Virus record (IMG/VR): IMGVR_UViG_3300049489_000321
Coordinates: 1 to 64,000 of that record
Direction: 5' to 3' (one strand)
DNA: 64,000 nucleotides
From: a virus
Below, in pieces: positions 1 to 64,000 of this stretch. The notes below the pieces were generated by a model. It searched no databases. It was not told where the DNA came from and saw only the letters and a list, made by a program, of their open reading frames with translations. Made by a program: the position numbers and the translations under genes. How positions within the stretch are numbered: the first letter of the stretch is position 1; every line of letters begins with the position of its first letter.

Positions 1-1
1 T

Positions 2-229
<228 letters not shown>

Positions 230-249
230 CAAAGAAAAGGATAATACTC

Positions 250-405
250 ATGGGAAGTTATAATAGCATTTCTGATATTGTTAACGACGTTGTTAGGTTT
301 CGTTCATACGGAATGACGGACGACGAAATCGATCAGGTTCTTGAAGATGATGGAGTGGACCATAGCCATAGGCGCTCTGCTTTCCTTCGGCTTATTAAGC
401 ACTAG
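250..405 (+). CDS. Small hypothetical protein, 51 aa
   Basis: ATG at 250 opens a 51-residue frame. The middle reads FRSYGMTDDEIDQVLEDDG, a charged segment likely to be helical. I do not recognise a family. It follows the repeat protein by 20 bases, and codon use (AGG, CGT, GAT) matches the other left-arm genes. Confidence 0.55.
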   Translation: MGSYNSISDIVNDVVRFRSYGMTDDEIDQVLEDDGVDHSHRRSAFLRLIKH

Positions 406-502
406 CCATAAGCATAGGCACACCCCCTACCATAGCTACATACGCGCATCCATGGCTGTGTACCACACGTGTATGTATAGTGTATATAAATTGAGGTAAT
501 TT

Positions 503-610
503 ATGATCTTTTGTCTTTGTGGTGGTGTTGTAGAAGTTGGATTGATTAGTCTTATTGCTGTTGGTTGTCGTAAATGTTATCTTTGGGTAAGGAATAAGTT
601 TAGTGCGTAA
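503..610 (+). CDS. Tiny Cys-containing hydrophobic protein, 35 aa
   Basis: ATG at 503 is preceded by TTGAGGTAATTT, which offers a GAGG ribosome site. The 35-residue product has a hydrophobic centre and four Cys (FCLC near the start, CRKC near the middle), so it may bind a metal or sit in a membrane. Its stop overlaps the next gene's GTG start, which suggests translational coupling. No family recognised. Confidence 0.45.
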   Translation: MIFCLCGGVVEVGLISLIAVGCRKCYLWVRNKFSA

Positions 611-767
611 TTACTGTAATACTAAGCTTAATTATTGCGAAGATAAGCCTAGCTTTACGTGTGCCGAGCGGACTAACCGTGTAGATAAGTGTCCGTGTAG
701 GCATTGCCGCAATTGGCTTAGCGCTTGGCGTGCAGGTTATACCGCTGGTATTAAGACTAATGCGTGA
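603..767 (+). CDS. Small Cys-rich protein, probable zinc binder, 54 aa
   Basis: GTG at 603 overlaps the end of the previous frame. The 54 residues contain six Cys, including CPCRHC near residues 30-35, which looks like a zinc knuckle. The stop at 765-767 overlaps the ATG of the next gene, so three small genes here are translationally linked. Function unknown. Confidence 0.5.
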   Translation: MRNYCNTKLNYCEDKPSFTCAERTNRVDKCPCRHCRNWLSAWRAGYTAGIKTNA

Positions 768-951
768 CTCTGTTTGTTGGCCACCTATCCTCGCGTTTTT
801 TAACGGCAACGAATATAAGGCTACACTTTGGTTTGAAACGCCTAATCCGTTGCTAGGTGGAATTAAGCCTAAGCTTATGATTAGACTGGGTAAAGAGCGG
901 AAATTATTTGAAATTATCACCGCGCAATTACGCGAAAACCTAGCAGAATAA
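760..951 (+). CDS. Hypothetical protein, 63 aa
   Basis: ATG at 760 overlaps the upstream stop; an in-frame ATG at 730 lies inside the previous gene and is less likely. The product is basic at its C-terminal half with a WFETPNP turn. Its TAA stop (949-951) is also the first three bases of a 25-bp repeated element. No family recognised. Confidence 0.55.
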   Translation: MRDSVCWPPILAFFNGNEYKATLWFETPNPLLGGIKPKLMIRLGKERKLFEIITAQLRENLAE

Positions 952-973
952 TTCTGTATAAAACTCTTAGCCA
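949..973 (+). repeat. 25-bp left-arm element, copy 1
   Basis: Matches TAAYTYTGT-N8-TCYTAGGCG at both conserved blocks. The TAA doubles as the upstream stop codon. The next gene starts 26 bases on. Confidence 0.7.
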
Positions 974-998
974 CAAACCACTAACCAAAGGAAATACA

Positions 999-1538
999 GT
1001 GGAAAAGCTTAAGAATAAGACTACGGTTGACGAGCTTGCGGAAATGTTTAAGCTTACCTCTTGGGATGAGCTTGACGATGCTAATTTTGATTATTACTGG
1101 CAAAGTGCGCATGAAGCTATGGCGTATCGCGATTTTGAGAATGACGCCGAGCGTGAAGAGGAAATGTATCGCGTACAGGACTCGACTCGCGACGAGCTTT
1201 TCGCTAATTGGTATAACGCTGTCATGAGCGTTGCTGATACCATGTTTGGAAAGCTTGAGCTTGACTTGGTTCCTGTCAAGGTTAAGGGTAAGGTTTCTGA
1301 GTTTCCGTTTGAGTTTGTGATTAAGCCCCGTAAGAATTGGAAGCATTCTTGCGAGGAAATCGTCAATCTTATCAACGGTGTTGGCTACTTCTATTTCCGC
1401 GATGTTAACGCGCTGCTTTCTAGCGGACCTTACACGCCTATGCAGGCTGTTCTTAATCACCTTGGTTATGTTAACTACTACCACCAGATTTACGGTAGCG
1501 AAAGCCCTTCAAATCTCTATGATAGAGCTTTCCGGTAA
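999..1538 (+). CDS. Hypothetical acidic protein, 179 aa
   Basis: GTG at 999 is preceded by CCAAAGGAAATACA, giving a ribosome site at normal distance. The product is one of the larger left-arm proteins, acidic and rich in Trp, Tyr and Phe, with no signal peptide or membrane segment. Residues 1-90 look helical and the rest mixed. I do not recognise the family. It is bracketed by two copies of the 25-bp element and so appears to be a unit of its own. Confidence 0.75.
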   Translation: MEKLKNKTTVDELAEMFKLTSWDELDDANFDYYWQSAHEAMAYRDFENDAEREEEMYRVQDSTRDELFANWYNAVMSVADTMFGKLELDLVPVKVKGKVSEFPFEFVIKPRKNWKHSCEEIVNLINGVGYFYFRDVNALLSSGPYTPMQAVLNHLGYVNYYHQIYGSESPSNLYDRAFR

Positions 1539-1560
1539 TTCTGTATTAGATTCCTAGCCA
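1536..1560 (+). repeat. 25-bp left-arm element, copy 2
   Basis: Reads TAATTCTGT, eight variable bases, then a TCCTAGCC block. Its TAA is the stop codon of the preceding 179-aa gene. Confidence 0.7.
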
Positions 1561-1578
1561 TAGCCATAACGAGGGTTT

Positions 1579-1794
1579 ATGCGGAACGTTGAGATTATTT
1601 CCAAGTCTAAGCGAATTGACGGCATGCAGTATCTTGTCAAGGTGCCAGAAGCTAAGATTGTGTGCGGCTATGACTTGGTAACCGTATTCATTAGCCATAA
1701 CGGTATGCGGCATTTTAAGAGTGCTAACTGTAGTCGCACGACACCTTTTCATGCTGGCGCGGCGGTTACCAAGCATCTTGCTACAGGTGGATAA
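1579..1794 (+). CDS. Hypothetical protein, 71 aa
   Basis: ATG at 1579 follows ACGAGGGTTT, a GAGGG ribosome site. The basic 71-residue product contains a YLVKVPEAKIVCGYD stretch suggesting beta strands. No family recognised. The next gene begins two bases after its stop. Confidence 0.6.
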   Translation: MRNVEIISKSKRIDGMQYLVKVPEAKIVCGYDLVTVFISHNGMRHFKSANCSRTTPFHAGAAVTKHLATGG

Positions 1795-1796
1795 CA

Positions 1797-2186
1797 ATGC
1801 GTAATGATGATGTTAAGCCGAATTTTTGTCTGATTGCGATGGACGAAACCAAGTGGTATAATCTTGGCGACGATGCAGTGTGGATTAAGCAGATTGTCAA
1901 TACTTACGTGTACAACCAGAACGAGTATACATATTGTTGTGAAATGACTCCTAGTCATTGGCTTGAACCAGTTTACACTAGTATTGTCGTTAATGACGAT
2001 ACCCCTGATGATATTAGGGAAGATCTTTACGATAAGTACGGCAACACTTCCTATGAAGGCTGCTACATGCACGTTAGCGCCGTTAAGGCTCACGTGGAAA
2101 AGAATCCTAAGATGCACGATGTTTACGGTGAAGCCGAGTCTATTGACGATGCTAGGGAATATTACCAGGGCAATTACGTTCTATAA
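1797..2186 (+). CDS. Hypothetical protein, 129 aa
   Basis: ATG at 1797 lies two bases after the upstream stop and the GGTGG at its end can serve as ribosome site. The product is acidic and rich in Tyr and Asp (NDDTPDDIREDLYDKYG). It has no membrane segment. The TAA stop is shared with copy 3 of the 25-bp element. Family not recognised. Confidence 0.7.
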   Translation: MRNDDVKPNFCLIAMDETKWYNLGDDAVWIKQIVNTYVYNQNEYTYCCEMTPSHWLEPVYTSIVVNDDTPDDIREDLYDKYGNTSYEGCYMHVSAVKAHVEKNPKMHDVYGEAESIDDAREYYQGNYVL

Positions 2187-2208
2187 TTCTGTGTAAACGT
2201 CTTAAGCG
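2184..2208 (+). repeat. 25-bp left-arm element, copy 3
   Basis: Reads TAATTCTGT, then GTAAACG, then TCTTAAGCG. It shares its TAA with the stop of the 129-aa gene. Confidence 0.75.
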
Positions 2209-2231
2209 TAACTCTCACAAAGGTTGATGCG

Positions 2232-2714
2232 ATGGACAATCAGGTTACTCGATTTGCTTGGGAAATCCCTAACTTCGCGTGTTGGGATAAGCAGCTTACG
2301 GATCGCAATACTACTTGGGCCTTTGCTATGGTAGGCGGCGGTCACCGGGATATGACTAGCATCGATGCCAGTAACTTCGAAGTGATTAAGGATACACTCG
2401 CCAGAATGGATCCGGATAATCTTAGCCATAGATATAGTAGGGCTAGTCATTGGGCGGTAGGCTGGTACGAGCACCTGCTAGTGGATACCACTAACCATAA
2501 GGTTATGGCTTTCCTTAAGGAGTGTATTGATAATCTTGAGGATTATCCTATTCTTAGTGAGGATCACCATAGCCAATTGGAGTATGATTCACACTGTGAT
2601 AACCAGTGTTTCGCAGAATGCCCGTTTGAACATTGCGAGACTTGTCACGATTCCGTGCTAGAGAACGAAACCCATTGCGAATTGCATAAGGATGATGGTA
2701 ATGACGGTGAGTGA
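2232..2714 (+). CDS. Hypothetical protein with C-terminal Cys/His cluster, 160 aa
   Basis: ATG at 2232 follows AAAGGTTGATGCG. The N-terminal 100 residues show no known motif. Residues about 118-150 contain a dense Cys/His series (HCDNQC, CPFEHC, CHD, HCELH), which predicts one or two zinc sites. The C-terminal end overlaps the start of the next gene. Function unknown; a zinc-stabilised binding protein is the simplest reading. Confidence 0.7.
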   Translation: MDNQVTRFAWEIPNFACWDKQLTDRNTTWAFAMVGGGHRDMTSIDASNFEVIKDTLARMDPDNLSHRYSRASHWAVGWYEHLLVDTTNHKVMAFLKECIDNLEDYPILSEDHHSQLEYDSHCDNQCFAECPFEHCETCHDSVLENETHCELHKDDGNDGE

Positions 2715-2925
2715 GCTTAAGGCTATCCTTGACCGGTATCCAGATAATATGCCTGTTACTATCAGGCAATATACCCACGATTATTGGAATACGGTACGCG
2801 CGGATAGTGTCGATACAGTTGAGATTGTAGATCGTAAGTGGTCTAATTATCACAGGAGTTTTGTTATTGTGGACGAGTGTGACGATCAGGACGATCCTAA
2901 ATCTACCGTGCTAATCATTAGATAA
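2701..2925 (+). CDS. Small phage protein of the TVSELKAILDRYPDN type, 74 aa
   Basis: I place the start at ATG 2701, eight bases after AAGGA; an in-frame ATG at 2692 is also possible. The opening MTVSELKAILDRYPDNMPV resembles a widespread family of small phage proteins whose N-terminus pairs a short helix with a D-x-P-V strand. Their function is unknown. It overlaps the preceding gene and precedes a tRNA by seven bases. Confidence 0.7.
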   Translation: MTVSELKAILDRYPDNMPVTIRQYTHDYWNTVRADSVDTVEIVDRKWSNYHRSFVIVDECDDQDDPKSTVLIIR

Positions 2926-2932
2926 TAGTTTC

Positions 2933-3006
2933 GCGCTCGTGACATAATGGCATTGTGTACCGGTCTTTTAAACCGATTTACGTAGGTTCAATTCCTACCG
3001 AGCGCA
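2933..3006 (+). tRNA. tRNA-Lys (anticodon TTT)
   Basis: A 7-bp acceptor stem pairs GCGCTCG with CGAGCGC and leaves A as discriminator. The T arm is GTAGG-TTCAATT-CCTAC. The anticodon arm has loop CTTTTAA closed by CGGT/ACCG, giving anticodon TTT. The D arm is small (ACA/TGT). CCA is not encoded. The 3' end abuts an open frame that has no ATG near its beginning. Confidence 0.85.
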
Positions 3007-3019
3007 CAATAACAAGGAT

Positions 3020-3280
3020 CTGGCGGAAGTTAAGACTTTTGAGGATCCCGATACCTTTGCAGCCTATCACAAAGCGGAAACCTACGCGCATTCACTCGGT
3101 TACAGTGTCGGCCGAATGGCACGGGATTTGCCTATCGGCATTAAGCTCGCCGATAAAGATCTAGGCGATTGGGATATTGCTAAATGGCACAATCTTAGCA
3201 ATAACGATAAGCGTAACCTTGACGGATTGATCATCGGTGATAAGCGTAACGGGCCTGTTACGGTCCTAATCGGCCGGTGA
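3020..3280 (+). CDS. Hypothetical protein lacking an AUG start, about 86 aa
   Basis: A clearly protein-like frame runs from just after tRNA-Lys to TGA at 3278: LAEVKTFEDPDTFAAYHK near its start, then helical and charged. The frame is open upstream into the tRNA, but the first ATG is internal (3116, MARDLPIGIK). CTG at 3020, six bases after AAGGA, is a possible start. Alternatively the tRNA arrived by insertion and removed the original 5' end, leaving a shortened gene. Function unknown. Confidence 0.5.
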   Translation: MAEVKTFEDPDTFAAYHKAETYAHSLGYSVGRMARDLPIGIKLADKDLGDWDIAKWHNLSNNDKRNLDGLIIGDKRNGPVTVLIGR

Positions 3281-3281
3281 A

Positions 3282-3306
3282 TAATTTTGTGTAACGATCC
3301 ATTTTG
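3282..3306 (+). repeat. 25-bp left-arm element, copy 4 (degenerate)
   Basis: The first block, TAATTTTGTG, is intact. The second block is weak (GATCCATTTTG). It lies one base after a TGA stop and upstream of a structured leader. Confidence 0.5.
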
Positions 3307-3309
3307 CTC

Positions 3310-3420
3310 TAGGTAAACCCAAAAGGTTTATAAACTCACGGGACCTAACCCGTACCGCAACGGTAACTAACCTGAAAGGTTAGATAGAGATCGGAATTAA
3401 CCGATAGAGCCGATTTTACC
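3310..3420 (+). ncRNA. Five-hairpin structured leader RNA, copy 1
   Basis: Consecutive hairpins can be drawn: TAAACC/GGTTTA, ACGGG/CCCGT, TACCG/CGGTA, TAACC/GGTTA and ATCGG/CCGAT. GGTAAA at the 5' end can also pair with TTTACC at the 3' end, and a second GCCGAT competes for ATCGG. A second copy lies at 5684-5797 with base changes that keep the pairings. Both sit between a 25-bp element and an ORF, so a cis-acting leader or a processed small RNA is likely. It matches no RNA family I know. Confidence 0.7.
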
Positions 3421-3454
3421 ATAACCATTAACCATAACCATAACGAGGGATACA

Positions 3455-3856
3455 ATGGCCAAGCGTATTAAGGATCGAGAGCACGTTACCACGGTTACAT
3501 ATGCCGTGTTTTACGCTGCTAATCCCGAGGGATCTAGCGGCCTTATGTTTGACTGCGATGCTAGCGGTAACGTGGATCGCAGCAAGCTAAACCCTTGCGC
3601 GCGCGCCAATCTGGCGAAGATCGAACGCGGCGAAATCCCTTATGTTTACAGCGAGCTTACTACGCTGGAAACGTCTTACGTGGATCCGGCTGAAATCCTT
3701 TGCGATTGCGGTGATACTGTGGCACTATACGGATTCACCAATACTTGCGACTCTTGTAATCGCGATTACAATATGAGCGGCCAGGAGCTTGCCCCACGAT
3801 CGCAATGGGGCGAGGATACTGGCGAAACCCTTAGCGATATCCTACGGATCCGATAG
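3455..3856 (+). CDS. Hypothetical phage protein with four-Cys zinc site, 133 aa
   Basis: ATG at 3455 follows AACGAGGGATACA. The product contains CDCGDTVALYGFTNTCDSC near residues 94-112, a convincing four-Cys zinc ribbon. The N-terminal half resembles small phage proteins of unknown function. Its leader contains the five-hairpin RNA, which may control its expression. Confidence 0.75.
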   Translation: MAKRIKDREHVTTVTYAVFYAANPEGSSGLMFDCDASGNVDRSKLNPCARANLAKIERGEIPYVYSELTTLETSYVDPAEILCDCGDTVALYGFTNTCDSCNRDYNMSGQELAPRSQWGEDTGETLSDILRIR

Positions 3857-3893
3857 CGATCTGCTATCATCGTGATATCACTATGATCTAAAC

Positions 3894-3933
3894 ATATCAA
3901 CAAGTTAGCAAAATAACGCTAACTTGTTGATAT
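3894..3933 (+). terminator. 16-bp perfect hairpin after the 133-aa gene
   Basis: ATATCAACAAGTTAGC pairs exactly with its complement across an 8-base loop (AAAATAAC), followed by TACTTGC rather than a T run. It probably stops transcription or stabilises the 3' end. It reads equally on both strands. Confidence 0.6.
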
Positions 3934-3943
3934 TACTTGCGGA

Positions 3944-3968
3944 TAATTCTGTGTAAACGTCTTAGGCG
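3944..3968 (+). repeat. 25-bp left-arm element, copy 5
   Basis: TAATTCTGT, GTAAACG, TCTTAGGCG: an exact match to the consensus. It follows a hairpin and precedes the next gene by 25 bases. Confidence 0.8.
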
Positions 3969-3993
3969 TAACCCGAACGAAAGGCAACCGACA

Positions 3994-4122
3994 ATGCACA
4001 ATTATACGTTCCGATATTGGGATAAGGATCTAAACACTTGGGTTTACGTTTACCGCGACATGGCAAACGATGGCCGATGGATTTATACTTATTCCGCTGG
4101 ATTCTTCAATAGTTTGCGTTAG
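3994..4122 (+). CDS. Small hypothetical protein, 42 aa
   Basis: ATG at 3994 follows GAAAGGCAACCGACA, the standard left-arm ribosome site; an upstream in-frame ATG at 3937 lies inside the 25-bp element and is rejected. The aromatic product (FRYWDKDLNTWVYVYRD) resembles a short beta hairpin. Function unknown. Confidence 0.6.
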   Translation: MHNYTFRYWDKDLNTWVYVYRDMANDGRWIYTYSAGFFNSLR

Positions 4123-4124
4123 AA

Positions 4125-4149
4125 TAATTCTGTGTAAACGTCTTAATCG
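4125..4149 (+). repeat. 25-bp left-arm element, copy 6
   Basis: TAATTCTGT, GTAAACG, TCTTAATCG, two bases after the TAG stop of the 42-aa gene. Confidence 0.75.
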
Positions 4150-4188
4150 CTAGGCAACAAAAACAACACCTAGCAGAAAGCAAAAACA

Positions 4189-5157
4189 ATGGCCCACGAA
4201 ATTCTCGACAATAATTGCGTTTTTTCCCTTAAGACTGAGGTTTCCGGTGTCCCGTGGCACGGGATTGGTACGGGGCTCGACGTTGTAACCCCCGATGATG
4301 TTAAGACTTACGCGAGTTTCGACCGCGAGATCGTGCTTAAGGATCTCAAGCTCGCCGGATCGGATGATCTGATCGAGGGATACAAGGCGAGTTTCGATTC
4401 TAAGCATGGGAAAACTCTTGGTATTGTGTCTGATAAATTCGTACTCTTGCAGCCTAGGGATCTGCTTAGCGCGGCGGAATTCCTTATGAATTCAATGGGC
4501 GCCGAGATTTCGTGCGCTGCTACGATCCGCGAGGGTAAGCGCGAATTCCTCTCGCTCGCTATGCCGGATTCGACCGTGGAAGCGCGCGAGAACGATTCTA
4601 TCAAGCGTTATTTCAATTTGGCGCAGGGTCACGATGGATCGCTCGCTGTTAGCGCGGGATCGAGTGACGTTCGCGTGGTTTGCGCTAATACCCTTAGCGC
4701 TTGGATTAGCGAGAGGAATGCCGTCAAGATCCGTCACCGCGGCGATATTGGCAAGGCGCTCGCAACGGCCGTCGCTGCATTTGCTAGCGAAACTCAGTCT
4801 AGGACCGAGTTTTATCAGGCGCTGGCGGGTCGCGCGGTTACCCCGAGCGAAGTTATCGCGTACTACTCTGCTTTGACCGGTGAGGATTACGAGGATTTCC
4901 GCAAGGCAAAGCGTGGCCGTCCGTCGCTTGGCGCTAAGATCGCGGATCTTCTCGATTCACCGGCTAACGCGGACGGTATCATCTGGCAAGATGCGGGAAT
5001 GCCCGCCACCGCTTGGGATGCTTACAATGTCGCGACGCAAGTTATCACGCATGGCTCGACTAGTAAGGATCCGCTTAACAATCTGCTTTTTGGCACGGCG
5101 CATAAGTATCTGATTTCAGCTGAAAAGCTCGCCTCTGATATGTTTCTCGCCGAGTAA
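4189..5157 (+). CDS. DUF932 phage/plasmid-like protein, 322 aa
   Basis: The protein has the layout of the DUF932 (PF06067) family common on phages and plasmids. An N-terminal VPWHGIGTGLD segment is followed by KTLGIVSDKFVLLQPRDLL (the 'y.ivq' region) and, about residue 160, DVRVVCANTLSAW. The length of about 320 residues is normal for the family. Its biochemical role is not established; it is usually among early, abundantly expressed accessory genes. ATG at 4189 follows AGCAGAAAGCAAAAACA. It is the largest left-arm gene, is flanked by an element on each side and ends in a strong hairpin. Confidence 0.85.
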   Translation: MAHEILDNNCVFSLKTEVSGVPWHGIGTGLDVVTPDDVKTYASFDREIVLKDLKLAGSDDLIEGYKASFDSKHGKTLGIVSDKFVLLQPRDLLSAAEFLMNSMGAEISCAATIREGKREFLSLAMPDSTVEARENDSIKRYFNLAQGHDGSLAVSAGSSDVRVVCANTLSAWISERNAVKIRHRGDIGKALATAVAAFASETQSRTEFYQALAGRAVTPSEVIAYYSALTGEDYEDFRKAKRGRPSLGAKIADLLDSPANADGIIWQDAGMPATAWDAYNVATQVITHGSTSKDPLNNLLFGTAHKYLISAEKLASDMFLAE

Positions 5158-5160
5158 CAA

Positions 5161-5207
5161 GAAATACACAGGGTTAGATCGGGAAACTGGTCTAACCCTG
5201 TGATTTC
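5161..5207 (+). terminator. Long hairpin after the DUF932 gene
   Basis: CACAGGGTTAGA pairs perfectly with TCTAACCCTGTG, and flanking GAAAT/ATTTC extends the stem, giving about 17 bp around a GGGAAACT-type loop. There is no T run. It begins four bases after the stop codon. Confidence 0.65.
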
Positions 5208-5302
5208 TCTACCATATGTCAAGCGGCGGGAATTCGGGCGGATGGCTCGATAACGCGATCTTTTGTTTACTCCTAATGATTACACTAGGTTACCTTTTGC
5301 GA

Positions 5303-5327
5303 TAACTTTGTGATATACTCTTAAGCA
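5303..5327 (+). repeat. 25-bp left-arm element, copy 7, abutting a start codon
   Basis: TAACTTTGT, GATATAC, TCTTAAGC, with the A of the next gene's ATG as its last base. There is no room for a separate ribosome site. Confidence 0.7.
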
Positions 5328-5515
5328 TGAAACCTAAAACCTTCCTAGCTAGGCTGGCGGATTGTAGGGATACGCGAGAAATCAGCAACCTCGCGTCATA
5401 CGCTCACGAAAAGCAGATCGCAGCGATCCGCGCGGGTTACGAATCTAAGGATTGGCACGATTGTTGGAAGGCCGCTCACGCTAGCTGGAAATCGATCCTT
5501 ACTCAAGGTAGGTAG
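5327..5515 (+). CDS. Hypothetical helical protein, 62 aa; paralogue of the gene at 6529
   Basis: Pattern F-x2-RL-x2-C-x-D...NLASYA-x2-K...KDWHDCWKAAHASW also appears in the 64-aa product at 6529 (F-YRKLEFCDRSDL...DYARAKRGK...KDWNHL). The two are diverged duplicates. Its ATG is fused to copy 7 of the element, so its mRNA may be leaderless. Function unknown. Confidence 0.65.
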   Translation: MKPKTFLARLADCRDTREISNLASYAHEKQIAAIRAGYESKDWHDCWKAAHASWKSILTQGR

Positions 5516-5518
5516 ATC

Positions 5519-5653
5519 ATGGGAAAGCCTAAGAAAAACCGCAAGCGTAATTTTGACGCAATGAATGCGCTCGCGCGTAAACCTGCAACCTTCAAGGATC
5601 GTCGCGAGCCGCGTAAGCAGTCTAACAATTGGCGCAATCATTTGCCCGAGTAA
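5519..5653 (+). CDS. Small very basic protein, 44 aa
   Basis: ATG at 5519 follows AAGGTAGGTAGATC. The product opens MGKPKKNRKRNFDA and has about 13 Lys/Arg in 44 residues, so nucleic-acid binding is plausible. Its TAA is the beginning of copy 8 of the 25-bp element. No family recognised. Confidence 0.6.
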   Translation: MGKPKKNRKRNFDAMNALARKPATFKDRREPRKQSNNWRNHLPE

Positions 5654-5675
5654 TTTTGTAGATTGTTCTTTAGCG
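5651..5675 (+). repeat. 25-bp left-arm element, copy 8 (diverged)
   Basis: TAATTTTGT with a looser second block, TTCTTTAGCG. TAA is shared with the upstream stop. It precedes the second structured leader RNA. Confidence 0.6.
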
Positions 5676-5683
5676 AAAGCCCT

Positions 5684-5797
5684 AGGTAAACCCAAAAGGT
5701 TTACAAACTCACGGGACCTAACCCGTACCCACGGCGGTAACTAACCCAAAAGGTTAGATAGAGATCGGAGTTAACCGATAGGGCCGATTTTACTAGT
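5684..5797 (+). ncRNA. Five-hairpin structured leader RNA, copy 2
   Basis: Same order of hairpins as 3310-3420. In the first stem the closing pair is G-C here and G-U in copy 1. The third hairpin differs in sequence but still folds (TACC/GGTA). The loop of the fourth changes from TGAAA to CAAAA. Retention of structure with sequence drift argues for selection on RNA shape. Confidence 0.7.
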
Positions 5798-5835
5798 TCA
5801 AGGCGGAAATCATCAGAATGATTATGGAGTAACGT

Positions 5836-6312
5836 ATGCTGGCGGAATCTCTCAAAGACTGGCGAAAGGTAGCAGAACGCAATGAAATCAATGGGATCAA
5901 GCGTAGGGTTTATCTGGCGAATGCCACCGAACGATCTTGGCATGATAATTGCTTCGTTTTTTGGTTTGGCTCTTGCGGTACTACTTACGTCCTAGCCTAC
6001 GGTAAAGGCATTGATTCTGCTCTGGAATCCGCCGCGCAATGGTTAGCTGATTACGCTCCGGGGCATATAATGCCGCATGATTCCGAAGAATTGCAGGAAT
6101 TGCTTAGGGAAGCAAGGATCGAATTCCGTAAGGAAAATCAGCGTTTGGAAGATCCGGACCATGGATCCGAGGATATGTCACGGGTTTATGAGTCTGCTAC
6201 CGCCGATCTCACCTATACGGAATCAGGTTACCTCACGTCTTACGATTGGGGAATTGCGCTCGATAACCCTAACCCAGCGGAATTGCTAGATTTTGTAAAG
6301 GATAGGCGCTAA
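5836..6312 (+). CDS. Hypothetical phage protein, 158 aa
   Basis: ATG at 5836 follows TTATGGAGTAACGT. The N-terminal part is aromatic and probably beta-rich (FVFWFGSCGTTYVLAYGKG). The middle is an acidic helix (EELQELLREARIEFRKENQ). Similar small phage proteins exist but without a known role. It lies downstream of leader RNA copy 2. Confidence 0.7.
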   Translation: MLAESLKDWRKVAERNEINGIKRRVYLANATERSWHDNCFVFWFGSCGTTYVLAYGKGIDSALESAAQWLADYAPGHIMPHDSEELQELLREARIEFRKENQRLEDPDHGSEDMSRVYESATADLTYTESGYLTSYDWGIALDNPNPAELLDFVKDRR

Positions 6313-6313
6313 C

Positions 6314-6385
6314 GTGGTGATTTTGTTTACTGTCATTCTCGCGTGGTTTGTCGGATTCGCGATGCTCGCAATGGTTCGGACCTAG
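6314..6385 (+). CDS. Possible tiny membrane protein, 23 aa
   Basis: Starting at GTG 6314 directly after the previous stop, the frame encodes an almost wholly hydrophobic peptide (ILFTVILAWFVGFAMLAMV) ending RT-stop. Length fits one membrane segment. It lacks a strong ribosome site, so it is tentative. Confidence 0.35.
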   Translation: MVILFTVILAWFVGFAMLAMVRT

Positions 6386-6489
6386 CGTTAGAACGCTATA
6401 GGCTGGCGTATGGGAAGCTTTTAGCGTCCTAGCGTGGATAGGGTATACCCGCGCCTTTCGCTGCTTAAATCGAAGCCTATCGCCTCGGA
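6386..6489 (+). ncRNA. Structured non-coding stretch, repeated modules
   Basis: ACGCTA (about 6394) can pair with TAGCGT and GATAGG with CCTATC. GGGTATACCC is an inverted repeat. AACGCTATAGGCT is the exact complement of 14113-14125. The 22-bp block 6462-6483, beginning TGCTTAAATCGAAG, recurs at 12307-12328. A block ending TATGGGAAGCTTT recurs near 9937-9955. These look like pieces of a diverged structured RNA family. Confidence 0.4.
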
Positions 6490-6514
6490 TAATTTTGTGG
6501 GAAAGTCTTAGGCG
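6490..6514 (+). repeat. 25-bp left-arm element, copy 9
   Basis: TAATTTTGT, GGGAAAG, TCTTAGGCG. The next gene begins 15 bases on, after AGGGAAAA. Confidence 0.8.
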
Positions 6515-6528
6515 AAAGGTAGGGAAAA

Positions 6529-6723
6529 ATGACGGTTACGACATTCTATCGAAAGCTCGAATTTTGCGATCGTTCTGATCTCGCTGATTTGCTTGACTAC
6601 GCTCGCGCTAAGCGTGGAAAATTGCTTAATAGCACGCTAAACCATACTAAAGATTGGAATCATCTAAAGGAATGGCATTTGGCATATAAGACTGTTTCCA
6701 ATCGAGTAGGATGGAAGCGGTAA
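6529..6723 (+). CDS. Hypothetical helical protein, 64 aa; paralogue of the gene at 5327
   Basis: ATG at 6529 follows GGTAGGGAAAA. The product shares the F...C-x-R-x-DL...DYA-x2-KRG...KDW pattern and overall length with the product at 5327. Its TAA (6721) starts copy 10 of the 25-bp element. Function unknown. Confidence 0.65.
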   Translation: MTVTTFYRKLEFCDRSDLADLLDYARAKRGKLLNSTLNHTKDWNHLKEWHLAYKTVSNRVGWKR

Positions 6724-6745
6724 CTTTGTAGGAAAGTCTTAGTCG
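6721..6745 (+). repeat. 25-bp left-arm element, copy 10
   Basis: TAACTTTGT, AGGAAAG, TCTTAGTCG. TAA is shared with the upstream stop. Confidence 0.75.
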
Positions 6746-6809
6746 CATACGGCAAATAGCCGGCCAGTAGAAGCGGCGTAGGATGCAACCATAACAAAAG
6801 GCAAACACA

Positions 6810-6986
6810 GTGGACCATAAGAATACGGATCGAATGATGGATCGGGCAATGCATGCGATTTGCCCGAATGACTACGAAAGGTTCGCGCTTAGGCTGGCGT
6901 ATACTCAAGATCCTGAATTGGCCCTGGTATTTGCCGATCAGCCTATCCACGATCTTGCTGATATCCTTCGCGTTATCGGTGATTAA
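6810..6986 (+). CDS. Hypothetical protein, 58 aa
   Basis: GTG at 6810 follows AAAAGGCAAACACA, the usual left-arm ribosome site. The acidic product has a DRMMDRAMHAICPNDYERF segment and appears helical. The stop overlaps the next ATG as TAATG. No family recognised. Confidence 0.6.
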   Translation: MDHKNTDRMMDRAMHAICPNDYERFALRLAYTQDPELALVFADQPIHDLADILRVIGD

Positions 6987-7210
6987 TGCTTATTAACTGG
7001 ATTCCATGGAATGACGCGGACGACGCAACGGATCGCGTTGATTCCCTTGCTAAATCCGCTTCACAGATCCTGAGTGAAAATTGTGAAATGGCATACAGTT
7101 GGACCGGCGATACACTTGTAATTGCTACGAAACTCTCAAACGGTACAACCGAACTAATCCATTGCAAAGTAATTGCGGAAGGCAAGATTCATGCCAATGA
7201 TCATCATTAG
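6986..7210 (+). CDS. Hypothetical protein, 74 aa
   Basis: ATG at 6986 overlaps the upstream stop as TAATG, so it is probably translated by re-initiation. The product has an acidic start (PWNDADDATDRVDSL) and a beta-like end (DTLVIATKLSNGTTELI). Function unknown. Confidence 0.6.
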   Translation: MLINWIPWNDADDATDRVDSLAKSASQILSENCEMAYSWTGDTLVIATKLSNGTTELIHCKVIAEGKIHANDHH

Positions 7211-7370
7211 TCGGCCACCTAGCATGGCACAATTGTTGCTTGAGATCCTTGATAACCCGTGGGGCAAGGGCCGACATTCGGGGAATCCAGATTATCGCGC
7301 CTGCTATCTTCTCGAAACCATTGACAAAAACCGCGAGCGGGACCACGGGATCCCTCGCGTGTTTGAGTAG
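7191..7370 (+). CDS. Hypothetical protein, 59 aa
   Basis: I prefer ATG 7191, seven bases after GGAAGG, over an in-frame TTG at 7173. It overlaps the end of the preceding gene. The product has a MAQLLLEILDNPWGKG helix and a charged tail. No family recognised. Confidence 0.55.
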   Translation: MPMIIISRPPSMAQLLLEILDNPWGKGRHSGNPDYRACYLLETIDKNRERDHGIPRVFE

Positions 7371-7381
7371 GAACAACGACA

Positions 7382-7561
7382 ATGATTAAGCCAGTTTGCG
7401 CGGGTAATTGCCTATCTAATTGTAATTCCACGGAAGTATTCGCGATCGACTCAAAGGGTTATGTTTATTGCGAAAAGCATTTCTTTCGTGGTCGCAAAGT
7501 AACAAAAGCAGAGCGAAAGCAGCTAATTGCAGGAAAACCGATCCGATACGATAGATTTTGA
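7382..7561 (+). CDS. Small Cys-containing protein, 59 aa
   Basis: ATG at 7382 follows AGGAACAACGACA. Cys at about 6, 10, 14 and 31 with a following His (YCEKH) suggest a zinc site. The basic tail (GRKVTKAERKQL) suggests nucleic-acid contact. Function unknown. Confidence 0.6.
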   Translation: MIKPVCAGNCLSNCNSTEVFAIDSKGYVYCEKHFFRGRKVTKAERKQLIAGKPIRYDRF

Positions 7562-7562
7562 G

Positions 7563-7587
7563 TAATTTTGTGGGAAAGCCTTAGGCG
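7563..7587 (+). repeat. 25-bp left-arm element, copy 11
   Basis: TAATTTTGT, GGGAAAG, CCTTAGGCG, just after the TGA of the 59-aa gene and five bases before the HNH gene. Confidence 0.75.
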
Positions 7588-7592
7588 CAAAC

Positions 7593-8027
7593 GTGAAAGT
7601 ATGTATATCCTGCAAAGTATTAAAGAGTAAATCCAGTGATTTCTCTATCAATTCCCGTCGTAAAGACGGATACAATACCATATGCAAAGAATGTAAAAAT
7701 ACATACAACGTTGCCTGGTATCAGCGAAACAAAGACGAGCATAAAAAGCGTAATAGGATAAACAATAAAAAATACAAGGATTTAGCGTATTCAATTGTAC
7801 GGGAAAAGAAAAGCAAACCTTGTAAAGATTGTGGTATTAGCTATCCTTATTACGTTATGGATTTCGATCATTTGCCTGGATTCACGAAACAATTCTGTAT
7901 AGCTACGGCTATATCAAGAGGCCGCCCTATCTCATTGATTCTTAAAGAAATCGAGAAGTGCGACGTAGTGTGCGCTAATTGTCACAGGATTAGGACGTTT
8001 AACAGAACTAACATTGCTTCCACCTAA
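7593..8027 (+). CDS. HNH-type endonuclease with zinc ribbons, 144 aa
   Basis: GTG at 7593. The N-terminus carries CISCKVLKSKSSDF...CKEC, a zinc-ribbon lead-in seen in many phage HNH proteins. The catalytic region is CKDCG...MDFDHLPG...CDVVCANCHRIRTFNR, with the DFDH and N-CH parts of the HNH fold visible. Such enzymes cut DNA and often act as homing elements. A-rich codons unlike its neighbours suggest recent arrival. Its last codons overlap the 5' end of tRNA-Arg. Confidence 0.85.
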   Translation: MKVCISCKVLKSKSSDFSINSRRKDGYNTICKECKNTYNVAWYQRNKDEHKKRNRINNKKYKDLAYSIVREKKSKPCKDCGISYPYYVMDFDHLPGFTKQFCIATAISRGRPISLILKEIEKCDVVCANCHRIRTFNRTNIAST

Positions 8028-8083
8028 GGATAGGGTGCCGGCCTTCTAAGCCAGCTAGTAAGGTTCAATTCCTTATGGAAGCA
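8016..8083 (+). tRNA. tRNA-Arg (anticodon TCT), short D arm
   Basis: GCTTCCA pairs perfectly with TGGAAGC, with discriminator A. The T arm is TAAGG-TTCAATT-CCTTA. The anticodon loop CTTCTAA gives TCT; its stem has one C-A mismatch. The D arm is reduced to CCT/AGG, so the whole is only 68 nt. The first 12 bases are also the end of the HNH gene. Functionality is likely but not certain. Confidence 0.6.
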
Positions 8084-8170
8084 CTAACAGGACGCACTTA
8101 GGGATCGAGTCCTATCTAGTTGTAATAACAACGAAATCCCCGGATAGGTGCAAAGCCTATCGCATTTGAA

Positions 8171-8195
8171 TAACTTTGTGAGATCGTCTTAACCG
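8171..8195 (+). repeat. 25-bp left-arm element, copy 12
   Basis: TAACTTTGT, GAGATCG, TCTTAACCG. It is preceded by the inverted repeat GATAGG...CCTATC at about 8143-8160. Confidence 0.75.
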
Positions 8196-8221
8196 TAACC
8201 TGAAACGGAAGTCAAACGCAA

Positions 8222-8389
8222 GTGAAAAGCTCAAAAAATGACTTGATCGAGGCCCTTAGGGCAATCGCGGTTATGCAGCAAGCTTACGGATCGCAGGGTG
8301 ACGCCTACGTGGCCCGCGAATGTCACAGGATCGCGGTAGGCGCTTTGCACGACGGTTGGCACGGCGTATCGCGTAACATAAAGCGTTAA
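8222..8389 (+). CDS. Hypothetical protein, 55 aa
   Basis: GTG at 8222 follows ACGGAAGTCAAACGCA. The product is a single likely helix bundle (DLIEALRAIAVMQQAYG...YVARECHRIAVGAL) with a basic end. No family recognised. Confidence 0.55.
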   Translation: MKSSKNDLIEALRAIAVMQQAYGSQGDAYVARECHRIAVGALHDGWHGVSRNIKR

Positions 8390-8433
8390 TTAATACAGTT
8401 AAAAACGCAAATCTAAGCGAAAGGCAAACGAAA

Positions 8434-8616
8434 ATGGCACGTAAGAGTAAATGGGATCGCGCATTTGACGCTTGTTTCTATGCCAATTCCCACGGAGTCC
8501 AGTTTAACATTATGGATCTGTCAAAGCTCCGTCGCGCGGTTAATGACGCAACGCTTTCTGGCGTAGATCTTGAAAGCGCCGTCAAGGCGGCAATCCAGGT
8601 TTACAGGACTAATTAA
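8434..8616 (+). CDS. Hypothetical protein, 60 aa
   Basis: ATG at 8434 follows GAAAGGCAAACGAAA. Basic N-terminus (MARKSKWDRAFDA) and a helical C-terminus (LESAVKAAIQVY). It sits three bases from the next gene. Function unknown. Confidence 0.6.
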   Translation: MARKSKWDRAFDACFYANSHGVQFNIMDLSKLRRAVNDATLSGVDLESAVKAAIQVYRTN

Positions 8617-8619
8617 GCA

Positions 8620-8802
8620 ATGGAAAAGCCTAAGCCTAATCCTACTCCTAAGCAAGTGATCGACGCGATCACGCAAGCTTTCCCCAATGATTGCGAGCGT
8701 ATCCTTAGGGATATGCGATGGGATTCTATCAACGGCTGTTATATGTTTGATTTCGCTGGTATGTATGTCGGTTGCGAGCTTGACGGTTACATTCACTCTT
8801 AA
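8620..8802 (+). CDS. Hypothetical protein, 60 aa
   Basis: ATG at 8620 comes three bases after the previous stop. The product begins with a Pro/Lys-rich segment and continues QVIDAITQAFPNDCERIL, then a Tyr/Gly-rich end. No family recognised. Its TAA directly abuts copy 13 of the element. Confidence 0.6.
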   Translation: MEKPKPNPTPKQVIDAITQAFPNDCERILRDMRWDSINGCYMFDFAGMYVGCELDGYIHS

Positions 8803-8827
8803 TAATTTTGTGAGATCGTCTTAACCG
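8803..8827 (+). repeat. 25-bp left-arm element, copy 13
   Basis: TAATTTTGT, GAGATCG, TCTTAACCG. The last 16 bases are identical to copy 12. Confidence 0.8.
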
Positions 8828-8853
8828 TAACCCAAGCGGAAAGGCAAAGCCAA

Positions 8854-8991
8854 ATGGAAGCCGTTAATATCTTTATCCTGGAAATGCTGTTTACCGCTAC
8901 CGTGGCGGCATTCCACACTAACCCCACGGAAGCTAACAATCGCGCGGTAGTCCAGGTGTTTACTACCCTTTACGCTATTCGCGGAGCTTAA
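8854..8991 (+). CDS. Small hypothetical protein, 45 aa
   Basis: ATG at 8854 follows GCGGAAAGGCAAAGCCAA. The product begins with a hydrophobic stretch (VNIFILEMLFTATVAAF) that could be a short membrane helix, then a soluble tail. Function unknown. Confidence 0.5.
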   Translation: MEAVNIFILEMLFTATVAAFHTNPTEANNRAVVQVFTTLYAIRGA

Positions 8992-8994
8992 ACA

Positions 8995-9177
8995 ATGACC
9001 GATAGAGATAAGCAGATTAAGGAGCTTGAGCAATCCGGCCACCTTGATCCTAATTGCAGAGGATGTAAGGAGTTTTACGATCATCCCGATCTCAGGCCCT
9101 TTGCTCCATCCCATAAGGCTATGCAATCGTGCCAATCTGGCAAGCGTAATCATTGCACTTGCGACACTTGCTTCTAG
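8995..9177 (+). CDS. Small zinc-binding phage protein, 60 aa
   Basis: ATG at 8995. The CRGCKEFYDH...C and HCTCDTCF elements give five Cys and several His, typical of a compact zinc-binding domain seen in small phage proteins. The charged N-terminus (DRDKQIKELEQSGH) is helical. Role unknown. Confidence 0.65.
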   Translation: MTDRDKQIKELEQSGHLDPNCRGCKEFYDHPDLRPFAPSHKAMQSCQSGKRNHCTCDTCF

Positions 9178-9193
9178 CAAAAGGTATACCATA

Positions 9194-9265
9194 GTGGCCC
9201 ACCTAATCATCGGGATGATCCTGCTAGCGTTTATTCAGGCAAGAAACACTCCACCCTTTACCTAA
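9194..9265 (+). CDS. Possible tiny membrane protein, 23 aa
   Basis: GTG at 9194 follows AAAAGGTATACCATA. The peptide is hydrophobic in its first half (HLIIGMILLAFIQA) and ends in a polar PPFT. This is short for a gene, but the ribosome site is good. Confidence 0.4.
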   Translation: MAHLIIGMILLAFIQARNTPPFT

Positions 9266-9281
9266 GCCATAGGTATACCAA

Positions 9282-9476
9282 ATGCCCGATAACATTGCGT
9301 TTTACTACCGTGGAATGATAGAGCGGCCTTCAAAGCGTGGATATCGCTGGCATTACGGATATTCCGCGAATAGCGACGACGGTAATCCGCTTTACCCCTG
9401 GAATACGAAAGCAGAATGCAAGGCATATGCCAAGGCGCAAGGTAAGCAGGCTAGCTTTATCAGCGAGAAAGGCTAA
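9282..9476 (+). CDS. Hypothetical protein, 64 aa
   Basis: ATG at 9282 after AGGTATACCAA. The aromatic, basic product (FYYRGMIERPSKRGYRWHYGY) ends in a helix with many Lys and Ala, resembling small DNA-binding or AP2-like folds only loosely. No family assigned. Confidence 0.6.
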   Translation: MPDNIAFYYRGMIERPSKRGYRWHYGYSANSDDGNPLYPWNTKAECKAYAKAQGKQASFISEKG

Positions 9477-9495
9477 CCGTAAGGAATCTAGCACG

Positions 9496-9660
9496 ATGGA
9501 TCAACGTACAAAGAATCGAATCAAAGAGCATGCCAAGTTAGGACACAAGCTAACAGAGTCGAAAGCATTGACTACCAGGCCAGGGCAAGCGTTTTTTAGG
9601 TGCGATTGCGGATGGTTAGGATGGTTGACAGTCAATTCCGCTGGTAAGTTAACCACTTAA
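9496..9660 (+). CDS. Hypothetical protein with CDCGW motif, 54 aa
   Basis: ATG at 9496 follows GTAAGGAATCTAGCACG; a longer in-frame reading from 9337 overlaps the previous gene and is rejected. The C-terminus FRCDCGWLGWL resembles one half of a zinc ribbon. Function unknown. Confidence 0.6.
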   Translation: MDQRTKNRIKEHAKLGHKLTESKALTTRPGQAFFRCDCGWLGWLTVNSAGKLTT

Positions 9661-10022
9661 CACAATAACCAGTAAAAACAGTGGAAAACTAAACAATTAC
9701 TAGGAGTCCAGCACCCCCCGAGCTATAAGTACCGGAAATTATTATAGGTTGCAAAATTATGCCCGTGGTAAGCGTATGCAAGTCATGCGCCAGGCCTTGA
9801 CTCCCCGGACGCGGGGTAGGGTGCGAATCCCTTGGCGGGTCTCTTTGCAAATATTGTACCAATGGGATCGCTTGCCTGGTAGCGGGCTAGACGGGTCCGT
9901 TTCCCATGGTCCTGATACCGCGTAGAACGCGATAGGCTGCGATATGGGAAGCTTTCCAGGCATGGGGCTATCGTCGGCGTCTAGCTGGAATCCCTAGCCT
10001 ACAGGAGCGTAGGACGGTCCGA
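9661..10022 (+). other. Gene-poor stretch with tRNA-like and structured segments
   Basis: No confident gene. A 46-codon frame (9785-9925, basic) is possible but lacks a ribosome site. CCCCG-GACG-CGGGG next to AGGG-TGCGAAT-CCCT looks like a variable arm plus T arm of a class II tRNA, yet no good anticodon arm can be drawn. Three reverse-oriented sigma-54-like sites lie at 9750-9764, 9777-9792 and 9846-9861. Blocks shared with 6386-6489 and 11632-11726 (TATGGGAAGCTTT, GTAGGACGGTCCGATAA) occur here. Confidence 0.45.
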
Positions 10023-10047
10023 TAACTTTGTGGGATGATCCTAGACG
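10023..10047 (+). repeat. 25-bp left-arm element, copy 14
   Basis: TAACTTTGT, GGGATGA, TCCTAGACG, following GTAGGACGGTCCGA, a segment also found before copy 18. Confidence 0.75.
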
Positions 10048-10079
10048 CAACCTGCAACGCTCCAACGGAAGGCAAAGCA

Positions 10080-10235
10080 ATGTCAAAGGTTCCTAGCAGC
10101 AAGATCCTCACCGCTAACGCGCGCCTGCATAAGCTTGAACTCAGGCTCGCGATTCTCACTAAGGAATGCCGCGAGATCCCTCCTACGCTCGCGCACGAAA
10201 TCCGCGTTGCGCGGCTGATGATGGTCGCTAAGTAA
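10080..10235 (+). CDS. Small basic helical protein, 51 aa
   Basis: ATG at 10080 follows AACGGAAGGCAAAGCA. The product is almost entirely helical and basic (NARLHKLELRLAILTKECREI), consistent with a small coiled or DNA-binding peptide. An upstream in-frame ATG at 10035 lies in the 25-bp element and is rejected. Confidence 0.6.
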   Translation: MSKVPSSKILTANARLHKLELRLAILTKECREIPPTLAHEIRVARLMMVAK

Positions 10236-10247
10236 GCGGAACGATTA

Positions 10248-10317
10248 GACTATGCGTCGGGTGGCGCGGACCATCCTACAATGGACAGCGGTTATAACGC
10301 TTCCCCGACGCATAGTC
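10248..10317 (+). ncRNA. Three-way-junction structured element
   Basis: GACTATGCGTCGGG pairs perfectly (14 bp) with CCCGACGCATAGTC. The 42 enclosed bases form two more hairpins, CCAT/ATGG and AGCG-GTTATAA-CGCT. This gives a compact three-way junction between a gene and copy 15. It may be a small RNA or a 3'-end structure. Confidence 0.55.
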
Positions 10318-10326
10318 CCTCACAAG

Positions 10327-10351
10327 TAATTCTGTGGGATCGTCCTAGGCG
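10327..10351 (+). repeat. 25-bp left-arm element, copy 15
   Basis: TAATTCTGT, GGGATCG, TCCTAGGCG: exact consensus. Confidence 0.8.
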
Positions 10352-10379
10352 CAATCTCTCAAACGGAAGGCAAAGGCAA

Positions 10380-10568
10380 ATGACTACCAATCGCCGGATC
10401 TACATTCTTTGTCCTAACTGCAATCAGGATGCCATTCTTACCCCCGACGGGGCAATCGCTTGGCATGAAGGTACAAAAACTGCAATGTTGCCGGCGCCGC
10501 CTGCTAGCCGTTGCGCGGTTTCCGGCATGACTGAGAAAGCGGCGGATCGGCTGGTTTGGGGCAAGTAA
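10380..10568 (+). CDS. Hypothetical protein with CPNC motif, 62 aa
   Basis: ATG at 10380 follows ACGGAAGGCAAAGGCAA; an in-frame ATG at 10281 lies in the structured element and is rejected. CPNCNQDA near residue 10 and one later Cys hint at a partial zinc ribbon. The C-terminus is helical. Role unknown. Confidence 0.6.
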   Translation: MTTNRRIYILCPNCNQDAILTPDGAIAWHEGTKTAMLPAPPASRCAVSGMTEKAADRLVWGK

Positions 10569-10581
10569 GCGGAATCACTAA

Positions 10582-10604
10582 CCCTCCCCCGATTTGGGGG
10601 AGGG
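10582..10604 (+). terminator. G/C hairpin, copy A
   Basis: CCCTCCCCC-GATTT-GGGGGAGGG, a perfect 9-bp G/C stem 13 bases after a stop codon and without a T run. The loop GATTT could alternatively pair with the nearby AATC of the 5' flank. Confidence 0.55.
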
Positions 10605-10674
10605 ACGGGACTAGGGGTTTCAACGGGTTAGATCCCACGGATCGGTGGGGGAATGACTGCAAACGCTGGATTGT

Positions 10675-10794
10675 GTGAGATCGGGCGCTAAGCTTTCCGA
10701 TGATTTGCAGGCGATTTGGCGATTGCTGGCGAGCTTTTCCGGGGCTAATGGGCCGATGGTAGGGTCAAAAGATCGTCGCTCTGAAGCGAGCTAA
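10675..10794 (+). CDS. Doubtful small protein, 39 aa
   Basis: A GTG-started frame encodes a basic helical peptide ending in VGSKDRRSEAS. The last 24 bases of its conserved part (10761-10784) recur at 15161-15184, where the frame is broken. It may therefore be a real gene with a decayed copy elsewhere, or part of a repeated RNA element. No ribosome site is evident. Confidence 0.3.
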   Translation: MRSGAKLSDDLQAIWRLLASFSGANGPMVGSKDRRSEAS

Positions 10795-10827
10795 TCGATT
10801 CATGCAAGAATCGTGCCAAGTAGAGAG

Positions 10828-10852
10828 TAATTCTGTGGGATCGTCTTAGGTG
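10828..10852 (+). repeat. 25-bp left-arm element, copy 16
   Basis: TAATTCTGT, GGGATCG, TCTTAGGTG. The preceding bases, GCAAGAATCGTGCCAAG and GAGAG, recur before copy 21 (13171-13194). Confidence 0.75.
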
Positions 10853-10881
10853 TCCCGACGCTGAAACGAAAGGCAATCACT

Positions 10882-11088
10882 ATGGATTTCGATGATTTCT
10901 GTCGCATGCTGCTTAACCGTCGGAAGCTTAACGGTATGTCGAATGCGGATATCGCTCGCGATCTCAAGCTTGGCAACGATCACGCTCGGCAAATGGTTGT
11001 AAACATTATCGATATTCTCGATCTTCCGGTGCCGACGAGCAACGGTGAATCCATCCCGCCTGTATCCGGTGAAATCGATTGGCGTTAG
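10882..11088 (+). CDS. Hypothetical helix-turn-helix-like protein, 68 aa
   Basis: ATG at 10882 follows ACGAAAGGCAATCACT. Residues about 12-40 (LNRRKLNGMSNADIARDLKLGNDHARQMV) have the helix-turn-helix rhythm A-x3-L-x-L-x6-V, so DNA binding is plausible. The tail is Pro-rich. No exact family recognised. Confidence 0.6.
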   Translation: MDFDDFCRMLLNRRKLNGMSNADIARDLKLGNDHARQMVVNIIDILDLPVPTSNGESIPPVSGEIDWR

Positions 11089-11093
11089 GCGAG

Positions 11094-11118
11094 TAATTCT
11101 GTGAGATCGTCTTAGGCG
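11094..11118 (+). repeat. 25-bp left-arm element, copy 17
   Basis: TAATTCTGT, GAGATCG, TCTTAGGCG: exact consensus. Confidence 0.8.
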
Positions 11119-11151
11119 CAACCTGCAACCTGCAACGGAAGGCAAAGACAA

Positions 11152-11412
11152 ATGGACAATATCATTCTCGCGCTCGCCACCGAGTATCGTCGCCAGTGTA
11201 AGATCGCTCACGGTTGGCGCGATTACAACGGTCGTTTGACCGGGATGGGGATGGACGCGGTGCGCAAGGCGGATAAGTGCCTGGATATGCTGCGCGCTTA
11301 CGGTTATCGTTTCGACTCGGAAGATAGCCTGTTTTTCGATCATAACCTCGCGGAATCGCTTGATATTCCAACGGTCCTGTGGCCGGAAGCGGCCGACGAT
11401 CAGGACGATTAA
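11152..11412 (+). CDS. Hypothetical acidic protein, 86 aa
   Basis: ATG at 11152 follows ACGGAAGGCAAAGACAA. The N-terminal half is helical (LATEYRRQCKIAHGW...DAVRKADKCLDMLRAYG). The C-terminus ends EAADDQDD. No family recognised. Confidence 0.65.
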   Translation: MDNIILALATEYRRQCKIAHGWRDYNGRLTGMGMDAVRKADKCLDMLRAYGYRFDSEDSLFFDHNLAESLDIPTVLWPEAADDQDD

Positions 11413-11429
11413 CTAGCTGAAATCACTAA

Positions 11430-11452
11430 CCCTCCCCCGATTTGGGGGAGGG
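11430..11452 (+). terminator. G/C hairpin, copy B
   Basis: Same CCCTCCCCC-GATTT-GGGGGAGGG as at 10582, also preceded by AATCACTAA, 17 bases after a stop codon. Confidence 0.55.
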
Positions 11453-11473
11453 TAACAAGCAAAGGGCATGCCA

Positions 11474-11638
11474 ATGCGAGTCAACGCACTCGGCCAGTGT
11501 CACCCGGAATGCAGGTTCTGTGCCGTCGAATTTTGGGCCTGGTATAAGGCTAGGATGACACAAATGGCGCGACCTATGCCGGGTGCGCGTGAATCGTTCG
11601 CCGATGCGGCTGCTAGATCGGTGCGTCCTAAGCGATAG
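11474..11638 (+). CDS. Small protein with CHPECRFC motif, 54 aa
   Basis: ATG at 11474 lies eight bases after AAAGGG. Residues 9-16 (CHPECRFC) resemble a metal-binding knuckle. The rest is helical and basic. Unlike most left-arm genes it is not preceded by a 25-bp element but by hairpin copy B, so it probably belongs to the transcript of the 86-aa gene. Confidence 0.6.
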   Translation: MRVNALGQCHPECRFCAVEFWAWYKARMTQMARPMPGARESFADAAARSVRPKR

Positions 11639-11726
11639 GCTGCGATTTGCGAGCGTTTCAGACAACGGACAGGGAAAGACTAGGGTACGGGTCCAGTGAC
11701 CTTCTACGCGAGGTAGGACGGTCCGA

Positions 11727-11751
11727 TAATTCTGTGTAAACGTCCTAGGCG
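11727..11751 (+). repeat. 25-bp left-arm element, copy 18
   Basis: TAATTCTGT, GTAAACG, TCCTAGGCG, after the GTAGGACGGTCCGA segment shared with copy 14. Confidence 0.8.
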
Positions 11752-11786
11752 CAACCTGCAACGCTCCAACGGAAAGCGATAAAACA

Positions 11787-11933
11787 ATGATCAAGGTACG
11801 CATTAATAGGATTGGCAATCTCTACGTTCTAGTTAACGCGGAAAATGGCTTTCCAGTGTCTACTCCTACGGATAATCTGCCCGCTGCAAAGGCTGCGCTT
11901 AGCAGGCTGATTTCGCAGGGAAAGGCTAAGTAA
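11787..11933 (+). CDS. Small hypothetical protein, 48 aa
   Basis: ATG at 11787 follows ACGGAAAGCGATAAAACA. The product opens MIKVRINRIGNLYVLVN (beta) and ends in a basic helix. The next gene begins two bases after its stop. No family recognised. Confidence 0.55.
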   Translation: MIKVRINRIGNLYVLVNAENGFPVSTPTDNLPAAKAALSRLISQGKAK

Positions 11934-11934
11934 A

Positions 11935-12156
11935 ATGATTACTATTGAACGCAAAGGTAGAAGTGTGAGTGGCGGGCGCCTTTGGCACGTTTTTTGCGAC
12001 GGTGATCTCGTGGGGCACGTGGTTGAGCTTTCCGTATCTGAACCAATGTTTGGATCTGGCGCACCACTGTATGCGGTCCACGCGGATCGTGCAAACCCGG
12101 GCAGTTATGAGCTTGTGTCGGATTGGAGCGAAGTCCCATCCTATTTTAATCAGTAG
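11935..12156 (+). CDS. Hypothetical protein, 73 aa
   Basis: ATG at 11935, two bases after the previous stop, within AGGCTAAGTAAAATG. Probably beta-rich (GRLWHVFCDGDLVGHVVELSV). Function unknown. Confidence 0.6.
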   Translation: MITIERKGRSVSGGRLWHVFCDGDLVGHVVELSVSEPMFGSGAPLYAVHADRANPGSYELVSDWSEVPSYFNQ

Positions 12157-12468
12157 GTTAGCGGATCGTGCAAAGGCTAGAGCGTAGGCAAACCGTGGAA
12201 AACGCGATTTGCCTACACTAGTAATGTCGGGCGCTTACGCTTCAAACTCGCTACGCTCGCGCATTTTTCCCTAGGGATCGGGGAAAGGGTAGGGGCAAAC
12301 AAAAGGTGCTTAAATCGAAGCCTATCGCATCATGCAAGAAACATGCCAAGTAATGTCGAGTAGCTATTAGCTAGACTGTAGTGTTATAAGTAGGTATTAG
12401 GTGATGCAATCTGTATGCCAATGATTAGCCGATCTGCGGGCAGGCCCGCCGTTCGTCTCCTGCTGGAG
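12157..12468 (+). other. Gene-free stretch with hairpins and sigma-54-like sites
   Basis: No credible gene. GTAGGCAAA pairs with TTTGCCTAC around 12184-12217, and GCGGGC with GCCCGC near 12437-12450. The 22-bp block at 12307-12328 is shared with 6462-6483. Reverse sigma-54-like sites lie at 12333-12348 and 12405-12420. Confidence 0.5.
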
Positions 12469-12493
12469 TGATTAGGACACTCTCACAAAGTTA
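12469..12493 (-). repeat. 25-bp left-arm element, inverted copy
   Basis: On the minus strand this reads TAACTTTGT, GAGAGTG, TCCTAATCA, the only copy pointing left. It sits two bases from a pair of forward sigma-54-like sites, with forward copy 19 on the other side, forming a roughly symmetric arrangement. Leftward output would enter the gene-free stretch. Confidence 0.6.
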
Positions 12494-12494
12494 T

Positions 12495-12527
12495 TGGCAC
12501 GGATCGTGCTAAGGCACGTTTATTGCT
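12495..12527 (+). promoter_or_regulatory. Two sigma-54-like sites in tandem
   Basis: TGGCACGGATCGTGCT (12495-12510) and AGGCACGTTTATTGCT (12512-12527) both have the GG and GC pairs ten bases apart, as in -24/-12 promoters. They face the 44-aa gene at 12568 but a 25-bp element lies between. Confidence 0.55.
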
Positions 12528-12543
12528 AGGACACCCAATCGGA

Positions 12544-12568
12544 TAACTTTGTATAAACGTCCTAGGCA
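12544..12568 (+). repeat. 25-bp left-arm element, copy 19, abutting a start codon
   Basis: TAACTTTGT, ATAAACG, TCCTAGGC, with the A of the next ATG as last base, exactly as in copy 7. Confidence 0.75.
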
Positions 12569-12702
12569 TGACTCACTCAATCATCTGGAATCGTAACGGT
12601 TGGCAGGTCCTCACCACTTGCGGTGATCTTGAGGTTTCCGCTGCAATCTTCGATACTTACGGTGAGTGTCTTTCCTATTACGTTGAAATGATGGGAGCGT
12701 AA
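12568..12702 (+). CDS. Small hypothetical protein, 44 aa
   Basis: The ATG is fused to copy 19 and there is no room for a normal ribosome site, so a leaderless message is possible. The product (SIIWNRNGWQVLTTCGDLEV) looks beta-rich. Function unknown. Confidence 0.5.
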   Translation: MTHSIIWNRNGWQVLTTCGDLEVSAAIFDTYGECLSYYVEMMGA

Positions 12703-12703
12703 C

Positions 12704-12946
12704 ATGACGCATCATGCTAAGGTCGCGAGACTATTGAAGCTTCACCGAATGATTCGCGCTCGCGCGCATATCTGGCACGATAATTGCGAGAAGTACGCAG
12801 ATCCGCGCATGCCTCGAATGGATCGTTGGATGGAAGAATACGACAGCATGCGTCTTTGTAACGGAACCTACAGTGACGCTTGGCTCGAATATTGCGGGAT
12901 CACTAACGGTGCCGTGACGCATCATGCGGGCGATTTGCTTTCATAA
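12704..12946 (+). CDS. Hypothetical His-rich protein, 80 aa
   Basis: ATG at 12704 follows GGGAGCGTAAC. Both ends carry THHA (MTHHAK..., ...VTHHAGD). The middle is basic and helical (RLLKLHRMIRARAHIWHDN). No family recognised. Confidence 0.6.
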   Translation: MTHHAKVARLLKLHRMIRARAHIWHDNCEKYADPRMPRMDRWMEEYDSMRLCNGTYSDAWLEYCGITNGAVTHHAGDLLS

Positions 12947-12965
12947 ACTGTGCCGAGTAGCGGAA

Positions 12966-12990
12966 TAATTCTGTATGGGAGTCTTTGACA
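12966..12990 (+). repeat. 25-bp left-arm element, copy 20 (diverged, overlaps a start)
   Basis: TAATTCTGT is intact and the second block is AGTCTTTGACA. The next gene's ATG (12975) lies inside the element. Confidence 0.5.
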
Positions 12991-13190
12991 TGCACCACGC
13001 GAAACCCGAGGATTTCACTAGGTGGGCTGAAAAGGCCGCTTCTATGTCACTGGAATCATTGAATTGGTCTATCAATGATTGTTGGCAGGCTAGCCTTTGC
13101 GCTCGCGAAATTGGCAACGCAATTGCAGAGGGTAGATATCTAGACGAAATGTATGCATACGCTAGCGAGCGCAAGAATCGTGCCAAGTAG
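12975..13190 (+). CDS. Hypothetical protein, 71 aa
   Basis: ATG at 12975 is inside element copy 20; ATG 12990 is the alternative start. The product is helical (FTRWAEKAASMSLESLNW) and ends ASERKNRAK. That end, at DNA level, contains the GCAAGAATCGTGCCAAG segment also found before copy 16 without a gene, suggesting a decayed copy there. Confidence 0.6.
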   Translation: MGVFDMHHAKPEDFTRWAEKAASMSLESLNWSINDCWQASLCAREIGNAIAEGRYLDEMYAYASERKNRAK

Positions 13191-13194
13191 AGAG

Positions 13195-13219
13195 TAATTG
13201 TGTAGGCTAGTCTTAGTCA
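13195..13219 (+). repeat. 25-bp left-arm element, copy 21
   Basis: TAATTGTGT, AGGCTAG, TCTTAGTCA. Confidence 0.7.
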
Positions 13220-13248
13220 CAAGCAACGCAAACCCCGGAGCTAAGACA

Positions 13249-13431
13249 ATGACGCTTTTCGAAGAGTTTGAGGATCGTTACGGTGATGAGCGTATCTCTG
13301 CGAAGGAAGCGATTAGGCTCTGTAAGTTTCATGGCACGGATATTGCCGAGTATCACAAGTATTCGGGATACACTGCTAAGTTGTCGGAATCATACGATTG
13401 GCAGGCAATCCTGATCTGGCTCGGTTACTAG
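13249..13431 (+). CDS. Hypothetical protein, 60 aa
   Basis: ATG at 13249 follows CCCGGAGCTAAGACA. An in-frame upstream ATG at 13198 falls in the element. The product (LFEEFEDRYGDERISAKEAIRLC) is acidic and helical. Function unknown. Confidence 0.6.
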   Translation: MTLFEEFEDRYGDERISAKEAIRLCKFHGTDIAEYHKYSGYTAKLSESYDWQAILIWLGY

Positions 13432-13469
13432 CAACAAACGTACCAACTCAGAAAACAAGGAAAGTCACA

Positions 13470-13691
13470 ATGACTGTCGCTATTTACACGTTTGTTTGTA
13501 CGCTTGAAGATGGAATCCGTAAGGATCGTTTGAGTAACTTCGAAATGGCACTCTGTGCAAAGCACGTGCCAAAGAATGCTAAGCTTGCACGTCGCGCGCC
13601 AGATTGTCACTGTGAGCTTTGTACCTACAATGAAGATCGAGAGTGTAACAAGGGATTTGGCACGAATGATGAATATCACGGTGGTTGGTAA
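13470..13691 (+). CDS. Cys-rich zinc-binding-like protein, 73 aa
   Basis: ATG at 13470 follows AAGGAAAGTCACA. The Cys/His set C10...C28-x2-H...CHCELC...C gives a probable zinc site. Its TAA is the first part of element copy 22. No family recognised. Confidence 0.6.
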   Translation: MTVAIYTFVCTLEDGIRKDRLSNFEMALCAKHVPKNAKLARRAPDCHCELCTYNEDRECNKGFGTNDEYHGGW

Positions 13692-13713
13692 TTTTGTAGG
13701 GAAGTCCTAGTCG
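13689..13713 (+). repeat. 25-bp left-arm element, copy 22
   Basis: TAATTTTGT, AGGGAAG, TCCTAGTCG. TAA is shared with the upstream stop codon. Confidence 0.75.
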
Positions 13714-13759
13714 CAACCTCTGAATCCCGACGAGTCGTCTAAGTAGGCTAAATCATTAA

Positions 13760-13782
13760 CCCTCCCCCAAATCGGGGGAGGG
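13760..13782 (+). terminator. G/C hairpin, copy C with inverted loop
   Basis: CCCTCCCCC-AAATC-GGGGGAGGG, the exact reverse complement of copies A and B, with the same AATCAYTAA flank. It precedes a gene by 18 bases. Confidence 0.5.
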
Positions 13783-13799
13783 TAGAAAGGCAAGCGTAA

Positions 13800-14018
13800 G
13801 TGCTCAAATTCACTAATGAAGAATGTAACAAGCTGGAAACACTCAAGCTTCTAGTTGACGCAGAGTGGCAAAATTTCGGAGGTTATCTTAGATACACGGA
13901 TGCTATGAATATTGTTGGGCTTTCTACGCTGAAGAAAGCTATCAAGCTGAATTTAATCGTCCATTTCAAGGGATCGGATTGGATCGATACTTGCTACACT
14001 AACAGACTGTACAAGTAG
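13800..14018 (+). CDS. Hypothetical protein, 72 aa
   Basis: GTG at 13800 follows GAAAGGCAAGCGTAA. The product is helical, and RYTDAMNIVGLSTLKKAIKLNLI resembles an excisionase-type winged helix (short helix, turn, recognition helix), so a DNA-binding role is possible. Not certain. Confidence 0.55.
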   Translation: MLKFTNEECNKLETLKLLVDAEWQNFGGYLRYTDAMNIVGLSTLKKAIKLNLIVHFKGSDWIDTCYTNRLYK

Positions 14019-14028
14019 TTGTAATTAC

Positions 14029-14128
14029 ATAAACGCTCTAGAATGACCTAGGAGCGACGATTTAGCAGGGTAGGCTAGTCTGCTAGGGTAGAGAGAAACC
14101 CGCTCCTACGTGAGCCTATAGCGTTATA
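14029..14128 (+). ncRNA. Structured non-coding element with nested stems
   Basis: AACGCT/AGCGTT close an outer stem, AGGAGCG/CGCTCCT a middle stem (14050-14056 with 14101-14107) and AGCAG/CTGCT an inner one. AGCCTATAGCGTT at 14113 is the complement of a segment in 6386-6489, so this may be an inverted relative of that element. Confidence 0.45.
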
Positions 14129-14173
14129 CGAGAGATCTAGTCAATCTTCCTGGTAGCAAAGGACTAAACCACT

Positions 14174-14290
14174 GTGATCAATGATTACAATACGTTGGAA
14201 GCCGTTAGGCATTTGCTCGTACTTGGCCCGATTGTTGCTTTGTCTGTCATACTCTTGACCGGAATCCTGTATCTGGCGATTCGCCAGTAA
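14174..14290 (+). CDS. Small membrane protein, 38 aa
   Basis: GTG at 14174. After a short polar start the peptide has one clear membrane segment (LLVLGPIVALSVILLTGILYLA) and ends IRQ. No family recognised. A single-span peptide of this size could modify a host membrane protein, but that is speculation. Confidence 0.5.
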   Translation: MINDYNTLEAVRHLLVLGPIVALSVILLTGILYLAIRQ

Positions 14291-14329
14291 ATACAATTAC
14301 TTAAGCTAAGTAGTTGAAAACACTTAGAG

Positions 14330-14354
14330 TAATTGTGTAGGCTAGTCCTAGGCG
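14330..14354 (+). repeat. 25-bp left-arm element, copy 23
   Basis: TAATTGTGT, AGGCTAG, TCCTAGGCG. Confidence 0.75.
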
Positions 14355-14379
14355 TACCCCCAACGAAAGGCAAACGCAA

Positions 14380-14643
14380 ATGACTAAGATCCTTAAGAAT
14401 GCCGGTGTACAGCTTATGGGCCGGTCGATTCGCGTGTTTGACCGCCAAACTAACAAGGATATCGCTGACTTCGACATGCCCGATGTCGATGATGAGACCC
14501 CCGATTGGATTTGTGATGCAAAATTCGATAGTTGGCTGATCAACGTGCAAAGGACTGTTAATTCAAAGGGTTACGACGTTACGACGGTGTACGCTGTTAA
14601 CTCGGATCGTCCTAACTCGCGTAAGATCATCGCAATCGGCTAA
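14380..14643 (+). CDS. Hypothetical protein, 87 aa
   Basis: ATG at 14380 follows ACGAAAGGCAAACGCAA. Alternating hydrophobic residues (VQLMGRSIRVFDRQTNKDIADFD) suggest a beta fold with an acidic loop. Function unknown. Confidence 0.65.
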   Translation: MTKILKNAGVQLMGRSIRVFDRQTNKDIADFDMPDVDDETPDWICDAKFDSWLINVQRTVNSKGYDVTTVYAVNSDRPNSRKIIAIG

Positions 14644-14664
14644 CTAGTTGAAATGCCATGGTAG

Positions 14665-14689
14665 TAATTCTGTAGGGAAGTCTTAGGCG
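14665..14689 (+). repeat. 25-bp left-arm element, copy 24
   Basis: TAATTCTGT, AGGGAAG, TCTTAGGCG, immediately after a CCATGGTAG half palindrome. Confidence 0.8.
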
Positions 14690-14717
14690 CAACCTCTCAC
14701 AAACGGAGAAAACGAAA

Positions 14718-14963
14718 ATGACCGCTAAGACCCGATATGTTGGCATGAAGGCCGCAATGCACCGCCACCGCGACGCTTGCGAGTGGTCGGAAGGTAGCAG
14801 CGAACGTATTAGCCGAGCTAATGACACGCTTCGAGCCGACATTGCTAAGTATGGGGAATTGTACTACAACGCGCTCTGTACCAGTCAAGGTGCTGATATC
14901 CTTGCCAATCGTCGCCCGGGCGACGCAATCGCTCGTGCCCGTAGCGCATCGATTCCCTTCTAA
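14718..14963 (+). CDS. Hypothetical protein, 81 aa
   Basis: ATG at 14718 follows ACGGAGAAAACGAAA. Mostly helical with many Arg, Ala and Ser. It is the last gene of the rightward left arm; its stop codon lies inside a long nested hairpin. Function unknown. Confidence 0.6.
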   Translation: MTAKTRYVGMKAAMHRHRDACEWSEGSSERISRANDTLRADIAKYGELYYNALCTSQGADILANRRPGDAIARARSASIPF

Positions 14964-15029
14964 GTACCTGATTTCCCATGGTGACGCTCCCTAGGCAACT
15001 AGGGAGCAACACCTGTTTTCAGGCACTTA
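14961..15029 (+). terminator. Nested hairpin closing the left arm
   Basis: TAAGTACCTG pairs with CAGGCACTTA (one mismatch), GGTG with CACC, and GCTCCCTAG with CTAGGGAGC around a GCAA tetraloop of the GNRA type. The stop codon of the preceding gene is the first three bases. A strong transcript-end structure is the likeliest role. Confidence 0.6.
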
Positions 15030-15202
15030 GAAGTCTTTGCAGCCTGGTAGCAGGGGTCAAAAACGTCAAGATCCGCCCGATCCTACCGTAGCAATTACAC
15101 CATGGTAGGACCCTAATAGGCTACGCTCAAGCGATTTCCGCCCCGAGTAGCGTCCTAGCTAGGGTCAAAAGATCGTCGCTCTGAGAGCATCCTACGCATT
15201 CA
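15030..15202 (+). other. Gene-free stretch before the array
   Basis: No gene. It contains the 24-bp block shared with 10761-10784 (here 15161-15184), a CCTGGTAGC segment also seen at about 9877 and 14150, and a palindrome at 15099-15108 (ACCATGGTAG). Confidence 0.5.
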
Positions 15203-15247
15203 AGCAATCCCTATGCCAATCCTCGATCTCTAGCACGTCTTATGCCA
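15203..15247 (-). promoter_or_regulatory. Two reverse sigma-54-like sites
   Basis: On the minus strand: TGGCATAGGGATTGCT (15203-15218) and TGGCATAAGACGTGCT (15232-15247). Both keep GG and GC with ten-base spacing. Confidence 0.6.
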
Positions 15248-15288
15248 ACCATGGTAGTACACTATCCTACACCCTACTACCTATTAGG

Positions 15289-15406
15289 TGGCACGACTCT
15301 TGCTAAGGCACGCTTATTGCTAGGACTACTGTGTTGGCATACTTGTTGCGAGCATCGAATCTGGTACGAATACTGCATATAGCACTACCATGGTACGGAT
15401 CTTGCA
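15289..15406 (+). promoter_or_regulatory. Sigma-54-like array, forward run 1 (5 sites)
   Basis: Sites start at 15289, 15306, 15335, 15362 and 15391. The first reads TGGCACGACTCTTGCT, matching the classical YTGGCACG-N4-TTGCW consensus. Others vary only at tolerated positions (TGGTACGGATCTTGCA). Spacing is 17 to 29 bases. Confidence 0.75.
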
Positions 15407-15420
15407 TCAATACAGGCACT

Positions 15421-15667
15421 TGCAACAATCGTGCCAAACATACATGTATGCAAAAGACGTACCATGGTGACTGTTTGCAAGAATCATACCAACTATAGGA
15501 CGTGCAATAAGCATACCAGTCACAGCTATTGCAACATTTATGCCAATTATCAACGTATTGCAAGAATCGAGCCAAAAAAGACACACAGCAGTACGTGCAA
15601 ATTCTATGCCAACCCTACCATGGTGCAACATCTGTGCCAAAACAGGGGGTATGCAATAACAGGGCCA
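15421..15667 (-). promoter_or_regulatory. Sigma-54-like array, reverse run (9 sites)
   Basis: Minus-strand sites begin (left ends) at 15421, 15449, 15476, 15503, 15530, 15559, 15596, 15624 and 15652. Examples are TGGCACGATTGTTGCA and TGGCATAAATGTTGCA. All but one step is 27-29 bases, so the run is nearly periodic. Confidence 0.75.
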
Positions 15668-15697
15668 CTACCATGGTAGGACACTATACTACACAGT

Positions 15698-15988
15698 AGG
15701 CACAACTCTTGCTAGTACGTACTAGTTGGCACGTATAGTGCTATAGGCATACATATTGCACACAATAACAGCATTTTGGCACGCTTATTGCTAAGGCACG
15801 AATGTTGCAACAAAGCTAATTTGGCACAGTACGTGCATACACTGGGTGGCACACCCCCTGCATACCCTACCATGCTGGCATCTCACTTGCATACGACCGA
15901 CATTCACCTACCCCACCCTAGTTCGCGTGGCACGTTTCTTGCATATCCACCCGTATCCCGTCTCAACCGAAGTGGCACGATACTTGCA
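15698..15988 (+). promoter_or_regulatory. Sigma-54-like array, forward run 2 (10 sites)
   Basis: Sites start at 15698, 15727, 15745, 15777, 15794, 15822, 15847, 15876, 15928 and 15973. TGGCACGCTTATTGCT, TGGCACGTTTCTTGCA and TGGCACGATACTTGCA are textbook matches. Rightward transcription from them would run antisense into the leftward genes from 16217, which argues that not all serve as ordinary gene promoters. Confidence 0.75.
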
Positions 15989-16216
15989 CCATGAGCTATC
16001 TATCTGAAATTACAAGCACTGTGTGATTTCAACGAGTTGCTTTCCCGAGGAGTCCCACTTGTATAGTTTATAAATTTGTGAAACTTATTTTTTGATATTA
16101 TAAAGATTTCAAATACTTAGATGAATGAGGTAGTTTAGTGCTGTGTCTATAGCACTACTTCAGAACAGTAGTAGATTGGTTTTCGTATTTAGTTATTATA
16201 AAAAAATACGAAATAC
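15989..16216. other. AT-rich convergent intergenic region
   Basis: No gene. TAGTGCT/AGCACTA (about 16135-16156) and CGTATTT/AAATACG (about 16186-16211, T-rich on the minus strand) are inverted repeats that could end the leftward transcript and block read-through from the array. Confidence 0.45.
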
Positions 16217-16453
16217 TTAACGTAGGTGCTTGGCAGATTCTAGTATAAGTACAAAAGCATGTTCGTCTGCTACGTCCTTACACTCCCGTTGAGTCTGTCC
16301 ACTACCTATTCGCTTGTTCTCGTAGCTAACTATATACGACTCTGGTCTGGTTAAACCACCGTAAATAGGGGATATTACATACTTACCGCAATGAGAGTAT
16401 ACGTAGTGTTCCTTAGCACGCTGCCACTCTATAATGCTCTGATAGCAGTTCAT
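16217..16453 (-). CDS. Hypothetical protein, 78 aa
   Basis: Last gene of the leftward run, one base after the preceding gene. The product has aromatic and basic residues (CYQSIIEWQRAKEHYVY) and beta-like SPIYGGLTRPESYIVSYENKR. No family recognised. Confidence 0.65.
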   Translation of the reverse strand: MNCYQSIIEWQRAKEHYVYSHCGKYVISPIYGGLTRPESYIVSYENKRIGSGQTQRECKDVADEHAFVLILESAKHLR

Positions 16454-16454
16454 G

Positions 16455-16661
16455 TTAGTAGAATTTCATCCACGTGAAGTAGATGGGAATGTCTGGGTAT
16501 AGTAGCGCCATGGAAGCACGTATTAGGTTAGCATCTTCTTTGTTGTAGCACTCAAACTGGATGCCGTCTCTAGCCTTGGGGTTTGTACGGTACTCATGTG
16601 CAGCTTTAGCGCATAGCTTAAGGTTACTTCTTGTAACTAGTTGATGTTCGTAGTCATTCAT
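16455..16661 (-). CDS. Hypothetical protein, 68 aa
   Basis: Overlaps the Thg1-like gene by ATGA, so translation is coupled. RSNLKLCAKAAHEYRTNPKA is helical, and YNKEDANLIRASMALLYPD could contact tRNA or another protein. Unknown. Its tight link to the Thg1-like gene makes a shared process possible. Confidence 0.65.
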   Translation of the reverse strand: MNDYEHQLVTRSNLKLCAKAAHEYRTNPKARDGIQFECYNKEDANLIRASMALLYPDIPIYFTWMKFY

Positions 16662-17416
16662 CTCTTTCCCTCCACTGTAGGCTCCATTAGATAGACTAGG
16701 GTGTTAATGTAGTTGCGGTCTTGTGTAAGGATAGGCATGTCTAGGTCTTCTCGCCACTCAGACCGTTCAGCACTACCGTTGTAGTACTTATACTTAACAA
16801 TCGCTATACCGCGCTTCTGCGCCGTAGGGCAGTCGTTCCAGTTAACGTTCTCCCTGGCTAAGAGCATGTTCTGCATCATGTTGCTGTTAACCTTGTGTAA
16901 TTGCTTGTGACTAAAGTACTTCTGCGCTAACATTGCGATGCTGTTCCTAGTTGCATCTTGTTGTCTCCAGATGAAGTAGTTACAGACTTCCGACTGTGGG
17001 ACGTTCCAAACCCTACAGTCGAAGCTAGGGAGGCTTTTGGGGTAGCCGAACCTCTTTACGTACTCTTCGTAGAACTTCACGCTGGCCATGCTGGCGGCGA
17101 TAGAGCACGTCTTTTGTACTTCGTTGTCAAACCAGCCTTGGGTCTGTAGGTTCTGGTAGTCCACCAATAGCAACGATATCTCGTCGCTTTGAGTGTAAGC
17201 AATCTTACAACCGGAGACTTCCTTACACAGATACTTGGCAGTCTCCACCATGCAGTGAACCATACGCTCATCTAAAGGTCTTTCCATGCCTCTAGTAAAC
17301 GTGTGGAAAGCCCTACCGTCTAGCCTCATTAGCACGGGCATTTTGGATACTAATTTTGTCCGGGGAGTGTTTTCGTACGATTTCATACGATCCCCTAAGC
17401 TATCTTTATTACTCAT
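16658..17416 (-). CDS. Thg1-like 3'-5' nucleotidyltransferase (tRNAHis guanylyltransferase family), 252 aa
   Basis: The first 100 residues match the Thg1 catalytic core: LGDRMKSYE, then PVLMRLDGRAFHTFTRG (metal ligand Asp33, Gly34), then KIAYTQSDEISLLL (second metal ligand Asp78). QKTCSIAASMASVKF follows, as in the family. These enzymes add nucleotides in the 3'-5' direction, either G-1 on tRNAHis or, for Thg1-like proteins of bacteria and phages, repair of truncated tRNA 5' ends using a template. Length is normal. It lies in a coupled cluster about 1.1 kb downstream of tRNA-Asn and tRNA-Thr, which supports a tRNA-repair role. Confidence 0.9.
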   Translation of the reverse strand: MSNKDSLGDRMKSYENTPRTKLVSKMPVLMRLDGRAFHTFTRGMERPLDERMVHCMVETAKYLCKEVSGCKIAYTQSDEISLLLVDYQNLQTQGWFDNEVQKTCSIAASMASVKFYEEYVKRFGYPKSLPSFDCRVWNVPQSEVCNYFIWRQQDATRNSIAMLAQKYFSHKQLHKVNSNMMQNMLLARENVNWNDCPTAQKRGIAIVKYKYYNGSAERSEWREDLDMPILTQDRNYINTLVYLMEPTVEGKR

Positions 17417-17643
17417 AAATAATCTTTGGAACGCTTTAACTTTACTGGGTAGAATTCACTTCTACAGTCGTCGTAATCTTCGCGTAACTCTTCTACTAGG
17501 TCAAGGATAATCTCATTCCACTGTTTCCTACGTCGATTGTGCTCTGCCTCTATCCAAGCCCTAGCACTCTTTTCGTTGGTAAAGTAGCCGGCTTCTCGTA
17601 CTACTCCATAGTCATACGCTATTGCAATTACCCAGATACTCAT
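17413..17643 (-). CDS. Hypothetical protein, 76 aa
   Basis: ATGA overlap with the Thg1-like gene. An N-terminal beta part (WVIAIAYDYGVVREAGYFTNEKSARAW) is followed by a long charged helix. The pattern resembles small phage proteins that start with a strand and a 'T.ekaA..w' helix. Function unknown. Confidence 0.65.
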   Translation of the reverse strand: MSIWVIAIAYDYGVVREAGYFTNEKSARAWIEAEHNRRRKQWNEIILDLVEELREDYDDCRSEFYPVKLKRSKDYL

Positions 17644-17645
17644 AA

Positions 17646-17933
17646 TTACTCTATAACACTACCAAGTTGAATGCCTAAGCACACATACCCATCAACTACG
17701 CTTAGGACAATAGGACTGTCTTCTACGAACTCATGGCCAGTGAAGAACAGAATATCATTCAGGTTTGGGTAGACAAAAGGGTTGTTAAACACGAACTGGA
17801 AGTAGTTCGGCGTCAGCCAGTGGATCGTACCCTTCTCTAGCGTACTCACTGGAGTTAGCTTTTCTGGGTACATTCGCTGGGTTGTTTGCTTTAGCTTTAA
17901 CCAGTCTTGGTATTCGTATTGTTTAGTAGTCAT
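17646..17933 (-). CDS. Hypothetical protein, 95 aa
   Basis: Overlaps the upstream gene by four bases. Begins with a basic, Gln/Lys-rich helix and continues with a beta-rich region (GTIHWLTPNYFQFVFNNPFVY). No family recognised. Confidence 0.65.
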   Translation of the reverse strand: MTTKQYEYQDWLKLKQTTQRMYPEKLTPVSTLEKGTIHWLTPNYFQFVFNNPFVYPNLNDILFFTGHEFVEDSPIVLSVVDGYVCLGIQLGSVIE

Positions 17934-18496
17934 TTGTTGGTATGGTCACCGCGTTCAATTCGACTGATGAGGTAGTCACAGCCGTACGATTTAAGCACTC
18001 CTTCGTCGCCTCCACCGTAGCGCCAGTCATCGGATACTAGCTTAATGTCCGCCACTATCCTAGCGCGTTCCGCTGCAGCGCCTTCCTGTCGCAGTCGCTC
18101 CGCAGAGCGTCCTAGTTTATCAAACGCCTTTTCTACGCCACTCAGTTCCGCTAAGCGCTCCTTGACAGCATCTCCGTAGCCCCGCAGTGCGTTCATTAAT
18201 TGTTCATTTTGTGCAACAAGCTGCTCTTGCTTACGTAGCAACGCATCCATCGCAGCGTTGGACAATTGCTTAGCTGGTCCCTTGAACCACTGTCCTTTTG
18301 ACTCGATGCATTTTTGACACTCGTAGCATTGTCCGCCGTCGTACATGGCGTCGCACGGACCATACCACGGGTGTACTGCCTCCTTCAACCGCTCTACTTC
18401 CGCCAGAGCGGAGTCACGTTGTGCAATTGCTTCATCGAACCGTTCGTCGCGCATCGTGGTTAACCGGTGAGCTACCTCGCTGCAACAGTTTTTCAT
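17930..18496 (-). CDS. Coiled-coil protein with central Cys cluster, 188 aa
   Basis: Helical heptads at residues 15-40 (RFDEAIAQRDSALAEVERLKE) and 85-150. Between them lies C-DAMYDGGQCYECQKC, a probable zinc site. Such proteins, with GC-richer codons, are common phage accessory genes of unknown role. It is first in a coupled set of six genes ending at 16217 and lies just downstream of two tRNA genes. Confidence 0.65.
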   Translation of the reverse strand: MKNCCSEVAHRLTTMRDERFDEAIAQRDSALAEVERLKEAVHPWYGPCDAMYDGGQCYECQKCIESKGQWFKGPAKQLSNAAMDALLRKQEQLVAQNEQLMNALRGYGDAVKERLAELSGVEKAFDKLGRSAERLRQEGAAAERARIVADIKLVSDDWRYGGGDEGVLKSYGCDYLISRIERGDHTNK

Positions 18497-18564
18497 AGTT
18501 CACCTTGCTTCGTCGCTTGTGTTATGCGTTGTTTAGCAGTCATTTATAAACCTTTATAAAATAG

Positions 18565-18636
18565 CTCCGGCAGATGGGATCGAACCACCAACCATCCCGT
18601 TAACAGCGGGACGCTCTACCATTGAGCTACGTCGGA
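18565..18636 (-). tRNA. tRNA-Asn (anticodon GTT)
   Basis: Read on the minus strand: acceptor TCCGACG with TGCCGGA (one mismatch, one wobble), D arm GCTC-AATGGTAGA-GCG, anticodon stem CCCG/CGGG with loop CTGTTAA, T loop TTCGATC. The 5' base is U, which is unusual. CCA is not encoded. Confidence 0.85.
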
Positions 18637-18652
18637 ATGTGTTATCTTTTTG

Positions 18653-18725
18653 AGCCCCCAGACGGATTTGAACCGCCGACCTACTGATTACAAATCAGTT
18701 GCTCTACCAACTGAGCTATAAGGGC
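18653..18725 (-). tRNA. tRNA-Thr (anticodon TGT)
   Basis: Minus strand: GCCCTTA/TGGGGGC acceptor with wobbles, D arm GCTCAGTTGGTAGAGC, anticodon stem ACTGA/TCAGT with loop TTTGTAA, T arm GGCGG-TTCAAAT-CCGTC. Discriminator T; no encoded CCA. Confidence 0.9.
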
Positions 18726-18746
18726 GTGTGTTGCTATAGTTGTTTA

Positions 18747-19094
18747 TTAGGGATTTTCTCTTTGTTTATTGTTATTTACAATCTTCGCTTCGGGTAACGA
18801 CTTACGTGCAACTCGTTCGTCCAACACATGGTTCACAGCAGTAAACGGCTTCAACGCACAGTATTCACAACACTTATAACCTTTGTACACCACCCATGCT
18901 AAAACGTAGATAGCACCTGTCGGAATAAGTACCGGCCAGAAGCATCCGTGGAACGCTGCTACTCCAGTAGGCGTGCGATCATAATAAAATCCCATAAAAT
19001 CACGATACGATTGTCTGTGGGACACTATTGCTGTTGTAAACCCAACCACCGCATAACCCAACATGCAGCCAGCGACGATGAATACAGTACTCAT
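18747..19094 (-). CDS. Two-span membrane protein, 115 aa
   Basis: I start at the ATG that overlaps the upstream stop (ATGA at 19094). Segment one is VFIVAGCMLGYAVVGFTTAIV and segment two WPVLIPTGAIYVLAWVVY, followed by KCCEYC facing the same side as both termini. The tail is basic. No family recognised. Confidence 0.65.
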   Translation of the reverse strand: MSTVFIVAGCMLGYAVVGFTTAIVSHRQSYRDFMGFYYDRTPTGVAAFHGCFWPVLIPTGAIYVLAWVVYKGYKCCEYCALKPFTAVNHVLDERVARKSLPEAKIVNNNKQRENP

Positions 19095-19276
19095 CCTGGC
19101 CTGCTTTCGTGACAACCCCAACACTTACGTCTACTACCTAGGTCTTCTCCACAGGTTATACATAGGTTAGTGCGTAGCTTGATCAAATCCCATAGAAATG
19201 CGCGAGTACAGTCGTCCATTTCTACAATCTCTTTTAGTACGTTGTTAGCTTTATCAATATCTGTGTCTTTTCTCAT
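19091..19276 (-). CDS. Small zinc-ribbon protein, 61 aa
   Basis: A helical N-terminus (DKANNVLKEIVEMDD) and a C-terminal four-Cys ribbon, CITCGEDLGSRRKCWGC, typical of phage small zinc proteins. Stop overlaps the next start. Function unknown. Confidence 0.65.
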   Translation of the reverse strand: MRKDTDIDKANNVLKEIVEMDDCTRAFLWDLIKLRTNLCITCGEDLGSRRKCWGCHESRPG

Positions 19277-19336
19277 TTATCACTTTTCAGTATGTGCTAA
19301 ATCGTCTAACTATGGTATAGCGTTAAAAATAAAAAA

Positions 19337-19558
19337 TTAACCGGGGTGGCTTTGATCATCTTGGCACCCGTTCCAATCATTTATTAATTTATCTAGTTTT
19401 GCTTTATGTTTTACAAATGTAACGTTTTCCATATCTACTATTCCTTCTAATTCTTTGAAAGTAATTAGTAGTCTAGATTCATCTTCATTAAACGAGCAGA
19501 TCGCTTCTGGAAAAGCTGTCTTTAGAAACTCTATAAAATTATTTGGATTTTTAATCAC
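19337..19558 (-). CDS. Hypothetical protein, 73 aa
   Basis: Acidic product beginning MIKNPNNFIEFLKTAFPE with a beta-helix middle (RLLITFKELEGIVD). It overlaps the lipoprotein gene start by four bases. No family recognised. Confidence 0.65.
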   Translation of the reverse strand: MIKNPNNFIEFLKTAFPEAICSFNEDESRLLITFKELEGIVDMENVTFVKHKAKLDKLINDWNGCQDDQSHPG

Positions 19559-19803
19559 TTCTTTACCTTAATTCGTTCGCCTACAATGTACGACGCCCAA
19601 AACGCTGTAGCCACCGAAGTAAACAACGTTAACGTAAGTATACGCGGTCGTGTAGGATTCTCATTAACTAGTTCGCTCGAAACTATAGCACAACCTGTTG
19701 CGTATGTAGCGGCAGTTAGATCTAATAATGACGCTGTTTGCGGACGTATGGTTTGCGTAGCACACGACGACAATAATAGCGTTATTAATACGGCTTTGAT
19801 CAT
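19555..19803 (-). CDS. Small lipoprotein, 82 aa
   Basis: A classic short signal peptide (MIKAVLITLLLSSCA) ends in an LSSC lipobox, so Cys14 would be lipidated. A second hydrophobic stretch (ILTLTLFTSVATAFWASYIV) lies near the C-terminus. Candidates are an outer-membrane spanin-like or surface-exclusion protein, but no lysis gene adjoins it, so the role is open. Confidence 0.65.
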   Translation of the reverse strand: MIKAVLITLLLSSCATQTIRPQTASLLDLTAATYATGCAIVSSELVNENPTRPRILTLTLFTSVATAFWASYIVGERIKVKK

Positions 19804-20057
19804 TTCTTATACTTTTTAAATAATTCAATCAACGCAGGAGTTGGTGGTCTAGGGTTCTCTACCATGTCTACTAGAACATCCCACTGCTCTGGTGACAAGA
19901 CAATTCGACGCGAGGTACATTCTTTTACGTGATTGTCCATAAGTTCTTGTTCTTCTGGCGTTAGGAAATCACTAAAACCATTAGGACGGTCACCTGGAAT
20001 AACCAACTCTAAACACGCTCCACAGCTTACTCCATGGTCTTTCAAGCAAGCTTCCAC
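19800..20057 (-). CDS. Protein with TacA/DUF1778-antitoxin-like tail, 85 aa
   Basis: The C-terminal 36 residues, RRIVLSPEQWDVLVDMVENP then PPTPALIELF, resemble the toxin-neutralising tail of DUF1778 (TacA-type) antitoxins, where an L-x-x-x-x-W-x-x-F helix and an NP-x-PNP-x-L stretch wrap the GNAT toxin. The usual N-terminal ribbon-helix-helix is replaced by a Cys-containing segment (CLKDHGVSCGAC). No toxin gene is adjacent. A phage antitoxin decoy is possible; the similarity is by eye. Confidence 0.5.
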   Translation of the reverse strand: MEACLKDHGVSCGACLELVIPGDRPNGFSDFLTPEEQELMDNHVKECTSRRIVLSPEQWDVLVDMVENPRPPTPALIELFKKYKK

Positions 20058-20221
20058 CGTTCTTTTAACGCTGGCTTGCCTTTACGGAAACGCTCGTTGT
20101 TTATTTGATTAATCTTCTCTGGAAACCAACCTAGATCGAAACAGTCACAACACTCTCCTGGGTGTTCGAAGCCGTGTTTGACCGGTTCTCCGCAAGGGCA
20201 GGTTAGTTTATTTTCTTCCAT
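20042..20221 (-). CDS. Small Cys-rich protein, 59 aa
   Basis: ATG at 20221; the stop lies inside the next gene's start region, so translation is coupled. CPCGEPVKHGFEHPGECCDC gives five Cys and two His in its first 30 residues, a compact zinc site, then a basic tail. Role unknown. Confidence 0.6.
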   Translation of the reverse strand: MEENKLTCPCGEPVKHGFEHPGECCDCFDLGWFPEKINQINNERFRKGKPALKERWKLA

Positions 20222-20528
20222 GTTCTATTTCCGCTACTCTAGCTAAGTACTTCTCGGCGATGTCAATCATCTTACGAGCTTGACCAGGATTAACTATAGT
20301 GTTGTTCCAATGACCAAAGTTACAAGGAGTAGCCTTAAAAAGATACCGAATAGCTACCCATAGCCGCTTCCAGACAGGATAGTAAGGGCGCATCTGCATG
20401 TCAAGATACAAGCTAACTTCCCAAACATCTTGTTCTTTACCAGGTTCGTTTAAATCCACGTACTGTAAACAGACTACGTGGTCTTTAGAACTGCAGTCGC
20501 ACTCTAGATATAACTTTTCTTCTACCAT
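20208..20528 (-). CDS. Hypothetical protein, 106 aa; paralogue of the gene at 46902
   Basis: Start chosen at ATG 20528, which overlaps the upstream stop; an in-frame ATG at 20543 is possible. The segment W-KRLWVAIRYLF...GHWNNTIVNPGQARKMIDIAE parallels WYKRIWYAIKYVF...GGHWDTVLLNHDSILKLRELC in the product at 46902. A basic amphipathic segment may touch the membrane. The N-terminal CDC-S-H element is also shared in type. Function unknown. Confidence 0.65.
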   Translation of the reverse strand: MVEEKLYLECDCSSKDHVVCLQYVDLNEPGKEQDVWEVSLYLDMQMRPYYPVWKRLWVAIRYLFKATPCNFGHWNNTIVNPGQARKMIDIAEKYLARVAEIEHGRK

Positions 20529-20977
20529 TTTACAATTATCCAAGTTTGGTTTCTAGGACCAGTATACGTCCTATACTGGTCAATTTCATAAGAAAATCCA
20601 GCTTTTTTAACTTCTTTAAGAAACCACTTCATTTCTGGTGAGTCTAGCTTGCCCCAATCTGAAGCGTCATATCCACGCTCTGTTGCGCCGGTTTCTGCAC
20701 TTCTCTTGATACGGTACAAAAAGTCTTCCCATCTATCTTTTCGAACCTTTGGCTCCCATTCCTTGGCTAACTTACGATATTTACTAGCTGGTGTGCCGGT
20801 AAAGTACTGTGTTACGTTGTTGCCTTTCCATATATCTGCAACTAAGAAAGACACGTGGAAAGCAGCTGCTAGAACAGAGATACCAAAGTAAACCATCCAG
20901 TACTTCTTCAGACCAACACGTAATCTAGTACCGGAATCTGTTATTAATTTAACTTCTGGATAATCTTTATTACTCAT
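20522..20977 (-). CDS. Membrane-anchored hypothetical protein, 151 aa
   Basis: One membrane segment at about residues 27-48 (YWMVYFGISVLAAAFHVSFLVA) separates a short cytoplasmic start from a charged 100-residue domain ending in a beta hairpin. No family recognised. Confidence 0.65.
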   Translation of the reverse strand: MSNKDYPEVKLITDSGTRLRVGLKKYWMVYFGISVLAAAFHVSFLVADIWKGNNVTQYFTGTPASKYRKLAKEWEPKVRKDRWEDFLYRIKRSAETGATERGYDASDWGKLDSPEMKWFLKEVKKAGFSYEIDQYRTYTGPRNQTWIIVKW

Positions 20978-21323
20978 TTGTATACTTACACAAACAGATA
21001 TCGTATAGTTCTTCGTTTAGATCGCACATGAACTTCTCCACCACAGTCATCAGAGGCTTACCGTCTAGTGCATTAAAACAATCTTCGTACGATTGCTTGT
21101 AGTCTTCTCTAGTAAGACCGTCTTCGTCTCGTGCGCGCGATTCACAAGCAACTAAATCTGCGTTAGATTCGTCGTATAATTTACGATAATAGTCTTCGCG
21201 ATCGTAAGAAGCGTATAGATACCCCTTCATGGCATCGAAATTATGATTACACTGTTTCAAATGCTTTTCTGTTTCAAAACTACACGCAGCTAACAACAGC
21301 AGTAATATAAATAGTTTGTTCAT
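20970..21323 (-). CDS. Lipoprotein, 117 aa
   Basis: Signal MNKLFILLLLLAACS with an LAAC lipobox (Cys14). The mature part is acidic and helical with five Cys (for example DICLC), which would form disulfides outside the cytoplasm. Coupled to the next gene upstream by ATGA. Possible envelope-modifying protein. Confidence 0.65.
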   Translation of the reverse strand: MNKLFILLLLLAACSFETEKHLKQCNHNFDAMKGYLYASYDREDYYRKLYDESNADLVACESRARDEDGLTREDYKQSYEDCFNALDGKPLMTVVEKFMCDLNEELYDICLCKYTNE

Positions 21324-21562
21324 TTAGACTTTTTCTTTCGTTTTGTAGCAACATTATTAACCCTGTCGCATATTAAAGAAGAAGCGGCTACGGAAGCTGC
21401 TTGAGCAGCAATGTCGTGCAGATCTCTAGGAGAAACTCTAGGTTCTATTTCTCTAAGAAATTCTCTTATATTTACAGACAGTTCGACAAATTCTTCTCTA
21501 TATTTTCCGTGACTGCCTTCTCCAGCCACGCCGAATTTATTAAACCATTTTTCTTTATTCAT
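21320..21562 (-). CDS. Hypothetical protein, 80 aa
   Basis: Begins MNKEKWFNKFGVAGEGSHGK and contains a helical LSVNIREFLREIEPRVSPRDLHDIAAQAA, then a very basic tail (KRKKKSK). A nucleic-acid-binding tail is possible. No family recognised. Confidence 0.6.
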   Translation of the reverse strand: MNKEKWFNKFGVAGEGSHGKYREEFVELSVNIREFLREIEPRVSPRDLHDIAAQAASVAASSLICDRVNNVATKRKKKSK

Positions 21563-21574
21563 AACAAATTTCCT

Positions 21575-21745
21575 TTAATACAAAACGCGCAGTACGTAAG
21601 TAGTCGGCTTTCCACCAACTCGCCGGGTTTGGTTCACTGAGCAGTTTACCGCTGTGCGTATTACTACGCTTTTAATGGTAGCCACCGGACTATTGCTCGT
21701 AGGTCTTAACCAGACACGGGGATACGGGCCTACGAACTCAAACAT
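21575..21745 (-). CDS. Hypothetical protein, 56 aa
   Basis: I start at ATG 21745 (MFEFVGPYPRVW), ten bases after GAGGAAAAG. A longer frame from 21784 would overlap the tiny membrane gene upstream. The product is beta-rich and basic (SVVIRTAVNCSVNQTRRVG). Function unknown. Confidence 0.5.
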   Translation of the reverse strand: MFEFVGPYPRVWLRPTSNSPVATIKSVVIRTAVNCSVNQTRRVGGKPTTYVLRVLY

Positions 21746-21747
21746 GC

Positions 21748-21822
21748 CTATCTTTTCCTCATATTTGTCCAAGTTATAAGCCAACCAGTAAACACTCCCA
21801 TTATGTACCCGGCAAAATACAT
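21748..21822 (-). CDS. Tiny membrane protein, 24 aa
   Basis: A 24-codon frame, MYFAGYIMGVFTGWLITWTN then MRKR, is one membrane segment with a positive C-terminus. It fits neatly between its neighbours (8 and 2 bases). Size makes it tentative. Confidence 0.45.
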   Translation of the reverse strand: MYFAGYIMGVFTGWLITWTNMRKR

Positions 21823-21830
21823 CTTTTGCA

Positions 21831-22043
21831 CTACAGACCCTCCACTAGTTCAAGTTCTTCGTCTTCTGAAAATGGACCAGCTCCGTAAAAAGATGAACCG
21901 CCTGGATTGATGAATCCTAAACAACTGTTAATTCCTCTTCGCGGATCTCCTGGAAGAATCTTCTTAATAACTCCGTCTTTTAGACTCTTGAGAGCTTTAC
22001 CTTGATTAAATAGCTTATACTGTTCTTGTGTAGTGTACTTCAT
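21831..22043 (-). CDS. Hypothetical protein, 70 aa
   Basis: Overlaps the upstream gene by four bases. Basic N-terminal half (EQYKLFNQGKALKSLKDGVIKK) and Gly/acidic C-terminal half. No family recognised. Confidence 0.65.
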   Translation of the reverse strand: MKYTTQEQYKLFNQGKALKSLKDGVIKKILPGDPRRGINSCLGFINPGGSSFYGAGPFSEDEELELVEGL

Positions 22044-22318
22044 ACTTCATCCTCTGTTGCTAGTCTAAAATCTTCTGGATGTCTCATGGTTTCAATATGT
22101 TGGTCTTCCATGGACACTAGAACAATGTGCCCACCTTGTGGCTTGTGTTCACACAAATAGGTATACAAATGCGGTCTATCCTTTGGTCTACCGTATCCAA
22201 GCACTCCGTAGTACTGAATACGCTCATACTCAGGTAATTTGTCCCACCATGATTTGTTGAAATTTTCTGTGGTAAAAATCAGCGTATCACCTGGGTTAAA
22301 ATTGTTTGTTTTTTTCAT
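22040..22318 (-). CDS. Phage protein of the NPGDTLIF...HxEDFRL type, 92 aa
   Basis: Start at ATG 22318, four bases after the previous stop. The order PGD-TLIF, W-x-L-x-E-x-R, Y-x-LGYG, Y-LCEHKPQGGHIVLV, MRHPEDFRL resembles small beta-barrel-like proteins I associate with other phages, where a Q-GHC/I-VLV core is conserved. Function unknown. Confidence 0.6.
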   Translation of the reverse strand: MKKTNNFNPGDTLIFTTENFNKSWWDKLPEYERIQYYGVLGYGRPKDRPHLYTYLCEHKPQGGHIVLVSMEDQHIETMRHPEDFRLATEDEV

Positions 22319-22322
22319 AATT

Positions 22323-22679
22323 TTACTCTGGCCAACAAGTCCAATAGTCATAAGGTACTGTAGCAGCTAATTGACAACTATAACCAACGGGACAATCTAA
22401 ATCACTGTAACAAGTGAAAAGACAGTGGGATCTTGTATAGTTATAGTTTGTGTAAAAACACAGTTGTTCTGGGTAGTAAGGACAATCTGTTTGGACGTAA
22501 CATTCCGCCGCACACAGTTGTTCCCCTTGTAGGTAAAGGCAGGAGTCATATAAACAATCGCTGTCGAATACACAATGTTCTCCTTCGTCTAGGTTCAGAG
22601 GTGTTTGGTACGTCTGTACTGTACACGCACCAGAAAATGCTGGTGATATGATCAGAAATAGTAGGTGTTTAATTGTCAT
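22323..22679 (-). CDS. Cys-rich secreted lipoprotein with DxDC modules, 118 aa
   Basis: A signal sequence (MTIKHLLFLIISPAFSGAC) ends in a lipobox-like SGAC. The mature part has three repeats of the form D-x-DC/TDC...C...C (HCVFDSDC, CYVQTDCPYY, CYSDLDCPVGYSC). Such disulfide-rich modules are typical of secreted proteins of Myxococcota and related predatory bacteria. It probably sits on the host surface; receptor masking or interaction is one guess. Confidence 0.7.
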   Translation of the reverse strand: MTIKHLLFLIISPAFSGACTVQTYQTPLNLDEGEHCVFDSDCLYDSCLYLQGEQLCAAECYVQTDCPYYPEQLCFYTNYNYTRSHCLFTCYSDLDCPVGYSCQLAATVPYDYWTCWPE

Positions 22680-22695
22680 AGTATTTTAGTTTTAT

Positions 22696-22806
22696 TTACT
22701 TTTTAAATATCAAATACATTGAAATTATAAATATCCAAATAGAATTAACAACAATAAACAAAATTGCGTTAAGATGCTTGTCTTCGCAGTCTTCGTCACA
22801 CGCCAT
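22696..22806 (-). CDS. Small membrane protein, 36 aa
   Basis: ATG at 22806 overlaps the upstream stop (ATGGCGTGTGA). A polar CDEDCEDKH start is followed by one membrane segment (AILFIVVNSIWIFIISMYLIF) and KK. Too short for family assignment. Confidence 0.5.
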   Translation of the reverse strand: MACDEDCEDKHLNAILFIVVNSIWIFIISMYLIFKK

Positions 22807-22978
22807 AAATCTTTTTTAATCTTTCTACAAGTTGCTCGTCTTCTAAGTTGTACAATCCTGAGTAGTTTCCGTCTTCTACACAATTTATAATCATTTGAGA
22901 CAACCTGGTATCCGGGTACTTGTGCCAAATTCTACGTACTAGATCTAGTACCTTATCAATTCTTTCTGGGTCGCGCAT
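22796..22978 (-). CDS. Small phage protein, 60 aa; related to the gene at 35862
   Basis: Pattern R-x-D-x-VLDLVRRIWHKYPDTRLSQMI...LEDEQLVERLK also appears at 35862 (LTQAWAKRPGLRLGQLL...CDEDIEQALREF). This belongs to a widespread phage family with W-x-x-x-P-D/G-x-RL-Q motif and unknown function. Confidence 0.7.
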   Translation of the reverse strand: MRDPERIDKVLDLVRRIWHKYPDTRLSQMIINCVEDGNYSGLYNLEDEQLVERLKKIYGV

Positions 22979-23226
22979 TAATAAAACCTGTAGTGTTCAA
23001 AAGCAGGACCAGATTGAAACATTATTCTATGTTCTTGTTTTTCGTACCTAATACGATACCCAGGCTCAGTACCGTTGTTTGAAAGTTCAGCAAAGGTCTT
23101 TTTGACAAGATCCAAAGACTGTGTGTAAGGCGTACACCTTACCCAGCAATCTGTCTGTGGGTCTATAGATTCTACATAAAATACTTCTTTGATTTTATCG
23201 TTTTCCACGTTTACCACTCCACCCAA
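22978..23226 (-). CDS. Hypothetical protein, 82 aa
   Basis: Start uncertain: ATG 23226 overlaps the upstream gene by 16 bases, and GTG codons slightly downstream are alternatives. The fold looks like alternating strands (EVFYVESIDPQTDCWVRC) with a helix. No family recognised. Confidence 0.6.
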   Translation of the reverse strand: MGGVVNVENDKIKEVFYVESIDPQTDCWVRCTPYTQSLDLVKKTFAELSNNGTEPGYRIRYEKQEHRIMFQSGPAFEHYRFY

Positions 23227-23615
23227 ATAGGTACGTCAATTACTTCATCGCCAAATTCTTTAGTTATTAAACCCATAATATCTAAAACAAATCTAGGAGT
23301 GTACATGTATACACCATTGTGTGCTCCATTGGAGACATCATAGCACTTTGGATCATCTTTTACTTCGTTGTTTAAGTACTCATCCGTTGGAAAATAAACA
23401 CTAGAACCATTATGTACGTCTGGATTCACAGCCATCATGTAATGCCAAAAATTAGCATACGGTGGTTCTTCGTCTGGGTTAACCCACGGTTGTGCCGTTG
23501 ACTTACGAAACTTACCATAATAATCCATAGTATTTATGCTGTACTTCTTTTCAATATAGTTGATTATATCGTGGTATTCCCACCGTTCTATAACCTTCAT
23601 TGTTGGTTTCTTCAT
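23211..23615 (-). CDS. Hypothetical protein, 134 aa
   Basis: Overlaps the upstream gene by four bases. Rich in Tyr and Trp (WEYHDIINYIEKKYSINTMDYYG), soluble, no cysteines in motif arrangement. No family recognised. Confidence 0.7.
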   Translation of the reverse strand: MKKPTMKVIERWEYHDIINYIEKKYSINTMDYYGKFRKSTAQPWVNPDEEPPYANFWHYMMAVNPDVHNGSSVYFPTDEYLNNEVKDDPKCYDVSNGAHNGVYMYTPRFVLDIMGLITKEFGDEVIDVPIWVEW

Positions 23616-23833
23616 TGTGACAATTCCTCTAGAAAATCCTCTACTTCACCATAAGCTGCTTTAAACTCAGGTGACTCTAGTAGAAGCTGATCTTGTTGAA
23701 TTTCAAACCACTTTTTCTCTCTATAATGCTCCCTTACAAAAACAGGAATAAGAACCGAGCCAACTATAGCAGACACTGCTGAAACTACTGTACAGATAAA
23801 TGCAAACACTATGGACCTCCATGTTTTAAACAA
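23612..23833 (-). CDS. Membrane-anchored hypothetical protein, 73 aa
   Basis: One membrane segment at about residues 8-30 (IVFAFICTVVSAVSAIVGSVLIPVF is broken here by charge only at the ends), then a helical soluble tail. The layout resembles an N-anchored i-spanin only loosely; no lysis gene is adjacent. Confidence 0.6.
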   Translation of the reverse strand: MFKTWRSIVFAFICTVVSAVSAIVGSVLIPVFVREHYREKKWFEIQQDQLLLESPEFKAAYGEVEDFLEELSQ

Positions 23834-23850
23834 AGCAACAACAAAGAGCT

Positions 23851-24360
23851 TTATACAGAGTTACTCTTCTTTGGTTTCTTTTTAGGTTCAACGGGTCTTG
23901 GCTGCGGTCCCTGATCAGGAGGTCCCATTCCTAGCCAGTCTAGTTCTTCTCTTTTAATATACTTTTTACCTAAAAGATATTTGGCAACGTATGTTAAATC
24001 GTCTTTAGTATATTTAACGCTGTCACGTTCTTGACGATACATATCTTGCAGCGCCGTATGCACGGCTTCGTTAATATATGATTCTGCGGATCTAAACGTG
24101 TGTCCTACATCTTGTGCATATGGTTGAAATCTAACATTATTCCACCGTATTTTAACAGTGTAGTAATACTTATCAGCATGGTATTGACGTTTATACCACG
24201 GTACTTTCGTCTCTGTTATAGACACTTCTCCAAGATAGCCTTCTAGTATCCATATTTCAGCAACTACGATAGGTTTATGTTTATTCTCTTTAGTACGCGG
24301 ATGATTGTGTCGCCAATTCTTTAATTCAAACTCTATAAGAGGATTGGATTCTGCGCTCAT
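23851..24360 (-). CDS. Hypothetical protein, 169 aa
   Basis: Start at ATG 24360, overlapping the upstream stop as ATGA. The body has beta-like segments and a helical YLLGKKYIKREELDWLGMG. The tail is Pro/Lys-rich (QPRPVEPKKKPKKS), suited to a flexible nucleic-acid or protein contact. Unknown function. Confidence 0.65.
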   Translation of the reverse strand: MSAESNPLIEFELKNWRHNHPRTKENKHKPIVVAEIWILEGYLGEVSITETKVPWYKRQYHADKYYYTVKIRWNNVRFQPYAQDVGHTFRSAESYINEAVHTALQDMYRQERDSVKYTKDDLTYVAKYLLGKKYIKREELDWLGMGPPDQGPQPRPVEPKKKPKKSNSV

Positions 24361-24545
24361 TGTCCGTACTCGTCCCATCCTACGTATTTCTCTAACTCAT
24401 CAACAGCCTTAATGTACGCCTCACGTAATTCGTGGAATTTCTTATCTTTTATCTCTTCGAAATTACTATAAAATCTGAAGGCATAATCAGCACTTCCTTC
24501 GATATCGATGGTTTCACAGACGTACTCTTTTTGTTTTTTAGTCAT
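24357..24545 (-). CDS. Hypothetical protein, 62 aa
   Basis: Helical and charged (FYSNFEEIKDKKFHELREAYI). It overlaps both neighbours. No family recognised. Confidence 0.65.
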   Translation of the reverse strand: MTKKQKEYVCETIDIEGSADYAFRFYSNFEEIKDKKFHELREAYIKAVDELEKYVGWDEYGQ

Positions 24546-24876
24546 AGTCTTTTCCTTCCCCCGGTAAGTTCATTATAGCTTCTGCGAACTTGAAAGCTTC
24601 GTTTGCCGCCATAACGTGATCAAATTTCTCATCTCGAAAACCAGGCATCTGACTAGCTAGTCGTCCAACAACCATAGCAGCAAGATCTTCTTTACGTTTA
24701 CGATTCTTTCTGTTTCTTTCGTCTATAGAATATGCGCACCAGTTGCAGTATTTTCCGTCGTATCTATCTATTTGAAATCTTCCAAATAGCGTATCTGGGT
24801 GGTCCGCGCACTTTTTACACCAATAACACGTCCAGACAGACGTTGTTGGTTCTTTATTTTTCTTTTTAAAGAACAT
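24538..24876 (-). CDS. Zinc-ribbon hypothetical protein, 112 aa
   Basis: CYWCKKC and, 24 residues later, CNWC form a four-Cys zinc ribbon after a basic start (FFKKKNKEPT). A basic helix (RNRKNRKRKEDL) follows. DNA or RNA binding is plausible. The 132 bases between this gene and the next upstream gene contain nothing I can name. Confidence 0.65.
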   Translation of the reverse strand: MFFKKKNKEPTTSVWTCYWCKKCADHPDTLFGRFQIDRYDGKYCNWCAYSIDERNRKNRKRKEDLAAMVVGRLASQMPGFRDEKFDHVMAANEAFKFAEAIMNLPGEGKDYD

Positions 24877-25008
24877 TAACGCTTAAAACCTCCACAAACG
24901 ACAAACAAATCCTGTGGAAAAACACTTTTTTCCCATTTTTGTTTGTTCTATAGCTTCCATTAATGCTTAACACGTGATGAAAGCCTCAACCACACGGAAT
25001 ATATGTGC

Positions 25009-25572
25009 TCACGCAGCCCCTTCAGGAATATACGTGTTAACCGGATTATCTTTGTGCAACATAATTTTACTTAGGTTTAATCCACGTACATCGAAAGGCT
25101 TGGTAATGATGTGAAATCCTTTACGACTGGGAACCGTGGTAATGACTTCAGGACGAGCAAGTAATGCGCGCACATCTGGAGTCTCTTCGAACCAATCTAC
25201 ATCAAACAGCCATCGCTTTTCAAGCGGTTTTGACCGCCCGCATGCAGTGTAGTAAGTAGACCGCATTCCTTCCCAATTACCACTTAACGACTGATCTACT
25301 ACCAGTTGAGTAAATAATCTTCCTACCTTGGCAAAGGATCTTGTGGAAAGACGAGTGTAAGCTCTAACTTTGAAATATTCACACATTTCAATGATTTGAG
25401 GTACGTGTTCGTAGAAGTTGTCTCTTCCTCGATGATAGAACGACTTAACTATCCTACCTCGATTGTTGCCGCTTTTCTTACGACGGTCTAGGAGTTCTGT
25501 GTATAAAAATGTGTCCCCGTCAAAAACCTTGGGAACGAATTGAGCAATCTTGTCTGTGTTGTCAATTATCAT
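25009..25572 (-). CDS. Archaeo-eukaryotic-primase-like (AEP/PrimPol fold) protein, 187 aa
   Basis: Residues 121-126 (WLFDVD) supply a D-x-D pair and residues 147-158 (VPSRKGFHIITK) a S-x-x-x-x-H motif. Together with an upstream basic helical region this is the arrangement of the AEP superfamily catalytic core (hDhD ... sxH). Enzymes of the superfamily make primers or extend them. At 187 residues it is a minimal version with no zinc or helicase domain. The window also has a DnaG-type primase at 47630, so the roles may be split. Assignment is by motif only. Confidence 0.55.
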   Translation of the reverse strand: MIIDNTDKIAQFVPKVFDGDTFLYTELLDRRKKSGNNRGRIVKSFYHRGRDNFYEHVPQIIEMCEYFKVRAYTRLSTRSFAKVGRLFTQLVVDQSLSGNWEGMRSTYYTACGRSKPLEKRWLFDVDWFEETPDVRALLARPEVITTVPSRKGFHIITKPFDVRGLNLSKIMLHKDNPVNTYIPEGAA

Positions 25573-25766
25573 TAATCATCATACCAAGTGCATGTAGATT
25601 TAAGAGCTTTGCGTGTTGCGTCGTTTTTCAACGCTATTATTCCGCAGTTTACGCAATAACTCCAGTGAAGTATCTTTTTATTGAGATTATGGTTGCCACT
25701 TCTTCTTACGCCCTGTTTACGGAGAAATTCTCCTACGTCACTTATCTGCGTCCAATCTTTACTCAT
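25572..25766 (-). CDS. Hypothetical protein, 64 aa
   Basis: Abuts the AEP-like gene and overlaps the upstream gene. Contains CVNCG and a helical LKNDATRKALKS. A possible accessory of the AEP-like protein by position; otherwise unknown. Confidence 0.6.
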   Translation of the reverse strand: MSKDWTQISDVGEFLRKQGVRRSGNHNLNKKILHWSYCVNCGIIALKNDATRKALKSTCTWYDD

Positions 25767-25998
25767 TTAGCAATTCAACCAGTACTTTGTAAACGTCGTT
25801 ACCTCTATATTCTTCTAGCTCTACACCGCCCAATGGGTTGTAGTATGTCTTCCAAGCATAAGCTCCGCTTTTATCTACAAAGTAAGAAATTCTCTTACGA
25901 GCCAAGCTTCCTGGTTGTCCTCCAAAAACCCATTCTAAATGGGTAAATCCTTTTTCCGCATTTATAGTTACAAAATCTGGTATTCTTGTAGTGATCAT
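25759..25998 (-). CDS. Hypothetical protein, 79 aa
   Basis: Predicted beta-rich (FTHLEWVFGGQPGSLARKRIS) with an acidic end. Coupled on both sides by short overlaps. No family recognised. Confidence 0.65.
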   Translation of the reverse strand: MITTRIPDFVTINAEKGFTHLEWVFGGQPGSLARKRISYFVDKSGAYAWKTYYNPLGGVELEEYRGNDVYKVLVELLNE

Positions 25999-26420
25999 TT
26001 ATTGATAGGTTTAAAATAAAAGTCTGGTTGGCTCCAATACGTAATGGTTCTAACCGGGCATGTGGAGTCTGTTACTGCTATAGTAATTCTGTTGTCTTCA
26101 TTAATCAAATCATCTATACGAAGTTCGTAAAGCATGACCATGTGATCTGGGCAAATACCTAAATCGGTGGCCAATTGTGAAGCATGTTCTGGTAGTACTT
26201 TTTCCGGACACCTATCCCAGTCTTCTTGTTCTAGGTAGACATATGTATCCTCGCTAACAGGATCACCGTCGTCTGTGAACTTCTCTGTGCTACACCTGTA
26301 GCATTCAAAACAAGGCTTCCCTAAATCCCAGTGCATAAAGCCTAAAGGTGAATGCGGTGGGTATGTGTCTGGTAGTTGGTCTGCTTTTGGTTCTTTGCGC
26401 TTGTATAGATAGGTTGTCAT
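25995..26420 (-). CDS. Hypothetical protein with Cys pairs, 141 aa
   Basis: ATG 26420 overlaps the upstream stop as ATGA. CFECYRC near residue 40 and two later Cys (DRCPEK, GICPDH) suggest a zinc site. An acidic middle and beta-like C-terminus follow. Function unknown. Confidence 0.65.
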   Translation of the reverse strand: MTTYLYKRKEPKADQLPDTYPPHSPLGFMHWDLGKPCFECYRCSTEKFTDDGDPVSEDTYVYLEQEDWDRCPEKVLPEHASQLATDLGICPDHMVMLYELRIDDLINEDNRITIAVTDSTCPVRTITYWSQPDFYFKPINK

Positions 26421-26608
26421 TCGTAAAAGCTCCACATATGAACAATGTGTCCGGTTTTGCGTTTATGAGCAGCGGCTCTAGCTGCTACGGTTGTTTTGTC
26501 TTGAGACTTTCTACCAACTGCTGGACAGGCGCTGTCGTCTCTCGAATCATTACCTTGATTAACATGCCTACAATCCCAGATCCAGTACTTTCTAGTACCT
26601 TTTTTCAT
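26417..26608 (-). CDS. Hypothetical protein, 63 aa
   Basis: Basic, with a RKYWIWDC start and VAARAAAHKRKTGH helix. It fits exactly between its neighbours. A frame on the other strand here has no context and was not chosen. Confidence 0.55.
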   Translation of the reverse strand: MKKGTRKYWIWDCRHVNQGNDSRDDSACPAVGRKSQDKTTVAARAAAHKRKTGHIVHMWSFYE

Positions 26609-27018
26609 TAATAAAGCTTACCCTTGTTCCACAGTGGTTTGGCGTTATTGGCAATACCCTTAAACGCACTGTTCTCATCTCTAAGCTGTTCTCTAGTAAT
26701 CCCACCAGAATCCAGTCTTCTTTGATCTTCGTCTTTAGACTCTTGTTTTTGCTTAGGTCTATTTTTAACTTCTTCACCGTATTCACACAGAAACGTATGA
26801 AGCTGTTCAATAAACGTAGCAAACGACATATCTTCCGGATTACCAATATGTACGTGAGTTCCATGAGCAGCTACGGTAGCAGAGTTTTCGAACATGTCAG
26901 GATAGAAGCCTACACGCGGCTCGTTAGCTTCAAATTCTTCAACAGTAACGGCGTAATTACATAGTTCCCTAATCTTGAGAACTATCTCGTAACAAAGCTC
27001 TTGGGATGTTTTATTCAT
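26608..27018 (-). CDS. Hypothetical protein, 136 aa
   Basis: Start at ATG 27018 (MNKTSQELCYEIVLK), overlapping the upstream stop; the longer frame from 27126 would read through most of the neighbour's end. A soluble alpha/beta N-terminal part is followed by a charged helix (KNRPKQKQESKDEDQRR). No family recognised. Confidence 0.65.
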   Translation of the reverse strand: MNKTSQELCYEIVLKIRELCNYAVTVEEFEANEPRVGFYPDMFENSATVAAHGTHVHIGNPEDMSFATFIEQLHTFLCEYGEEVKNRPKQKQESKDEDQRRLDSGGITREQLRDENSAFKGIANNAKPLWNKGKLY

Positions 27019-27448
27019 CTTCCGGTATCCCAGTCTCAACCTTGCGCAAAGCGCGCACGATGTGTCTATGTACAGCCCGCCACGAATCATCATACGTGTT
27101 CTCTGGTAGGCGATGACGCCACTCATTGAACGCTTTAACAGCCTTCAGCAATTCTGGAGCGGCAGACATAAGCTTGGCAATTGGCTCTGTTGGGGTGCCC
27201 ATCACCACACCGGTTGACAGTTGGAGACAGGTAAGGGGAAGGCTGGTAATCGAGCAGCTGGCTACAGCCTTCCACGGCAACCGCAACTCGTCGGCTTCGC
27301 GGTCGGCCTTGGCTTGGGCGGCCAACTCTTTTACCTTGCTAACCAACGGGCGTAACGCTGTTGTCAGGGACGGTCCAGGCAGAAAGTAGCCCCAGTCAAC
27401 CTCGGCCAACTCCTCTGCTGTAAGTTCTAGTGTATAGGTCTTCTTCAT
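27011..27448 (-). CDS. Hypothetical protein, 145 aa
   Basis: ATG 27448 (MKKTYTLELTAEELAEVDWG) overlaps the upstream stop. It is GC-richer than its neighbours. A strand, then T-x-EEL helix, then long Ala-rich helices are found in several phage proteins of unknown role. The composition suggests transfer from another phage lineage. Confidence 0.65.
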   Translation of the reverse strand: MKKTYTLELTAEELAEVDWGYFLPGPSLTTALRPLVSKVKELAAQAKADREADELRLPWKAVASCSITSLPLTCLQLSTGVVMGTPTEPIAKLMSAAPELLKAVKAFNEWRHRLPENTYDDSWRAVHRHIVRALRKVETGIPEDE

Positions 27449-27669
27449 AGATTTAACTCCATATGCATTTTGTAAATACCACACATGCAGGTTTCGACGT
27501 GGTTATCCTGACATTCGTCCCAAGCTTGATTAGCTAATTCTATCTTTTTTAGAGCCTTTTGTAGTTCTTGTTGTAGTCCGTGTACGTAACAGGCCCGACA
27601 ATTAGCGTAGCAACCTGGATCGCCGTCTCCCTCATACCTGGCTTTATCATGCGCAAATTCAACCGACAT
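27445..27669 (-). CDS. Small Cys-rich helical protein, 74 aa
   Basis: C-YANCRACYVHG and CMCGIY bracket a helix (LQQELQKALKKIELANQAW). The Cys pairs probably hold zinc. It overlaps both neighbours. Confidence 0.6.
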   Translation of the reverse strand: MSVEFAHDKARYEGDGDPGCYANCRACYVHGLQQELQKALKKIELANQAWDECQDNHVETCMCGIYKMHMELNL

Positions 27670-27943
27670 AGTTCTTCACCTTAAATACGTAGTGACCGCC
27701 TCTTTTTGAGCTTTCCCAGCACAACATCCAAAATATTCTGTTGTCCATTAAAGCACATATAATGTCTTCGTTTCCGCTCCAACCGCAGGTACTGATACGG
27801 TATGTGTTGCCTTTTTGTTTCCAATACTTGTTGTAATTCCACAGGGTATAGACAAATACCATTAATCCTTCGAAATCAGACGAAGGCCAGTTCTTGATTA
27901 ACTCTAGCGATTCTTCGCTAGGATATCCGTTGTCATCAAACAT
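27659..27943 (-). CDS. Hypothetical protein, 94 aa
   Basis: Trp-rich (VYTLWNYNKYWKQKG; FWMLCWESSKRGGHYVF). The two halves alternate strands and loops. Start abuts the upstream stop. No family recognised. Confidence 0.65.
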   Translation of the reverse strand: MFDDNGYPSEESLELIKNWPSSDFEGLMVFVYTLWNYNKYWKQKGNTYRISTCGWSGNEDIICALMDNRIFWMLCWESSKRGGHYVFKVKNYVG

Positions 27944-28191
27944 TAGTTGATTGATTTTAGAGGCTTGTCTTCGGTCATGTACTCCTGAACGGCGCCTTCC
28001 GCGTTAGGAATGAAGACTATACATCTATCTGATTTACGTTCGTCGCAGATAGCAACCAGTTCTAGCAATTTTTCTCTAGAGAAAATGTAAACAACTCCGT
28101 TATCTACACGCGTTACGGCTACGCCGTCTTTAATAACCTTATCGAACAACTCATCAATGATTCCGTCAACTTCTCCGTCATTGTCGTTCAT
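27943..28191 (-). CDS. Hypothetical protein, 82 aa
   Basis: Acidic N-terminus (MNDNDGEVDGIIDELFDKVIK), alpha/beta middle. Coupled by ATGA to the wHTH-like gene upstream. Unknown. Confidence 0.65.
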   Translation of the reverse strand: MNDNDGEVDGIIDELFDKVIKDGVAVTRVDNGVVYIFSREKLLELVAICDERKSDRCIVFIPNAEGAVQEYMTEDKPLKSIN

Positions 28192-28448
28192 AGACCTAAC
28201 ACTTCCTTCCTAATATACAGAGACCAATCGTCGCTCACTGCGACAAATCCGTTGTCGATCAGACGCCTTAAAGCGTCTTTACCTTCTCGTTCGTCAATCT
28301 CTAGACGTTTAAAAAGTATTCTAGCGCGCACTCGACTTGAAGAGATAGCCGACAGCATATTTTTTTCTAACTTACTAAGGATACGTCGCGCGTTAGTGTT
28401 AGGGTCAAAGACCATTACGTTTTCAAATACATGTGTGTTAGTAGACAT
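28188..28448 (-). CDS. Winged-helix-like small regulator candidate, 86 aa
   Basis: LEKNMLSAISSSRVRARILFKRL then DEREGKDALRRLIDNGFVAVSDDWSLYIRKEVLG has the helix, helix, recognition helix and two-strand wing layout of MarR/GntR-like winged helices, without cofactor domain. DNA binding is inferred. It follows a rho-independent terminator, so it is probably first in its transcript. Confidence 0.55.
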   Translation of the reverse strand: MSTNTHVFENVMVFDPNTNARRILSKLEKNMLSAISSSRVRARILFKRLEIDEREGKDALRRLIDNGFVAVSDDWSLYIRKEVLGL

Positions 28449-28458
28449 TTTCTCCTTA

Positions 28459-28498
28459 AAACAAAACCGCTACGAGTCCTGATACAACCCGTAGCGGC
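28459..28498 (-). terminator. Rho-independent terminator after the heat-shock gene
   Basis: On the minus strand CCGCTACG pairs with CGTAGCGG and is followed by TTTTGTTTT. It ends the small heat-shock protein transcript and lies just before AAGGAGAAA of the next gene. Confidence 0.8.
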
Positions 28499-28522
28499 TT
28501 GGTAACAGTTGTCAAAGTTTTT

Positions 28523-28921
28523 CTACTCTACACGGATAGGAATCTTGTTGTCAACCACATTGGTTGAGTCTTTTTTAGGCACTGAAATGGTTAGTACACC
28601 TAGTTTTAGGCAAACATCGATTTTATCTAAATCCATAACGTCGTGAATAGTTAATTTAGTCTGGTACTTTTTGTTGTTGCACGAATAGTTTACGTGAAGC
28701 TTACCGTTAGTGATCGTAACCGCCACGTCTTTTGCGGGCACCCCGGGTACTGCTAACGAATACGTGTACACGCCGTCTTTTTCAGACCAATATCTTGTGC
28801 CGCTATGCCAGCCGTTCCAAGTATCGGTTGATAAGTCTTTAAACACGTCATTGAATCCTTGAAAAATGTCGTCCCACTCATTGCGTCGTTTAGTCATGTT
28901 ATTGTTATACCTTGTTAACAT
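28523..28921 (-). CDS. Small heat-shock protein (Hsp20/alpha-crystallin), 132 aa
   Basis: Start at ATG 28921, six bases after a perfect AGGAGG; longer frames are rejected. The alpha-crystallin domain is clear: GVYTYSLAVPGVPAKDVAVT, then L-x-V-x-YSC, then the conserved LKLGVLTISVPKK (the GVLTI hallmark). A C-terminal IPI (the I-x-I anchor) follows. It holds unfolding proteins in solution, probably helping capsid or replication proteins fold. Small Hsps are known in cyanophages and a few other large phages. It has its own terminator and the best ribosome site in the leftward run, suggesting high expression. Confidence 0.9.
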   Translation of the reverse strand: MLTRYNNNMTKRRNEWDDIFQGFNDVFKDLSTDTWNGWHSGTRYWSEKDGVYTYSLAVPGVPAKDVAVTITNGKLHVNYSCNNKKYQTKLTIHDVMDLDKIDVCLKLGVLTISVPKKDSTNVVDNKIPIRVE

Positions 28922-28958
28922 AGTTAACCTCCTGAGACTACAATTTAAGCATTGTTTG

Positions 28959-29234
28959 TTAGGCGTCAAGAGGTGGAATGTCGATTTCATTACATTCTGG
29001 GCAAATTGCTCGAAATTCCGTTACTTTATCGTCCATGTACCAGTACGTGTTGTTGCGTTCTTCTGTGTTAAAAACGTGCTTATTGGAGCACATGTAGGTA
29101 CTTGTGGGTTCGTTTTTGTCGTCTACAACGACCCACATGCTTCCGTAACTCTCCGAAACTCTTTTAAAAAAGAATCTTTTAACAAAAACGTATAAAAAAG
29201 CGATGATGTTTACAACTAGTAGAAACGTCCACAT
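28959..29234 (-). CDS. Membrane-anchored zinc-ribbon protein, 91 aa
   Basis: ATG 29234 overlaps the SpoU stop as TGATG. N-terminal membrane segment (TFLLVVNIIAFLYVFV), basic patch (KRFFFKR), then a cytoplasmic part with C-S-N-KH and CPEC. Function unknown. Confidence 0.6.
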   Translation of the reverse strand: MWTFLLVVNIIAFLYVFVKRFFFKRVSESYGSMWVVVDDKNEPTSTYMCSNKHVFNTEERNNTYWYMDDKVTEFRAICPECNEIDIPPLDA

Positions 29235-29788
29235 CAACGCATGCTCTCCACTACCTTGTAGGCAACCAGAGCAGCCGCTACGCCCACGTTTAGAGAAATG
29301 TTGACTCCGTACATAGGGATCGAAACAAACGCGTCACAGAGGCTTAGAGCCTCTTCTGAGACCCCTGTGGTTTCGTTACCTACCACGATAGCTGTTGGAC
29401 CGTCAAACTGAAGCTGGTTGTAGTCCACTGATTTTTCGCTCAATTCTACAGCTACGACCTTAATATCACGGTAATGTTTTAAATAGTCGATAGCGTACGC
29501 AGCTGATTCTGCCTTTCGCCAAGGAACAATCTTGTACGTCCCGCACGAAGCTTTTGTGATTTTGGTGTTAGGCGGTACCTCAGAATTGCCACAGATTATC
29601 AGCATTTCTGCGAAAACCGCGTCGGCAAGACGAAACAACCCACCGATGTTGAACGTGTCCAAAATGTTGTCAGCAATAATGATTAATGGATTACGTTTAG
29701 AACTTATTTTTATTTCTTCTATTGGCATTTTTCTTATTTGACTACCCTTTAGCTTTGAATTTTCTGAATTGTATGATATATTAGACAT
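29234..29788 (-). CDS. SpoU/TrmH-family RNA 2'-O-methyltransferase, 184 aa
   Basis: All three SPOUT motifs are present: motif 1 DTFNIGGLFRLADA (Asn47, Arg53), motif 2 AIVVGNETTGVSEEAL (Gly137, Asn138, Glu139) and motif 3 IPMYGVNISLNVGVAAALVAY (Ser165, Leu-Asn-Val). These bind S-adenosylmethionine in the trefoil knot and methylate a ribose 2'-OH of tRNA or rRNA. The length is close to TrmH without extensions. It starts two bases from the divergent HNH gene. Confidence 0.9.
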   Translation of the reverse strand: MSNISYNSENSKLKGSQIRKMPIEEIKISSKRNPLIIIADNILDTFNIGGLFRLADAVFAEMLIICGNSEVPPNTKITKASCGTYKIVPWRKAESAAYAIDYLKHYRDIKVVAVELSEKSVDYNQLQFDGPTAIVVGNETTGVSEEALSLCDAFVSIPMYGVNISLNVGVAAALVAYKVVESMR

Positions 29789-29789
29789 T

Positions 29790-30431
29790 ATGATATCAAA
29801 AAGTCCTATTCCAGATGATGTTTTTATTAAAGCAATAGAAAATGCTGTTACCGTTAGAAATGCGTTAGAGTTAATGGGAAGTGCTATTAGTGGAAATAGT
29901 TACGCTATATTTTGGAGACGTGTCGAAAGACTTAATATTAATACAGATCACTTAAATGTAAGGCATTGGCGTTCAGACAGAAAACCTAATCCATCAAGAC
30001 CTGTTTCATATTATCTACAATTTGAAGGACCAGTTGTACAATCTACATTATTGAAAAAACGTCTTATAAAAGAAGGACTATTAAATGAAAAATGCTATAA
30101 ATGTGGCGTAATTGAATGGTGCGGTGATAGATTGACGCTGCATTTAGATCACATAGATGGATATAAATTCAATAATCAATTAGAAAATCTACGTTTACTA
30201 TGCCCAAATTGTCATAGTCAAACCGATACGTATGCAGGAAAGAATTATAAACATTACGACAAAAACAAAATCATAAGAGCAATGAAGGCTAGTGATGCTT
30301 GGGATAGAAGCAAGATACTAAAAATTTCTCCTGCTGTGAAGCCTGTAAAAACGTGTGTTACTTGTGCGAAAGAAATATCCAAAAAAGCTAAAAGATGTAG
30401 TTCATGTGCTGCCAAAAATAGAGGCAGATAA
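29790..30431 (+). CDS. HNH endonuclease, 213 aa, opposite strand
   Basis: Start at ATG 29790, head-to-head with the SpoU gene. Motif: C-YKCG...LTLHLDHIDGYKFNNQLENLRLLCPNCHSQTDTY, a zinc-supported HNH with the HLDHIDG catalytic and NLR-LCPNCH parts. A second four-Cys set closes the C-terminus (CVTCAKEISKKAKRCSSC). It is AT-rich compared with neighbours and is the only rightward gene in a 19-kb leftward run: a probable mobile insertion. Confidence 0.9.
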   Translation: MISKSPIPDDVFIKAIENAVTVRNALELMGSAISGNSYAIFWRRVERLNINTDHLNVRHWRSDRKPNPSRPVSYYLQFEGPVVQSTLLKKRLIKEGLLNEKCYKCGVIEWCGDRLTLHLDHIDGYKFNNQLENLRLLCPNCHSQTDTYAGKNYKHYDKNKIIRAMKASDAWDRSKILKISPAVKPVKTCVTCAKEISKKAKRCSSCAAKNRGR

Positions 30432-30432
30432 C

Positions 30433-30696
30433 TTACCACGTTCGTTCCTTCTTTTCTACGCGAATATTCGCGCCATCCCAATAGTCAAGTTCGTAATAAA
30501 TTGGATTACCTTCGTCGTCTTCAAGACCGTCGTAATTCAGCGACTGTTCTCCCCCGCCGTCGCTCATCCACGCTTTGAATAACGCAGCATCTTCGTATGA
30601 ATCGAACACAAACGTTAACTCATTATTATGTTCGTCCCATCTGGCTTTTTTAGCTTCTCGTTCTTCCGGAGTTAAGGATTTCCAATCAATACTCAT
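30433..30696 (-). CDS. Hypothetical acidic protein, 87 aa
   Basis: Charged helical start (TPEEREAKKARWDEHNN), then LTFVFDSYEDAALFKAWMSDGG, a strand-helix unit seen in several phage proteins, and an acidic end. One base separates its stop from the convergent HNH stop. Function unknown. Confidence 0.65.
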   Translation of the reverse strand: MSIDWKSLTPEEREAKKARWDEHNNELTFVFDSYEDAALFKAWMSDGGGEQSLNYDGLEDDEGNPIYYELDYWDGANIRVEKKERTW

Positions 30697-30698
30697 GT

Positions 30699-31013
30699 CT
30701 ATCTCTGTTCATTTTCAATCTTCAATTTTACTAAACCGTGTACGCTAATAAACGTCATTCCATTAACTACGTAGTTAAACGCATTTGAATAAATACACAT
30801 TCCCGAAGCAACGGAGTTTCTGATCTCAGTAGAAACGTCCTCCATGACTCCAGCTTGATTCAAAAACCAATAAGCATCACGTGGTTTTAAATAGACGAAT
30901 CCGTCGCTAACAGCCTTCTTACAAAGGGAATCAAAGAGTTTTTCATCAAACTCTTTAACTCCCTCAGCTTCTAGTTCTTGTAACGTTGTCGAAAGTTCTT
31001 CCATGTTTATCAC
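30699..31013 (-). CDS. Hypothetical protein, 104 aa
   Basis: GTG 31013 or ATG 31004 start; either overlaps the upstream gene by 40-50 bases, which is unusually long here. Helical N-terminal half, then VYLKPRDAYWFLNQAGVMEDV. No family recognised. Confidence 0.6.
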   Translation of the reverse strand: MINMEELSTTLQELEAEGVKEFDEKLFDSLCKKAVSDGFVYLKPRDAYWFLNQAGVMEDVSTEIRNSVASGMCIYSNAFNYVVNGMTFISVHGLVKLKIENEQR

Positions 31014-31233
31014 ACGTAATTACTGATTTATATAGATGTTCTTTTGGGTAATAAAGCTTAACTAATTCATTGAAATTACATATGTCTTCTTTGTTAAAAA
31101 GATCTGCGTAGTCTTTTGTAGCCTTGATCTTACGATCATACAGTCTAAATCCTACAGTTCTCCACCATATTGATCTAAGCCATTTGAACGGCTGATAATA
31201 GACACCACAGAACTCACATCTAAAGAACGACAT
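30964..31233 (-). CDS. Hypothetical protein with CEFC motif, 89 aa
   Basis: FRCEFCGVYY at the start and CDKHG near the end may bind one zinc. The middle is basic and aromatic (WLRSIWWRTVGFRLYDRKIK). Its last codons are shared with the next gene in another frame. Confidence 0.6.
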   Translation of the reverse strand: MSFFRCEFCGVYYQPFKWLRSIWWRTVGFRLYDRKIKATKDYADLFNKEDICNFNELVKLYYPKEHLYKSVITCDKHGRTFDNVTRTRS

Positions 31234-31239
31234 ACAAAA

Positions 31240-31446
31240 TTACTGCTTCTTTTTACCGGAACGCATATCTAGTTCTTCGCACGCCGCTTTATTACGTGCT
31301 TCCGTTTCTTTAATGGTGTCGTTAATTCCTTTGGAATACGACTTTTTATCCTCTTTTAAATTATTAATTCTTTCAACATTACGCACTACCGCGTCCTTAA
31401 TCTCGTCGTCCGTCATTGCGCTAAAATCAAATTCAAAATCTTCCAT
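31240..31446 (-). CDS. Small coiled protein, 68 aa
   Basis: Charged helices throughout (DDEIKDAVVRNVERINNLKEDKK). ATG follows AAGGAGATAACATG, a strong ribosome site. No family recognised. Confidence 0.65.
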   Translation of the reverse strand: MEDFEFDFSAMTDDEIKDAVVRNVERINNLKEDKKSYSKGINDTIKETEARNKAACEELDMRSGKKKQ

Positions 31447-31456
31447 GTTATCTCCT

Positions 31457-31666
31457 TTATTTCTTATTCGCTGATGTTTCTATATGATCGTAAAACCTAA
31501 CACCGCCCCAACGCCTTGACATCATTCCACGAAGCCACTTACTAAAGTCTTTAGCACAGGCGCCACACAAAACAGTATTTTCTGAATGTATGTGTCCTGT
31601 TGCTTCATGATACGGACTTCCACAAGCAGCGCAAGTTATTTTGTTAAACTGTTCTCTACCATCCAC
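31457..31666 (-). CDS. Small zinc-ribbon protein, 69 aa
   Basis: CAACGSPYHEATGHIHSE then CGAC gives a four-Cys ribbon with extra His. GTG start at 31666 overlaps the upstream gene by 31 bases. Function unknown. Confidence 0.6.
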   Translation of the reverse strand: MDGREQFNKITCAACGSPYHEATGHIHSENTVLCGACAKDFSKWLRGMMSRRWGGVRFYDHIETSANKK

Positions 31667-32289
31667 GTATATAACTCTTCTTCATATTTATCAAATTGAT
31701 TAGAAACAATCCTGTTTCTTTGTAAGACAAGCCTTCTAATAATGTCTTTCTTAAAAGGCCACATCTTGTAATAGTCCCAACCAGTAAAGTACTTGGAATA
31801 TACTTCAAGCCTATCATCGGTTAATGCCTTACCCTCGTAGTAATCACATCGCATACTAATGGAATAGCCCTCGACCTCCATCTTCATACGCCAGTATGCG
31901 GGCCATGGCAAGAAGCATAAAGCTGTTGGTATTAAAAACCACAAAGAAAGTATAGAAAGTAACCCAAAAATCGGTATTAGAGAAAGCGGAAATAGATACA
32001 GAAATCCCATAACTAGACGAGTATACTTCTTTGCCTGTAGTGCGTGTCTACCTTCGTGCCACAACACGCTGTATTCACCTGTGAATCTAGGCATGTCTGC
32101 TAGGTTAGGACGATACACTGTATACCCGATGGTCGTCCAGAAATCCGCCATATAGTATGGATTTCCTACTAGTTTTAATAGTCTACTTATTAAGTTCTGG
32201 TGCCACACGTTTCGTTTGTTTTTAACATTAAATTTAGGTACAAAACGTTGTTGTATACGTGCTAGCGCACTAATTGCTGTTTTATGCAT
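31636..32289 (-). CDS. Membrane protein with HExxH-like motif, 217 aa
   Basis: VLWHEGRHALQAKKY (His78, Glu79, His82) is followed by two or three membrane segments (VMGFLYLFPLSLIPIFGLLSILSLWFLI is split by turns) and an E-containing helix (KMEVEGYSIS). This resembles integral-membrane zinc peptidases with a third Glu ligand. It could equally be a catalytically silent relative. Basic N-terminus (about residues 10-40) faces the cytoplasm. Confidence 0.6.
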   Translation of the reverse strand: MHKTAISALARIQQRFVPKFNVKNKRNVWHQNLISRLLKLVGNPYYMADFWTTIGYTVYRPNLADMPRFTGEYSVLWHEGRHALQAKKYTRLVMGFLYLFPLSLIPIFGLLSILSLWFLIPTALCFLPWPAYWRMKMEVEGYSISMRCDYYEGKALTDDRLEVYSKYFTGWDYYKMWPFKKDIIRRLVLQRNRIVSNQFDKYEEELYTWMVENSLTK

Positions 32290-32292
32290 AAA

Positions 32293-32880
32293 TTACGTCC
32301 ATAGATATCCTCTAATAGAAACCAGTTTAATAAGTTGCTCATTATCGCGTGTGTCTGAAAAGTTGTACGCCTTTAACCAAGCTTCCATATCCCCGCTCTC
32401 GTCGGCCTCTTTCATTAAACGCTTGGACTCTTTGTAGTCTTTTTCACGACCACCATTAACCCACCATTCGTATAGTTCAACGGCGGTTTCGTACACACGT
32501 TTTGATTCTTCATCAGCGCTGTATTCGTATTGAAATAGTAGATTTTTCAATCCCTTTTCTTTTTCACAAAAGTCTTGGAAGATGTTAAAAGCAGCGTACA
32601 AAATGGCGGAATCTCTATCGATCCATCCCCATTTGTAACCCGTAGCCTTGTTAGCCAAAGACACCATGTGATATCTGTTCCATATATGGCATCTAATGAA
32701 ATACCAAGCATGTGAAAGATTACTTACCACGTGCCTATGCCACAACAAAGGCAATTCACGTTTAATAAAGTATTGCACAGGGAATTTACTTTTAGTTTCG
32801 TCGTGCCAAGTTTCCCATTCTTCCCACGTCAAGCCATCAGGAGTATTGTATGCAGTCCAAAATAGTAAGAATCTTTTCAT
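32293..32880 (-). CDS. Hypothetical Trp-rich protein, 195 aa
   Basis: A run of aromatic and His residues (LPLLWHRHVVSNLSHAWYFIRCHIWNRYHMV) in a mostly helical protein; similar layouts occur in other large phages. No active-site motif recognised. It abuts the metallopeptidase-like gene by three bases. Confidence 0.65.
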   Translation of the reverse strand: MKRFLLFWTAYNTPDGLTWEEWETWHDETKSKFPVQYFIKRELPLLWHRHVVSNLSHAWYFIRCHIWNRYHMVSLANKATGYKWGWIDRDSAILYAAFNIFQDFCEKEKGLKNLLFQYEYSADEESKRVYETAVELYEWWVNGGREKDYKESKRLMKEADESGDMEAWLKAYNFSDTRDNEQLIKLVSIRGYLWT

Positions 32881-32881
32881 A

Positions 32882-33133
32882 TTAGTAATTTTCTTCTATA
32901 TCTGGTTGTACAGCAAAATCTTTTATAATCTCCATAATACAAGACTCGCATAGATCGAATCTGTATTCGGTGCAATCACCCATTCGTGAGCCGTATCCAC
33001 CAGAATACCAAACATCAAGGAAGTTACCGTTTGTTACTTCTTCCTTATCTATAGTAAGTTCGCATCTATTGCAAACCACTGCTTTATGTATAACTACCGA
33101 TGTGGTTACTTGTTTTGTTTCTGTAATTCTCAT
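32882..33133 (-). CDS. Small zinc-binding protein of the CNRC...GYGS...CESC type, 83 aa
   Basis: VCNRCELTI, WYSGGYGSRMGDCTEYRFDLCESC matches a small bacterial and phage family in which two CxxC knuckles flank a GYGS-xx-GD turn. Its role is unknown. Coupled to the next gene by ATGA. Confidence 0.7.
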   Translation of the reverse strand: MRITETKQVTTSVVIHKAVVCNRCELTIDKEEVTNGNFLDVWYSGGYGSRMGDCTEYRFDLCESCIMEIIKDFAVQPDIEENY

Positions 33134-33333
33134 GAGTCGATAAGATCCAAAAGCTCTGCGCTTAGTTCGACTATCCTTGTTACCTTATCTAGCTCGTGAC
33201 TGTCAAGGCTGCCGTCGTTATAATATAAAATGCTTTTCATATTATTTACAGCCATTCTAAAGTTCATATCTTTTGTTTTGCTCTGCAGTAATGGCAACCA
33301 CATTGCAATGCAATCTCGTGTGCTTATCCCCAT
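33130..33333 (-). CDS. Hypothetical protein, 67 aa
   Basis: Helical (FRMAVNNMKSILYYN; ELDKVTRIVELSAELLDLID). Overlaps both neighbours. No family recognised. Confidence 0.65.
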   Translation of the reverse strand: MGISTRDCIAMWLPLLQSKTKDMNFRMAVNNMKSILYYNDGSLDSHELDKVTRIVELSAELLDLIDS

Positions 33334-34187
33334 TTACGTTTAAAGTCTCCTGGTTCCATAGAACAGTAGTCGTCCCAATATTCTTTATTATCAAATTTAC
33401 CAGATGAAGTAGTCGCTTTTTCAAACAATTGGTCCACAAAACTTTTAGTCACTCGTTCAGGTTCGGTTGGTGGAGCTTCTACTAGTTCATCTAGTGTAGT
33501 AAATCCGCGTTTTTTGTATTTATCAATTCTGTGCAAAGCAGTACTTACATTAGCCGTACCGCATATAAGTAGTTTTTTATCCAAATTAGCCTTCACCGCA
33601 CCTTCGTTTTGGTAAAACATGTGTGTTACTGTCTTTCCTCCAAAAGCGTGATACGCTATACCTACTCTGCAGTGTAATAAATCAAAATGCCTAATAACAT
33701 CATAACAACTATTGTGCCACTGTCTTTTAATTAGTTGAATAGGCTTATCTACAGGCAACATGTTCAACGGTCCTGGTAGCATGTTAATATAATTTAGTTT
33801 ATATGGTTCTTTTTGTAGCAAATTCAGATCGTTAGGATCTTCTACGTAATACCCTAAATCAGTCAATCTGTTAACAACTCTAGTAAACTGTTGAAGATCT
33901 TTGAAGAAGATATCAATGTCATTAGCGTCGCCTAGATTGCCGTAAAGACAAGCTGCCACACATCCCCCAGCAATGTACACGTCTTCTGGAATCCAATCCA
34001 AACAATCCTGAATTTTCTGTATTCCCTGCTTGTCCTTCCACGGAACAGTGTTCATTTCACACGTAGGTAACTCATGTCCATTAATGTGTGACGCGTAACT
34101 AAATTCCTCTGCCGACATGCTTTCGCCTGTTGCATGGTTTATTTTGTCAGGAATGTTGCTGGTTTTGTTATTTTTTGTGTATGACAT
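33324..34187 (-). CDS. Pol-beta-superfamily nucleotidyltransferase, 287 aa
   Basis: Residues 70-95 read DVYIAGGCVAACLYGNLGDA then NDIDIFF: the GG motif followed by D-x-D (Asp90, Asp92) of the nucleotidyltransferase fold, most like the CCA-adding-enzyme type GG-x-V-x..L-G-x-x-D-x-D but without the VRD arginine. The remaining 190 residues are mixed. Members transfer a nucleotide to RNA, protein or another nucleotide; the substrate is not evident. It overlaps the SLOG/DUF2493 gene by 20 bases, an association worth testing. Confidence 0.75.
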   Translation of the reverse strand: MSYTKNNKTSNIPDKINHATGESMSAEEFSYASHINGHELPTCEMNTVPWKDKQGIQKIQDCLDWIPEDVYIAGGCVAACLYGNLGDANDIDIFFKDLQQFTRVVNRLTDLGYYVEDPNDLNLLQKEPYKLNYINMLPGPLNMLPVDKPIQLIKRQWHNSCYDVIRHFDLLHCRVGIAYHAFGGKTVTHMFYQNEGAVKANLDKKLLICGTANVSTALHRIDKYKKRGFTTLDELVEAPPTEPERVTKSFVDQLFEKATTSSGKFDNKEYWDDYCSMEPGDFKRKWG

Positions 34188-34536
34188 TTACTATTTTTTG
34201 GTAGATACTGAGACCGGCTCTTTTTGCTTCAAATAACATGTTATTTGAACCATCACTTGTTCCATCCCACACTAGCACCAACCCTCCGGTTGATCCAACG
34301 TATTCGGCCATTTCTTTGTTTCTTTTTGGACCGGCTGCTAGCCCAAAAGTATTCCACTTAGCTATGAATGGTTGCACGGGAATGTCGTATTTATTGGCAT
34401 AATCCTCGCCTAAGCTATCTACGCCTCTACATCTTCCTGAGACTATTTCTGTTATAACAAATCCACTCTCTTTTATAGCCTGTTCTACTACGTCGTAGTC
34501 GTAGAAGTTACGAGATCCAGCCACAATTACTTTCAT
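34168..34536 (-). CDS. DUF2493 (SLOG superfamily, YspA-like) protein, 122 aa
   Basis: Start at ATG 34536 in TGATG. The family signature is complete: GSRNFYDYDVV, VSGRCRGVDSLGEDYA, FIAKWNTFGLAAGPKRNKEM, then VLVWDGTSDGSNNMLFEAKRAGL. SLOG proteins have a Rossmann-like fold that binds nucleotides or their derivatives; DUF2493 members are common in phages with unknown ligand. Confidence 0.85.
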   Translation of the reverse strand: MKVIVAGSRNFYDYDVVEQAIKESGFVITEIVSGRCRGVDSLGEDYANKYDIPVQPFIAKWNTFGLAAGPKRNKEMAEYVGSTGGLVLVWDGTSDGSNNMLFEAKRAGLSIYQKIVNVIHKK

Positions 34537-34946
34537 CAATGATACGTCTTTTTTAGTGCCGTTTCAGCGTCGTAGAGCTTAACTTTACCTTCTGGCGTGT
34601 CTAAGGTGTTTTGGAATTCAAATACACGCATAAATGGCACATCTGTGTGGTGATCTTCCCTCGCCTCAAGGTACTCTTGAAAAAGCACGTCTTTGGCTCT
34701 TTCTTCAAGAGTCTCGTATTTTACTAGGCATTCTGATTTTGGAGTAACTAAATGTACTTGTTCTTTGCTTTTTCCAAAGAAATGAAAGACCTTGACAGCA
34801 GACTTGTAGTACCTGGCGCACTCGTTTGCGTATTCTATGGCTTTATTCTTATTAAGAACATCTCGTAAGACCTTCCAATAGTTAGCTCCCATATGCGGCT
34901 CAGCCATATGCAGCATCTCGATCCTGAATACGTTAATTATGGACAT
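34536..34946 (-). CDS. Hypothetical protein, 136 aa
   Basis: Mixed alpha/beta (IINVFRIEMLHMAEPHMG; YYKSAVKVFHFFGKSKEQVHLV). It overlaps its upstream neighbour and touches the SLOG gene. No family recognised. Confidence 0.65.
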   Translation of the reverse strand: MSIINVFRIEMLHMAEPHMGANYWKVLRDVLNKNKAIEYANECARYYKSAVKVFHFFGKSKEQVHLVTPKSECLVKYETLEERAKDVLFQEYLEAREDHHTDVPFMRVFEFQNTLDTPEGKVKLYDAETALKKTYH

Positions 34947-35158
34947 GAGACAATAACGTTATGAATCTCGCTAATTACTTTTTTATCAACACCATTTTTT
35001 ATTAATATGTCTAGTACTTCTTCTTTCATTCTGAAGCGTCCCTCTAAGTAACTATCAACACACGCATCAGACAGTACCTTAGCTAGTGTGTTGATAGTTA
35101 CTTTGGGTTGGGCTAACTCATGCAAAGTATTAGCTAATATGTTATTAATCTCGTTCAT
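34937..35158 (-). CDS. Hypothetical helical protein, 73 aa
   Basis: Three predicted helices (INNILANTLHELAQP; TINTLAKVLSDACVDSYL; MKEEVLDILIKNG). Small helical adaptor type. Overlaps the coiled-coil gene. Confidence 0.65.
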   Translation of the reverse strand: MNEINNILANTLHELAQPKVTINTLAKVLSDACVDSYLEGRFRMKEEVLDILIKNGVDKKVISEIHNVIVSCP

Positions 35159-35462
35159 CTAGCTTCTCTTGTAGATCCCAAATTGTTTGTTGCGCGTCTT
35201 CCAGATCATGTTCTAGCTCTGTGACCTTGTGCTCAAGATCGTTAACCTGTTGTTGTAGGAAATAGTTTTCGTCTTCTAAATCTTCCTTGTCCACTTGATC
35301 CTCCTTTACGTCTTGTTCGTAAGCATCTAACACTTGTCTCTCTATGCAATACCGCAAATCTCGTATAGTGTCTACTCTATTCCAGTCAGATAACAACGTT
35401 GCTTTTTGCTCTAATTCATTGAAAATATTGTTAAATTTGTCTTTACTGTAGCTGTCGCTCAT
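35145..35462 (-). CDS. Coiled-coil protein, 105 aa
   Basis: Start at ATG 35462 (MSDSYSKDKF). Residues 55-105 are an acidic coiled coil (ENYFLQQQVNDLEHKVTELE). It is the first gene of the leftward run. Probable oligomer; function unknown. Confidence 0.65.
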   Translation of the reverse strand: MSDSYSKDKFNNIFNELEQKATLLSDWNRVDTIRDLRYCIERQVLDAYEQDVKEDQVDKEDLEDENYFLQQQVNDLEHKVTELEHDLEDAQQTIWDLQEKLDERD

Positions 35463-35614
35463 GTCTATATACCACCACACTACCTGTCGATCGTCAAGAA
35501 ATGATGATTATTTTTATTAATTGTTTAAAAAACACTAATATTTCACTTGCACTGGTGTTGAAAGCGTACTACTTTTAACCTTGGCCGTATAAAGAGCCAG
35601 AAAGAAGTTATAAA
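35463..35614. promoter_or_regulatory. Divergent intergenic region with candidate promoters
   Basis: Rightward, TTGCAC (35547-35552), 17 bases, TACTTT (35570-35575). Leftward, TTGACG and a TATATA about 20 bases further on. Both are sigma-70-like but imperfect. It divides the leftward and rightward gene blocks and is AT-rich. Confidence 0.45.
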
Positions 35615-35836
35615 ATGATTAAAAGTATTAGAACCGGAGAAAAAACCACCGCCCGCCGTTTTGCCCAGGAAGTGCTGGCTGAGGGGATTGTTTCGCGTAA
35701 GGAAGCTGGTTGTACAGATCCAGAAATGACCGATCGCGAAAGGACTCAAGTTGTAGAGCACATTAACAAGCTTTCAGATAAGTTGCTTGCGCGCCTTCGT
35801 GTAGAAGCTCCAACTTCCGAAGAAGTTGGCGAATAA
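35615..35836 (+). CDS. Hypothetical protein, 73 aa
   Basis: ATG at 35615 follows CCAGAAAGAAGTTATAAA. Charged and helical (TARRFAQEVLAEGIVSRKEAG; DRERTQVVEHINKLSDKLLARL). First gene of the rightward block. No family recognised. Confidence 0.65.
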   Translation: MIKSIRTGEKTTARRFAQEVLAEGIVSRKEAGCTDPEMTDRERTQVVEHINKLSDKLLARLRVEAPTSEEVGE

Positions 35837-35861
35837 GTAGTTTAAGTACGGTAGGAAGTTT

Positions 35862-36050
35862 ATGTTAAGTGACAAACAAAAGAAATTACTAGATACTTTA
35901 ACGCAAGCTTGGGCTAAACGTCCAGGGTTGCGGCTAGGTCAATTACTTGACGAAGCTTCCTACCGTAGCGGGTATGGAGAGCCGGCACTGGTTTGCGACG
36001 AAGATATCGAACAAGCACTTAGAGAATTTGTAGGATTACCAAGGAAATAG
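35862..36050 (+). CDS. Small phage protein, 62 aa; related to the gene at 22796
   Basis: ATG at 35862 follows TAGGAAGTTT. LTQAWAKRPGLRLGQLLDEA and DEDIEQALREFVG place it in the phage family with W-x-x-x-P-x-x-RLGQL motif. Function unknown. Stop overlaps the phosphoesterase start. Confidence 0.7.
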   Translation: MLSDKQKKLLDTLTQAWAKRPGLRLGQLLDEASYRSGYGEPALVCDEDIEQALREFVGLPRK

Positions 36051-36052
36051 TG

Positions 36053-36931
36053 ATGTACGTACACTGGTTGAGCGATCAACACTGGAATTGGATTTCACCA
36101 AAGGAACTACTAGCCTATGGACATAAACTTGGAAACAGTATCCAGAGCGAGGATCATATCACTATTTCTGGTGATCTTAGTGATGGTGATTGTTTGGTGG
36201 CTAATTTAGTTAATTTTGTAAATGCAGTTAGAGAAGTTCGCAATGATGCAAAAATTAGCTTTGTTCTTGGCAACCACGATTATTGGGGAACCAGTATAGA
36301 CCATCAGCAAAAAGACGTGCTATCCGCAGCTAAGACGCTTGGTATTACCTATTTAACCAAAGAGAATGCAACCATTCTTTCAAGCAACACCGCGTTAGTA
36401 GGTACAGACGGATGGGCGGACGGCGGGTTCGGTAACGCACACGGACCTCTTATAATGGGAGATTGGACGTGTATCAAAGATCTAAAACCTATTTATAAGG
36501 TATTTGGTGTAGGTAAATTGACCGATTTTGTAAAAAAATTAGCAGAACAAGAAGTAGCCAATGTAGCTAGTAAAATATCAAAAATTGTATCTAGTCACGA
36601 AAACATAATTATAGTTACACATATTCCTCCTTGGAAAGAAGCCACCTGGCATGAAGACGCGATTAGTAACAATACATTTTTACCTTGGTTTTCCTCAAAA
36701 ATAATGGGCGAATATCTACTAGATGTAGCTAATATAAATAAAGACAACAAATTCACTGTTTTATGTAGTCACACACATGGTGCTGGCGTTTTTATCGCAG
36801 CTAATAACCTTAGATGCTATACAGGCTTTGCAGACTACAGGCATCCACAGCGCGCCGGCCTTCTACGCGTAGACTCGACAGGAGTTACTATGGAAGAATT
36901 TCATAACCCACACAACAACCGGATTGACTAA
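36053..36931 (+). CDS. Calcineurin-like metallophosphoesterase, 292 aa
   Basis: Full motif set: SDQHWNW (Asp8, His10), TISGDLSDGD, VLGNHDYWG, IVTHIPPW, CSHTHGAG. It will bind two metals and cut a phosphoester. The shape, with YTGFADYRHP and DSTGV near the end, is of the single-domain bacterial/phage type; substrate unknown (nucleotide, RNA end or protein). Overlaps the next gene by one base. Confidence 0.9.
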   Translation: MYVHWLSDQHWNWISPKELLAYGHKLGNSIQSEDHITISGDLSDGDCLVANLVNFVNAVREVRNDAKISFVLGNHDYWGTSIDHQQKDVLSAAKTLGITYLTKENATILSSNTALVGTDGWADGGFGNAHGPLIMGDWTCIKDLKPIYKVFGVGKLTDFVKKLAEQEVANVASKISKIVSSHENIIIVTHIPPWKEATWHEDAISNNTFLPWFSSKIMGEYLLDVANINKDNKFTVLCSHTHGAGVFIAANNLRCYTGFADYRHPQRAGLLRVDSTGVTMEEFHNPHNNRID

Positions 36932-37434
36932 TGTACACATTGATCGGTACAGAAACTACTGGTCCTGATATCGGCAAACACCAGATTTTAGAACTAGTAG
37001 TATTGACGACAACAGATGCGTTTGAAATAAAAAACGTATCACCTACGTACGTCCTCCACAGGACGCCAGGGTCGCTTATAACGAAAGAAGCCTACGAAGC
37101 GTACTCTTCTAACAAACTTCTTGAAGAATGCGCTATATCGTCTATTAACCCAATGAAAGCAGAGCACTCATTGATCGAGCGCTTTGGTAGACATAACAGA
37201 AACATGTTAAATGCTACAACAATTTACGCAGATAGCGCTGCGGAACTGCACGTTAAACACGCAATGCCAGAATTTTACAATTCTATAGGCAGAAAAACCG
37301 TGTATTACGACACGGTTTTGCCTGCGGAGTGGGACAGTAAATTTGCTAAATCAAATAGAGCGCTTGAAACCGTGCTAGTAATGTTAAGTAACATAAAGAA
37401 GCTTGTAAATACCTGTAATTTAACACTTAATTAG
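36931..37434 (+). CDS. DEDD exonuclease-like protein, possibly inactive, 167 aa
   Basis: The start, LIGTETTGPDIGKHQILELV, aligns with the D-x-E-TG-L-D-x-ILE motif of DnaQ/oligoribonuclease enzymes. The first catalytic Asp is Gly here (GTETTG). A later Orn-like region (IYADSAAELHVKHAMPEF) and the overall length of about 170 fit oligoribonuclease. Loss of the first Asp predicts weak or no activity, unless another residue substitutes. Confidence 0.6.
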   Translation: MYTLIGTETTGPDIGKHQILELVVLTTTDAFEIKNVSPTYVLHRTPGSLITKEAYEAYSSNKLLEECAISSINPMKAEHSLIERFGRHNRNMLNATTIYADSAAELHVKHAMPEFYNSIGRKTVYYDTVLPAEWDSKFAKSNRALETVLVMLSNIKKLVNTCNLTLN

Positions 37435-37439
37435 ATATA

Positions 37440-37466
37440 TCGACACTGATTAAGCCGTGGTATAGT
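37440..37466 (+). promoter_or_regulatory. Weak sigma-70-like promoter
   Basis: TCGACA, 15 bases, TATAGT ahead of the zinc-finger phosphoesterase gene. The spacing is short. Confidence 0.3.
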
Positions 37467-37504
37467 AAAAGTGTAGTAATATACAAAAGGACGCTAAACT
37501 ATTA

Positions 37505-38656
37505 ATGCCTAATAACCAGCAGAAAAAGTGCTCTAAATGCGCACAACACAAGAGTGAATCGGAATACCAGAGAGACTCTTCACAATCGTCAGGGCTCAAA
37601 TCGGCCTGTAGAAGCTGTTGCAACGAGGCTAAGCGCGCCGCTAGACAAGGGTACAGTCCTGAGCACAGCATGACTAAAACAGTACCAGACGGGTTCCATG
37701 TAAAAGGAGTATCCAGTCTGTATGATGCTAGTGGAGAACTAGTTGCACAATGGGTTAAAAGCGCAGCAGATAAAGACAACGAAGTTCAAGCACTTTTAAC
37801 CGCCATGGAAACACTTGCTGCTCCGTACAAGGGACTTGCTAAACCGGTTAAAAGACCTGCTGAATCAGACAGCGACCTACTTGTTGTTTACCCTCTCGGA
37901 GATCCACATATAGGAATGCATGCGTGGTCACGTGAAACTGGTGACAACTTTGATTTGAAAATTGCTGAAGCGGACCTGACAGTAGCCGTTGATCGCCTGG
38001 TTGAGCTTGCTCCTGCTTCGAAAGAGGCACTAATAGTAAGTCTAGGTGATTTAAGCCATGCAGATTCTACAAAAAATCAAACCACTAAGGGAACACCTGT
38101 TGACGTTGATAGTAGGTGGCCAAAAGTTCTTGAAGTAATAATCCGTACGATGCGTAGGTTGATTGAACGAGCACTACAAAAACACGAACACGTTACTGTA
38201 ATTATAGCTCTTGGTAATCACGATCACCACACAAGCATCGTGGTAGGTACTTGTTTAGCCAATTACTACGAAAACGAACCACGCGTAACTATTGACAACA
38301 CACCAAGTAAATTCCATTGGTACAGATTTGGAGACAACTTACTTGGTGTACACCATGGAGATTCTACAAAGAGGGACGCACTTCCCGGTGTGATGGCTTG
38401 TGATCGTGCAAAGGACTGGGGTGAAACAAAGTATCGTATGATGATGGTTGGCCATTTCCACCATGAAACAGTAAAAGAATACCCTGGAGTTGTGGTAGAG
38501 ACATTCAACACGCTTTCTCCAAAAGACGCGTGGCACGCCTCCTGCGGTTATAGATCAGACCAAAATTTAAAATGCGATGTATGGCATAAAAACTTTGGAC
38601 GTATCATGCGACACACTGTTGGAATAAACCAAGTAAGAGCACTTCAGAAGAAATAA
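37505..38656 (+). CDS. Metallophosphoesterase with N-terminal zinc finger, 383 aa
   Basis: The N-terminal 35 residues, CSKCAQHKSESEYQRD...ACRSCCNEAKRAARQ, form a four-Cys finger typical of phage DNA-associated proteins. After a linker the phosphoesterase motifs are LGDPHIGMHAW, VSLGDLSHAD, IALGNHDHH, VHHGDS and MVGHFHHE. The set is close to the Mre11/SbcD-like branch, so DNA processing is likely. Length fits. It is the largest gene of this block. Confidence 0.85.
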   Translation: MPNNQQKKCSKCAQHKSESEYQRDSSQSSGLKSACRSCCNEAKRAARQGYSPEHSMTKTVPDGFHVKGVSSLYDASGELVAQWVKSAADKDNEVQALLTAMETLAAPYKGLAKPVKRPAESDSDLLVVYPLGDPHIGMHAWSRETGDNFDLKIAEADLTVAVDRLVELAPASKEALIVSLGDLSHADSTKNQTTKGTPVDVDSRWPKVLEVIIRTMRRLIERALQKHEHVTVIIALGNHDHHTSIVVGTCLANYYENEPRVTIDNTPSKFHWYRFGDNLLGVHHGDSTKRDALPGVMACDRAKDWGETKYRMMMVGHFHHETVKEYPGVVVETFNTLSPKDAWHASCGYRSDQNLKCDVWHKNFGRIMRHTVGINQVRALQKK

Positions 38657-38659
38657 ACA

Positions 38660-39136
38660 GTGAAGCTGCAGGAAAAGCGCTATTCGTGTGGGCCAGCGGC
38701 ACTACGTGCCGCGCTTTATATGCTTGGACGAAAAGTACGTGAGTCTACTATACGAAAGATAGCCGGTACCACTCCACAGGAGGGTACCGATGAATTTGGC
38801 TTGTTTAAGGCCATAAAACACTATGGCTATGAGTATGACGAGTACACAGACAAAGATCCAACACGTGGTTGGAACCGCATCAAGCGCAATCTACGTATCG
38901 GTCAGCCGTCTATTCTTTGTGTGTCTTGCTCTGAAGACCTGGACCACTGGGTCAGTGCAATTGGTCTAAACGGTGATAACGTCATAATATTTGACCCACA
39001 GAATCCAGACAGCAAATCCAAAAAATACTCCGGTCTTCAAGTAGTTGATATTGATGATTTTTATGAAAAATGGTCTTTTACCGACGAAGACGGTATCGAC
39101 AAGTTTTACAGTATAACTATTGTGAAAGAAGAATAA
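38660..39136 (+). CDS. C39-like cysteine peptidase, 158 aa
   Basis: GTG at 38660. RYSCGPAALRAALYMLG (Cys10), DHWVSAIG (His96) and IFDPQ (Asp112) make the C-H-D triad of C39 (papain-like) peptidases, usually found cutting leader peptides at double-Gly sites. No transporter domain or signal peptide is present, so it acts inside the cell or on release. It is the first of three peptidase-like genes in a row. Confidence 0.8.
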   Translation: MKLQEKRYSCGPAALRAALYMLGRKVRESTIRKIAGTTPQEGTDEFGLFKAIKHYGYEYDEYTDKDPTRGWNRIKRNLRIGQPSILCVSCSEDLDHWVSAIGLNGDNVIIFDPQNPDSKSKKYSGLQVVDIDDFYEKWSFTDEDGIDKFYSITIVKEE

Positions 39137-39140
39137 TACG

Positions 39141-39479
39141 ATGTTTCCTAAAAAAGTAAAAATTCAAAATCAAACGTGGTCTATTGAGTACTGTGATGTT
39201 CGTCAAAAAGCAAACGACGATCATATACGCTTTATAGGAGATATAGACTCTGACGAGGTAATGGGTTATTGCGACGTTACTAAAAGAGAGATTTGCGTTG
39301 ACGACGACATGTGCGAAGCAGCGCAAGTAGAAGTACTTCTTCATGAAATTGGACATGGATTTTTTAACGTACTACCCCACAATATTCCTTCGGAATATGA
39401 TGAAAATTTTGCAAAAATGTTCGCAACAGCTGTGTTAGACTTGTGTATAAATAATAAATTAGATTGGATCAAAAAATAA
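39141..39479 (+). CDS. HExxH zinc metallopeptidase-like protein, 112 aa
   Basis: LLHEIGHGFFNVLPH (His68, Glu69, His72) follows a small beta N-terminus. Size and motif resemble ImmA/IrrE-like or SprT-like minimal domains common in phages. No signal peptide. Four bases after the C39-like gene. Confidence 0.75.
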   Translation: MFPKKVKIQNQTWSIEYCDVRQKANDDHIRFIGDIDSDEVMGYCDVTKREICVDDDMCEAAQVEVLLHEIGHGFFNVLPHNIPSEYDENFAKMFATAVLDLCINNKLDWIKK

Positions 39480-40022
39480 TTGAAATACATAAACACAATA
39501 CTGTTGTCGGTATACCTTCTGTCTTGCCACAATAACAATGGATCTACTTTTGTTGGAAAAGACGACGTATTAAGGACGCCTGTTTTTGTTTATGTTAATG
39601 AAAAGTCAGATCAAGAATATTACGTAGAATCTGCTGTTAGCATGCTCCATACAGCAATTGGTTGTGAGATATTTATGGTGATTTCAGAAGACGCTTACGT
39701 AGCAGACGTATTTATTGAAAATCACAGAAACATTAAAGATGGCAAAAACACGCTACCTAAAGCAGACAACGGCAACTACAGGTTGGCAGATGTTTCTAAA
39801 CAAAAGAGATGGAGTAGAACTGTTTTCATAGTACGCATGTTTGCAGATTATAAAGATATTTTTCAAACTATGATTTATATACACGAATTACTTCACGTCT
39901 TAGGAGTAGACCACGACACCGTTCCTAGTGGTATAATGAATGCTGTTATAGACAAGAACCACGATCAACTGTCTAATGAGCTAATAGCTGATCTACACAA
40001 CTCATATTGTCAAGCTCAATAA
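39480..40022 (+). CDS. Metzincin-type zinc peptidase lipoprotein, 180 aa
   Basis: TTG start at 39480, immediately after the previous stop. Signal and lipobox: MKYINTILLSVYLLSC (Cys16). HELLHVLGVDH (His135, Glu136, His139, Gly142, His145) is an exact H-E-x-x-H-x-x-G-x-x-H, and SGIM (Met153) is the Met-turn. This is the M10/metzincin layout. The enzyme should face the periplasm or the cell surface and could trim envelope proteins or receptors. Confidence 0.85.
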   Translation: MKYINTILLSVYLLSCHNNNGSTFVGKDDVLRTPVFVYVNEKSDQEYYVESAVSMLHTAIGCEIFMVISEDAYVADVFIENHRNIKDGKNTLPKADNGNYRLADVSKQKRWSRTVFIVRMFADYKDIFQTMIYIHELLHVLGVDHDTVPSGIMNAVIDKNHDQLSNELIADLHNSYCQAQ

Positions 40023-40048
40023 TATTGAATGCTTAGATGCAAATTCAC

Positions 40049-40077
40049 TTGCATAATTCAAAAGTAATATATACAAT
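40049..40077 (+). promoter_or_regulatory. Sigma-70-like promoter
   Basis: TTGCAT, 17 bases, TACAAT. A 9-codon frame (40097-40126) follows, then an inverted repeat (GTAAC/GTTAC), before the gene at 40160; a leader peptide arrangement is possible. Confidence 0.55.
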
Positions 40078-40159
40078 AATATTGAGGTGACAGTAATGAG
40101 CACGGAGAATACATTGCGAATTTAACACCAGCGTAACCGATGTTACTAAGGAGTTCGCA

Positions 40160-40351
40160 ATGGCGATTAAAAAGTATAGAGTGAGAGTAAAAGTAGAATT
40201 TACGTTAGATATACCTGTAACTGCGTCTAACGAAGACGACGCAATAGAAGAATTCGAAAAAGTAATACATAAACACGATAACTACGAAATAGTAAACAGA
40301 GCTATTAAAAAAGAGATGGAAATTGTTGATATTAACGAAGCATATGAATAG
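40160..40351 (+). CDS. Hypothetical protein, 63 aa
   Basis: ATG follows AAGGAGTTCGCA, a strong ribosome site. KKYRVRVKVEFTLDIPVTASNEDDAIEEFEK is a strand-strand-helix unit like a small ferredoxin-like domain. Function unknown. Confidence 0.65.
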   Translation: MAIKKYRVRVKVEFTLDIPVTASNEDDAIEEFEKVIHKHDNYEIVNRAIKKEMEIVDINEAYE

Positions 40352-40514
40352 TGAAAACGACAACCAAGAAGCTATAGAGAACTTACTAAGAGCTGCTAAA
40401 ACAGTTGTCAACCAGCACTGTGGATGGTATAAAGAAACGTGTCAGTGCTCTCTATGCGCGCTGCAACGGTGTGTAACAGAATATGAGACTAAAACTGTAC
40501 GAAGTAACGTCTAA
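40344..40514 (+). CDS. Small Cys-rich protein, 56 aa
   Basis: ATG 40344 overlaps the upstream stop (ATGAATAG). C-GWYKETCQCSLCALQRC supplies five Cys after a helix (EAIENLLRAAKTVV), a probable zinc site. Overlaps the next gene. Confidence 0.6.
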   Translation: MNSENDNQEAIENLLRAAKTVVNQHCGWYKETCQCSLCALQRCVTEYETKTVRSNV

Positions 40515-40821
40515 CGAGACGTGGTGGGTAGCTAGTTTTGACGAACTAGGTGTAACGAGCTTAATTAGAGAAGAGATGGAGTCGCGAGATTACGCGGACG
40601 ACGAAATTGACAATATGTTGAGTGAATTTGATATAAATGAACTTACGAAGTACGAGGCTGAGTCTATCGGTGTTTCCACTAGATTCGACGGAGACGTGCG
40701 GTCACTTTGGAGTCTCTATGTATCCAATAAACGTGAATGTGTTTTAGGAACATCCGTTGATCAAGAATCTGTAGATCTTGAAGGAGTCGAAGAACTAAAC
40801 TTCGACTCAGATGACTATTAA
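40483..40821 (+). CDS. Hypothetical acidic protein, 112 aa
   Basis: Starts MRLKLYEVTSNETWWVASFDELG; strongly acidic later (EFDINELTKYEAESIGV, LEGVEELNFDSDDY). Possibly a DNA-mimic-like acidic protein, though this is only composition. Overlaps both neighbours. Confidence 0.6.
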   Translation: MRLKLYEVTSNETWWVASFDELGVTSLIREEMESRDYADDEIDNMLSEFDINELTKYEAESIGVSTRFDGDVRSLWSLYVSNKRECVLGTSVDQESVDLEGVEELNFDSDDY

Positions 40822-41131
40822 TATGGACCATTTTCGCCAACCTCTGCGATACAACATTACAGTGCAGTGGTCTGATCGTCACAATGGATACATTTGTTTT
40901 GTTAATTCTTTAATAAAAAGCGCTAAGATGTTCGCTCCTGACATGAACATGATCGGAGTTGGAACGTCTCCTGAACAGGCCATTACAGATGGCTTACACA
41001 AATCTTATACATTTCTCTCGTTCCTTCAGTCGTTAGCAATCCTGCCTCCTGCTGAAGAAATAACCCCAGTTAGTGAGTTTGAAGAACGAGAACTAACTGT
41101 ACAACAAAAGACAAGTTGTGGAAATTATTGA
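40811..41131 (+). CDS. HicB-like hypothetical protein, 106 aa
   Basis: YNITVQWSDRHNGYICFVNSL...GVGTSPEQAITDGLHKSYTFL resembles the HicB/type II antitoxin fold (V-x-W-S-x-x-D-x-Y-V ... G-x-G-x-T-PEEA). The catalytic or DNA-binding parts are not evident, and no HicA gene is next to it. Confidence 0.5.
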   Translation: MTINMDHFRQPLRYNITVQWSDRHNGYICFVNSLIKSAKMFAPDMNMIGVGTSPEQAITDGLHKSYTFLSFLQSLAILPPAEEITPVSEFEERELTVQQKTSCGNY

Positions 41132-41315
41132 TTATAGTGTACTTTCGGATGAAAGCGCCAAACAAGTCTTCAGAAACGCTAAACCTTGCGCCATTTGCGG
41201 CAGCAAAGATAATCTAGCTATAAGTATTGTTACAACAGGAGTAGCCGCTGGTCGGTTGCTTCTGCATTGCTTTCATTGTCAATTCGACCCAACTGAAGAT
41301 TCTGTAAAGGAATAG
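41118..41315 (+). CDS. Small zinc-ribbon protein, 65 aa
   Basis: GTG 41118. CAICGSKDNLAISIV...LHCFHC is a four-Cys ribbon with strand pairing, as in primase-type or ribosomal-like zinc ribbons. It overlaps upstream and is one base from the nucleotidase gene. Confidence 0.65.
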   Translation: MEIIDYSVLSDESAKQVFRNAKPCAICGSKDNLAISIVTTGVAAGRLLLHCFHCQFDPTEDSVKE

Positions 41316-41316
41316 C

Positions 41317-41889
41317 ATGCGTAAATTAGAAATTCTCTGTGACTTAGATTCAGTAGTCGCAGATCTAATGACGGATTGGCTGTTTCTATATAACCAGGAA
41401 TACGCAGACAATCTTACTGTAGATAGAATTACAGAGTGGGACACTCATCTTTTCACCAAGGAAGCTTGTGGAGAGCGTATATACTCTTACCTTACGGCAG
41501 ACTTGTTTTCACGACTCAACCCACTTCCAGGCGCCGTAGAGGCTGTAACAACTATTGCTGACAAGCACACCGTGCATTTTATTACGGCGGCACCAGTAGG
41601 CACGGCTGACGCCAAAGTTGCTTGGGTAGAGAAGTATTTTCCTCACCTTAAGCACAATGTGTTCACAGGCAAGCACAAGTGGAAACTACGTGGTGATGTT
41701 TTAATCGATGATTACGATGAAAACATACTAAACTATAAGTTCTACAACCCAAATGCTAAAACAATTCTAATGGGTTATCCGTATAATGAAAAAAGCCACC
41801 AACACGAATCCGTAGATTTTGTGGTTGATGGCTCTAAACCCAAAGAAGCTTGGTCTGATATTATTTCTTATATCAGTTGGCTAGAGTAG
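41317..41889 (+). CDS. 5'(3')-deoxyribonucleotidase (NT5C/HAD family), 190 aa
   Basis: The HAD motif is LCDLDSVVADL (Asp9 nucleophile, Asp11). NPLPGAVEAV, FITAAPVGTADAKVAWVEKYFP and VLIDDYDENI complete motifs II-IV of the NT5C family, which dephosphorylates deoxynucleoside monophosphates. Phages use it to shape nucleotide pools. Its stop abuts the stop of the convergent next gene. Confidence 0.85.
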   Translation: MRKLEILCDLDSVVADLMTDWLFLYNQEYADNLTVDRITEWDTHLFTKEACGERIYSYLTADLFSRLNPLPGAVEAVTTIADKHTVHFITAAPVGTADAKVAWVEKYFPHLKHNVFTGKHKWKLRGDVLIDDYDENILNYKFYNPNAKTILMGYPYNEKSHQHESVDFVVDGSKPKEAWSDIISYISWLE

Positions 41890-42273
41890 TTATTTACGGC
41901 TTCCATTACAATCGTAAGCCTTGCAACCATCGTTTTCGGTGCATTGGTGCTTGTTTGCAGTGCTAGTATCATTAGTACTAACTGAGATAGTACCGATAGT
42001 TGTGTCTGTGGTGGTTGGATACGTTAACGTCCAGCCCGCCTTACCGTCACACGAGCACTGATCCGTGTGTGGAGCGTTCATTTTGTCGCAACGAGGACAA
42101 AGCCATGCTTGCTTATCTGTAGTAAATTTAGGCCAATACTGTGGTGGTGTGTAGAATTTATAGTAATCTACTGGAGTGTGGTACGGGCACCTTTGTGGGA
42201 AGTCGCTTACTTGATTACATGGGCACACTAAATGTTGCACTTGTGGATAAAAGTTAGTTCCGTCACCAGTCAT
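41890..42273 (-). CDS. Hypothetical Cys-rich protein, 127 aa
   Basis: Several Cys pairs (CPCNQ, CPYH, CPRCDKMNAPHTDQCSC, C-TENDGCKAYDC), so two zinc sites are probable. The C-terminal third is Thr/Ser-rich (TTTDTTIGTISVSTNDTS), an exposed-looking linker. No signal peptide. Function unknown. Confidence 0.6.
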   Translation of the reverse strand: MTGDGTNFYPQVQHLVCPCNQVSDFPQRCPYHTPVDYYKFYTPPQYWPKFTTDKQAWLCPRCDKMNAPHTDQCSCDGKAGWTLTYPTTTDTTIGTISVSTNDTSTANKHQCTENDGCKAYDCNGSRK

Positions 42274-42274
42274 A

Positions 42275-42655
42275 TTAACCTCTTACTGAGTGCGTAGTGG
42301 TTTTATTACGCGCACCGTGACAAATTAGTTTAAAATCATTTGAATACAAAACTGTTTGTCCAAAAGGCACTTGTATGTTTGCACATTCTTTGTGTAATTC
42401 AACAAACTCCTCTTTAACTGTTATTAGGCTTTTATGACCAGCTGGATTGCACACTGTTGTGAGCAAGTTGAACAACACAAACATACTGTTACCGCAGCAG
42501 TGACAACACAACTCCAGAACGCCATCGTCTCCTAACATAACACCGTAATCAGTAACAATACTGTGTACATGTACATGCGGGTGCTTGGTAAAATACATAA
42601 CGCTAGAATTAGGTCTAGCCGTTAGTGCCGTACTAGAATTATCAAATACTTCCAT
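42275..42655 (-). CDS. Hypothetical protein, 126 aa
   Basis: Beta-rich (HVHVHSIVTDYGVMLGDDGVLELCCHCCGNS). The CCHCC cluster may hold zinc. It touches the endolysin gene by one base. Unknown. Confidence 0.6.
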   Translation of the reverse strand: MEVFDNSSTALTARPNSSVMYFTKHPHVHVHSIVTDYGVMLGDDGVLELCCHCCGNSMFVLFNLLTTVCNPAGHKSLITVKEEFVELHKECANIQVPFGQTVLYSNDFKLICHGARNKTTTHSVRG

Positions 42656-43338
42656 TATACTAGATCTTTCTCTGCGGCAACCAGTGCTAATGTTCTCTTT
42701 GTAACGTCGTCGGCTATCCCACTGTCAGCCAAATTCCAAGCTCGTTGGAAAGCTCCAATGGCAGCTTTTGATATTGGTCCTAGTTTGCCATCTATACTAC
42801 CATTATACAACTTTAGCCTAGCCAACTCTTCTTGAATTGTAAAACTATTTTGTTTAAAGTCTTTTTCGTATAATTCTAGTATTTTATACTCTATATATCC
42901 TGCGGTTGTTTTGACTTTAGTACTAATCTCTATTCCTATGCCTAAATGGTTGTAGTGCCAGTTTTCGGATTCCATCTTGTGATCTCGACGGTGGCAATAC
43001 CAAAATCTATCTTCCATCCAAGTATCTAATTCTTGTTTATTCTTCATTCCAAGATTTAACATTGTCTTTTTAACATCTATATCTATAGATAATCCAAAAT
43101 TATGACCACTGTACCCAGGCGGCTTGGCACCTCTACCGGATTTAACCGCCGCTAAAGAGGATTCTGGGGTTCTGAAGATGTCGCTGACTGTGGCTATGGG
43201 TGCTATGTGTGTTAAAAACGAATCTGCTACGGTTGGATGAAGATAAAGTGATCTTTCAGGCATCCTTCCCTTCACTCCGTTTATTGTATAAGACCCCTTA
43301 ACGCTATTTGTATCTAATTTGACAAGTTTTAATTTCAT
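42655..43338 (-). CDS. Endolysin: M15 (VanY/Ply500-type) peptidase with peptidoglycan-binding domain, 227 aa
   Basis: SGHNFGLSIDID (zinc ligands His, Asp) and ENWHYN (catalytic Glu, zinc His) are the M15 signature of L-Ala-D-Glu or D-Ala-D-Ala peptidases. The C-terminal 60 residues (IQEELARLKLYNGSIDGKLG, then AIGAFQRAWNL-SGIADDVTKRTL) are a PG_binding_1 repeat. No signal peptide, so release needs a holin; the membrane gene at 44515 is a candidate. It will cut the peptide cross-links of the host wall. Confidence 0.9.
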   Translation of the reverse strand: MKLKLVKLDTNSVKGSYTINGVKGRMPERSLYLHPTVADSFLTHIAPIATVSDIFRTPESSLAAVKSGRGAKPPGYSGHNFGLSIDIDVKKTMLNLGMKNKQELDTWMEDRFWYCHRRDHKMESENWHYNHLGIGIEISTKVKTTAGYIEYKILELYEKDFKQNSFTIQEELARLKLYNGSIDGKLGPISKAAIGAFQRAWNLADSGIADDVTKRTLALVAAEKDLV

Positions 43339-43841
43339 TATTCAATTCCTAGCCATTTATCCCATAAATCAGAATATTTCTGATTAATAATCATTCTAAA
43401 ATAAGTAGGTACATACGTTTTTGTTATCAAACGCATGCCAGCTTCCTCTGGGGTTCTATTGCCCTTTTTTTGGTTACAAGATTTGCACGCAGTTACTATG
43501 TTTAGCCAGTCGTTTCCCTTGCCACCACGACTTTTTGGATAAACATGATCAAACGTAACGTCTTTTGGCTGCAATTTCTTTGTACAATAGCAACACTGGC
43601 TGTTGTCCCTAGTACACACCGCGTTTCTAGTAAACTTTGCTGTTCTTCGCTTTTTTTCGAAATAACTACGAAGGCGTATAACAGCTGGAATGTTCATCTC
43701 AATACTAGGACTTCTAGCTACTTCTTCATATTCTTCTAGAAGATCGGCTTTTTCTTTTAATAACAAGACCAATGCTTTTTGCCAACTAATCGAACAAACA
43801 GCTACGTAAGAACTATCAAGAAGCAGGGTCTTGTTATTCAT
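43338..43841 (-). CDS. HNH endonuclease, 167 aa
   Basis: CCYCTKKLQPKDVTFDHVYPKSRGGKG...VTACKSCNQKKGNRTPEEAGM is the well-known HNH type found in many bacteria and phages, with the TFDHV-P-S-GG core, N and second zinc pair. Start overlaps the endolysin stop. It could be a packaging-associated nuclease or a homing enzyme; close packing into the block favours an integrated role. Confidence 0.9.
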   Translation of the reverse strand: MNNKTLLLDSSYVAVCSISWQKALVLLLKEKADLLEEYEEVARSPSIEMNIPAVIRLRSYFEKKRRTAKFTRNAVCTRDNSQCCYCTKKLQPKDVTFDHVYPKSRGGKGNDWLNIVTACKSCNQKKGNRTPEEAGMRLITKTYVPTYFRMIINQKYSDLWDKWLGIE

Positions 43842-43844
43842 GGG

Positions 43845-44501
43845 TTATTCTAGAAAAGTGTTAATAGATTCCGCGTTAGCGATAAAAAACTGTCCAGTCA
43901 CTGGGGAAGGAAGACCAAACGGACTGCTCTCAGCGTACATGAAGATCATGATACCTACAAGCGCATTATCGTCGTCAACACACATTCCGCCTGACGAACC
44001 GAAGTACATATCCGCAGTGATTCTGTCTACGTCTTTAAACTTAGTAGCAATAGTACCTTTTGTCACACTTAAGTGAACTTCTCCGTCGTGTCTTTGATGA
44101 GGATATCCGACACACGTTACGTTTTCACCCACAAAGCTGTCAAAAGCTACCGGAGTAACAGGACCAGGGTTTCCTTCTACTTCAAGTAGTAGCAGATCAA
44201 AATCGACGCTTTTTCTTACTACTTTGGCTGGAAATTCTAGCTGATTTACGTTAACTACACTGATTTTACAGTTACCGCCTTCATCCATATGCGCAGCAGT
44301 TAGAACAGCGCTTTTTTTATTACTTAAATCACTGGAAATGATCACGCCGCTTCCTGATCCGGAACCATCGTCGCAATCTACCTTAACCTTAACAGCAGTG
44401 CTTGTTAGTAGTTCAATACGCCCTCGCTGCTCAGGCTTCTCTGGAACGGTGGCAATTACACAACTTGATAACAGTAAACAGACTAATGCCGCAAATTTCA
44501 T
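43845..44501 (-). CDS. Trypsin-like serine protease, lipoprotein, 218 aa
   Basis: Start at ATG 44501, after AGGAGTAGGTAT; a longer frame is rejected. Signal and lipobox: MKFAALVCLLLSSC (Cys14). The catalytic triad is VLTAAH (His71), VDFDLLLLEV (Asp102) and GSSGGM (Ser170), a standard chymotrypsin-fold set. Cys43, Cys78, Cys130 and Cys174 may form disulfides. The enzyme would be anchored outside the cytoplasm. Its place beside the lysis genes suggests envelope breakdown; defence against competing phages or surface trimming are alternatives. Confidence 0.85.
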   Translation of the reverse strand: MKFAALVCLLLSSCVIATVPEKPEQRGRIELLTSTAVKVKVDCDDGSGSGSGVIISSDLSNKKSAVLTAAHMDEGGNCKISVVNVNQLEFPAKVVRKSVDFDLLLLEVEGNPGPVTPVAFDSFVGENVTCVGYPHQRHDGEVHLSVTKGTIATKFKDVDRITADMYFGSSGGMCVDDDNALVGIMIFMYAESSPFGLPSPVTGQFFIANAESINTFLE

Positions 44502-44514
44502 ATACCTACTCCTA

Positions 44515-44748
44515 TTAGTTGAATATTGAAACAGATAGCATGGTTCCAATAAACAGTCCCAACAGGTAAGGGAATATCATTTTTCTATTATCAAATATAG
44601 CGGTATAGCCGATGATTGAAGGTAAAGCTATACCCAAAGAAGTGATACCAGACAAAAGTATCTCGTCGTTTTGTACACTTTTTATCCACGCGACATAAAA
44701 AAAGTCGATTACAAATCCGCACAAGAACTGTCTTGCATACCGGGTCAC
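44515..44748 (-). CDS. Membrane protein, holin candidate, 77 aa
   Basis: Two to three membrane segments (FLCGFVIDFFYVAWI; ILLSGITSLGIALPSIIGYTA; YLLGLFIGTMLSVSIF) with a basic start and RK in the last loop. Size and location near the endolysin fit a class I/II holin, but the similarity is only structural. Confidence 0.55.
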   Translation of the reverse strand: MTRYARQFLCGFVIDFFYVAWIKSVQNDEILLSGITSLGIALPSIIGYTAIFDNRKMIFPYLLGLFIGTMLSVSIFN

Positions 44749-45113
44749 TAGTTTATGAGTTTTTCCTTTTTAACTATTGAAGGAATTGAAGTATCTAGTC
44801 CAAAGTCATTGTCGTGACTTGAGTTGCGCTCCGCAAAATCAAAGTCAGGAAAATCAAGTTCCTGTCCGGTGTCGTCAGCGTGTTTTCTGCTTATTATTTC
44901 AGTAGCTTTTAATCCGTACACATCACCAACTTGTAGAATCGTATCAGTAACCCCGTCCAAATTTTGGACCAATTCAAGTACTCTAGAGTAGTCACCAGAC
45001 GCTATTATTTCATTGCCTTGTTTTGTTAAATCCACCGCATATTGGTGCAGTTCCGCTACTCTTTTAAACCACGAAACCAGTAGATCAGCTAACTCTTGGT
45101 CAAATTTATTCAT
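44748..45113 (-). CDS. Hypothetical helical protein, 121 aa
   Basis: First 75 residues are helical with a repeated L-V-x-x-V pattern. Then comes an acidic linker (ADDTGQELDFPDFDFAERNSS) and a basic end. Shares one base with the holin candidate. Function unknown. Confidence 0.65.
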   Translation of the reverse strand: MNKFDQELADLLVSWFKRVAELHQYAVDLTKQGNEIIASGDYSRVLELVQNLDGVTDTILQVGDVYGLKATEIISRKHADDTGQELDFPDFDFAERNSSHDNDFGLDTSIPSIVKKEKLIN

Positions 45114-45121
45114 TATTTCCT

Positions 45122-45544
45122 TTAGTTACTAGGTATTTGTATTTTTACAAATATACTATCTTCTGGGTAGAAGATCCCTTCTAGTCTACTATTTACGTGT
45201 GCTTTCTGTCTATTAAGTTGTTTTTCTAGATCAGAAGTAGTACTTAGTGGAGCCATAACCTTGTATAACTCCTTAATATCAGTATATAACAAGTCTAGTT
45301 GATATACACTAGTTTTATACATATTTGTATCGATTGATACAATTAAACTTCTATTTGCATAATCGTTACTAACCACAGTCCCACAGAACCTATTGTTCAT
45401 GTATTTAGTTAGGTTTTTAGGTAAAGAAGATTTTGTTTGTCCTAGTTTTTTTAAAAATATCTTATTAACTTTTTTATACCTATTAAGCTGTACGACAACA
45501 TTATCGCCAGGTACTACGTTTCTTATATGAAAAAATAGTGTCAT
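45122..45544 (-). CDS. Hypothetical protein, 140 aa
   Basis: N-terminus (HIRNVVPGDNVVVQLNRYKKV) resembles a small beta barrel of the KOW/SH3 kind; a basic central region and C-terminal coiled part follow. No family recognised. Confidence 0.6.
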   Translation of the reverse strand: MTLFFHIRNVVPGDNVVVQLNRYKKVNKIFLKKLGQTKSSLPKNLTKYMNNRFCGTVVSNDYANRSLIVSIDTNMYKTSVYQLDLLYTDIKELYKVMAPLSTTSDLEKQLNRQKAHVNSRLEGIFYPEDSIFVKIQIPSN

Positions 45545-45587
45545 TTAACTTTTTAAATAACTTACAACAATGATACCACACAAGCAG

Positions 45588-46676
45588 CTAAATACGTATA
45601 AATTTCACTAAGTTCTGAAAACTCTTAATATCTACTGCACCTGCATACGTAATCGCGCTTCTTAACGCACCAGCGTAAGCATCTAATAGTTCTTCAACTG
45701 GCCCTGACGGCTCAAGTTTAATTGTTATACCTTCTGCAACGGTTCCTTTTTTAAGACCGCCCCGCCATTCGTTTTGAACAGCTAAGGAAGACATTCCAGA
45801 ATATATTCTTTTAGTTCTTAGACCGCACTCAGGGTCTACCCACCATTCTGCGGCGCTGTCTGTGCAAGCCGCAAAAATACTACCAGCCATGACTGCAGAA
45901 GCTCCTGCGCCTATGGCTTTACTAAAATCACCCGGTTCTCTAATTCCACCGTCGCTTATAATAGGCATTCCAAGTCGTTTAGCTTCCTCTTTAAACTTCA
46001 GTACAGCTGAAAACTGCTTTTCAGTAGCACCGGCAGTGTTTTTTGTGGAACAGGCAAGCCCTTGTCCTATACCGACTTTGACAGCATCAGCTACGCCGTC
46101 GTAATCATATAAAGCTTCTAAATTATTAACATTTCCTACAACAACTTTAACTTGTTCGGAATATGCTTTGTACGCAGCAGCGTCTTCGTAAACAGCATCT
46201 GACCAGCCGTGTGCAATATCGATAAACAAAATATTTACGCCTCGATCTATGAGGTTTCTACCAATTTTACGCTGCTCCGGTCCGACACCTACAGAAGCGG
46301 CAACCCACGGTGAATCACTCATTACCGACATTCTAGTAACTTCACGATAGTAGTCTTCTTCGTTAGCCCATGCGCGGTGCAATACCCCCATCGCACCTAA
46401 ACTTCGAATCTTCAGGGCGAATTCTGAGTCGATTACAGTGGACATGTTAGCAGCCATTAGAGGAATAGATAATTTAACTCCTCTAATGACTTCAGAACAT
46501 ATGTCGGCATCTAGACGACTTTTAAGTACATTCTTAGCTTGTGCGATGGCTACGTCTTCGAAACCAAGTGACTTATACAACAGTTTTGCGCTTGGATTTA
46601 CGCGCCACCCGCCATCTCCATCTGGAATAATTAAGTCAGATTTTTCTAATTCAATTAGTAAGTTATCTAGTTGCAT
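45588..46676 (-). CDS. IMP dehydrogenase/GMP reductase-family enzyme, 362 aa
   Basis: The (beta/alpha)8 core is clear: IPLMAANMSTVIDSEFAL, LGAMGVLHRA, VGVGPEQ, IDIAHGWSDAV, KVVVGNVNNLEAL, then VKVGIGQGLACSTKNTAGAT with the catalytic Cys near residue 205. IISDGGIREPGDFSKAIGAG follows, then GSIFAACTDS and the mobile flap region (YSGMSS...EGITIKLE). The CBS domains of bacterial IMPDH are absent, so the length fits GMP reductase or a CBS-less IMPDH. The flap does not settle which. It acts in guanine nucleotide synthesis or recycling. Rare in phages. It is the longest leftward gene in this block. Confidence 0.85.
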   Translation of the reverse strand: MQLDNLLIELEKSDLIIPDGDGGWRVNPSAKLLYKSLGFEDVAIAQAKNVLKSRLDADICSEVIRGVKLSIPLMAANMSTVIDSEFALKIRSLGAMGVLHRAWANEEDYYREVTRMSVMSDSPWVAASVGVGPEQRKIGRNLIDRGVNILFIDIAHGWSDAVYEDAAAYKAYSEQVKVVVGNVNNLEALYDYDGVADAVKVGIGQGLACSTKNTAGATEKQFSAVLKFKEEAKRLGMPIISDGGIREPGDFSKAIGAGASAVMAGSIFAACTDSAAEWWVDPECGLRTKRIYSGMSSLAVQNEWRGGLKKGTVAEGITIKLEPSGPVEELLDAYAGALRSAITYAGAVDIKSFQNLVKFIRI

Positions 46677-46848
46677 TTAACACTTTCTCAGCTTCTTTAT
46701 TTACAGGAGTTAATCGGTTTTTATGAATTACAATTTTTCTATTATTGAATAGTATCACACAATTATTTTTAGAGTCAGGACCAGAAACCAGATCACACTC
46801 TGTGTGTATTATCTCGGCGTTTACGCTGTTTATTAAACGACGTTTCAC
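46663..46848 (-). CDS. Hypothetical protein, 61 aa
   Basis: Overlaps the IMPDH-like gene start by 14 bases. Beta-rich (CVILFNNRKIVIHKNRLTPV) with basic ends. No family recognised. Confidence 0.55.
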   Translation of the reverse strand: MKRRLINSVNAEIIHTECDLVSGPDSKNNCVILFNNRKIVIHKNRLTPVNKEAEKVLNATR

Positions 46849-46901
46849 TAAGATAATAGCCTTTACTTTTGGTGTTACCGCCCCAAGATATTGTCCTCCT
46901 A

Positions 46902-47303
46902 TTAATTAGTTTTTGGTTTATAATTCAATATAGTTGGAGGTTGAAAATTAGTAGTTCTTAGTTTGTAATCTATCTCAGAGTCGATTGCGTTGTCGCAAAG
47001 TTCTCTAAGCTTAAGTATGCTGTCGTGATTAAGCAAAACCGTGTCCCAATGTCCGCCGTCATTGGTTTTTCGTCTAAACACATATTTTATAGCGTACCAA
47101 ATTCTTTTATACCACGGAAGCCATTGATTTAGTTGTACTTCCATCGCCAGTATTGGTTGATAACCTTCATAATTTTCTTGAAAAAAAAGCACCGTATGAG
47201 CAGGAGACAAACAACTACATGTAACTGCTACGAAATTGTTACCAGTTGGAGATTTGTTCATTGCTACTAGCATATAACTTTGAAGCACTGCAGTCAACCA
47301 CAA
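46902..47303 (-). CDS. Hypothetical protein, up to 133 aa; paralogue of the gene at 20208
   Basis: The core WYKRIWYAIKYVF-RRKTNDGGHWDTVLL corresponds to the product at 20208. An internal ATG (47261, MNKSPTGNNF) may be the real start, as the first 14 residues look like read-in. It lies 33 bases from the divergent gene at 47337, so both promoters share that space. Role unknown. Confidence 0.6.
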   Translation of the reverse strand: MWLTAVLQSYMLVAMNKSPTGNNFVAVTCSCLSPAHTVLFFQENYEGYQPILAMEVQLNQWLPWYKRIWYAIKYVFRRKTNDGGHWDTVLLNHDSILKLRELCDNAIDSEIDYKLRTTNFQPPTILNYKPKTN

Positions 47304-47336
47304 CGTAGGCGTAACTGTGTATGTATGTCTTAATAC

Positions 47337-47648
47337 ATGGACCTTAACCCTCTGGTAGACTTTTACGATTTACAAAGTAAGAAACATCACAAAATTTGGA
47401 AATTTAGTAATAAATACGGCATATCAGCTGTAAAACAACCTCCTGGCGAAGATGTTCGCGGAACAGACGGAACCACTTGGTCTGTGGCTGTCATTAAATT
47501 TTTTGGACCAGAGATCGATCAATTCGAGGTAGACTATAATAACTCTCTTTGTCGAGAACAAGGTGACTTATTCACGTTCGTACCAGACGAGCAACTCGAC
47601 GCTATCGTACTACTTGCTTCTAGGATGGAATGTCAAGATTTCAGCTAG
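47337..47648 (+). CDS. Hypothetical protein, 103 aa
   Basis: Opens MDLNPLVDFYDLQSKKHHKIWKF. Alternating strands and a helical end (DEQLDAIVLLASRM). Overlaps the primase start by 19 bases; possibly functions with it. No family recognised. Confidence 0.65.
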   Translation: MDLNPLVDFYDLQSKKHHKIWKFSNKYGISAVKQPPGEDVRGTDGTTWSVAVIKFFGPEIDQFEVDYNNSLCREQGDLFTFVPDEQLDAIVLLASRMECQDFS

Positions 47649-48685
47649 CCATAGACAACCTCGATCTTCGAGATTGGATTGAGCAATACGCTACCACCCA
47701 GAGCATGGGTGGTAGTGAGTTTACGATTAAAGAATGTCCTAAGTGTTTAAACAATAAAAATAAACTTTATATCAACTCAAGTAAAAAGACATGGTTTTGC
47801 CAGAGGTGCGCTTGGGGTAAGGGCATCGGCGATATCACGATACTCATGGCAGAAGTGTCTGGGCGTAACCTGCACGACGTTAGAGTGGAGCTACTACAGA
47901 CCGTCGTACCTGCTACGTCTTCGGACGATTACCTGAACAGCCTAGGACGCGCTTTTGGCGAAGTTACGTCGTCAGACGACGACGACTTATTAAAAGACCT
48001 TATACTGCCTACAGAGCCTCCTGGTACACAGGACTGGGGATCGTTTGTAGGCAAGCAAGTACTCTCATATGCCAAAAAGCGTGGGCTAGATGAAGAATTG
48101 CTTAAATTTATCTCATGTAGAGTTGCCACGTCTTTGAATAACCGAACTGGACCGTTTTTGGTTTTTCCAGTTATTTTCAACGGAATGACAGTAAGCTGGC
48201 AAGGTCGTCGCATTAATTCAGGCAATCCAAAGTACATCAGTCACACCAACATCGGAGAATGGATATGGCCGTGTTCTAGTAACTACATTGAATCATTGAA
48301 AGAAAAAGGATCTACTGTTTTAGTAGAAGGCGTTTTTGACGCACTAGGCTGTATTTCAGCTGGCGTTGCGGCACAGTGTACATTTGGTAAAAATATTACA
48401 AACAAACAATTGAAATTACTAGTAAGTCAGGGGATTAAAACTGTATACTTAGGATGGGATCCCGGTACTTACCAAGATATCGTGAAAGCAGTAGACATGC
48501 TTTCTCCTATGTTTGACGTAAAAATACTTAACATAGAGCCTGTAGGTGATTCTGATAAAACCGACCCTGGTGACGTACTGACAGATAGATCACTTATACC
48601 GTGGATTACAGACGCCTATGAAAATGCTATGGACGCACACTCACCAGCCTATAACAAGTGGAGATTAACTAAGGAATTTAAATGA
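47630..48685 (+). CDS. DnaG-type primase (zinc ribbon plus TOPRIM), 351 aa
   Basis: The zinc ribbon C36-PK-C39...C57-QR-C60 opens the protein (ECPKCLNNKNKLYI, WFCQRCAWGKG). The TOPRIM core has VLVEGVFDALGCISAG (the catalytic Glu) and VYLGWDPGTYQD. The usual D-x-D of TOPRIM is D-P-G here, a change that may affect metal binding. The arrangement is like the primase half of T7 gp4, with no helicase domain. It makes RNA primers for lagging-strand synthesis. Confidence 0.8.
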   Translation: MSRFQLAIDNLDLRDWIEQYATTQSMGGSEFTIKECPKCLNNKNKLYINSSKKTWFCQRCAWGKGIGDITILMAEVSGRNLHDVRVELLQTVVPATSSDDYLNSLGRAFGEVTSSDDDDLLKDLILPTEPPGTQDWGSFVGKQVLSYAKKRGLDEELLKFISCRVATSLNNRTGPFLVFPVIFNGMTVSWQGRRINSGNPKYISHTNIGEWIWPCSSNYIESLKEKGSTVLVEGVFDALGCISAGVAAQCTFGKNITNKQLKLLVSQGIKTVYLGWDPGTYQDIVKAVDMLSPMFDVKILNIEPVGDSDKTDPGDVLTDRSLIPWITDAYENAMDAHSPAYNKWRLTKEFK

Positions 48686-48942
48686 TTTACGTTGTATTTT
48701 ACGCTTATGACAATAGCCACGCACCTTCTGAAGTAGACCTAGATAAGTACACAAAGGTTGGAACGGTAAAGGCAGGTAGTCTTAGCGAGGCCATGCGCAA
48801 GTGGAGAGAAGGAAACTACATCCGTTGTCTAGGCGAACATCGCCCTCTTTTGACGGGCGATTTAGTCAGAGATCAGAACGATAAGTACTTTATCGTATCT
48901 CCGCTTTTTCAGTTTGCTAGCGTAACCCTTACTTCAAGGTAA
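48682..48942 (+). CDS. Hypothetical protein, 86 aa
   Basis: ATG overlaps the primase stop (ATGA). IYVVFYAYDNSHAPSEVDLDK begins with strands; a GSLSEAMRKWREGNY helix and a TGDLVRD-x-YFIV strand follow. Found near primase genes in other phages in my recollection; role unknown. Confidence 0.6.
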   Translation: MIYVVFYAYDNSHAPSEVDLDKYTKVGTVKAGSLSEAMRKWREGNYIRCLGEHRPLLTGDLVRDQNDKYFIVSPLFQFASVTLTSR

Positions 48943-49324
48943 TTTGTATATAACTATAAGTATTTGAATTCTTTTGTAGGAAATTATTTACTTGACAAGA
49001 TCCAGTGGACCCCCCTTATAATCCCCCCGGGAGGCAGGTTGGTCAGACCAAAATAAAACACGTTGAATTCACCAATTGATGATTTAAACGCGGCAACGTA
49101 GTTGCCGCATTCCTCCGAAGGAGTTAGCGTTAATTCAATGGATTTAAGCATAGGTCTATATTGAATCTGAGTACCTTATCGCTTATTGACGCCGCCTGCG
49201 GCGGCGAATACCCACCTTCGGTGGGTATTTTTTATTTACTTTTATATAATAAAAATCATTATTATTAAGTATTTACATATTTTCATCGTTGTAATGTGTA
49301 AAAAACTGTTGTATCTTTAGCTCC
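48943..49324 (+). promoter_or_regulatory. Intergenic control region: promoter, leader hairpins, terminator
   Basis: TTGACA (48992-48997) and TATAAT (49017-49022) are consensus -35/-10 hexamers with a long 19-base spacer. The leader contains GCGGCAAC/GTTGCCGC (49090-49108), CTCC-GAA-GGAG and GCCGCC-TGC-GGCGGC (49191-49205). It then ends in a terminator at 49207-49237. No gene is present. It looks like a promoter whose transcript is ended before 49325, so either a small RNA or a regulated leader. Confidence 0.6.
49207..49237 (+). terminator. Rho-independent terminator
   Basis: AATACCCACC pairs with GGTGGGTATT across TTC, followed by TTTTTATTT. Confidence 0.85.
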
Positions 49325-49573
49325 ATGAAACCTAGCAAAGACATAAGTAAACCGGCTAGGACTGCTAAATCAATTATAGAACGGTACGGTTTTGACCGTT
49401 TTATGTACCTTTTGAGGGGTTTTGAAAAAGGAGTCTCTACAAAGGACATTTGTAAAACACTAGGCGTTCAACCAACTACTGTTGCGTACTGGAAAAAACA
49501 ACTAGGTAAAAGCGTAACACTTTATATAATAGATCCTGGTGTGGTGTCTGTTATAAACAAGGAATTAAAGTAA
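49325..49573 (+). CDS. Helix-turn-helix DNA-binding protein, 82 aa
   Basis: YLLRGFEKGVSTKDICKTLGVQPTTVAYWKKQLG is a standard HTH with STKDICKTLG-x-x-TTV recognition part. Position just before the virion genes suits a late regulator or a small terminase-like DNA-recognition protein; neither is proven. No large terminase follows. Confidence 0.7.
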   Translation: MKPSKDISKPARTAKSIIERYGFDRFMYLLRGFEKGVSTKDICKTLGVQPTTVAYWKKQLGKSVTLYIIDPGVVSVINKELK

Positions 49574-49577
49574 ATTA

Positions 49578-49606
49578 TTGACTTTTTTGGCAATTAGTGT
49601 GACAAT
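49578..49606 (+). promoter_or_regulatory. Sigma-70-like promoter
   Basis: TTGACT, 17 bases, GACAAT with an extended TG. The start of the 53-aa gene is only about ten bases downstream, so its message would be almost leaderless. Confidence 0.45.
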
Positions 49607-49615
49607 TTATCGAGC

Positions 49616-49777
49616 ATGCCAGAGTTTGTTTGTTCGTTTTGCGGCAAAGAACTCTATACATCAAGGTTAACTGTTGTGCTGTGTACTTGTGAAGGTTTTC
49701 TACGCAACGAACACGCTAGACGCGAGTCGCACAATAGACCTGTTCCACGTGGCAAGAAAAAGTCCAGTTACAGATGA
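49616..49777 (+). CDS. Small zinc-finger protein, 53 aa
   Basis: CSFCGKE and, after 14 residues, CTC give a small zinc site; the tail is basic (RPVPRGKKKSSYR). Overlaps the HNH gene by four bases. Possibly DNA-binding. Confidence 0.6.
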   Translation: MPEFVCSFCGKELYTSRLTVVLCTCEGFLRNEHARRESHNRPVPRGKKKSSYR

Positions 49778-50208
49778 TTATTAAAGACAATAGATTGCCT
49801 GATAGATTTTGGAGTAAAGTAAAATTGTATGAACCCACGCAATGTTGGGTTTGGACCGCTAGTTTAAACAATAAGGGTTATGCTAAATTTAGATGGAATG
49901 ATAAAATATCTTTAGGCCATATAGTTTGCTATAAGATATTAGTAGGCGAAATACCTGATGGATTGTGCCTAGATCATGTAAAATCTAGAGGATGTATATT
50001 CCGTTGTTGCGTTAACCCCGCGCATCTAGAACCTGTAACACAAGGTGAAAATTGTGCAAGAGCAAGGAAAACACATTGTAAAAGAGGACATGAATTAGTA
50101 GGAGAAAATCTTCTTTTACAACCAACAGGCAAACGTTGCAAAAAATGTCTTAGTATGTTGAATAGAATGTATTATTTAAAAGGAAAAAATAACAACTATG
50201 AGCTTTAA
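49774..50208 (+). CDS. HNH homing-type endonuclease, 144 aa
   Basis: CWVWTASLNNKGYAKF...LGHIVCYKILVG, then DHVKSRGCIFRCCVNPAHLEPVTQGENCARA is the HNH_3 type (H, CVNP-HLE, N) seen in homing endonucleases. A C-terminal basic CKRGHELVGENLL...RCKKC is also typical. Rich in A compared with the virion genes, so probably acquired. Ends overlapping the next gene. Confidence 0.9.
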   Translation: MIIKDNRLPDRFWSKVKLYEPTQCWVWTASLNNKGYAKFRWNDKISLGHIVCYKILVGEIPDGLCLDHVKSRGCIFRCCVNPAHLEPVTQGENCARARKTHCKRGHELVGENLLLQPTGKRCKKCLSMLNRMYYLKGKNNNYEL

Positions 50209-50926
50209 CCCAAATCGTCTGAACCCTTCCAACGCTAAATTTAAGAAAAGACAAAACGCAAGAGGAGGCGGTGTTTCACATAGCGCTGTAGCTCGTGGCA
50301 AAGGAGTTGGTGATTTTGCTCCAAGCAATGCCCAAGAACCTACGGCACACGGTATTCGTATCCCTTCGTTTTTGTGTGATGAATTCGTTACTTACTACGA
50401 ATGTTTGTTTTCTGGTAACAACACTGGATTTGGGTTAAGCGCCGACAAGAACAAGACGGTGTGTGTTCTAAGCGGCACTGTTTACATTACTACCGCTGCA
50501 ACTGTAAAAACAGAAAATGGTTGGGAAGTAGACAATGACACCAAGACCATGATAAAAGTTAACGCTGGCGCACATGCTAGTTTTCCGGCTGGAACGGCGT
50601 ATAGCCTAGCCACTACAGGCAAACAGAATGTTGAGATGCTAGTTACGACTAGCATTGGTTATGACGATTCTTTTATACCATTAGAAGAATCGATTTCTAA
50701 GCCTGGAAAAATGATTATGAAGGCTCCCGAGGGACCTGTCAAAGCGCGTGTTAACAGTCAAAAAGAAAAAGACGTAGTTGCATCACAGTTTGCTCGTAGA
50801 CAGAGGCAACGTGGTGCCAACGTCGGTAAACGAACTGAGTTGTCTGGAACAAGTTCTGTTCCTAATGTAAACAGTTCAACAGTTATAGGCGTGAATCCAA
50901 TGCCCTTTAGGTTCACCGACGAATAA
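50198..50926 (+). CDS. Cupin-like virion-cluster protein, 242 aa
   Basis: Residues about 85-150 (TVCVLSGTVYITTAATVKTENGW...IKVNAGAHASFPAGTAYSLAT) have the cupin double-strand pattern (G-x-x-Y ... PAGTxY). The N-terminus is basic and disordered, and the C-terminus basic. Location before the portal suggests a virion or assembly role; no homologue named. Confidence 0.55.
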   Translation: MSFNPNRLNPSNAKFKKRQNARGGGVSHSAVARGKGVGDFAPSNAQEPTAHGIRIPSFLCDEFVTYYECLFSGNNTGFGLSADKNKTVCVLSGTVYITTAATVKTENGWEVDNDTKTMIKVNAGAHASFPAGTAYSLATTGKQNVEMLVTTSIGYDDSFIPLEESISKPGKMIMKAPEGPVKARVNSQKEKDVVASQFARRQRQRGANVGKRTELSGTSSVPNVNSSTVIGVNPMPFRFTDE

Positions 50927-50933
50927 GGAGTAG

Positions 50934-52526
50934 ATGCCTGAATTAACAAAAGGTTTTGGACCTCCTGCTACTGCTGGACAAAAACAGCGTCGTAGCATGT
51001 TAACAGCTGGTAACACGTCTACTACTGTTAATACCGGTCGCTCAGCTAGTCCAGGCGCTGCTCTGTGTCCTATGTGTGACCACCGTCACGGTCCTGGTAG
51101 TCAGTGTAGCTATCAAAAAGGTATTTTAGATCTATTTGATATTTCAAAAGCTGATCAACCAACTATGCCTGGTAAAAAAGGCGGTGGAGGTATACCTGGT
51201 CACACAGGAGGAAATAAGCACCACGGTCCTGACGGACGGTTCACTACGGCTGGTAAGGCTGTAAGCGTAACTCCTGCCAAGGGAAAACCAGCCGTAAAGG
51301 TTCCTAAACCAGATGAAGTTAACGCTGGCGGCGGATTCAGTGTTCCGAAGCCTAAAGATGACTTTAAAGTACCAAAACCAGGTGAAGTAAGTGCAGGTGG
51401 CGGTTACGAGGTTCCTAAACCAAATACCATGAATGCTGGTGGTGGATTTAAAGTTCCAAAACCAAAGGACGAGACGGTGGGCACTGTAGGTCCGTCTCCA
51501 AAAGCAGAGTCCAAGTTTGACCCAAATAAAACCGGTGCTGCGTCTCCTAAAGCGAAAGACGGTGGTCCGCTAAAAGGCGAAGAAGGCGGCAGCGGCGGCG
51601 TTACAGGCGACGGCGCTAAGACTAAACAAGGCGGCGAAGAAGACGAAGCCTATAACAAGGTGGTCGATGAAAACAAAAACAAGTTCCTTCCACCAGGATC
51701 TGAGAAACCAATAAAGCCAGATGACTATAGCAGAGCACACATTAATTTAACCCAAAAAATGGGAGATCGCGCTCGTTCTGCAGCTAAACAAGCTGGGCAC
51801 AGTACTTCTCAAGTAAACTTGGCTGCGTTTGAAGCAGACCAAGATGCTGGACATGCCGTTGGATTGGCCAAAGAAAGAGGGATTCCCGCACACGAAATAG
51901 AACAACATCTTCCTCAATTAATGGAAGAGGCAAAGCAGGCGCGTATAAATGCTGCTAATCAGCCTCCTACTGTAGAGGGGTTGTTTGACCAAGGTCAACA
52001 ACCCGTTTCTGGAACTATATTTCAATCTCCAACAAAACTAGACGCACATCCTGGTATTCCGCTAGACGGATCAACGCAGACAACTTCTGTCGGTACTCCT
52101 CAAGGAGTTGAGCACAACTTACGAGATCCAAGTAAGATGGGAACAGGAATGAGTTCACCTCCTGCTTCCGCAACGCCTCCAACACCTAACGGACCTCCGA
52201 CTCCAAAAGGTAAGACTCCACCAAAAGGAAAAAAAGGCGGGTCACTTGGTCTTCCTATTGCGCAAATGTATGGTGCTGGTAGTGCTATAGGAAGCGGATT
52301 GGCTGGTAGTCCTGGTGGTGGTGTAGCGCCTACGGCGTCTTTTGCTGCTCAAAGAGCACATCAATTGTTAAATCCTAATTTAAATTCAACTACCGGACCA
52401 GCTTTGGCTAATCCTGGTTCCGGCCCTGGTGGACGTGCTGCGTGGCAAAGTGCCAACGCTTCTCAAAAGCCAATTCATAATAATTTTGGTATTCGTAAAT
52501 CAGTTTTGGATGTTTTGGATGACTAA
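50934..52526 (+). CDS. Low-complexity Pro/Gly-rich virion-cluster protein, 530 aa
   Basis: A CPMCDHRHGPGSQC zinc knuckle near residue 45-58 is followed by GGGGIPGHTGGNKHHGPDGRF. Residues 123-180 contain four diverged copies of VPKP-x-AGGGF/Y. A charged helical stretch then precedes a Gly/Pro/Ser-rich C-terminus. Mostly disordered; a linker or scaffold-like protein of the head. Function unknown. Confidence 0.65.
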   Translation: MPELTKGFGPPATAGQKQRRSMLTAGNTSTTVNTGRSASPGAALCPMCDHRHGPGSQCSYQKGILDLFDISKADQPTMPGKKGGGGIPGHTGGNKHHGPDGRFTTAGKAVSVTPAKGKPAVKVPKPDEVNAGGGFSVPKPKDDFKVPKPGEVSAGGGYEVPKPNTMNAGGGFKVPKPKDETVGTVGPSPKAESKFDPNKTGAASPKAKDGGPLKGEEGGSGGVTGDGAKTKQGGEEDEAYNKVVDENKNKFLPPGSEKPIKPDDYSRAHINLTQKMGDRARSAAKQAGHSTSQVNLAAFEADQDAGHAVGLAKERGIPAHEIEQHLPQLMEEAKQARINAANQPPTVEGLFDQGQQPVSGTIFQSPTKLDAHPGIPLDGSTQTTSVGTPQGVEHNLRDPSKMGTGMSSPPASATPPTPNGPPTPKGKTPPKGKKGGSLGLPIAQMYGAGSAIGSGLAGSPGGGVAPTASFAAQRAHQLLNPNLNSTTGPALANPGSGPGGRAAWQSANASQKPIHNNFGIRKSVLDVLDD

Positions 52527-53226
52527 CGAACCTATAGATTTATATAAAAGTAAGTCAAATAACAACAGAATTGTAGAAAACGCCATAATAACAGCGTTTG
52601 TTTATGAAGGCATAATTCCTAAATCAGTTCGTTATACTTTGCAAAATACTGAAATTGCTGGTATAGTTAAATCCACATCTTCTGATGTGTATTTTTTTAG
52701 TTACAACAGTGGTATAAATAATTTAGAGTTAAGTTTAGTGGATTCATTTTCGTATCGTAAAGCAACAGAACTTTTTTCAAAAAGCGAAGAAGGATTTGAT
52801 CTAGAATATGCGGAAGAAGAAGAGAAATCTGGTCAATCGGGCGGACAAAATGCTGGTGGGTTACCTGGTACAATTGACGAAGAAAGAAACGTAGCTGCAC
52901 AAAGACGATTAATAACAGAAGAACACCCTGGCGCTGCTGTAGGCATGACTCCTGATAGACCTGATCGCGGTCGTCAGTGGCATCAAGACACTGTTAAGTC
53001 TCTACAAGACCTATCAGAAAACATCAATAAATCTGTAACAAGTTATTTTAATATTGCTTCTCCTACGGAAAAACAATTCATGGTTGAAGTAATGGGGAGA
53101 TCCCCAGATGAGGTTGATTCAGGCACTATAAAGATGACTCCCTTACAAAAAGTTACATATCAAAAGTGGTTGGCTAAATCAGTTTATAAAGACTACACGT
53201 CACTAAATTCGTGGCGAAATCGTTAA
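52519..53226 (+). CDS. Hypothetical virion-cluster protein, 235 aa
   Basis: ATG 52519 overlaps the previous stop; a longer frame from 52429 is rejected. First half alpha/beta, second half acidic and disordered, then a helical KTVKSLQDLSENINKSVTSYFN. It precedes the portal gene by TAATG. No family recognised. Confidence 0.65.
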   Translation: MTNEPIDLYKSKSNNNRIVENAIITAFVYEGIIPKSVRYTLQNTEIAGIVKSTSSDVYFFSYNSGINNLELSLVDSFSYRKATELFSKSEEGFDLEYAEEEEKSGQSGGQNAGGLPGTIDEERNVAAQRRLITEEHPGAAVGMTPDRPDRGRQWHQDTVKSLQDLSENINKSVTSYFNIASPTEKQFMVEVMGRSPDEVDSGTIKMTPLQKVTYQKWLAKSVYKDYTSLNSWRNR

Positions 53227-54977
53227 TGAAGAAAAAATACGGAAATAGCGTTAATTACGAGAAGATCGTTGAAGAAGTTGCTCGTATGTCTGTTGCTACG
53301 CAACAGATAATGCCTATAGTTAAGGAACAAATAGAAAAAGGATGGAAGCAAATTCCAAATGTTGACGCTAAACGCTCAACAAAGTCTTGGTTTTATGATC
53401 CTCTTTCAGTTCAATTTGCGCTAGGCTATAAAGACCGTAACTTCTCTTTAACTTTTGACATCTTAAAGAGAACAGTACAGCAGCTAGCGCTGCTAAACGC
53501 CATTATCAATCTTCGATGCGCGCAAGTAGCTGCCTTCAGTCAACCGTATAGAAGTACAAGAAGTCTTGGTTTTGTAATTAAACACAAAGATCCAGATCAT
53601 CCTACTACTCGTGCTGAGGTTGAGTTTATTAAGGAATTGGAAGCGTTTGTACTTAACTGCGGAAGATCTGAGAGAAACCCGTATTCTTTAGCAGATAGAG
53701 ACGACTTTGATACTTTTTTGCGTAAAATTGTTCGTGATTCTTTAAGCTATGATCAAATATGTTGTGAGGTAGTTCCTGATAAAATGGGAATTCCTTATGA
53801 ATTCGTAGCAGTAGATGCTTCTACAATACGGTTTTCAGCCGATCCTAGAATACTAGGTGCCAACATGGCTCCTTCACGCAACGGATTTAATCCAATAAAT
53901 CCTAAAATCAACCTAGGACCCGCCACAGCAGATCCATTTACTGGTGCTGTGGAATCAGAAGGAAAGCCAACCAAGTTCGTCCAGGTTGTTCAGGGGCAAA
54001 TAGAGAACGTATACAATGAAGACGAGTTATTTATAGGTATTAGAAATCCTAAAACAGATATCTTAACCGGAGTTTACGGGTACTCAGAAGTAGAACAGCT
54101 AATCAACACGATCACAGGCATGTTGTATGCCGAAGAGTACAATCGAAACTTCTTTAAGCAAGGAAGCTCTCCTCACGGTATTCTAAATTTTAAAGGTGAC
54201 GGCGTAACAGATGAGACTATTGAGGGTTTCCGTAGGTATTGGGCTGCTCACGTAACGGGTGTACAGAACAGTCACCAACTTCCTGTTCTAAACTCAGAGG
54301 GTCTAGAATTTATTGATTTCCACAAGACTAACACGGAGATGGAATTCAATAAATGGATTGAATACAACATTAAGACTATTTGCGGTGTGTTCCTTATAGA
54401 ACCAGAAGAGATCGGCTTCTCGCTATCTGGTGGTGTAAGTCAAACTCCTTTATTTGAGTCTTCTTCTGAATGGAAGCTAAAAGCTAGCCGTGATAGAGGT
54501 TTAAAGCCTCTTCTTAAGTTTGTATCTAAATTAATAAATAAGAACATTATTGACAAGATTGACGATCATTTTGCCTTAGAATTCGTAGGTCTAGATGAAA
54601 TGGACGAACAGTCCAAGCACAATATGATGATCGAACAGATTTCATCATATATGACGCTTAACGAAGCTCGTAGACAACTAGACATGCCTGATATAGAGGG
54701 CGGTGATATTCCGATGAATCCCACATACCTTCAGATGATGAAGATGAAGATGGACGCTGATCAGGCGAAACAACAAATGCAACAGGACCAAGCCGCGCAG
54801 GCACAACAAGCACAAGCACAGCCTCAACCGGGACAGGACCAGGCTCAGGATATGCAGGGACAACAGCCCAACGCCTTGCCAGGAAGCTTCCCAGATCAGC
54901 CGCAGCAACCGCCTAACTACAGTTCTACTTTTGGATTACCTGACTTTCCATTTTTTGACGATAACACGGGAGAATAG
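53226..54977 (+). CDS. Portal protein, 583 aa
   Basis: Start at ATG 53226 (TAATG overlap); a GTG at 53211 is the alternative. The central sequence SLSYDQICCEVVPDKMGIPYEF, the NFFKQGSSPHGILNFKGDGV and LPVLNSEGLEFIDFH segments, and EMEFNKWIEYNIKTICGVFLIEPEEIGF are typical of HK97-type phage portals. The C-terminal 120 residues are Gln/Pro-rich, a disordered tail. The portal forms the 12-subunit ring through which DNA enters the capsid. Confidence 0.85.
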   Translation: MKKKYGNSVNYEKIVEEVARMSVATQQIMPIVKEQIEKGWKQIPNVDAKRSTKSWFYDPLSVQFALGYKDRNFSLTFDILKRTVQQLALLNAIINLRCAQVAAFSQPYRSTRSLGFVIKHKDPDHPTTRAEVEFIKELEAFVLNCGRSERNPYSLADRDDFDTFLRKIVRDSLSYDQICCEVVPDKMGIPYEFVAVDASTIRFSADPRILGANMAPSRNGFNPINPKINLGPATADPFTGAVESEGKPTKFVQVVQGQIENVYNEDELFIGIRNPKTDILTGVYGYSEVEQLINTITGMLYAEEYNRNFFKQGSSPHGILNFKGDGVTDETIEGFRRYWAAHVTGVQNSHQLPVLNSEGLEFIDFHKTNTEMEFNKWIEYNIKTICGVFLIEPEEIGFSLSGGVSQTPLFESSSEWKLKASRDRGLKPLLKFVSKLINKNIIDKIDDHFALEFVGLDEMDEQSKHNMMIEQISSYMTLNEARRQLDMPDIEGGDIPMNPTYLQMMKMKMDADQAKQQMQQDQAAQAQQAQAQPQPGQDQAQDMQGQQPNALPGSFPDQPQQPPNYSSTFGLPDFPFFDDNTGE

Positions 54978-54978
54978 T

Positions 54979-55494
54979 ATGAATAAAACTACAGAGATTC
55001 TTGAGGATTTTATAAAATCTTTAAGTACGTCATGTGACGATAGAGATGACGATTCTATACTTGATATAGACAAGGTTCCTGCTGCGGCATCTGAAATAGA
55101 TAAGACCGTAGTTGAGATTGAGGTAGAACCAGACGACGTACATTTGCGTGAAAAAGAAGAAAACGAAGAAGTAGAAAAAGCAATGACCGTTGGTTCTATT
55201 CCTACTCTCGGTAGTGCAACCAGGCGCAGTATATACGCGTCTGCTACCACTCCTGTTACTAGACAGTTTACAAAACTTACTCCACCAGAAGGTAGAGCAC
55301 CTCTTCTACCTGTTCCGTCAATGAAATATGCTCATGATGAATACTCAAGCTGTAATGCACACGGACTTACTTATAAGTCAACCAGTGAATGTCCACATTG
55401 TGCTATGTCTAAATCATACTCGTGTAAGTCGTGTGGTGGTGATTTGGTTAAACAGATAGGTGGCACCACTTCGTGCCAGAAGTGCGGAGCCTAG
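54979..55494 (+). CDS. Hypothetical protein with zinc ribbon, 171 aa
   Basis: ATG 54979 after GGGAGAATAGT. Acidic helical N-terminus, then a C-terminal double zinc ribbon (CNAHGLTYKSTSECPHC, CKSCGGDLVKQIGGTTSCQKC). Placed directly after the portal. Function unknown. Confidence 0.65.
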   Translation: MNKTTEILEDFIKSLSTSCDDRDDDSILDIDKVPAAASEIDKTVVEIEVEPDDVHLREKEENEEVEKAMTVGSIPTLGSATRRSIYASATTPVTRQFTKLTPPEGRAPLLPVPSMKYAHDEYSSCNAHGLTYKSTSECPHCAMSKSYSCKSCGGDLVKQIGGTTSCQKCGA

Positions 55495-55495
55495 T

Positions 55496-55615
55496 ATGTC
55501 AAAAATTACAAAAAATCCTCGTCTTGTGTTAGCTACTCCCGCTAGTAAAGACGTTGTGGTGAAGTCAGTTAAAGATATTAAAAAGAGCATTCCTCTTTAC
55601 ATAAGGATTAAATAA
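55496..55615 (+). CDS. Small basic protein, 39 aa
   Basis: ATG at 55496, two bases after the previous stop (TAGTATG). Basic and beta-like (KNPRLVLATPASKDVVVKSV). Two bases from the next gene. Too short for a family. Confidence 0.5.
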   Translation: MSKITKNPRLVLATPASKDVVVKSVKDIKKSIPLYIRIK

Positions 55616-55617
55616 TT

Positions 55618-56082
55618 ATGGCCAACTACGGACCAAGAAAACCAATTCACATGCAGGATTCTGAGCTAAGTAAGTCATATAAGAATCCGTCTTTTGAATC
55701 TTTTAGAGACAACGAAATACATACATCCGACTACAAAGAGATGGAAGATCGTCCGTCAACACATGCTATGGCATCTATGCGACGGTATCCAAACGGCGAA
55801 CTAGAGTACCAATGGGCGGTTGCCGTTATTATGGACGCCTTACACAAAGCCGAAAGAGGTATGTTTTTAACTCCTCTAGAAGAGTCCATGATTAGCGTTG
55901 TTTTTCCGGAATACAAGTCTGACGCCGCTGACGCTGCACTAGCGCAGGTTCGTACTAAACTTTCACAGACGGAAAAAGAAAATCTTAAGATGATGGTTGA
56001 AGCACAACTAAAAGAAGAGTTTAATTATAACGCGGGGCGCGGCGGGGGCAACACTCCAGGCCGCACCAGAACACTTCCATAA
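55618..56082 (+). CDS. Virion-cluster protein, 154 aa; N-terminus like the next gene
   Basis: NYGPRKPIHMQDSELSKSYK parallels the NYGPKKPLNWREPTFAKAVK start of the following product, suggesting a shared docking segment. The middle is helical (LEYQWAVAVIMDALHKAERGM). No family recognised. Confidence 0.65.
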   Translation: MANYGPRKPIHMQDSELSKSYKNPSFESFRDNEIHTSDYKEMEDRPSTHAMASMRRYPNGELEYQWAVAVIMDALHKAERGMFLTPLEESMISVVFPEYKSDAADAALAQVRTKLSQTEKENLKMMVEAQLKEEFNYNAGRGGGNTPGRTRTLP

Positions 56083-56093
56083 ACGGAGAATTT

Positions 56094-57635
56094 ATGAGCA
56101 ATTACGGACCAAAGAAGCCTTTAAACTGGAGAGAACCTACGTTTGCCAAAGCGGTAAAACGCGTTACAACTCTTGAGGAAAAACTAGATATTCACTATCG
56201 TGACGGAACTCCACCTACTCGTGGAGGGGCTTCTTGGGGCGCTCCTAGTGGTCTTCGTCCGCCTATTCCAAGCAAGCTCAATCCACCGCTGATTATTAAG
56301 GCTGTTTTAGCCCCTGTCAAATACGGCGAAGAAGGCAAACCGCAGTTTGCCCGTAAACGCGGACCAGACGGTAAGTTCGTTGAAGCCGAGAGCACAGGAT
56401 CTGAATCAACTGCTCAAGACGACGCTCAACGTAATGAACGTGAAAGCAAGTTATCTGAACATCGTTCACACGACAAACTAGTCGATACTAAGTTACGTGC
56501 GCAAGCAGTATCTCGTGGTGAGTCTGTAAAGAATCCGAGTGTTAAAGATAACAAAGAAAAAGATGGGAAAGTAGATAAAGCATTAGGTTCACAAGTACCC
56601 GGTGTTTCGTCTGCGATGCCTATTGACACGGTAAACGATCCAGTTAGTAAGCAGATCGGTGTTACAAAAACCGGTAATCCTATTTTCGATGATCCACACC
56701 ACTCAGAACACACAGATTTCACACCAGATGACCACCAGGATGCTGCGCAAGCTAACGCTACAGGTGCCCAACAAGCTATGGCAGCCGGCGATCAAGCAGG
56801 AGCCATGCGTATGCAGAACAACGCCAGCATCCACGATTCTATGGCTAACGATACAAGCAATCCTTCTACTAGGTTCTTGAATCAATTAACGACAGACAAT
56901 GGGCAAGCTCCTTCCATGGATGATCTACCGCAGGACGACTTGTCTGCACTAATGGGCGGTACTCCTCCTACACAAGACCCGATGGCAGCGCAGACAGCTA
57001 CACAACCTCCTGGTATGCAGTCTACGCCACAGGACGGTTTATCTACATTAATGGGCGGGCCTACTGCTCCTATGCCGCCACCAAGTGCTGCTCCTACAGG
57101 AGTTACTCCACCTAACGTACCTCCTGTTGCTCATAATACTGCTGGCGCAGAGCCGGATTTTAGATCTGATGCGCTTAGTAATTTTGTAGACCCAGGCGCC
57201 GATAAAAACAAGCCAACAATGAACCCGCCCGCAGCTGGACCAGCTCCTGGCATGATTAATAGTCAAACTGGTACAGGAGTCGGCCCACAGACAGACTCAT
57301 CACAGTTTGCTGGAACGATGTCGCAGCCTCAATCACCTCAAGACGAAATGTCGCCTGTATCTCCCGACACGTCTGACACAACCGGTGCTGTTGACTTAGA
57401 TCAGCTGTTTGGTAATGGAGAAGACGGTGATAGCGACACGCCTCCAATGGGAGCACCTGGCGAAGAAAGCGACGACAGCGACTCTATGCCTAATGATCCT
57501 GCTGATGACAAACCGTCTTTTGGTGGTAAAGAACCTGCTTCTGATGATTCTGCTGACGAATCTGACGAAGAAGACAAGGATAAATTAAAAGTCGCAATGA
57601 ATAAAGCTCTGGTGGCGTTATCTAGACTAATCTAA
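56094..57635 (+). CDS. Disordered virion-cluster protein, 513 aa
   Basis: ATG follows CGGAGAATTT. NYGPKKPL docking segment, then GPDGKFVEAE (a GPDG-[KR]-F motif also seen at 50934), then Pro/Gly/Met/Ala-rich repeats (PPGMQSTPQDGLSTLMGG) and an acidic tail. Almost no order is predicted. Role unknown; scaffold or decoration is possible. Confidence 0.6.
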   Translation: MSNYGPKKPLNWREPTFAKAVKRVTTLEEKLDIHYRDGTPPTRGGASWGAPSGLRPPIPSKLNPPLIIKAVLAPVKYGEEGKPQFARKRGPDGKFVEAESTGSESTAQDDAQRNERESKLSEHRSHDKLVDTKLRAQAVSRGESVKNPSVKDNKEKDGKVDKALGSQVPGVSSAMPIDTVNDPVSKQIGVTKTGNPIFDDPHHSEHTDFTPDDHQDAAQANATGAQQAMAAGDQAGAMRMQNNASIHDSMANDTSNPSTRFLNQLTTDNGQAPSMDDLPQDDLSALMGGTPPTQDPMAAQTATQPPGMQSTPQDGLSTLMGGPTAPMPPPSAAPTGVTPPNVPPVAHNTAGAEPDFRSDALSNFVDPGADKNKPTMNPPAAGPAPGMINSQTGTGVGPQTDSSQFAGTMSQPQSPQDEMSPVSPDTSDTTGAVDLDQLFGNGEDGDSDTPPMGAPGEESDDSDSMPNDPADDKPSFGGKEPASDDSADESDEEDKDKLKVAMNKALVALSRLI

Positions 57636-57648
57636 CCACTGTTGTTAA

Positions 57649-58365
57649 ATGGAAAAGGCTAGAAAATTGTCACGTCGTATGGAATTTCAAGGACTTAATA
57701 TTTCCATCGAAACTGACAAAGGTGAAATTAGAGAATGGTTTGATACTAATTCCGGACAGTCTGGTAAGACTACCATGGTATACCCTTACGGGTATATTAC
57801 TGGTCTTAAAGAAAAAGGCGAAGACGGTGACTGTTTAGATTGTTTCGTTGGTCCTAATAAAGACGCTGAAGTTGTTTACGTTGTTAGACAGTTAAAGAAA
57901 CCAGAGTTTAAAGAATTTGATGAAGAAAAAGTTATGTTTGGTTTTGAAACAGAAAAAGAAGCCAAACAAGCTTATCTAGAACACTATGATGATAAGAGAT
58001 TTTTTGGGTCGATTTATTCTATGCCAATAGATGAATTTAAGTCTGAATTAGTAAAGTCCATGGGAAATCAACTTCCTATGGACCAAATGAAGCCTCAATT
58101 TACGTACGACATTGATCAACTTCCTAACGTTGAACACTGGTTAAACAGCGTTGGATCTTTAAAAGAAAAAGATATTTTAGGTCTTTGTGCTGAAATATGG
58201 GGACCAGGTTATTCTTTTATAAAGCTAAGTAAAACACACATTATTGCTGAGTTACGCGGATTTTTAAGAGATCAGCAGGAATTGTTGTTATTAGCACAAC
58301 CAGATGTAGTAGAATCTTCTGTCGATCCAGTAGCGGTGCCACATGCAGAACAACCTAATAATTAA
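57649..58365 (+). CDS. Inorganic-pyrophosphatase-domain (InPase, PF18823-like) protein, 238 aa
   Basis: Residues 15-130 (LNISIETDKGEIREW, MVYPYGYITGLKEKGEDGDCLDCFVGP, VYVVRQLKKPEF, EKVMFGFETEKEAKQAYLEHY) match the phage 'inorganic pyrophosphatase' domain found in polyvalent proteins, with the D-G-D-x-x-D-x-F-VGP core. Enzymatic activity in these phage forms is not well tested. The C-terminus is a separate helical part. Confidence 0.75.
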   Translation: MEKARKLSRRMEFQGLNISIETDKGEIREWFDTNSGQSGKTTMVYPYGYITGLKEKGEDGDCLDCFVGPNKDAEVVYVVRQLKKPEFKEFDEEKVMFGFETEKEAKQAYLEHYDDKRFFGSIYSMPIDEFKSELVKSMGNQLPMDQMKPQFTYDIDQLPNVEHWLNSVGSLKEKDILGLCAEIWGPGYSFIKLSKTHIIAELRGFLRDQQELLLLAQPDVVESSVDPVAVPHAEQPNN

Positions 58366-61171
58366 AAGCGAAGAGTCTGCGGCTCCTACCGGTCCTGGTA
58401 GCGGATCTTCTGCACCCGGAGGCGGCCAACAGCGCGCGGGACATAAGTACATAAAACGCACACCAAAGCCAGGTGGCGGATGGGACTATGAATACGCTCC
58501 TGAGCCTGGTCAACACCACGGAATACAAAACACGGCTAACGATGAACACACGCTGTCTATACCGTCTTCCATTAGCGAAGAAACACATAAGCAAGCTTCC
58601 GGTGGTGACAAAAACGCATTAAAACAAGTATATCAACAGTCGCGACAAGCGGCTTCTGATCTTCCTTCTACAAAAGGAACTCACAGAGGCAAACATCCTG
58701 TTACTGGTTCTCCTGTAGAATACGGCGTAATTGCTGACAAAGCCTCTTCAACTGGTCATAGAATTAAGGTATTTGACTTAGACGAAAAAGGCAACCGCAT
58801 AAAAGGTGAGGACGGTAAGCCTAAAAAAGCGTCCTACATAGCCACAGACTGGGACAAAATACATAAGTGGCATAAGATGGCTCCTTTAACTGAGGAGATT
58901 AAAGGACCGGACGGAACTACGCACTACATGATCATGCCTGTAAGCGATGAGTTTGATGAAGAAACCAATAAACCTAAGCCATCTAAAGACGGTCTCAACT
59001 GGCGTCTAAAAGTAATGGATCATGCTGCTGAGCGCGGTCTGTTGGATAAGCGTGGAGAGATTCGAGTTACAGACAAAGACAGTGCTAAAGCACGTCTTAA
59101 AGCTTTACAGAATGGGCATGTCGCGATGCAGCAAAATGCTGGTAAGCAGTCCGCAACAGAACACATCGGCTCTGGAAAGAGCGCCGCAGAAGTTCTAGAA
59201 GGCGGACACTTGCCTGTGAAGGTAGGCACTACTGGTCGTGCTAAGAACTTGTTTAAGGACGACAAGGAAAAGGACGCGTTCATTCATAAACTAGCTACGG
59301 AAAAAGGTGACATGATCCGTGATTTTGCTGAAAAATACGGACAACCTTTGGACGGTGACTTAGAAAACGTAACCGGTGATAAACATTCAAATCTTTATAA
59401 TGCACTAGATATCGTCGCCAGAAACTATCGTCCTGGTGATGGTAAAAATCTTGATGGTCATATTGTTAGTACTATTAACAACATGAATACACACGGACAC
59501 TTTACTAGAGACGCGTCTGGTAAAAGAGTACGTCACCAAGGCATACGTAGTCAAATGTCCATGCAAGGTGACGAAAAGACCGCACAAGCTGCTGATGCTG
59601 CTGCCGCAGGCGTTCTCAAAAAAGAAGAGGGCGGCGGTACTAATGCTGCTCAACAAACAGAAGATGATATGTTAGATAGCATTGACCAACGCAATGCTAT
59701 GATGAATAAGTACAAAGATACACAAACACATAAATTACGTACGTTCGCGTCCCAGTATGCAGACAACAAGGACGTACAAGATTTAATTAATGTACTAAAT
59801 CAAAAGCTTAAAGCAAGTTCTGATCCTTATGAATACCACAAAGATATTTCTAATGGTCTTAGTAATATGGGTCTTTCTTCCCGTATTTCTGACATATTGG
59901 TGCATCCAGACGAGCTAATGGATGAGATGGGTAAATCATTTTCTCACAATAATCCTGTACTATTAGATTTTCACAAGTCTTACGCCGTGTCTTACGCCGT
60001 GTCTAGTATTGTGATGGAAGAAGATTTGGTAAAGGCTACCACTGATCGGTACAGCCATAAAGATGGCTCGTTATATCCTCGTTATTACTACAAAGACGGT
60101 AGAGGAAATTACGTTCGTTACACAAACGCTCCTGACGGAACAGATGATGCTTCGAAATTCTTTGGTGAAGCACAAAGATACTCAGGAGAACCTGACTATG
60201 GTACTAATCCAGAATTCTTTACACCAGATGGTAGAAAGCTAAGTCGTGTTCCTGCTCAAAATGCTCCTGTTGAGTGGAATCGTAGTTACCACCCATCAGA
60301 CACCAAGAATCTTTGGGCTGGTAGATGGGTAAACCCTGTTACCGGTGCGCACGAATACACTTATGTAGAATCTGATTTATTTAATAATGACGTTTTGAAC
60401 GTCCATCGCAATAACGTGGTTGTTGACGCTAGACTTAATGTTTTGCGTAAATACGTAGTATCGTTAATGCAGTCACAGAACCTTAAGGATAAGATCACGG
60501 GTTTAATGCTCGCGTTACTAGACCAAGGTCGTTTTAGAATTCGTGAATTAATATCTTTACGCGTCGGTGATGTACGTAATGAGGGAGACATCTATACTAT
60601 AGGACGACGTAAATGTATGATAGACAACACCATTCAGAACATACTTACTGTCATTACGTCCGGTCGTCAACCACAAGACATGTTGTTCATGGTCCCCAGA
60701 GTTGGTAAAGACGGTGGAGTAGACTATTCAAAGATGCGTCGTCTTGGTCCGCACTACGTTGTTAATATTATTGAAGAAATGGGAATTCCACTACAAGCAC
60801 TAGCTACCTACCACGCTTCCCAAACATATAGCGTAGAGATTCAACGCATGTTTTCTCAACACAATACTTCGTATAATGCCGCACACACGTTCGCATTGCT
60901 TGAAGTTGCTAGTGAGATGGGGCATAATCTAGATAACGTTGAAGACTTCCAACAGGCGATCGAAGTGATCGGACAGACTGTCGTTGACCCAATAGTCGTG
61001 CGTACTATCAAGCAAAACGTTACAGACATGGGAATTGGTGGTCAAGATTACCTGAAAAGACCTGTTCATCAAGCTGTTTACCATGTTGTCTCAAATCTGG
61101 ACGGATTAACGCAAGACGAGCGATTGTTTAGTCAATGGATCCACAGCGCGCCTATCCATAATTATTTATAA
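58343..61171 (+). CDS. Large polyvalent protein with topoisomerase IB-like region, 942 aa
   Basis: Overlaps the pyrophosphatase gene. The N-terminal HKYIKRTPKPGGGWDYEY is a common polyvalent-protein lead-in. The region around residues 655-850 (RWVNPVTGAHEYTY, then RKYVVSLMQSQNLKDKITGLMLALLDQGRFRIRE, then TYHASQTYSVEI) resembles topoisomerase IB: a substrate-binding Y-x-x-x-x-D turn, L-x-D-x-x-x-xR, and a T-Y/W-HA motif. The nucleophile Tyr is not obvious. The 942-residue size and place between portal and protease suggest a head-delivered or packaging-related enzyme. Confidence 0.6.
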   Translation: MQNNLIIKSEESAAPTGPGSGSSAPGGGQQRAGHKYIKRTPKPGGGWDYEYAPEPGQHHGIQNTANDEHTLSIPSSISEETHKQASGGDKNALKQVYQQSRQAASDLPSTKGTHRGKHPVTGSPVEYGVIADKASSTGHRIKVFDLDEKGNRIKGEDGKPKKASYIATDWDKIHKWHKMAPLTEEIKGPDGTTHYMIMPVSDEFDEETNKPKPSKDGLNWRLKVMDHAAERGLLDKRGEIRVTDKDSAKARLKALQNGHVAMQQNAGKQSATEHIGSGKSAAEVLEGGHLPVKVGTTGRAKNLFKDDKEKDAFIHKLATEKGDMIRDFAEKYGQPLDGDLENVTGDKHSNLYNALDIVARNYRPGDGKNLDGHIVSTINNMNTHGHFTRDASGKRVRHQGIRSQMSMQGDEKTAQAADAAAAGVLKKEEGGGTNAAQQTEDDMLDSIDQRNAMMNKYKDTQTHKLRTFASQYADNKDVQDLINVLNQKLKASSDPYEYHKDISNGLSNMGLSSRISDILVHPDELMDEMGKSFSHNNPVLLDFHKSYAVSYAVSSIVMEEDLVKATTDRYSHKDGSLYPRYYYKDGRGNYVRYTNAPDGTDDASKFFGEAQRYSGEPDYGTNPEFFTPDGRKLSRVPAQNAPVEWNRSYHPSDTKNLWAGRWVNPVTGAHEYTYVESDLFNNDVLNVHRNNVVVDARLNVLRKYVVSLMQSQNLKDKITGLMLALLDQGRFRIRELISLRVGDVRNEGDIYTIGRRKCMIDNTIQNILTVITSGRQPQDMLFMVPRVGKDGGVDYSKMRRLGPHYVVNIIEEMGIPLQALATYHASQTYSVEIQRMFSQHNTSYNAAHTFALLEVASEMGHNLDNVEDFQQAIEVIGQTVVDPIVVRTIKQNVTDMGIGGQDYLKRPVHQAVYHVVSNLDGLTQDERLFSQWIHSAPIHNYL

Positions 61172-61377
61172 TGTTTTTACCAAAAATTACGTGTATTTGC
61201 GGAGATATAGTGGTTAAGTCTACTATTGATGGCACATCAAAAATAAGATCTAAAATATTGTTGCTTAAAAACAACACTGCTTATGCGGTGTGCAAAGGAT
61301 GCGGAACAGAAGTTAAAGTACCTATAAAGGTGAGTAGCGACGCAGTTAGCCCACCTTTGTTTATTAAAAGTAAATAA
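61171..61377 (+). CDS. Small protein with CICG and CKGCG, 68 aa
   Basis: TAATG-type start at 61171. CICGDIV and CKGCGTEV form a four-Cys zinc ribbon with a strand pair between. Function unknown. Confidence 0.6.
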   Translation: MFLPKITCICGDIVVKSTIDGTSKIRSKILLLKNNTAYAVCKGCGTEVKVPIKVSSDAVSPPLFIKSK

Positions 61378-61404
61378 AACGTAACATTTTTTTAGTTTTT
61401 GTTG

Positions 61405-61433
61405 TTGACTTCACAATTTACCCAAGGTATTAT
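61405..61433 (+). promoter_or_regulatory. Sigma-70-like promoter before the protease gene
   Basis: TTGACT, exactly 17 bases, TATTAT. The best sigma-70 match in the window. Start would fall near 61440 and give an 85-base leader. Confidence 0.7.
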
Positions 61434-61442
61434 ACATAAATA

Positions 61443-61525
61443 CTGGTTTTTAAGCCAGAATGCGCTCCAACTAGAGGGAGGCTAAGTACCTTAACTGGTA
61501 GTTAGACCTCCCTATTTTATTTCTA
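61443..61525 (+). promoter_or_regulatory. Leader with terminator-like hairpin (possible attenuator)
   Basis: CTGG-TTTTTAAG-CCAG (61443-61458), then a long hairpin in which GGGAGG...CCTCCC (61476-61481, 61507-61512) and CTAA/TTAG pair. TATTTTATTT follows. There is no obvious ribosome site before ATG 61527. The arrangement could end transcripts early or hide the start. Confidence 0.5.
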
Positions 61526-61526
61526 A

Positions 61527-62264
61527 ATGAATCAAGATAAAGACATTTTTAATTTTTGGGTTCCAGCTGAGATGCTTAAAGCGTCTGCCGAATCTGACGG
61601 AACTCGTAGAATTAAAGGTATTGCTAGCACAGAAAGCAGAGACCTTCAAAACGAAGTAGTTGATTTAAAAGGAATTTCTTTAGATTATTTTAGATCACAC
61701 GGCGTATTCAACGATGATCACGGACAGAAAACCGCCGACATTGTAGGAGAACCTACTGAAGTAAAGATTACCAAAGACGGTTTATACGTAGAAGGCATTG
61801 TCTACAAAGGAAAAGAAAGTTCTGACCGTATTTGGGAGCACATGAACAGCCTTGAACAGTCTGGTGCTAAGCGTAAGCTTGGTTTTTCTATTGAAGGCAA
61901 GGTTGTTGAGCGTCAAGGAAACAAAATTAAGAAGTGCTGGTTAAAGAATATTGCAATTACACCGCATCCTGTAAACACAAGCACCTGGGCAGAGATTGCT
62001 AAGTCTTTCGAAGGCGCTAAATGGGTAGACGGTTCTGAAGAAGAGGACAAAGCTATGACAACCGCGTCAGCCGGCGCTCTCTTACCAGAGTCATTAGAAG
62101 GCAGTAAAAAGCCTCAAATATATAAAAGTTTTAGTGAAGTACCTGACGGTGTGGAACTGTCCTTTGAAGATTGCGTACGGACGCTGCAATTGGAGAAGGG
62201 GTGGTCTAAATCAACAGCTGAGGCTGTGATGGACTGTGTTTTCATACAAAAAGGGCTTAAGTAA
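61527..62264 (+). CDS. Prohead protease (HK97-like, S78/U35), 245 aa
   Basis: FNFWVPAEMLKASAESDGTR, RIKGIASTESRDLQNEVV, FNDDHGQ (catalytic His), KRKLGFSIEGKVVER (the FSIEG core with catalytic Ser) and KNIAITPHPVN are the hallmarks of the phage prohead protease. It cuts scaffold and capsid precursors during head maturation. C-terminal 80 residues form an extra helical part. Confidence 0.9.
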   Translation: MNQDKDIFNFWVPAEMLKASAESDGTRRIKGIASTESRDLQNEVVDLKGISLDYFRSHGVFNDDHGQKTADIVGEPTEVKITKDGLYVEGIVYKGKESSDRIWEHMNSLEQSGAKRKLGFSIEGKVVERQGNKIKKCWLKNIAITPHPVNTSTWAEIAKSFEGAKWVDGSEEEDKAMTTASAGALLPESLEGSKKPQIYKSFSEVPDGVELSFEDCVRTLQLEKGWSKSTAEAVMDCVFIQKGLK

Positions 62265-62306
62265 GGGCCTGTACAAGAGGCGAGTTCAAATAATCAAGGA
62301 GGAATC

Positions 62307-63272
62307 ATGAGCAATAAAATTAGTAAAGATGCCGTGCAGAAGAGTATCGCCAAGCTACAGGATTTAGCTAAGAGCCAGCTGCACCACACTCCGTCTAACT
62401 CGGAGCCTGGCGTTTGGGCCGGTACTTCGGCTGAGGCGCAGGATGAACACGAAGATGATATCAAGAATGGAACCGATTACGCTGGCGTGCGTAAGTCACT
62501 TGCGAATAAAGTTCGTAAGTCACTAGCGCTAACCCCTGCGGAAGTCGCCATTGCGGAAGGTCGTAACCCACTTCCACTAATCGGAGCGAAGCTAGCGAAG
62601 TCCGAATCGCTAACTTCAGCCGAACAGTGGGCGATGAAGAGTGGTTTTGCCGGCATGAACAAGTCAGCCGGGCAGCCAACCGACGCCGTTAGCGCTCCTG
62701 GCGAAGACGACAGCGCGGAAGCTGTCCCAGAGAGTCACGCTGGTGAAAAGGAAGACGAAGTTATGGCGGATGCCAAAAAGTCACTTCGCTCTGCTATTGC
62801 TGCTAGCGACGAACTATCGAAGGGTCTGGAGCTTTCTCCATTCCTAGCCGAACTAGCCGGTGCGCTAACTGCGGCTCTAGATGGCGTTGAAGCGCGCATC
62901 ACCAAGTCATTCCAGGCGCAGCTAGAAGGCGTTAAAGCCGACCTAGCCAAAGGCCAGAACGATCAGACCGAATTCAACAAGTCACTAGCTGACGCTGTTG
63001 TCGGTATTGGTAAACTAACTCAGGCTCAACAGGAAGTTGTTGCGGCGGCTGCTTCGGCTCCTGCTCGCGGTCCAAAGAGCACTATCGTTGCTAAGTCGTT
63101 CGCTGGTCAACAGCCGTCCGACATGACGAAATCACAAATCGTTGAAGTAATGGGTGACCTTGTTAAATCAAACAAGATCCCTGCTATGGAACTAATTAAA
63201 TACGAATCGACGGGTCATATGTCAGAGAGTGCTCGCCAGGCTGTCCAGGCGCACTTAGCTGGCACCCGCTAA
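62307..63272 (+). CDS. Scaffold-like/capsid-assembly protein, 321 aa
   Basis: ATG after AAGGAGGAATC, a very strong site. Highly helical, Ala/Lys/Ser-rich, with several KS(L)-type segments (VRKSLANKVRKSLALTP). No signal peptide. Its place between protease and capsid genes and its composition fit a scaffold core protein. Codon use is more uniform and C/G-rich, suggesting high expression. Confidence 0.7.
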   Translation: MSNKISKDAVQKSIAKLQDLAKSQLHHTPSNSEPGVWAGTSAEAQDEHEDDIKNGTDYAGVRKSLANKVRKSLALTPAEVAIAEGRNPLPLIGAKLAKSESLTSAEQWAMKSGFAGMNKSAGQPTDAVSAPGEDDSAEAVPESHAGEKEDEVMADAKKSLRSAIAASDELSKGLELSPFLAELAGALTAALDGVEARITKSFQAQLEGVKADLAKGQNDQTEFNKSLADAVVGIGKLTQAQQEVVAAAASAPARGPKSTIVAKSFAGQQPSDMTKSQIVEVMGDLVKSNKIPAMELIKYESTGHMSESARQAVQAHLAGTR

Positions 63273-63291
63273 ACCGGAAAAGGAGAAATAT

Positions 63292-64000
63292 ATGAACGGA
63301 GTAAGTCTAGCTCATTACAACAGCCAGCCGGTTAGCGGCTTTGGTACTGCCCCTGCTGCTGATGTACAAGAATTGTCAAAGGCCCTAGAGGCCGGCTACC
63401 AAGTGTCGTCACAGACAGGTGGTGGCGCTCTACGCGTCGAATCTCTAGAGGGTTCTCTAAAGGTTGTCTCGTACACTTCTCACCACATCAAGATGTGGAA
63501 GAAGATCCACAAGAGCCCAGCGTACAGCACGGTTGAAGAGTACAACCAGCTAACTGCGTACGGCTCAAACGCTAACGCCTTCCTACGTGAAGGCGAACTA
63601 GCGCCAACCCAGGACTCAACTTACGCGCGTAGAACCGCGTTCGTTAAGTACATCGGCGTTACCCGCGAGGTAAGTCACCCGATGACCGTTGTCCACCCTG
63701 CTCACGGCGATGTTATCGCTCTGGAAAACCAGAATGGTATTCTCTGGCTGCTACAGCAAGTCGAGAACTCACTATTCCACGGTGATTCAAGCCTAGCGTT
63801 TAGCGGTGAATCAGAGCAGTGGGATGGTCTCGATGCTCTAATTGATCCAACCTCGTACCTCGACCTCGAAGGCGACCCAATGCAGGAAGCCGATATTGAA
63901 GAGGCTACTAACCTACTAGTTGAACAGTTTGCGTACCCCACCGACCTCTGGCTCGGTACCCGCAATGCTTCTGACCTAGTTAAGACTTTCTACCCACGTG
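63292..64000 (+). CDS. Major capsid protein candidate, N-terminal 236 aa (runs off window)
   Basis: ATG 63292 after AAAGGAGAAATAT. The 236 visible residues (LAHYNSQPVSGFG, EEYNQLTAYGSNANAFLREG, AFVKYIGVTREVSHPM, NGILWLLQQVENSLFHGDSS) have the HK97-fold beginning: N-arm, long helix and E-loop-like region. Context (protease, scaffold, capsid) and codon use for high expression support it. The C-terminus is outside the window. Confidence 0.8.
   Translation, partial: MNGVSLAHYNSQPVSGFGTAPAADVQELSKALEAGYQVSSQTGGGALRVESLEGSLKVVSYTSHHIKMWKKIHKSPAYSTVEEYNQLTAYGSNANAFLREGELAPTQDSTYARRTAFVKYIGVTREVSHPMTVVHPAHGDVIALENQNGILWLLQQVENSLFHGDSSLAFSGESEQWDGLDALIDPTSYLDLEGDPMQEADIEEATNLLVEQFAYPTDLWLGTRNASDLVKTFYPR

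What the first reader, a model, noticed from the sequence alone, without database searches (positions are those of the whole stretch)
15203..15988. Dense, near-periodic array of about 26 sigma-54 (-24/-12)-like promoter sites in a phage intergenic region
Seen: sixteen-base matches to TGGCAC-N5-TTGCW with GG and GC ten bases apart. They come in four runs of alternating orientation (2 reverse, 5 forward, 9 reverse, 10 forward), at 27-29-base steps in the reverse run. Known: YTGGCACG-N4-TTGCW is the RpoN consensus, and such promoters are normally single and need an activator. Inference: too many, too close and facing both ways to be gene promoters. A sponge that captures host sigma-54 holoenzyme (or an activator), a replication or partition locus with sigma-54-like iterons, or a switch of transcription direction all fit. 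I know of no described phage element of this kind.
Basis: partly seen in the sequence, partly recalled or inferred. Interest (0 to 1): 0.95.

Follow-up and report, generated by a model that had tools for sequence, protein, structure and literature searches.

The report
Host sigma-54 binding-site array in phage
A virus of bacteria carries 26 tightly packed copies of the DNA landing site for a host transcription factor (sigma-54), and similar arrays turn up in many unrelated uncultured phages but almost never in bacterial chromosomes, which points to an undescribed way for phages to capture or exploit that host factor.

Summary
In detail: 26 sites in runs 2-, 5+, 9-, 10+ (cores 15204-15987). They are true RpoN-type -24/-12 elements by two independent tests. 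A matrix made only from the 26 phage sites puts all ten known sigma-54 promoters within 88 kb of E. coli DNA among its top 12 of 175,784 positions. A matrix made from published E. coli sigma-54 ChIP-seq sites finds 24 sites in the array (0.04 in shuffles), 18 more at 5.9-14.2 kb (0.15 in shuffles) and 2 in the other ~134 kb of this 147.5-kb, SPO1-like virus record. The element is general. At least 120 IMG/VR stretches hold triple arrays, against 1 for the reversed pattern, while 84,980 bacterial and archaeal genomes hold one plausible array. In one phage family the bases that contact sigma-54 are 97% conserved in both orientations, the spacers 77%. Site orientation ignores flanking genes; in the window the array lies between convergent genes and faces no gene start. 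No record checked encodes sigma-54 or a sigma-54 activator. Most likely it is a multi-copy binding platform (decoy) that captures host sigma-54 holoenzyme. That it binds sigma-54 is nearly certain; titration is inferred. I found no description of such an element.

The parts
15204..15246 (-). run 1: two reverse sigma-54-like cores (15204-15217, 15233-15246)
   Evidence: E. coli RpoN matrix
15290..15405 (+). run 2: five forward cores (15290-15303, 15307-15320, 15336-15349, 15363-15376, 15392-15405)
15422..15666 (-). run 3: nine reverse cores (starts 15422, 15450, 15477, 15504, 15531, 15560, 15597, 15625, 15653), mostly 27-29 bp apart
15699..15987 (+). run 4: ten forward cores (starts 15699, 15728, 15746, 15778, 15795, 15823, 15848, 15877, 15929, 15974)
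5937..14239 (.). 18 isolated sigma-54-like sites in the adjacent small-gene region (17-mer starts 5937+, 7181-, 7224+, 9417-, 9777-, 9846-, 10803-, 11458-, 11982+, 12333-, 12405-, 12494+, 12772+, 13170-, 13331+, 13430-, 13556-, 14223+); 7 sense and 11 antisense to the + strand genes
   Evidence: shuffle mean 0.15, max 1; + strand coding supported by upstream ribosome-site-like motifs
15099..15677 (.). six ACCATGGT palindromes interleaved with the array (15099, 15248, 15387, 15461, 15617, 15670); those at 15387 and 15461 overlap sigma-54-like cores; possible second regulatory site
   Evidence: 7 in the window, 0.76 expected
14718..14963 (+). last small + strand gene before the array (81 aa, no Pfam or PHROG match)
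16217..16453 (-). first - strand ORF after the array (78 aa, no family match); flanking genes converge on the array
16658..17416 (-). tRNA-His guanylyltransferase (Thg1) gene near the array; context only
   Evidence: Pfam PF04446 E=9e-33; PHROG 4717 E=1.5e-101

Best explanation
The segment is an array of high-quality recognition sites for the host's sigma-54 (RpoN), packed close to the spacing one bound complex needs, and kept by selection for binding rather than for promoting neighbouring genes. Most likely it works as a DNA decoy. When the phage genome enters, and more so once it is copied, the array and the 18 extra sites nearby bind host sigma-54 (with or without core RNA polymerase) in closed complexes that stay silent without an activator. 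That would draw sigma-54 away from host promoters such as envelope-stress (phage-shock), nitrogen, motility and surface-structure genes. Shown here: sigma-54 site identity, enrichment, presence across many phages, purifying selection in both orientations, independence from gene direction, and no detected phage-encoded sigma-54 or activator. Inferred: actual binding, simultaneous occupancy, titration, and benefit to the phage.
For: (1) Site identity: a matrix from only the 26 phage sites ranks hypA, hycA, astC, glnH, zraP, pspA, norV, glnA, hydN and zraS promoters at 1,3,4,5,6,7,8,9,11,12 of 175,784 positions in 88 kb of MG1655. Its score correlates with measured sigma-54 ChIP occupancy over 100 E. 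coli sites, Spearman 0.45, p=2e-6 (data from PMC4591121). (2) Strength: the array sites score like genuinely bound E. coli sites (median 16.2 versus 16.3). (3) Generality: triple arrays in at least 120 IMG/VR stretches in tandem and at least 120 in alternating form, 1 for the reversed pattern; one plausible array among 20 hits in 84,980 bacterial and archaeal genomes, the rest being plain tandem repeats with near-identical units. (4) Selection: among related phages the eight critical bases per site are 97% identical in both orientations, other positions inside the motif 78%, spacers 77%. (5) Orientation ignores genes: 119 sense versus 111 antisense (p=0.64) in arrays between co-directional genes; end sites face inward at both ends more often than outward, 39 versus 16 (p=0.003). 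In the window no gene starts on either side of the array. (6) Narrow spacing across 131 arrays: tandem 25-29 bp, convergent 17-21, divergent 23-26 and 33-36. (7) No PF00158 or PF04552 in the own record or 49 array-bearing virus records. (8) Holoenzyme-promoter affinity of about 3 nM and silence without activator are published (PMC7064336, PMC4591121).
Against: No binding or expression data exist. In many podovirus-like contigs the array sits upstream of the terminase genes at or near a divergent gene junction (TerL transcribed away from it in 93 of 94 loci), where promoters would be expected, and sites pointing away from TerL outnumber those pointing to it, 332 to 241. A simple sponge does not need the preferred, roughly helical spacing seen for divergent pairs. 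Whole holoenzymes could probably not occupy all 26 sites at once. The window phage's host and its rpoN are unknown. In Salmonella, loss of rpoN makes cells more resistant to two phages (PMC8744999), so removing sigma-54 activity does not always help a phage.
Confidence: 0.5

Rival explanations
1. Promoter hub. The sites are working sigma-54 promoters; many copies raise the chance that a holoenzyme is loaded, and host activators fire transcription outward in both directions, tying phage expression to host nutrient or stress state.
For: Perfect sigma-54 promoter grammar; 93 of 94 arrays with TerL lie upstream of it and divergent flanks are the commonest class, 45 of 102; more sites point away from TerL (332 versus 241).
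Against: In the window no gene starts on either side. Orientation is unrelated to gene direction and end sites face inward more often than outward. Convergent pairs 17-21 bp apart put each start site inside the partner's recognition element. No phage activator was found. The isolated sites at 5.9-14.2 kb are 7 sense, 11 antisense.
Confidence: 0.25
2. Silencer, lock or insulator. Closed sigma-54 holoenzymes cover the region and block other promoters or elongating polymerase, keeping converging or diverging transcription units apart until activators or phage factors clear them.
For: Sigma-54 closed complexes are stable, and sigma-54 represses promoters it overlaps (stated with references in PMC4591121). 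In the window the array lies exactly between converging gene blocks; elsewhere often between diverging blocks.
Against: Sigma-54 bound inside E. coli genes did not act as a roadblock (PMC4591121). The window array is far from the start of either flanking gene block, and only one weak sigma-70-like match, fewer than in shuffles, was found.
Confidence: 0.13
3. Iteron-like operators for a phage-encoded replication, partition or repressor protein whose recognition sequence happens to resemble the RpoN consensus.
For: Dense near-regular arrays in one main intergenic region per genome, often with inverted pairs, look like origin or operator arrays.
Against: Phages sharing no detected proteins in the fetched stretches, with locus G+C from 31 to 64%, keep one motif. 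That motif predicts E. coli sigma-54 promoters and correlates with ChIP occupancy; a phage protein would be expected to drift in specificity.
Confidence: 0.08

Closest known systems
Bacterial sigma-54 (-24/-12) promoters, consensus YTGGCACGrNNNTTGCW
   Same: Same 16-17 bp element, same spacing, recovered both ways between E. coli and phage matrices.
   Different: Host promoters are mostly single, upstream of and oriented to a gene, with an activator. Here there are 26 in 0.8 kb, in both orientations, with no gene downstream.
Intragenic and antisense sigma-54 binding sites of E. coli (PMC4591121)
   Same: Sigma-54 sites away from gene starts, most apparently silent under the tested conditions; some conserved only at the critical bases, as here.
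   Different: Dispersed single sites with a sense bias, not dense intergenic arrays.
Decoy-site arrays that titrate a DNA-binding protein (datA for DnaA, operator arrays on multicopy plasmids; own knowledge)
   Same: Many copies of a recognition site in non-coding DNA, orientation-independent.
   Different: Here the target would be a host sigma factor and the carrier a phage; I know of none described.
SPO1 host-takeover module in the terminal redundancy of Bacillus phage SPO1
   Same: The window phage has an SPO1-like portal (about 38-40% identity) and a region of many small genes next to the array.
   Different: SPO1 has one exact core match in 132.6 kb and no array; its small genes converge within the redundancy. 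No homology of the small genes was shown.
Phage proteins that disable host RNA polymerase or sigma (T7 Ocr, Xp10 P7)
   Same: Same goal if the decoy reading is right: interference with host sigma-54 transcription (PMC7064336, PMC5053324).
   Different: Those are proteins; this would be a DNA-only element.

Membership tests
sigma-54 (-24/-12) recognition element | GG at -24 and GC at -12 with invariant spacing, plus T at -25, W at -10 | tested here: met
   All 26 sites carry GG and TGC in register; T at -25 in 22 of 26 and W at -10 in 25 of 26
sigma-54 (-24/-12) recognition element | Matrix exchange with experimentally bound sites | tested here: met
   Phage matrix recovers all 10 E. coli promoters in its top 12; E. 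coli ChIP matrix finds 24 array sites against 0.04 in shuffles
sigma-54 (-24/-12) recognition element | Bound by sigma-54 or its holoenzyme | not testable with these tools
   Needs EMSA or ChIP
sigma-54-dependent gene promoter | Located upstream of and oriented towards a gene | tested here: not met
   Window: flanking genes converge on the array, no gene starts there. Other phages: orientation independent of gene direction, 119 versus 111
sigma-54-dependent gene promoter | A cognate activator with upstream site | tested here: inconclusive
   No PF00158 protein in the own record or 49 array-bearing virus records, many of them fragments; a host activator cannot be excluded
Transcription-factor decoy array | Many high-affinity sites without gene-linked orientation, kept by selection | tested here: met
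Transcription-factor decoy array | Measurably lowers free factor and its regulon in vivo | not testable with these tools
   Needs a reporter titration experiment
Iteron origin or partition locus of a phage protein | A phage-encoded protein that binds the unit | not tested
   No candidate binder was identified; only sigma-54 and its activators were searched for

The most novel reading that the evidence does not exclude
Lytic phages of many kinds carry a DNA-only counter-measure: a dense array of sigma-54 recognition sites that captures host sigma-54 holoenzyme on the phage genome and shuts down or redirects the host sigma-54 regulon during infection.
Probability: 0.45. Interest if true: 0.95.

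Novelty: categorically new. Interest (0 to 1): 0.9.

Why it matters
Phages are known to attack host transcription with proteins. An array of binding sites that does so through DNA alone, and is found across many uncultured phages, would be a new class of phage element. It would point to sigma-54, the activator-dependent stress and envelope sigma factor, as a recurrent front line between phages and bacteria. It also gives a searchable DNA signature that suggests the host has rpoN. The titration idea can be tested directly in E. coli K-12 with a plasmid carrying the segment.

Tried and rejected
Relatives by DNA: none for the array or for window 1-24 kb beyond tRNA fragments. Portal-based search of IMG/VR found no relative. 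The phage does not carry its own detectable sigma-54 or activator. Array as a feature of isolated phages: nine distantly related phage genomes (SPO1, Exiguobacterium, Roseobacter, Vibrio, Aeromonas, Rhizobium, Pseudoalteromonas, HMO-2011, one uncultured) have 0-2 core matches each and no array. Array as a bacterial chromosomal feature or prophage: rejected, 19 of 20 triple hits in bacterial genomes are plain tandem repeats, several in actinobacteria. Array as a chance result of a degenerate pattern: rejected by the reversed-pattern scan. Array as a terminase packaging (pac) site: rejected for the window, where TerL lies at about 121-123 kb. Sigma-70 promoters or terminators in the segment: no more than in shuffles.

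Full report
Setting. The window is the first 64 kb of a 147,530-bp IMG/VR virus record; the rest was read as L004-L008. It is a contractile-tailed phage with an SPO1-like portal (best hits about 38-40% identity to Herelleviridae), a PHROG 675 terminase, tail sheath, phage-type DNA polymerase, DnaB-like helicase and UvsX-like recombinase. Both record ends fall in the same Ala/Asp/Tyr-rich repeat gene, so the map is probably circular and near complete. Small + strand genes run up to 14,963 and - strand genes begin at 16,217, so the array lies between convergent genes.

The observation. Outside the array, the exact core GGCAC-N5-TTGC occurs only at 3.1-13.6 kb in the whole record. With a matrix from 42 intergenic sigma-54 ChIP-seq sites of E. 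coli (PMC4591121), cut at their 25th percentile, the array has 24 sites (shuffle mean 0.04, at most 1 in 500), the region 3-15.2 kb has 18 (shuffle mean 0.15, at most 1 in 200) and the rest of the record has 2.

Identity of the motif. Base frequencies over the 26 sites give T-GG-[C/T]-A-[C/T]-[G/A]-NN-T-N-TTGC-[A/T]. Around 1,025 sites from other viral arrays, columns that were not used to select the sites follow the RpoN consensus: Y at -26 (0.78), T at -25 (0.91), W at -10 (0.90). The strongest test uses no bacterial training data: the matrix of the 26 phage sites, run over six MG1655 stretches (88 kb), ranks all ten known sigma-54 promoters present within its top 12. The score also correlates with ChIP occupancy (Spearman 0.45 over 100 sites). 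I treat sigma-54 site identity as established at the sequence level.

Generality. Pattern scans of IMG/VR for triple tandem and triple alternating arrays each reached the limit of 120 stretches; the same tandem pattern read backwards gave 1. A strict triple pattern over 84,980 bacterial and archaeal genomes gave 20 hits, of which 19 are simple tandem repeats with near-identical units and one (L144, a Dadabacteria MAG) has three varied sites; the flanking ORFs read there do not show it to be viral. In whole virus records nearly all sites lie in one array, with almost no reversed-pattern matches. In 153 loci with at least four varied sites, the commonest neighbouring families are TerL (94 loci), TerS-like (51), portal (41) and an endolysin-type peptidase (37) (PHROG support for TerL, portal and endolysin). 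TerL is transcribed away from the array in 93 of 94. Of 102 arrays with genes on both sides, 45 lie at divergent, 41 at co-directional and 16 at convergent junctions.

Selection and geometry. In aligned arrays of 17 related contigs, with motif columns defined from one row and identity measured in the others, the eight critical bases per site are 97% identical for sites of either orientation, the other motif positions 78% and the spacers 77% (alignment). Over 131 distinct arrays the spacings are narrow: tandem 25-29 bp, convergent 17-21, divergent 23-26 and 33-36. Divergent pairs keep a roughly helical phase at longer distances too; tandem and convergent pairs do not do so clearly. The fraction of alternating neighbours is partly set by how the loci were searched for, so I draw nothing from it.

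Promoter or platform. If the sites served as gene promoters they should face the genes. In arrays between co-directional genes 119 sites are sense and 111 antisense (p=0.64), and arrays with both end sites facing inward outnumber those with both facing outward, 39 to 16. In the window no gene starts on either side, and the isolated sites at 5.9-14.2 kb are 7 sense and 11 antisense to the + strand genes, whose direction is supported by upstream ribosome-site-like sequence. Convergent pairs 17-21 bp apart place each start point inside the partner's recognition element. No sigma-54 gene and no sigma-54 activator were found in the own record or in 49 array-bearing virus records, many of them fragments. 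These facts favour a binding platform. The excess of sites pointing away from TerL (332 versus 241) and the frequent divergent position keep the promoter hub alive.

Mechanism. I favour a decoy: sigma-54 holoenzyme binds promoters at about 3 nM and stays closed without an activator (PMC7064336, PMC4591121), so an array of promoter-grade sites that multiplies with the phage genome would hold it in silent complexes. E. coli has an estimated 250 or more sites in all (PMC4591121), so 42 per phage genome is a large addition even before replication. Which host functions are lowered is inference; phage-shock genes are a known sigma-54 target (PMC3844500). A caution is that rpoN loss in Salmonella raised resistance to two phages (PMC8744999). 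Titration itself was not tested.

Host. Unknown. Sequences resembling lipoprotein signals and a cysteine-rich secreted protein (ORFs 19555-19803, 20970-21323 and 22323-22679, all on the - strand) hint at a Gram-negative host, which is inference only; the nearest phages by portal and Thg1 infect Bacillus relatives, some of which also have a sigma-54.

Novelty. Ten literature searches in the held open library found no phage sigma-54 array. That library lacks most subscription papers, so novelty rests partly on my own knowledge.

Noticed in passing
15099-15677 (also 14655, 14975): Palindrome ACCATGGT occurs six times among the sigma-54 sites, 8 of the record's 39 CCATGG lie in 1.4 kb here, and two copies overlap sigma-54-like cores; perhaps a second regulator's operator.
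   Followed up: partly
window 1-230 and L008:3080-3530: Both record ends lie in the same Ala/Asp/Tyr-rich repeat gene, so the genome is probably circularly closed in the assembly apart from the repeat.
   Followed up: partly
16658-17416: Phage tRNA-His guanylyltransferase (Thg1), nearest to Bacillus phages (56% identity).
   Followed up: partly
record IMGVR_UViG_3300044723_000506 (loci L057, L066): This 36.6-kb record carries two related but different sigma-54 arrays, one at each end of the contig.
   Followed up: no
L071:1965-2252: A G+C-rich 55.9-kb virus record has ten same-strand sigma-54 sites at about 26-28 bp steps, all pointing the same way as a downstream gene; a candidate real promoter array.
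   Followed up: no
L144:4015-4085: A Dadabacteria MAG contig has three varied tandem sigma-54 sites upstream of no obvious gene; the MAG encodes several sigma-54 activators.
   Followed up: partly
22323-22679 (-): Cysteine-rich secreted protein with repeated CxxDxDC-like motifs and no Pfam match.
   Followed up: no
10882, 11152, 11935, 13800, 14380 (+): Several small genes share the leader AAAGGCAA or a close variant just before the start codon, an unusual shared ribosome-site-like motif.
   Followed up: no
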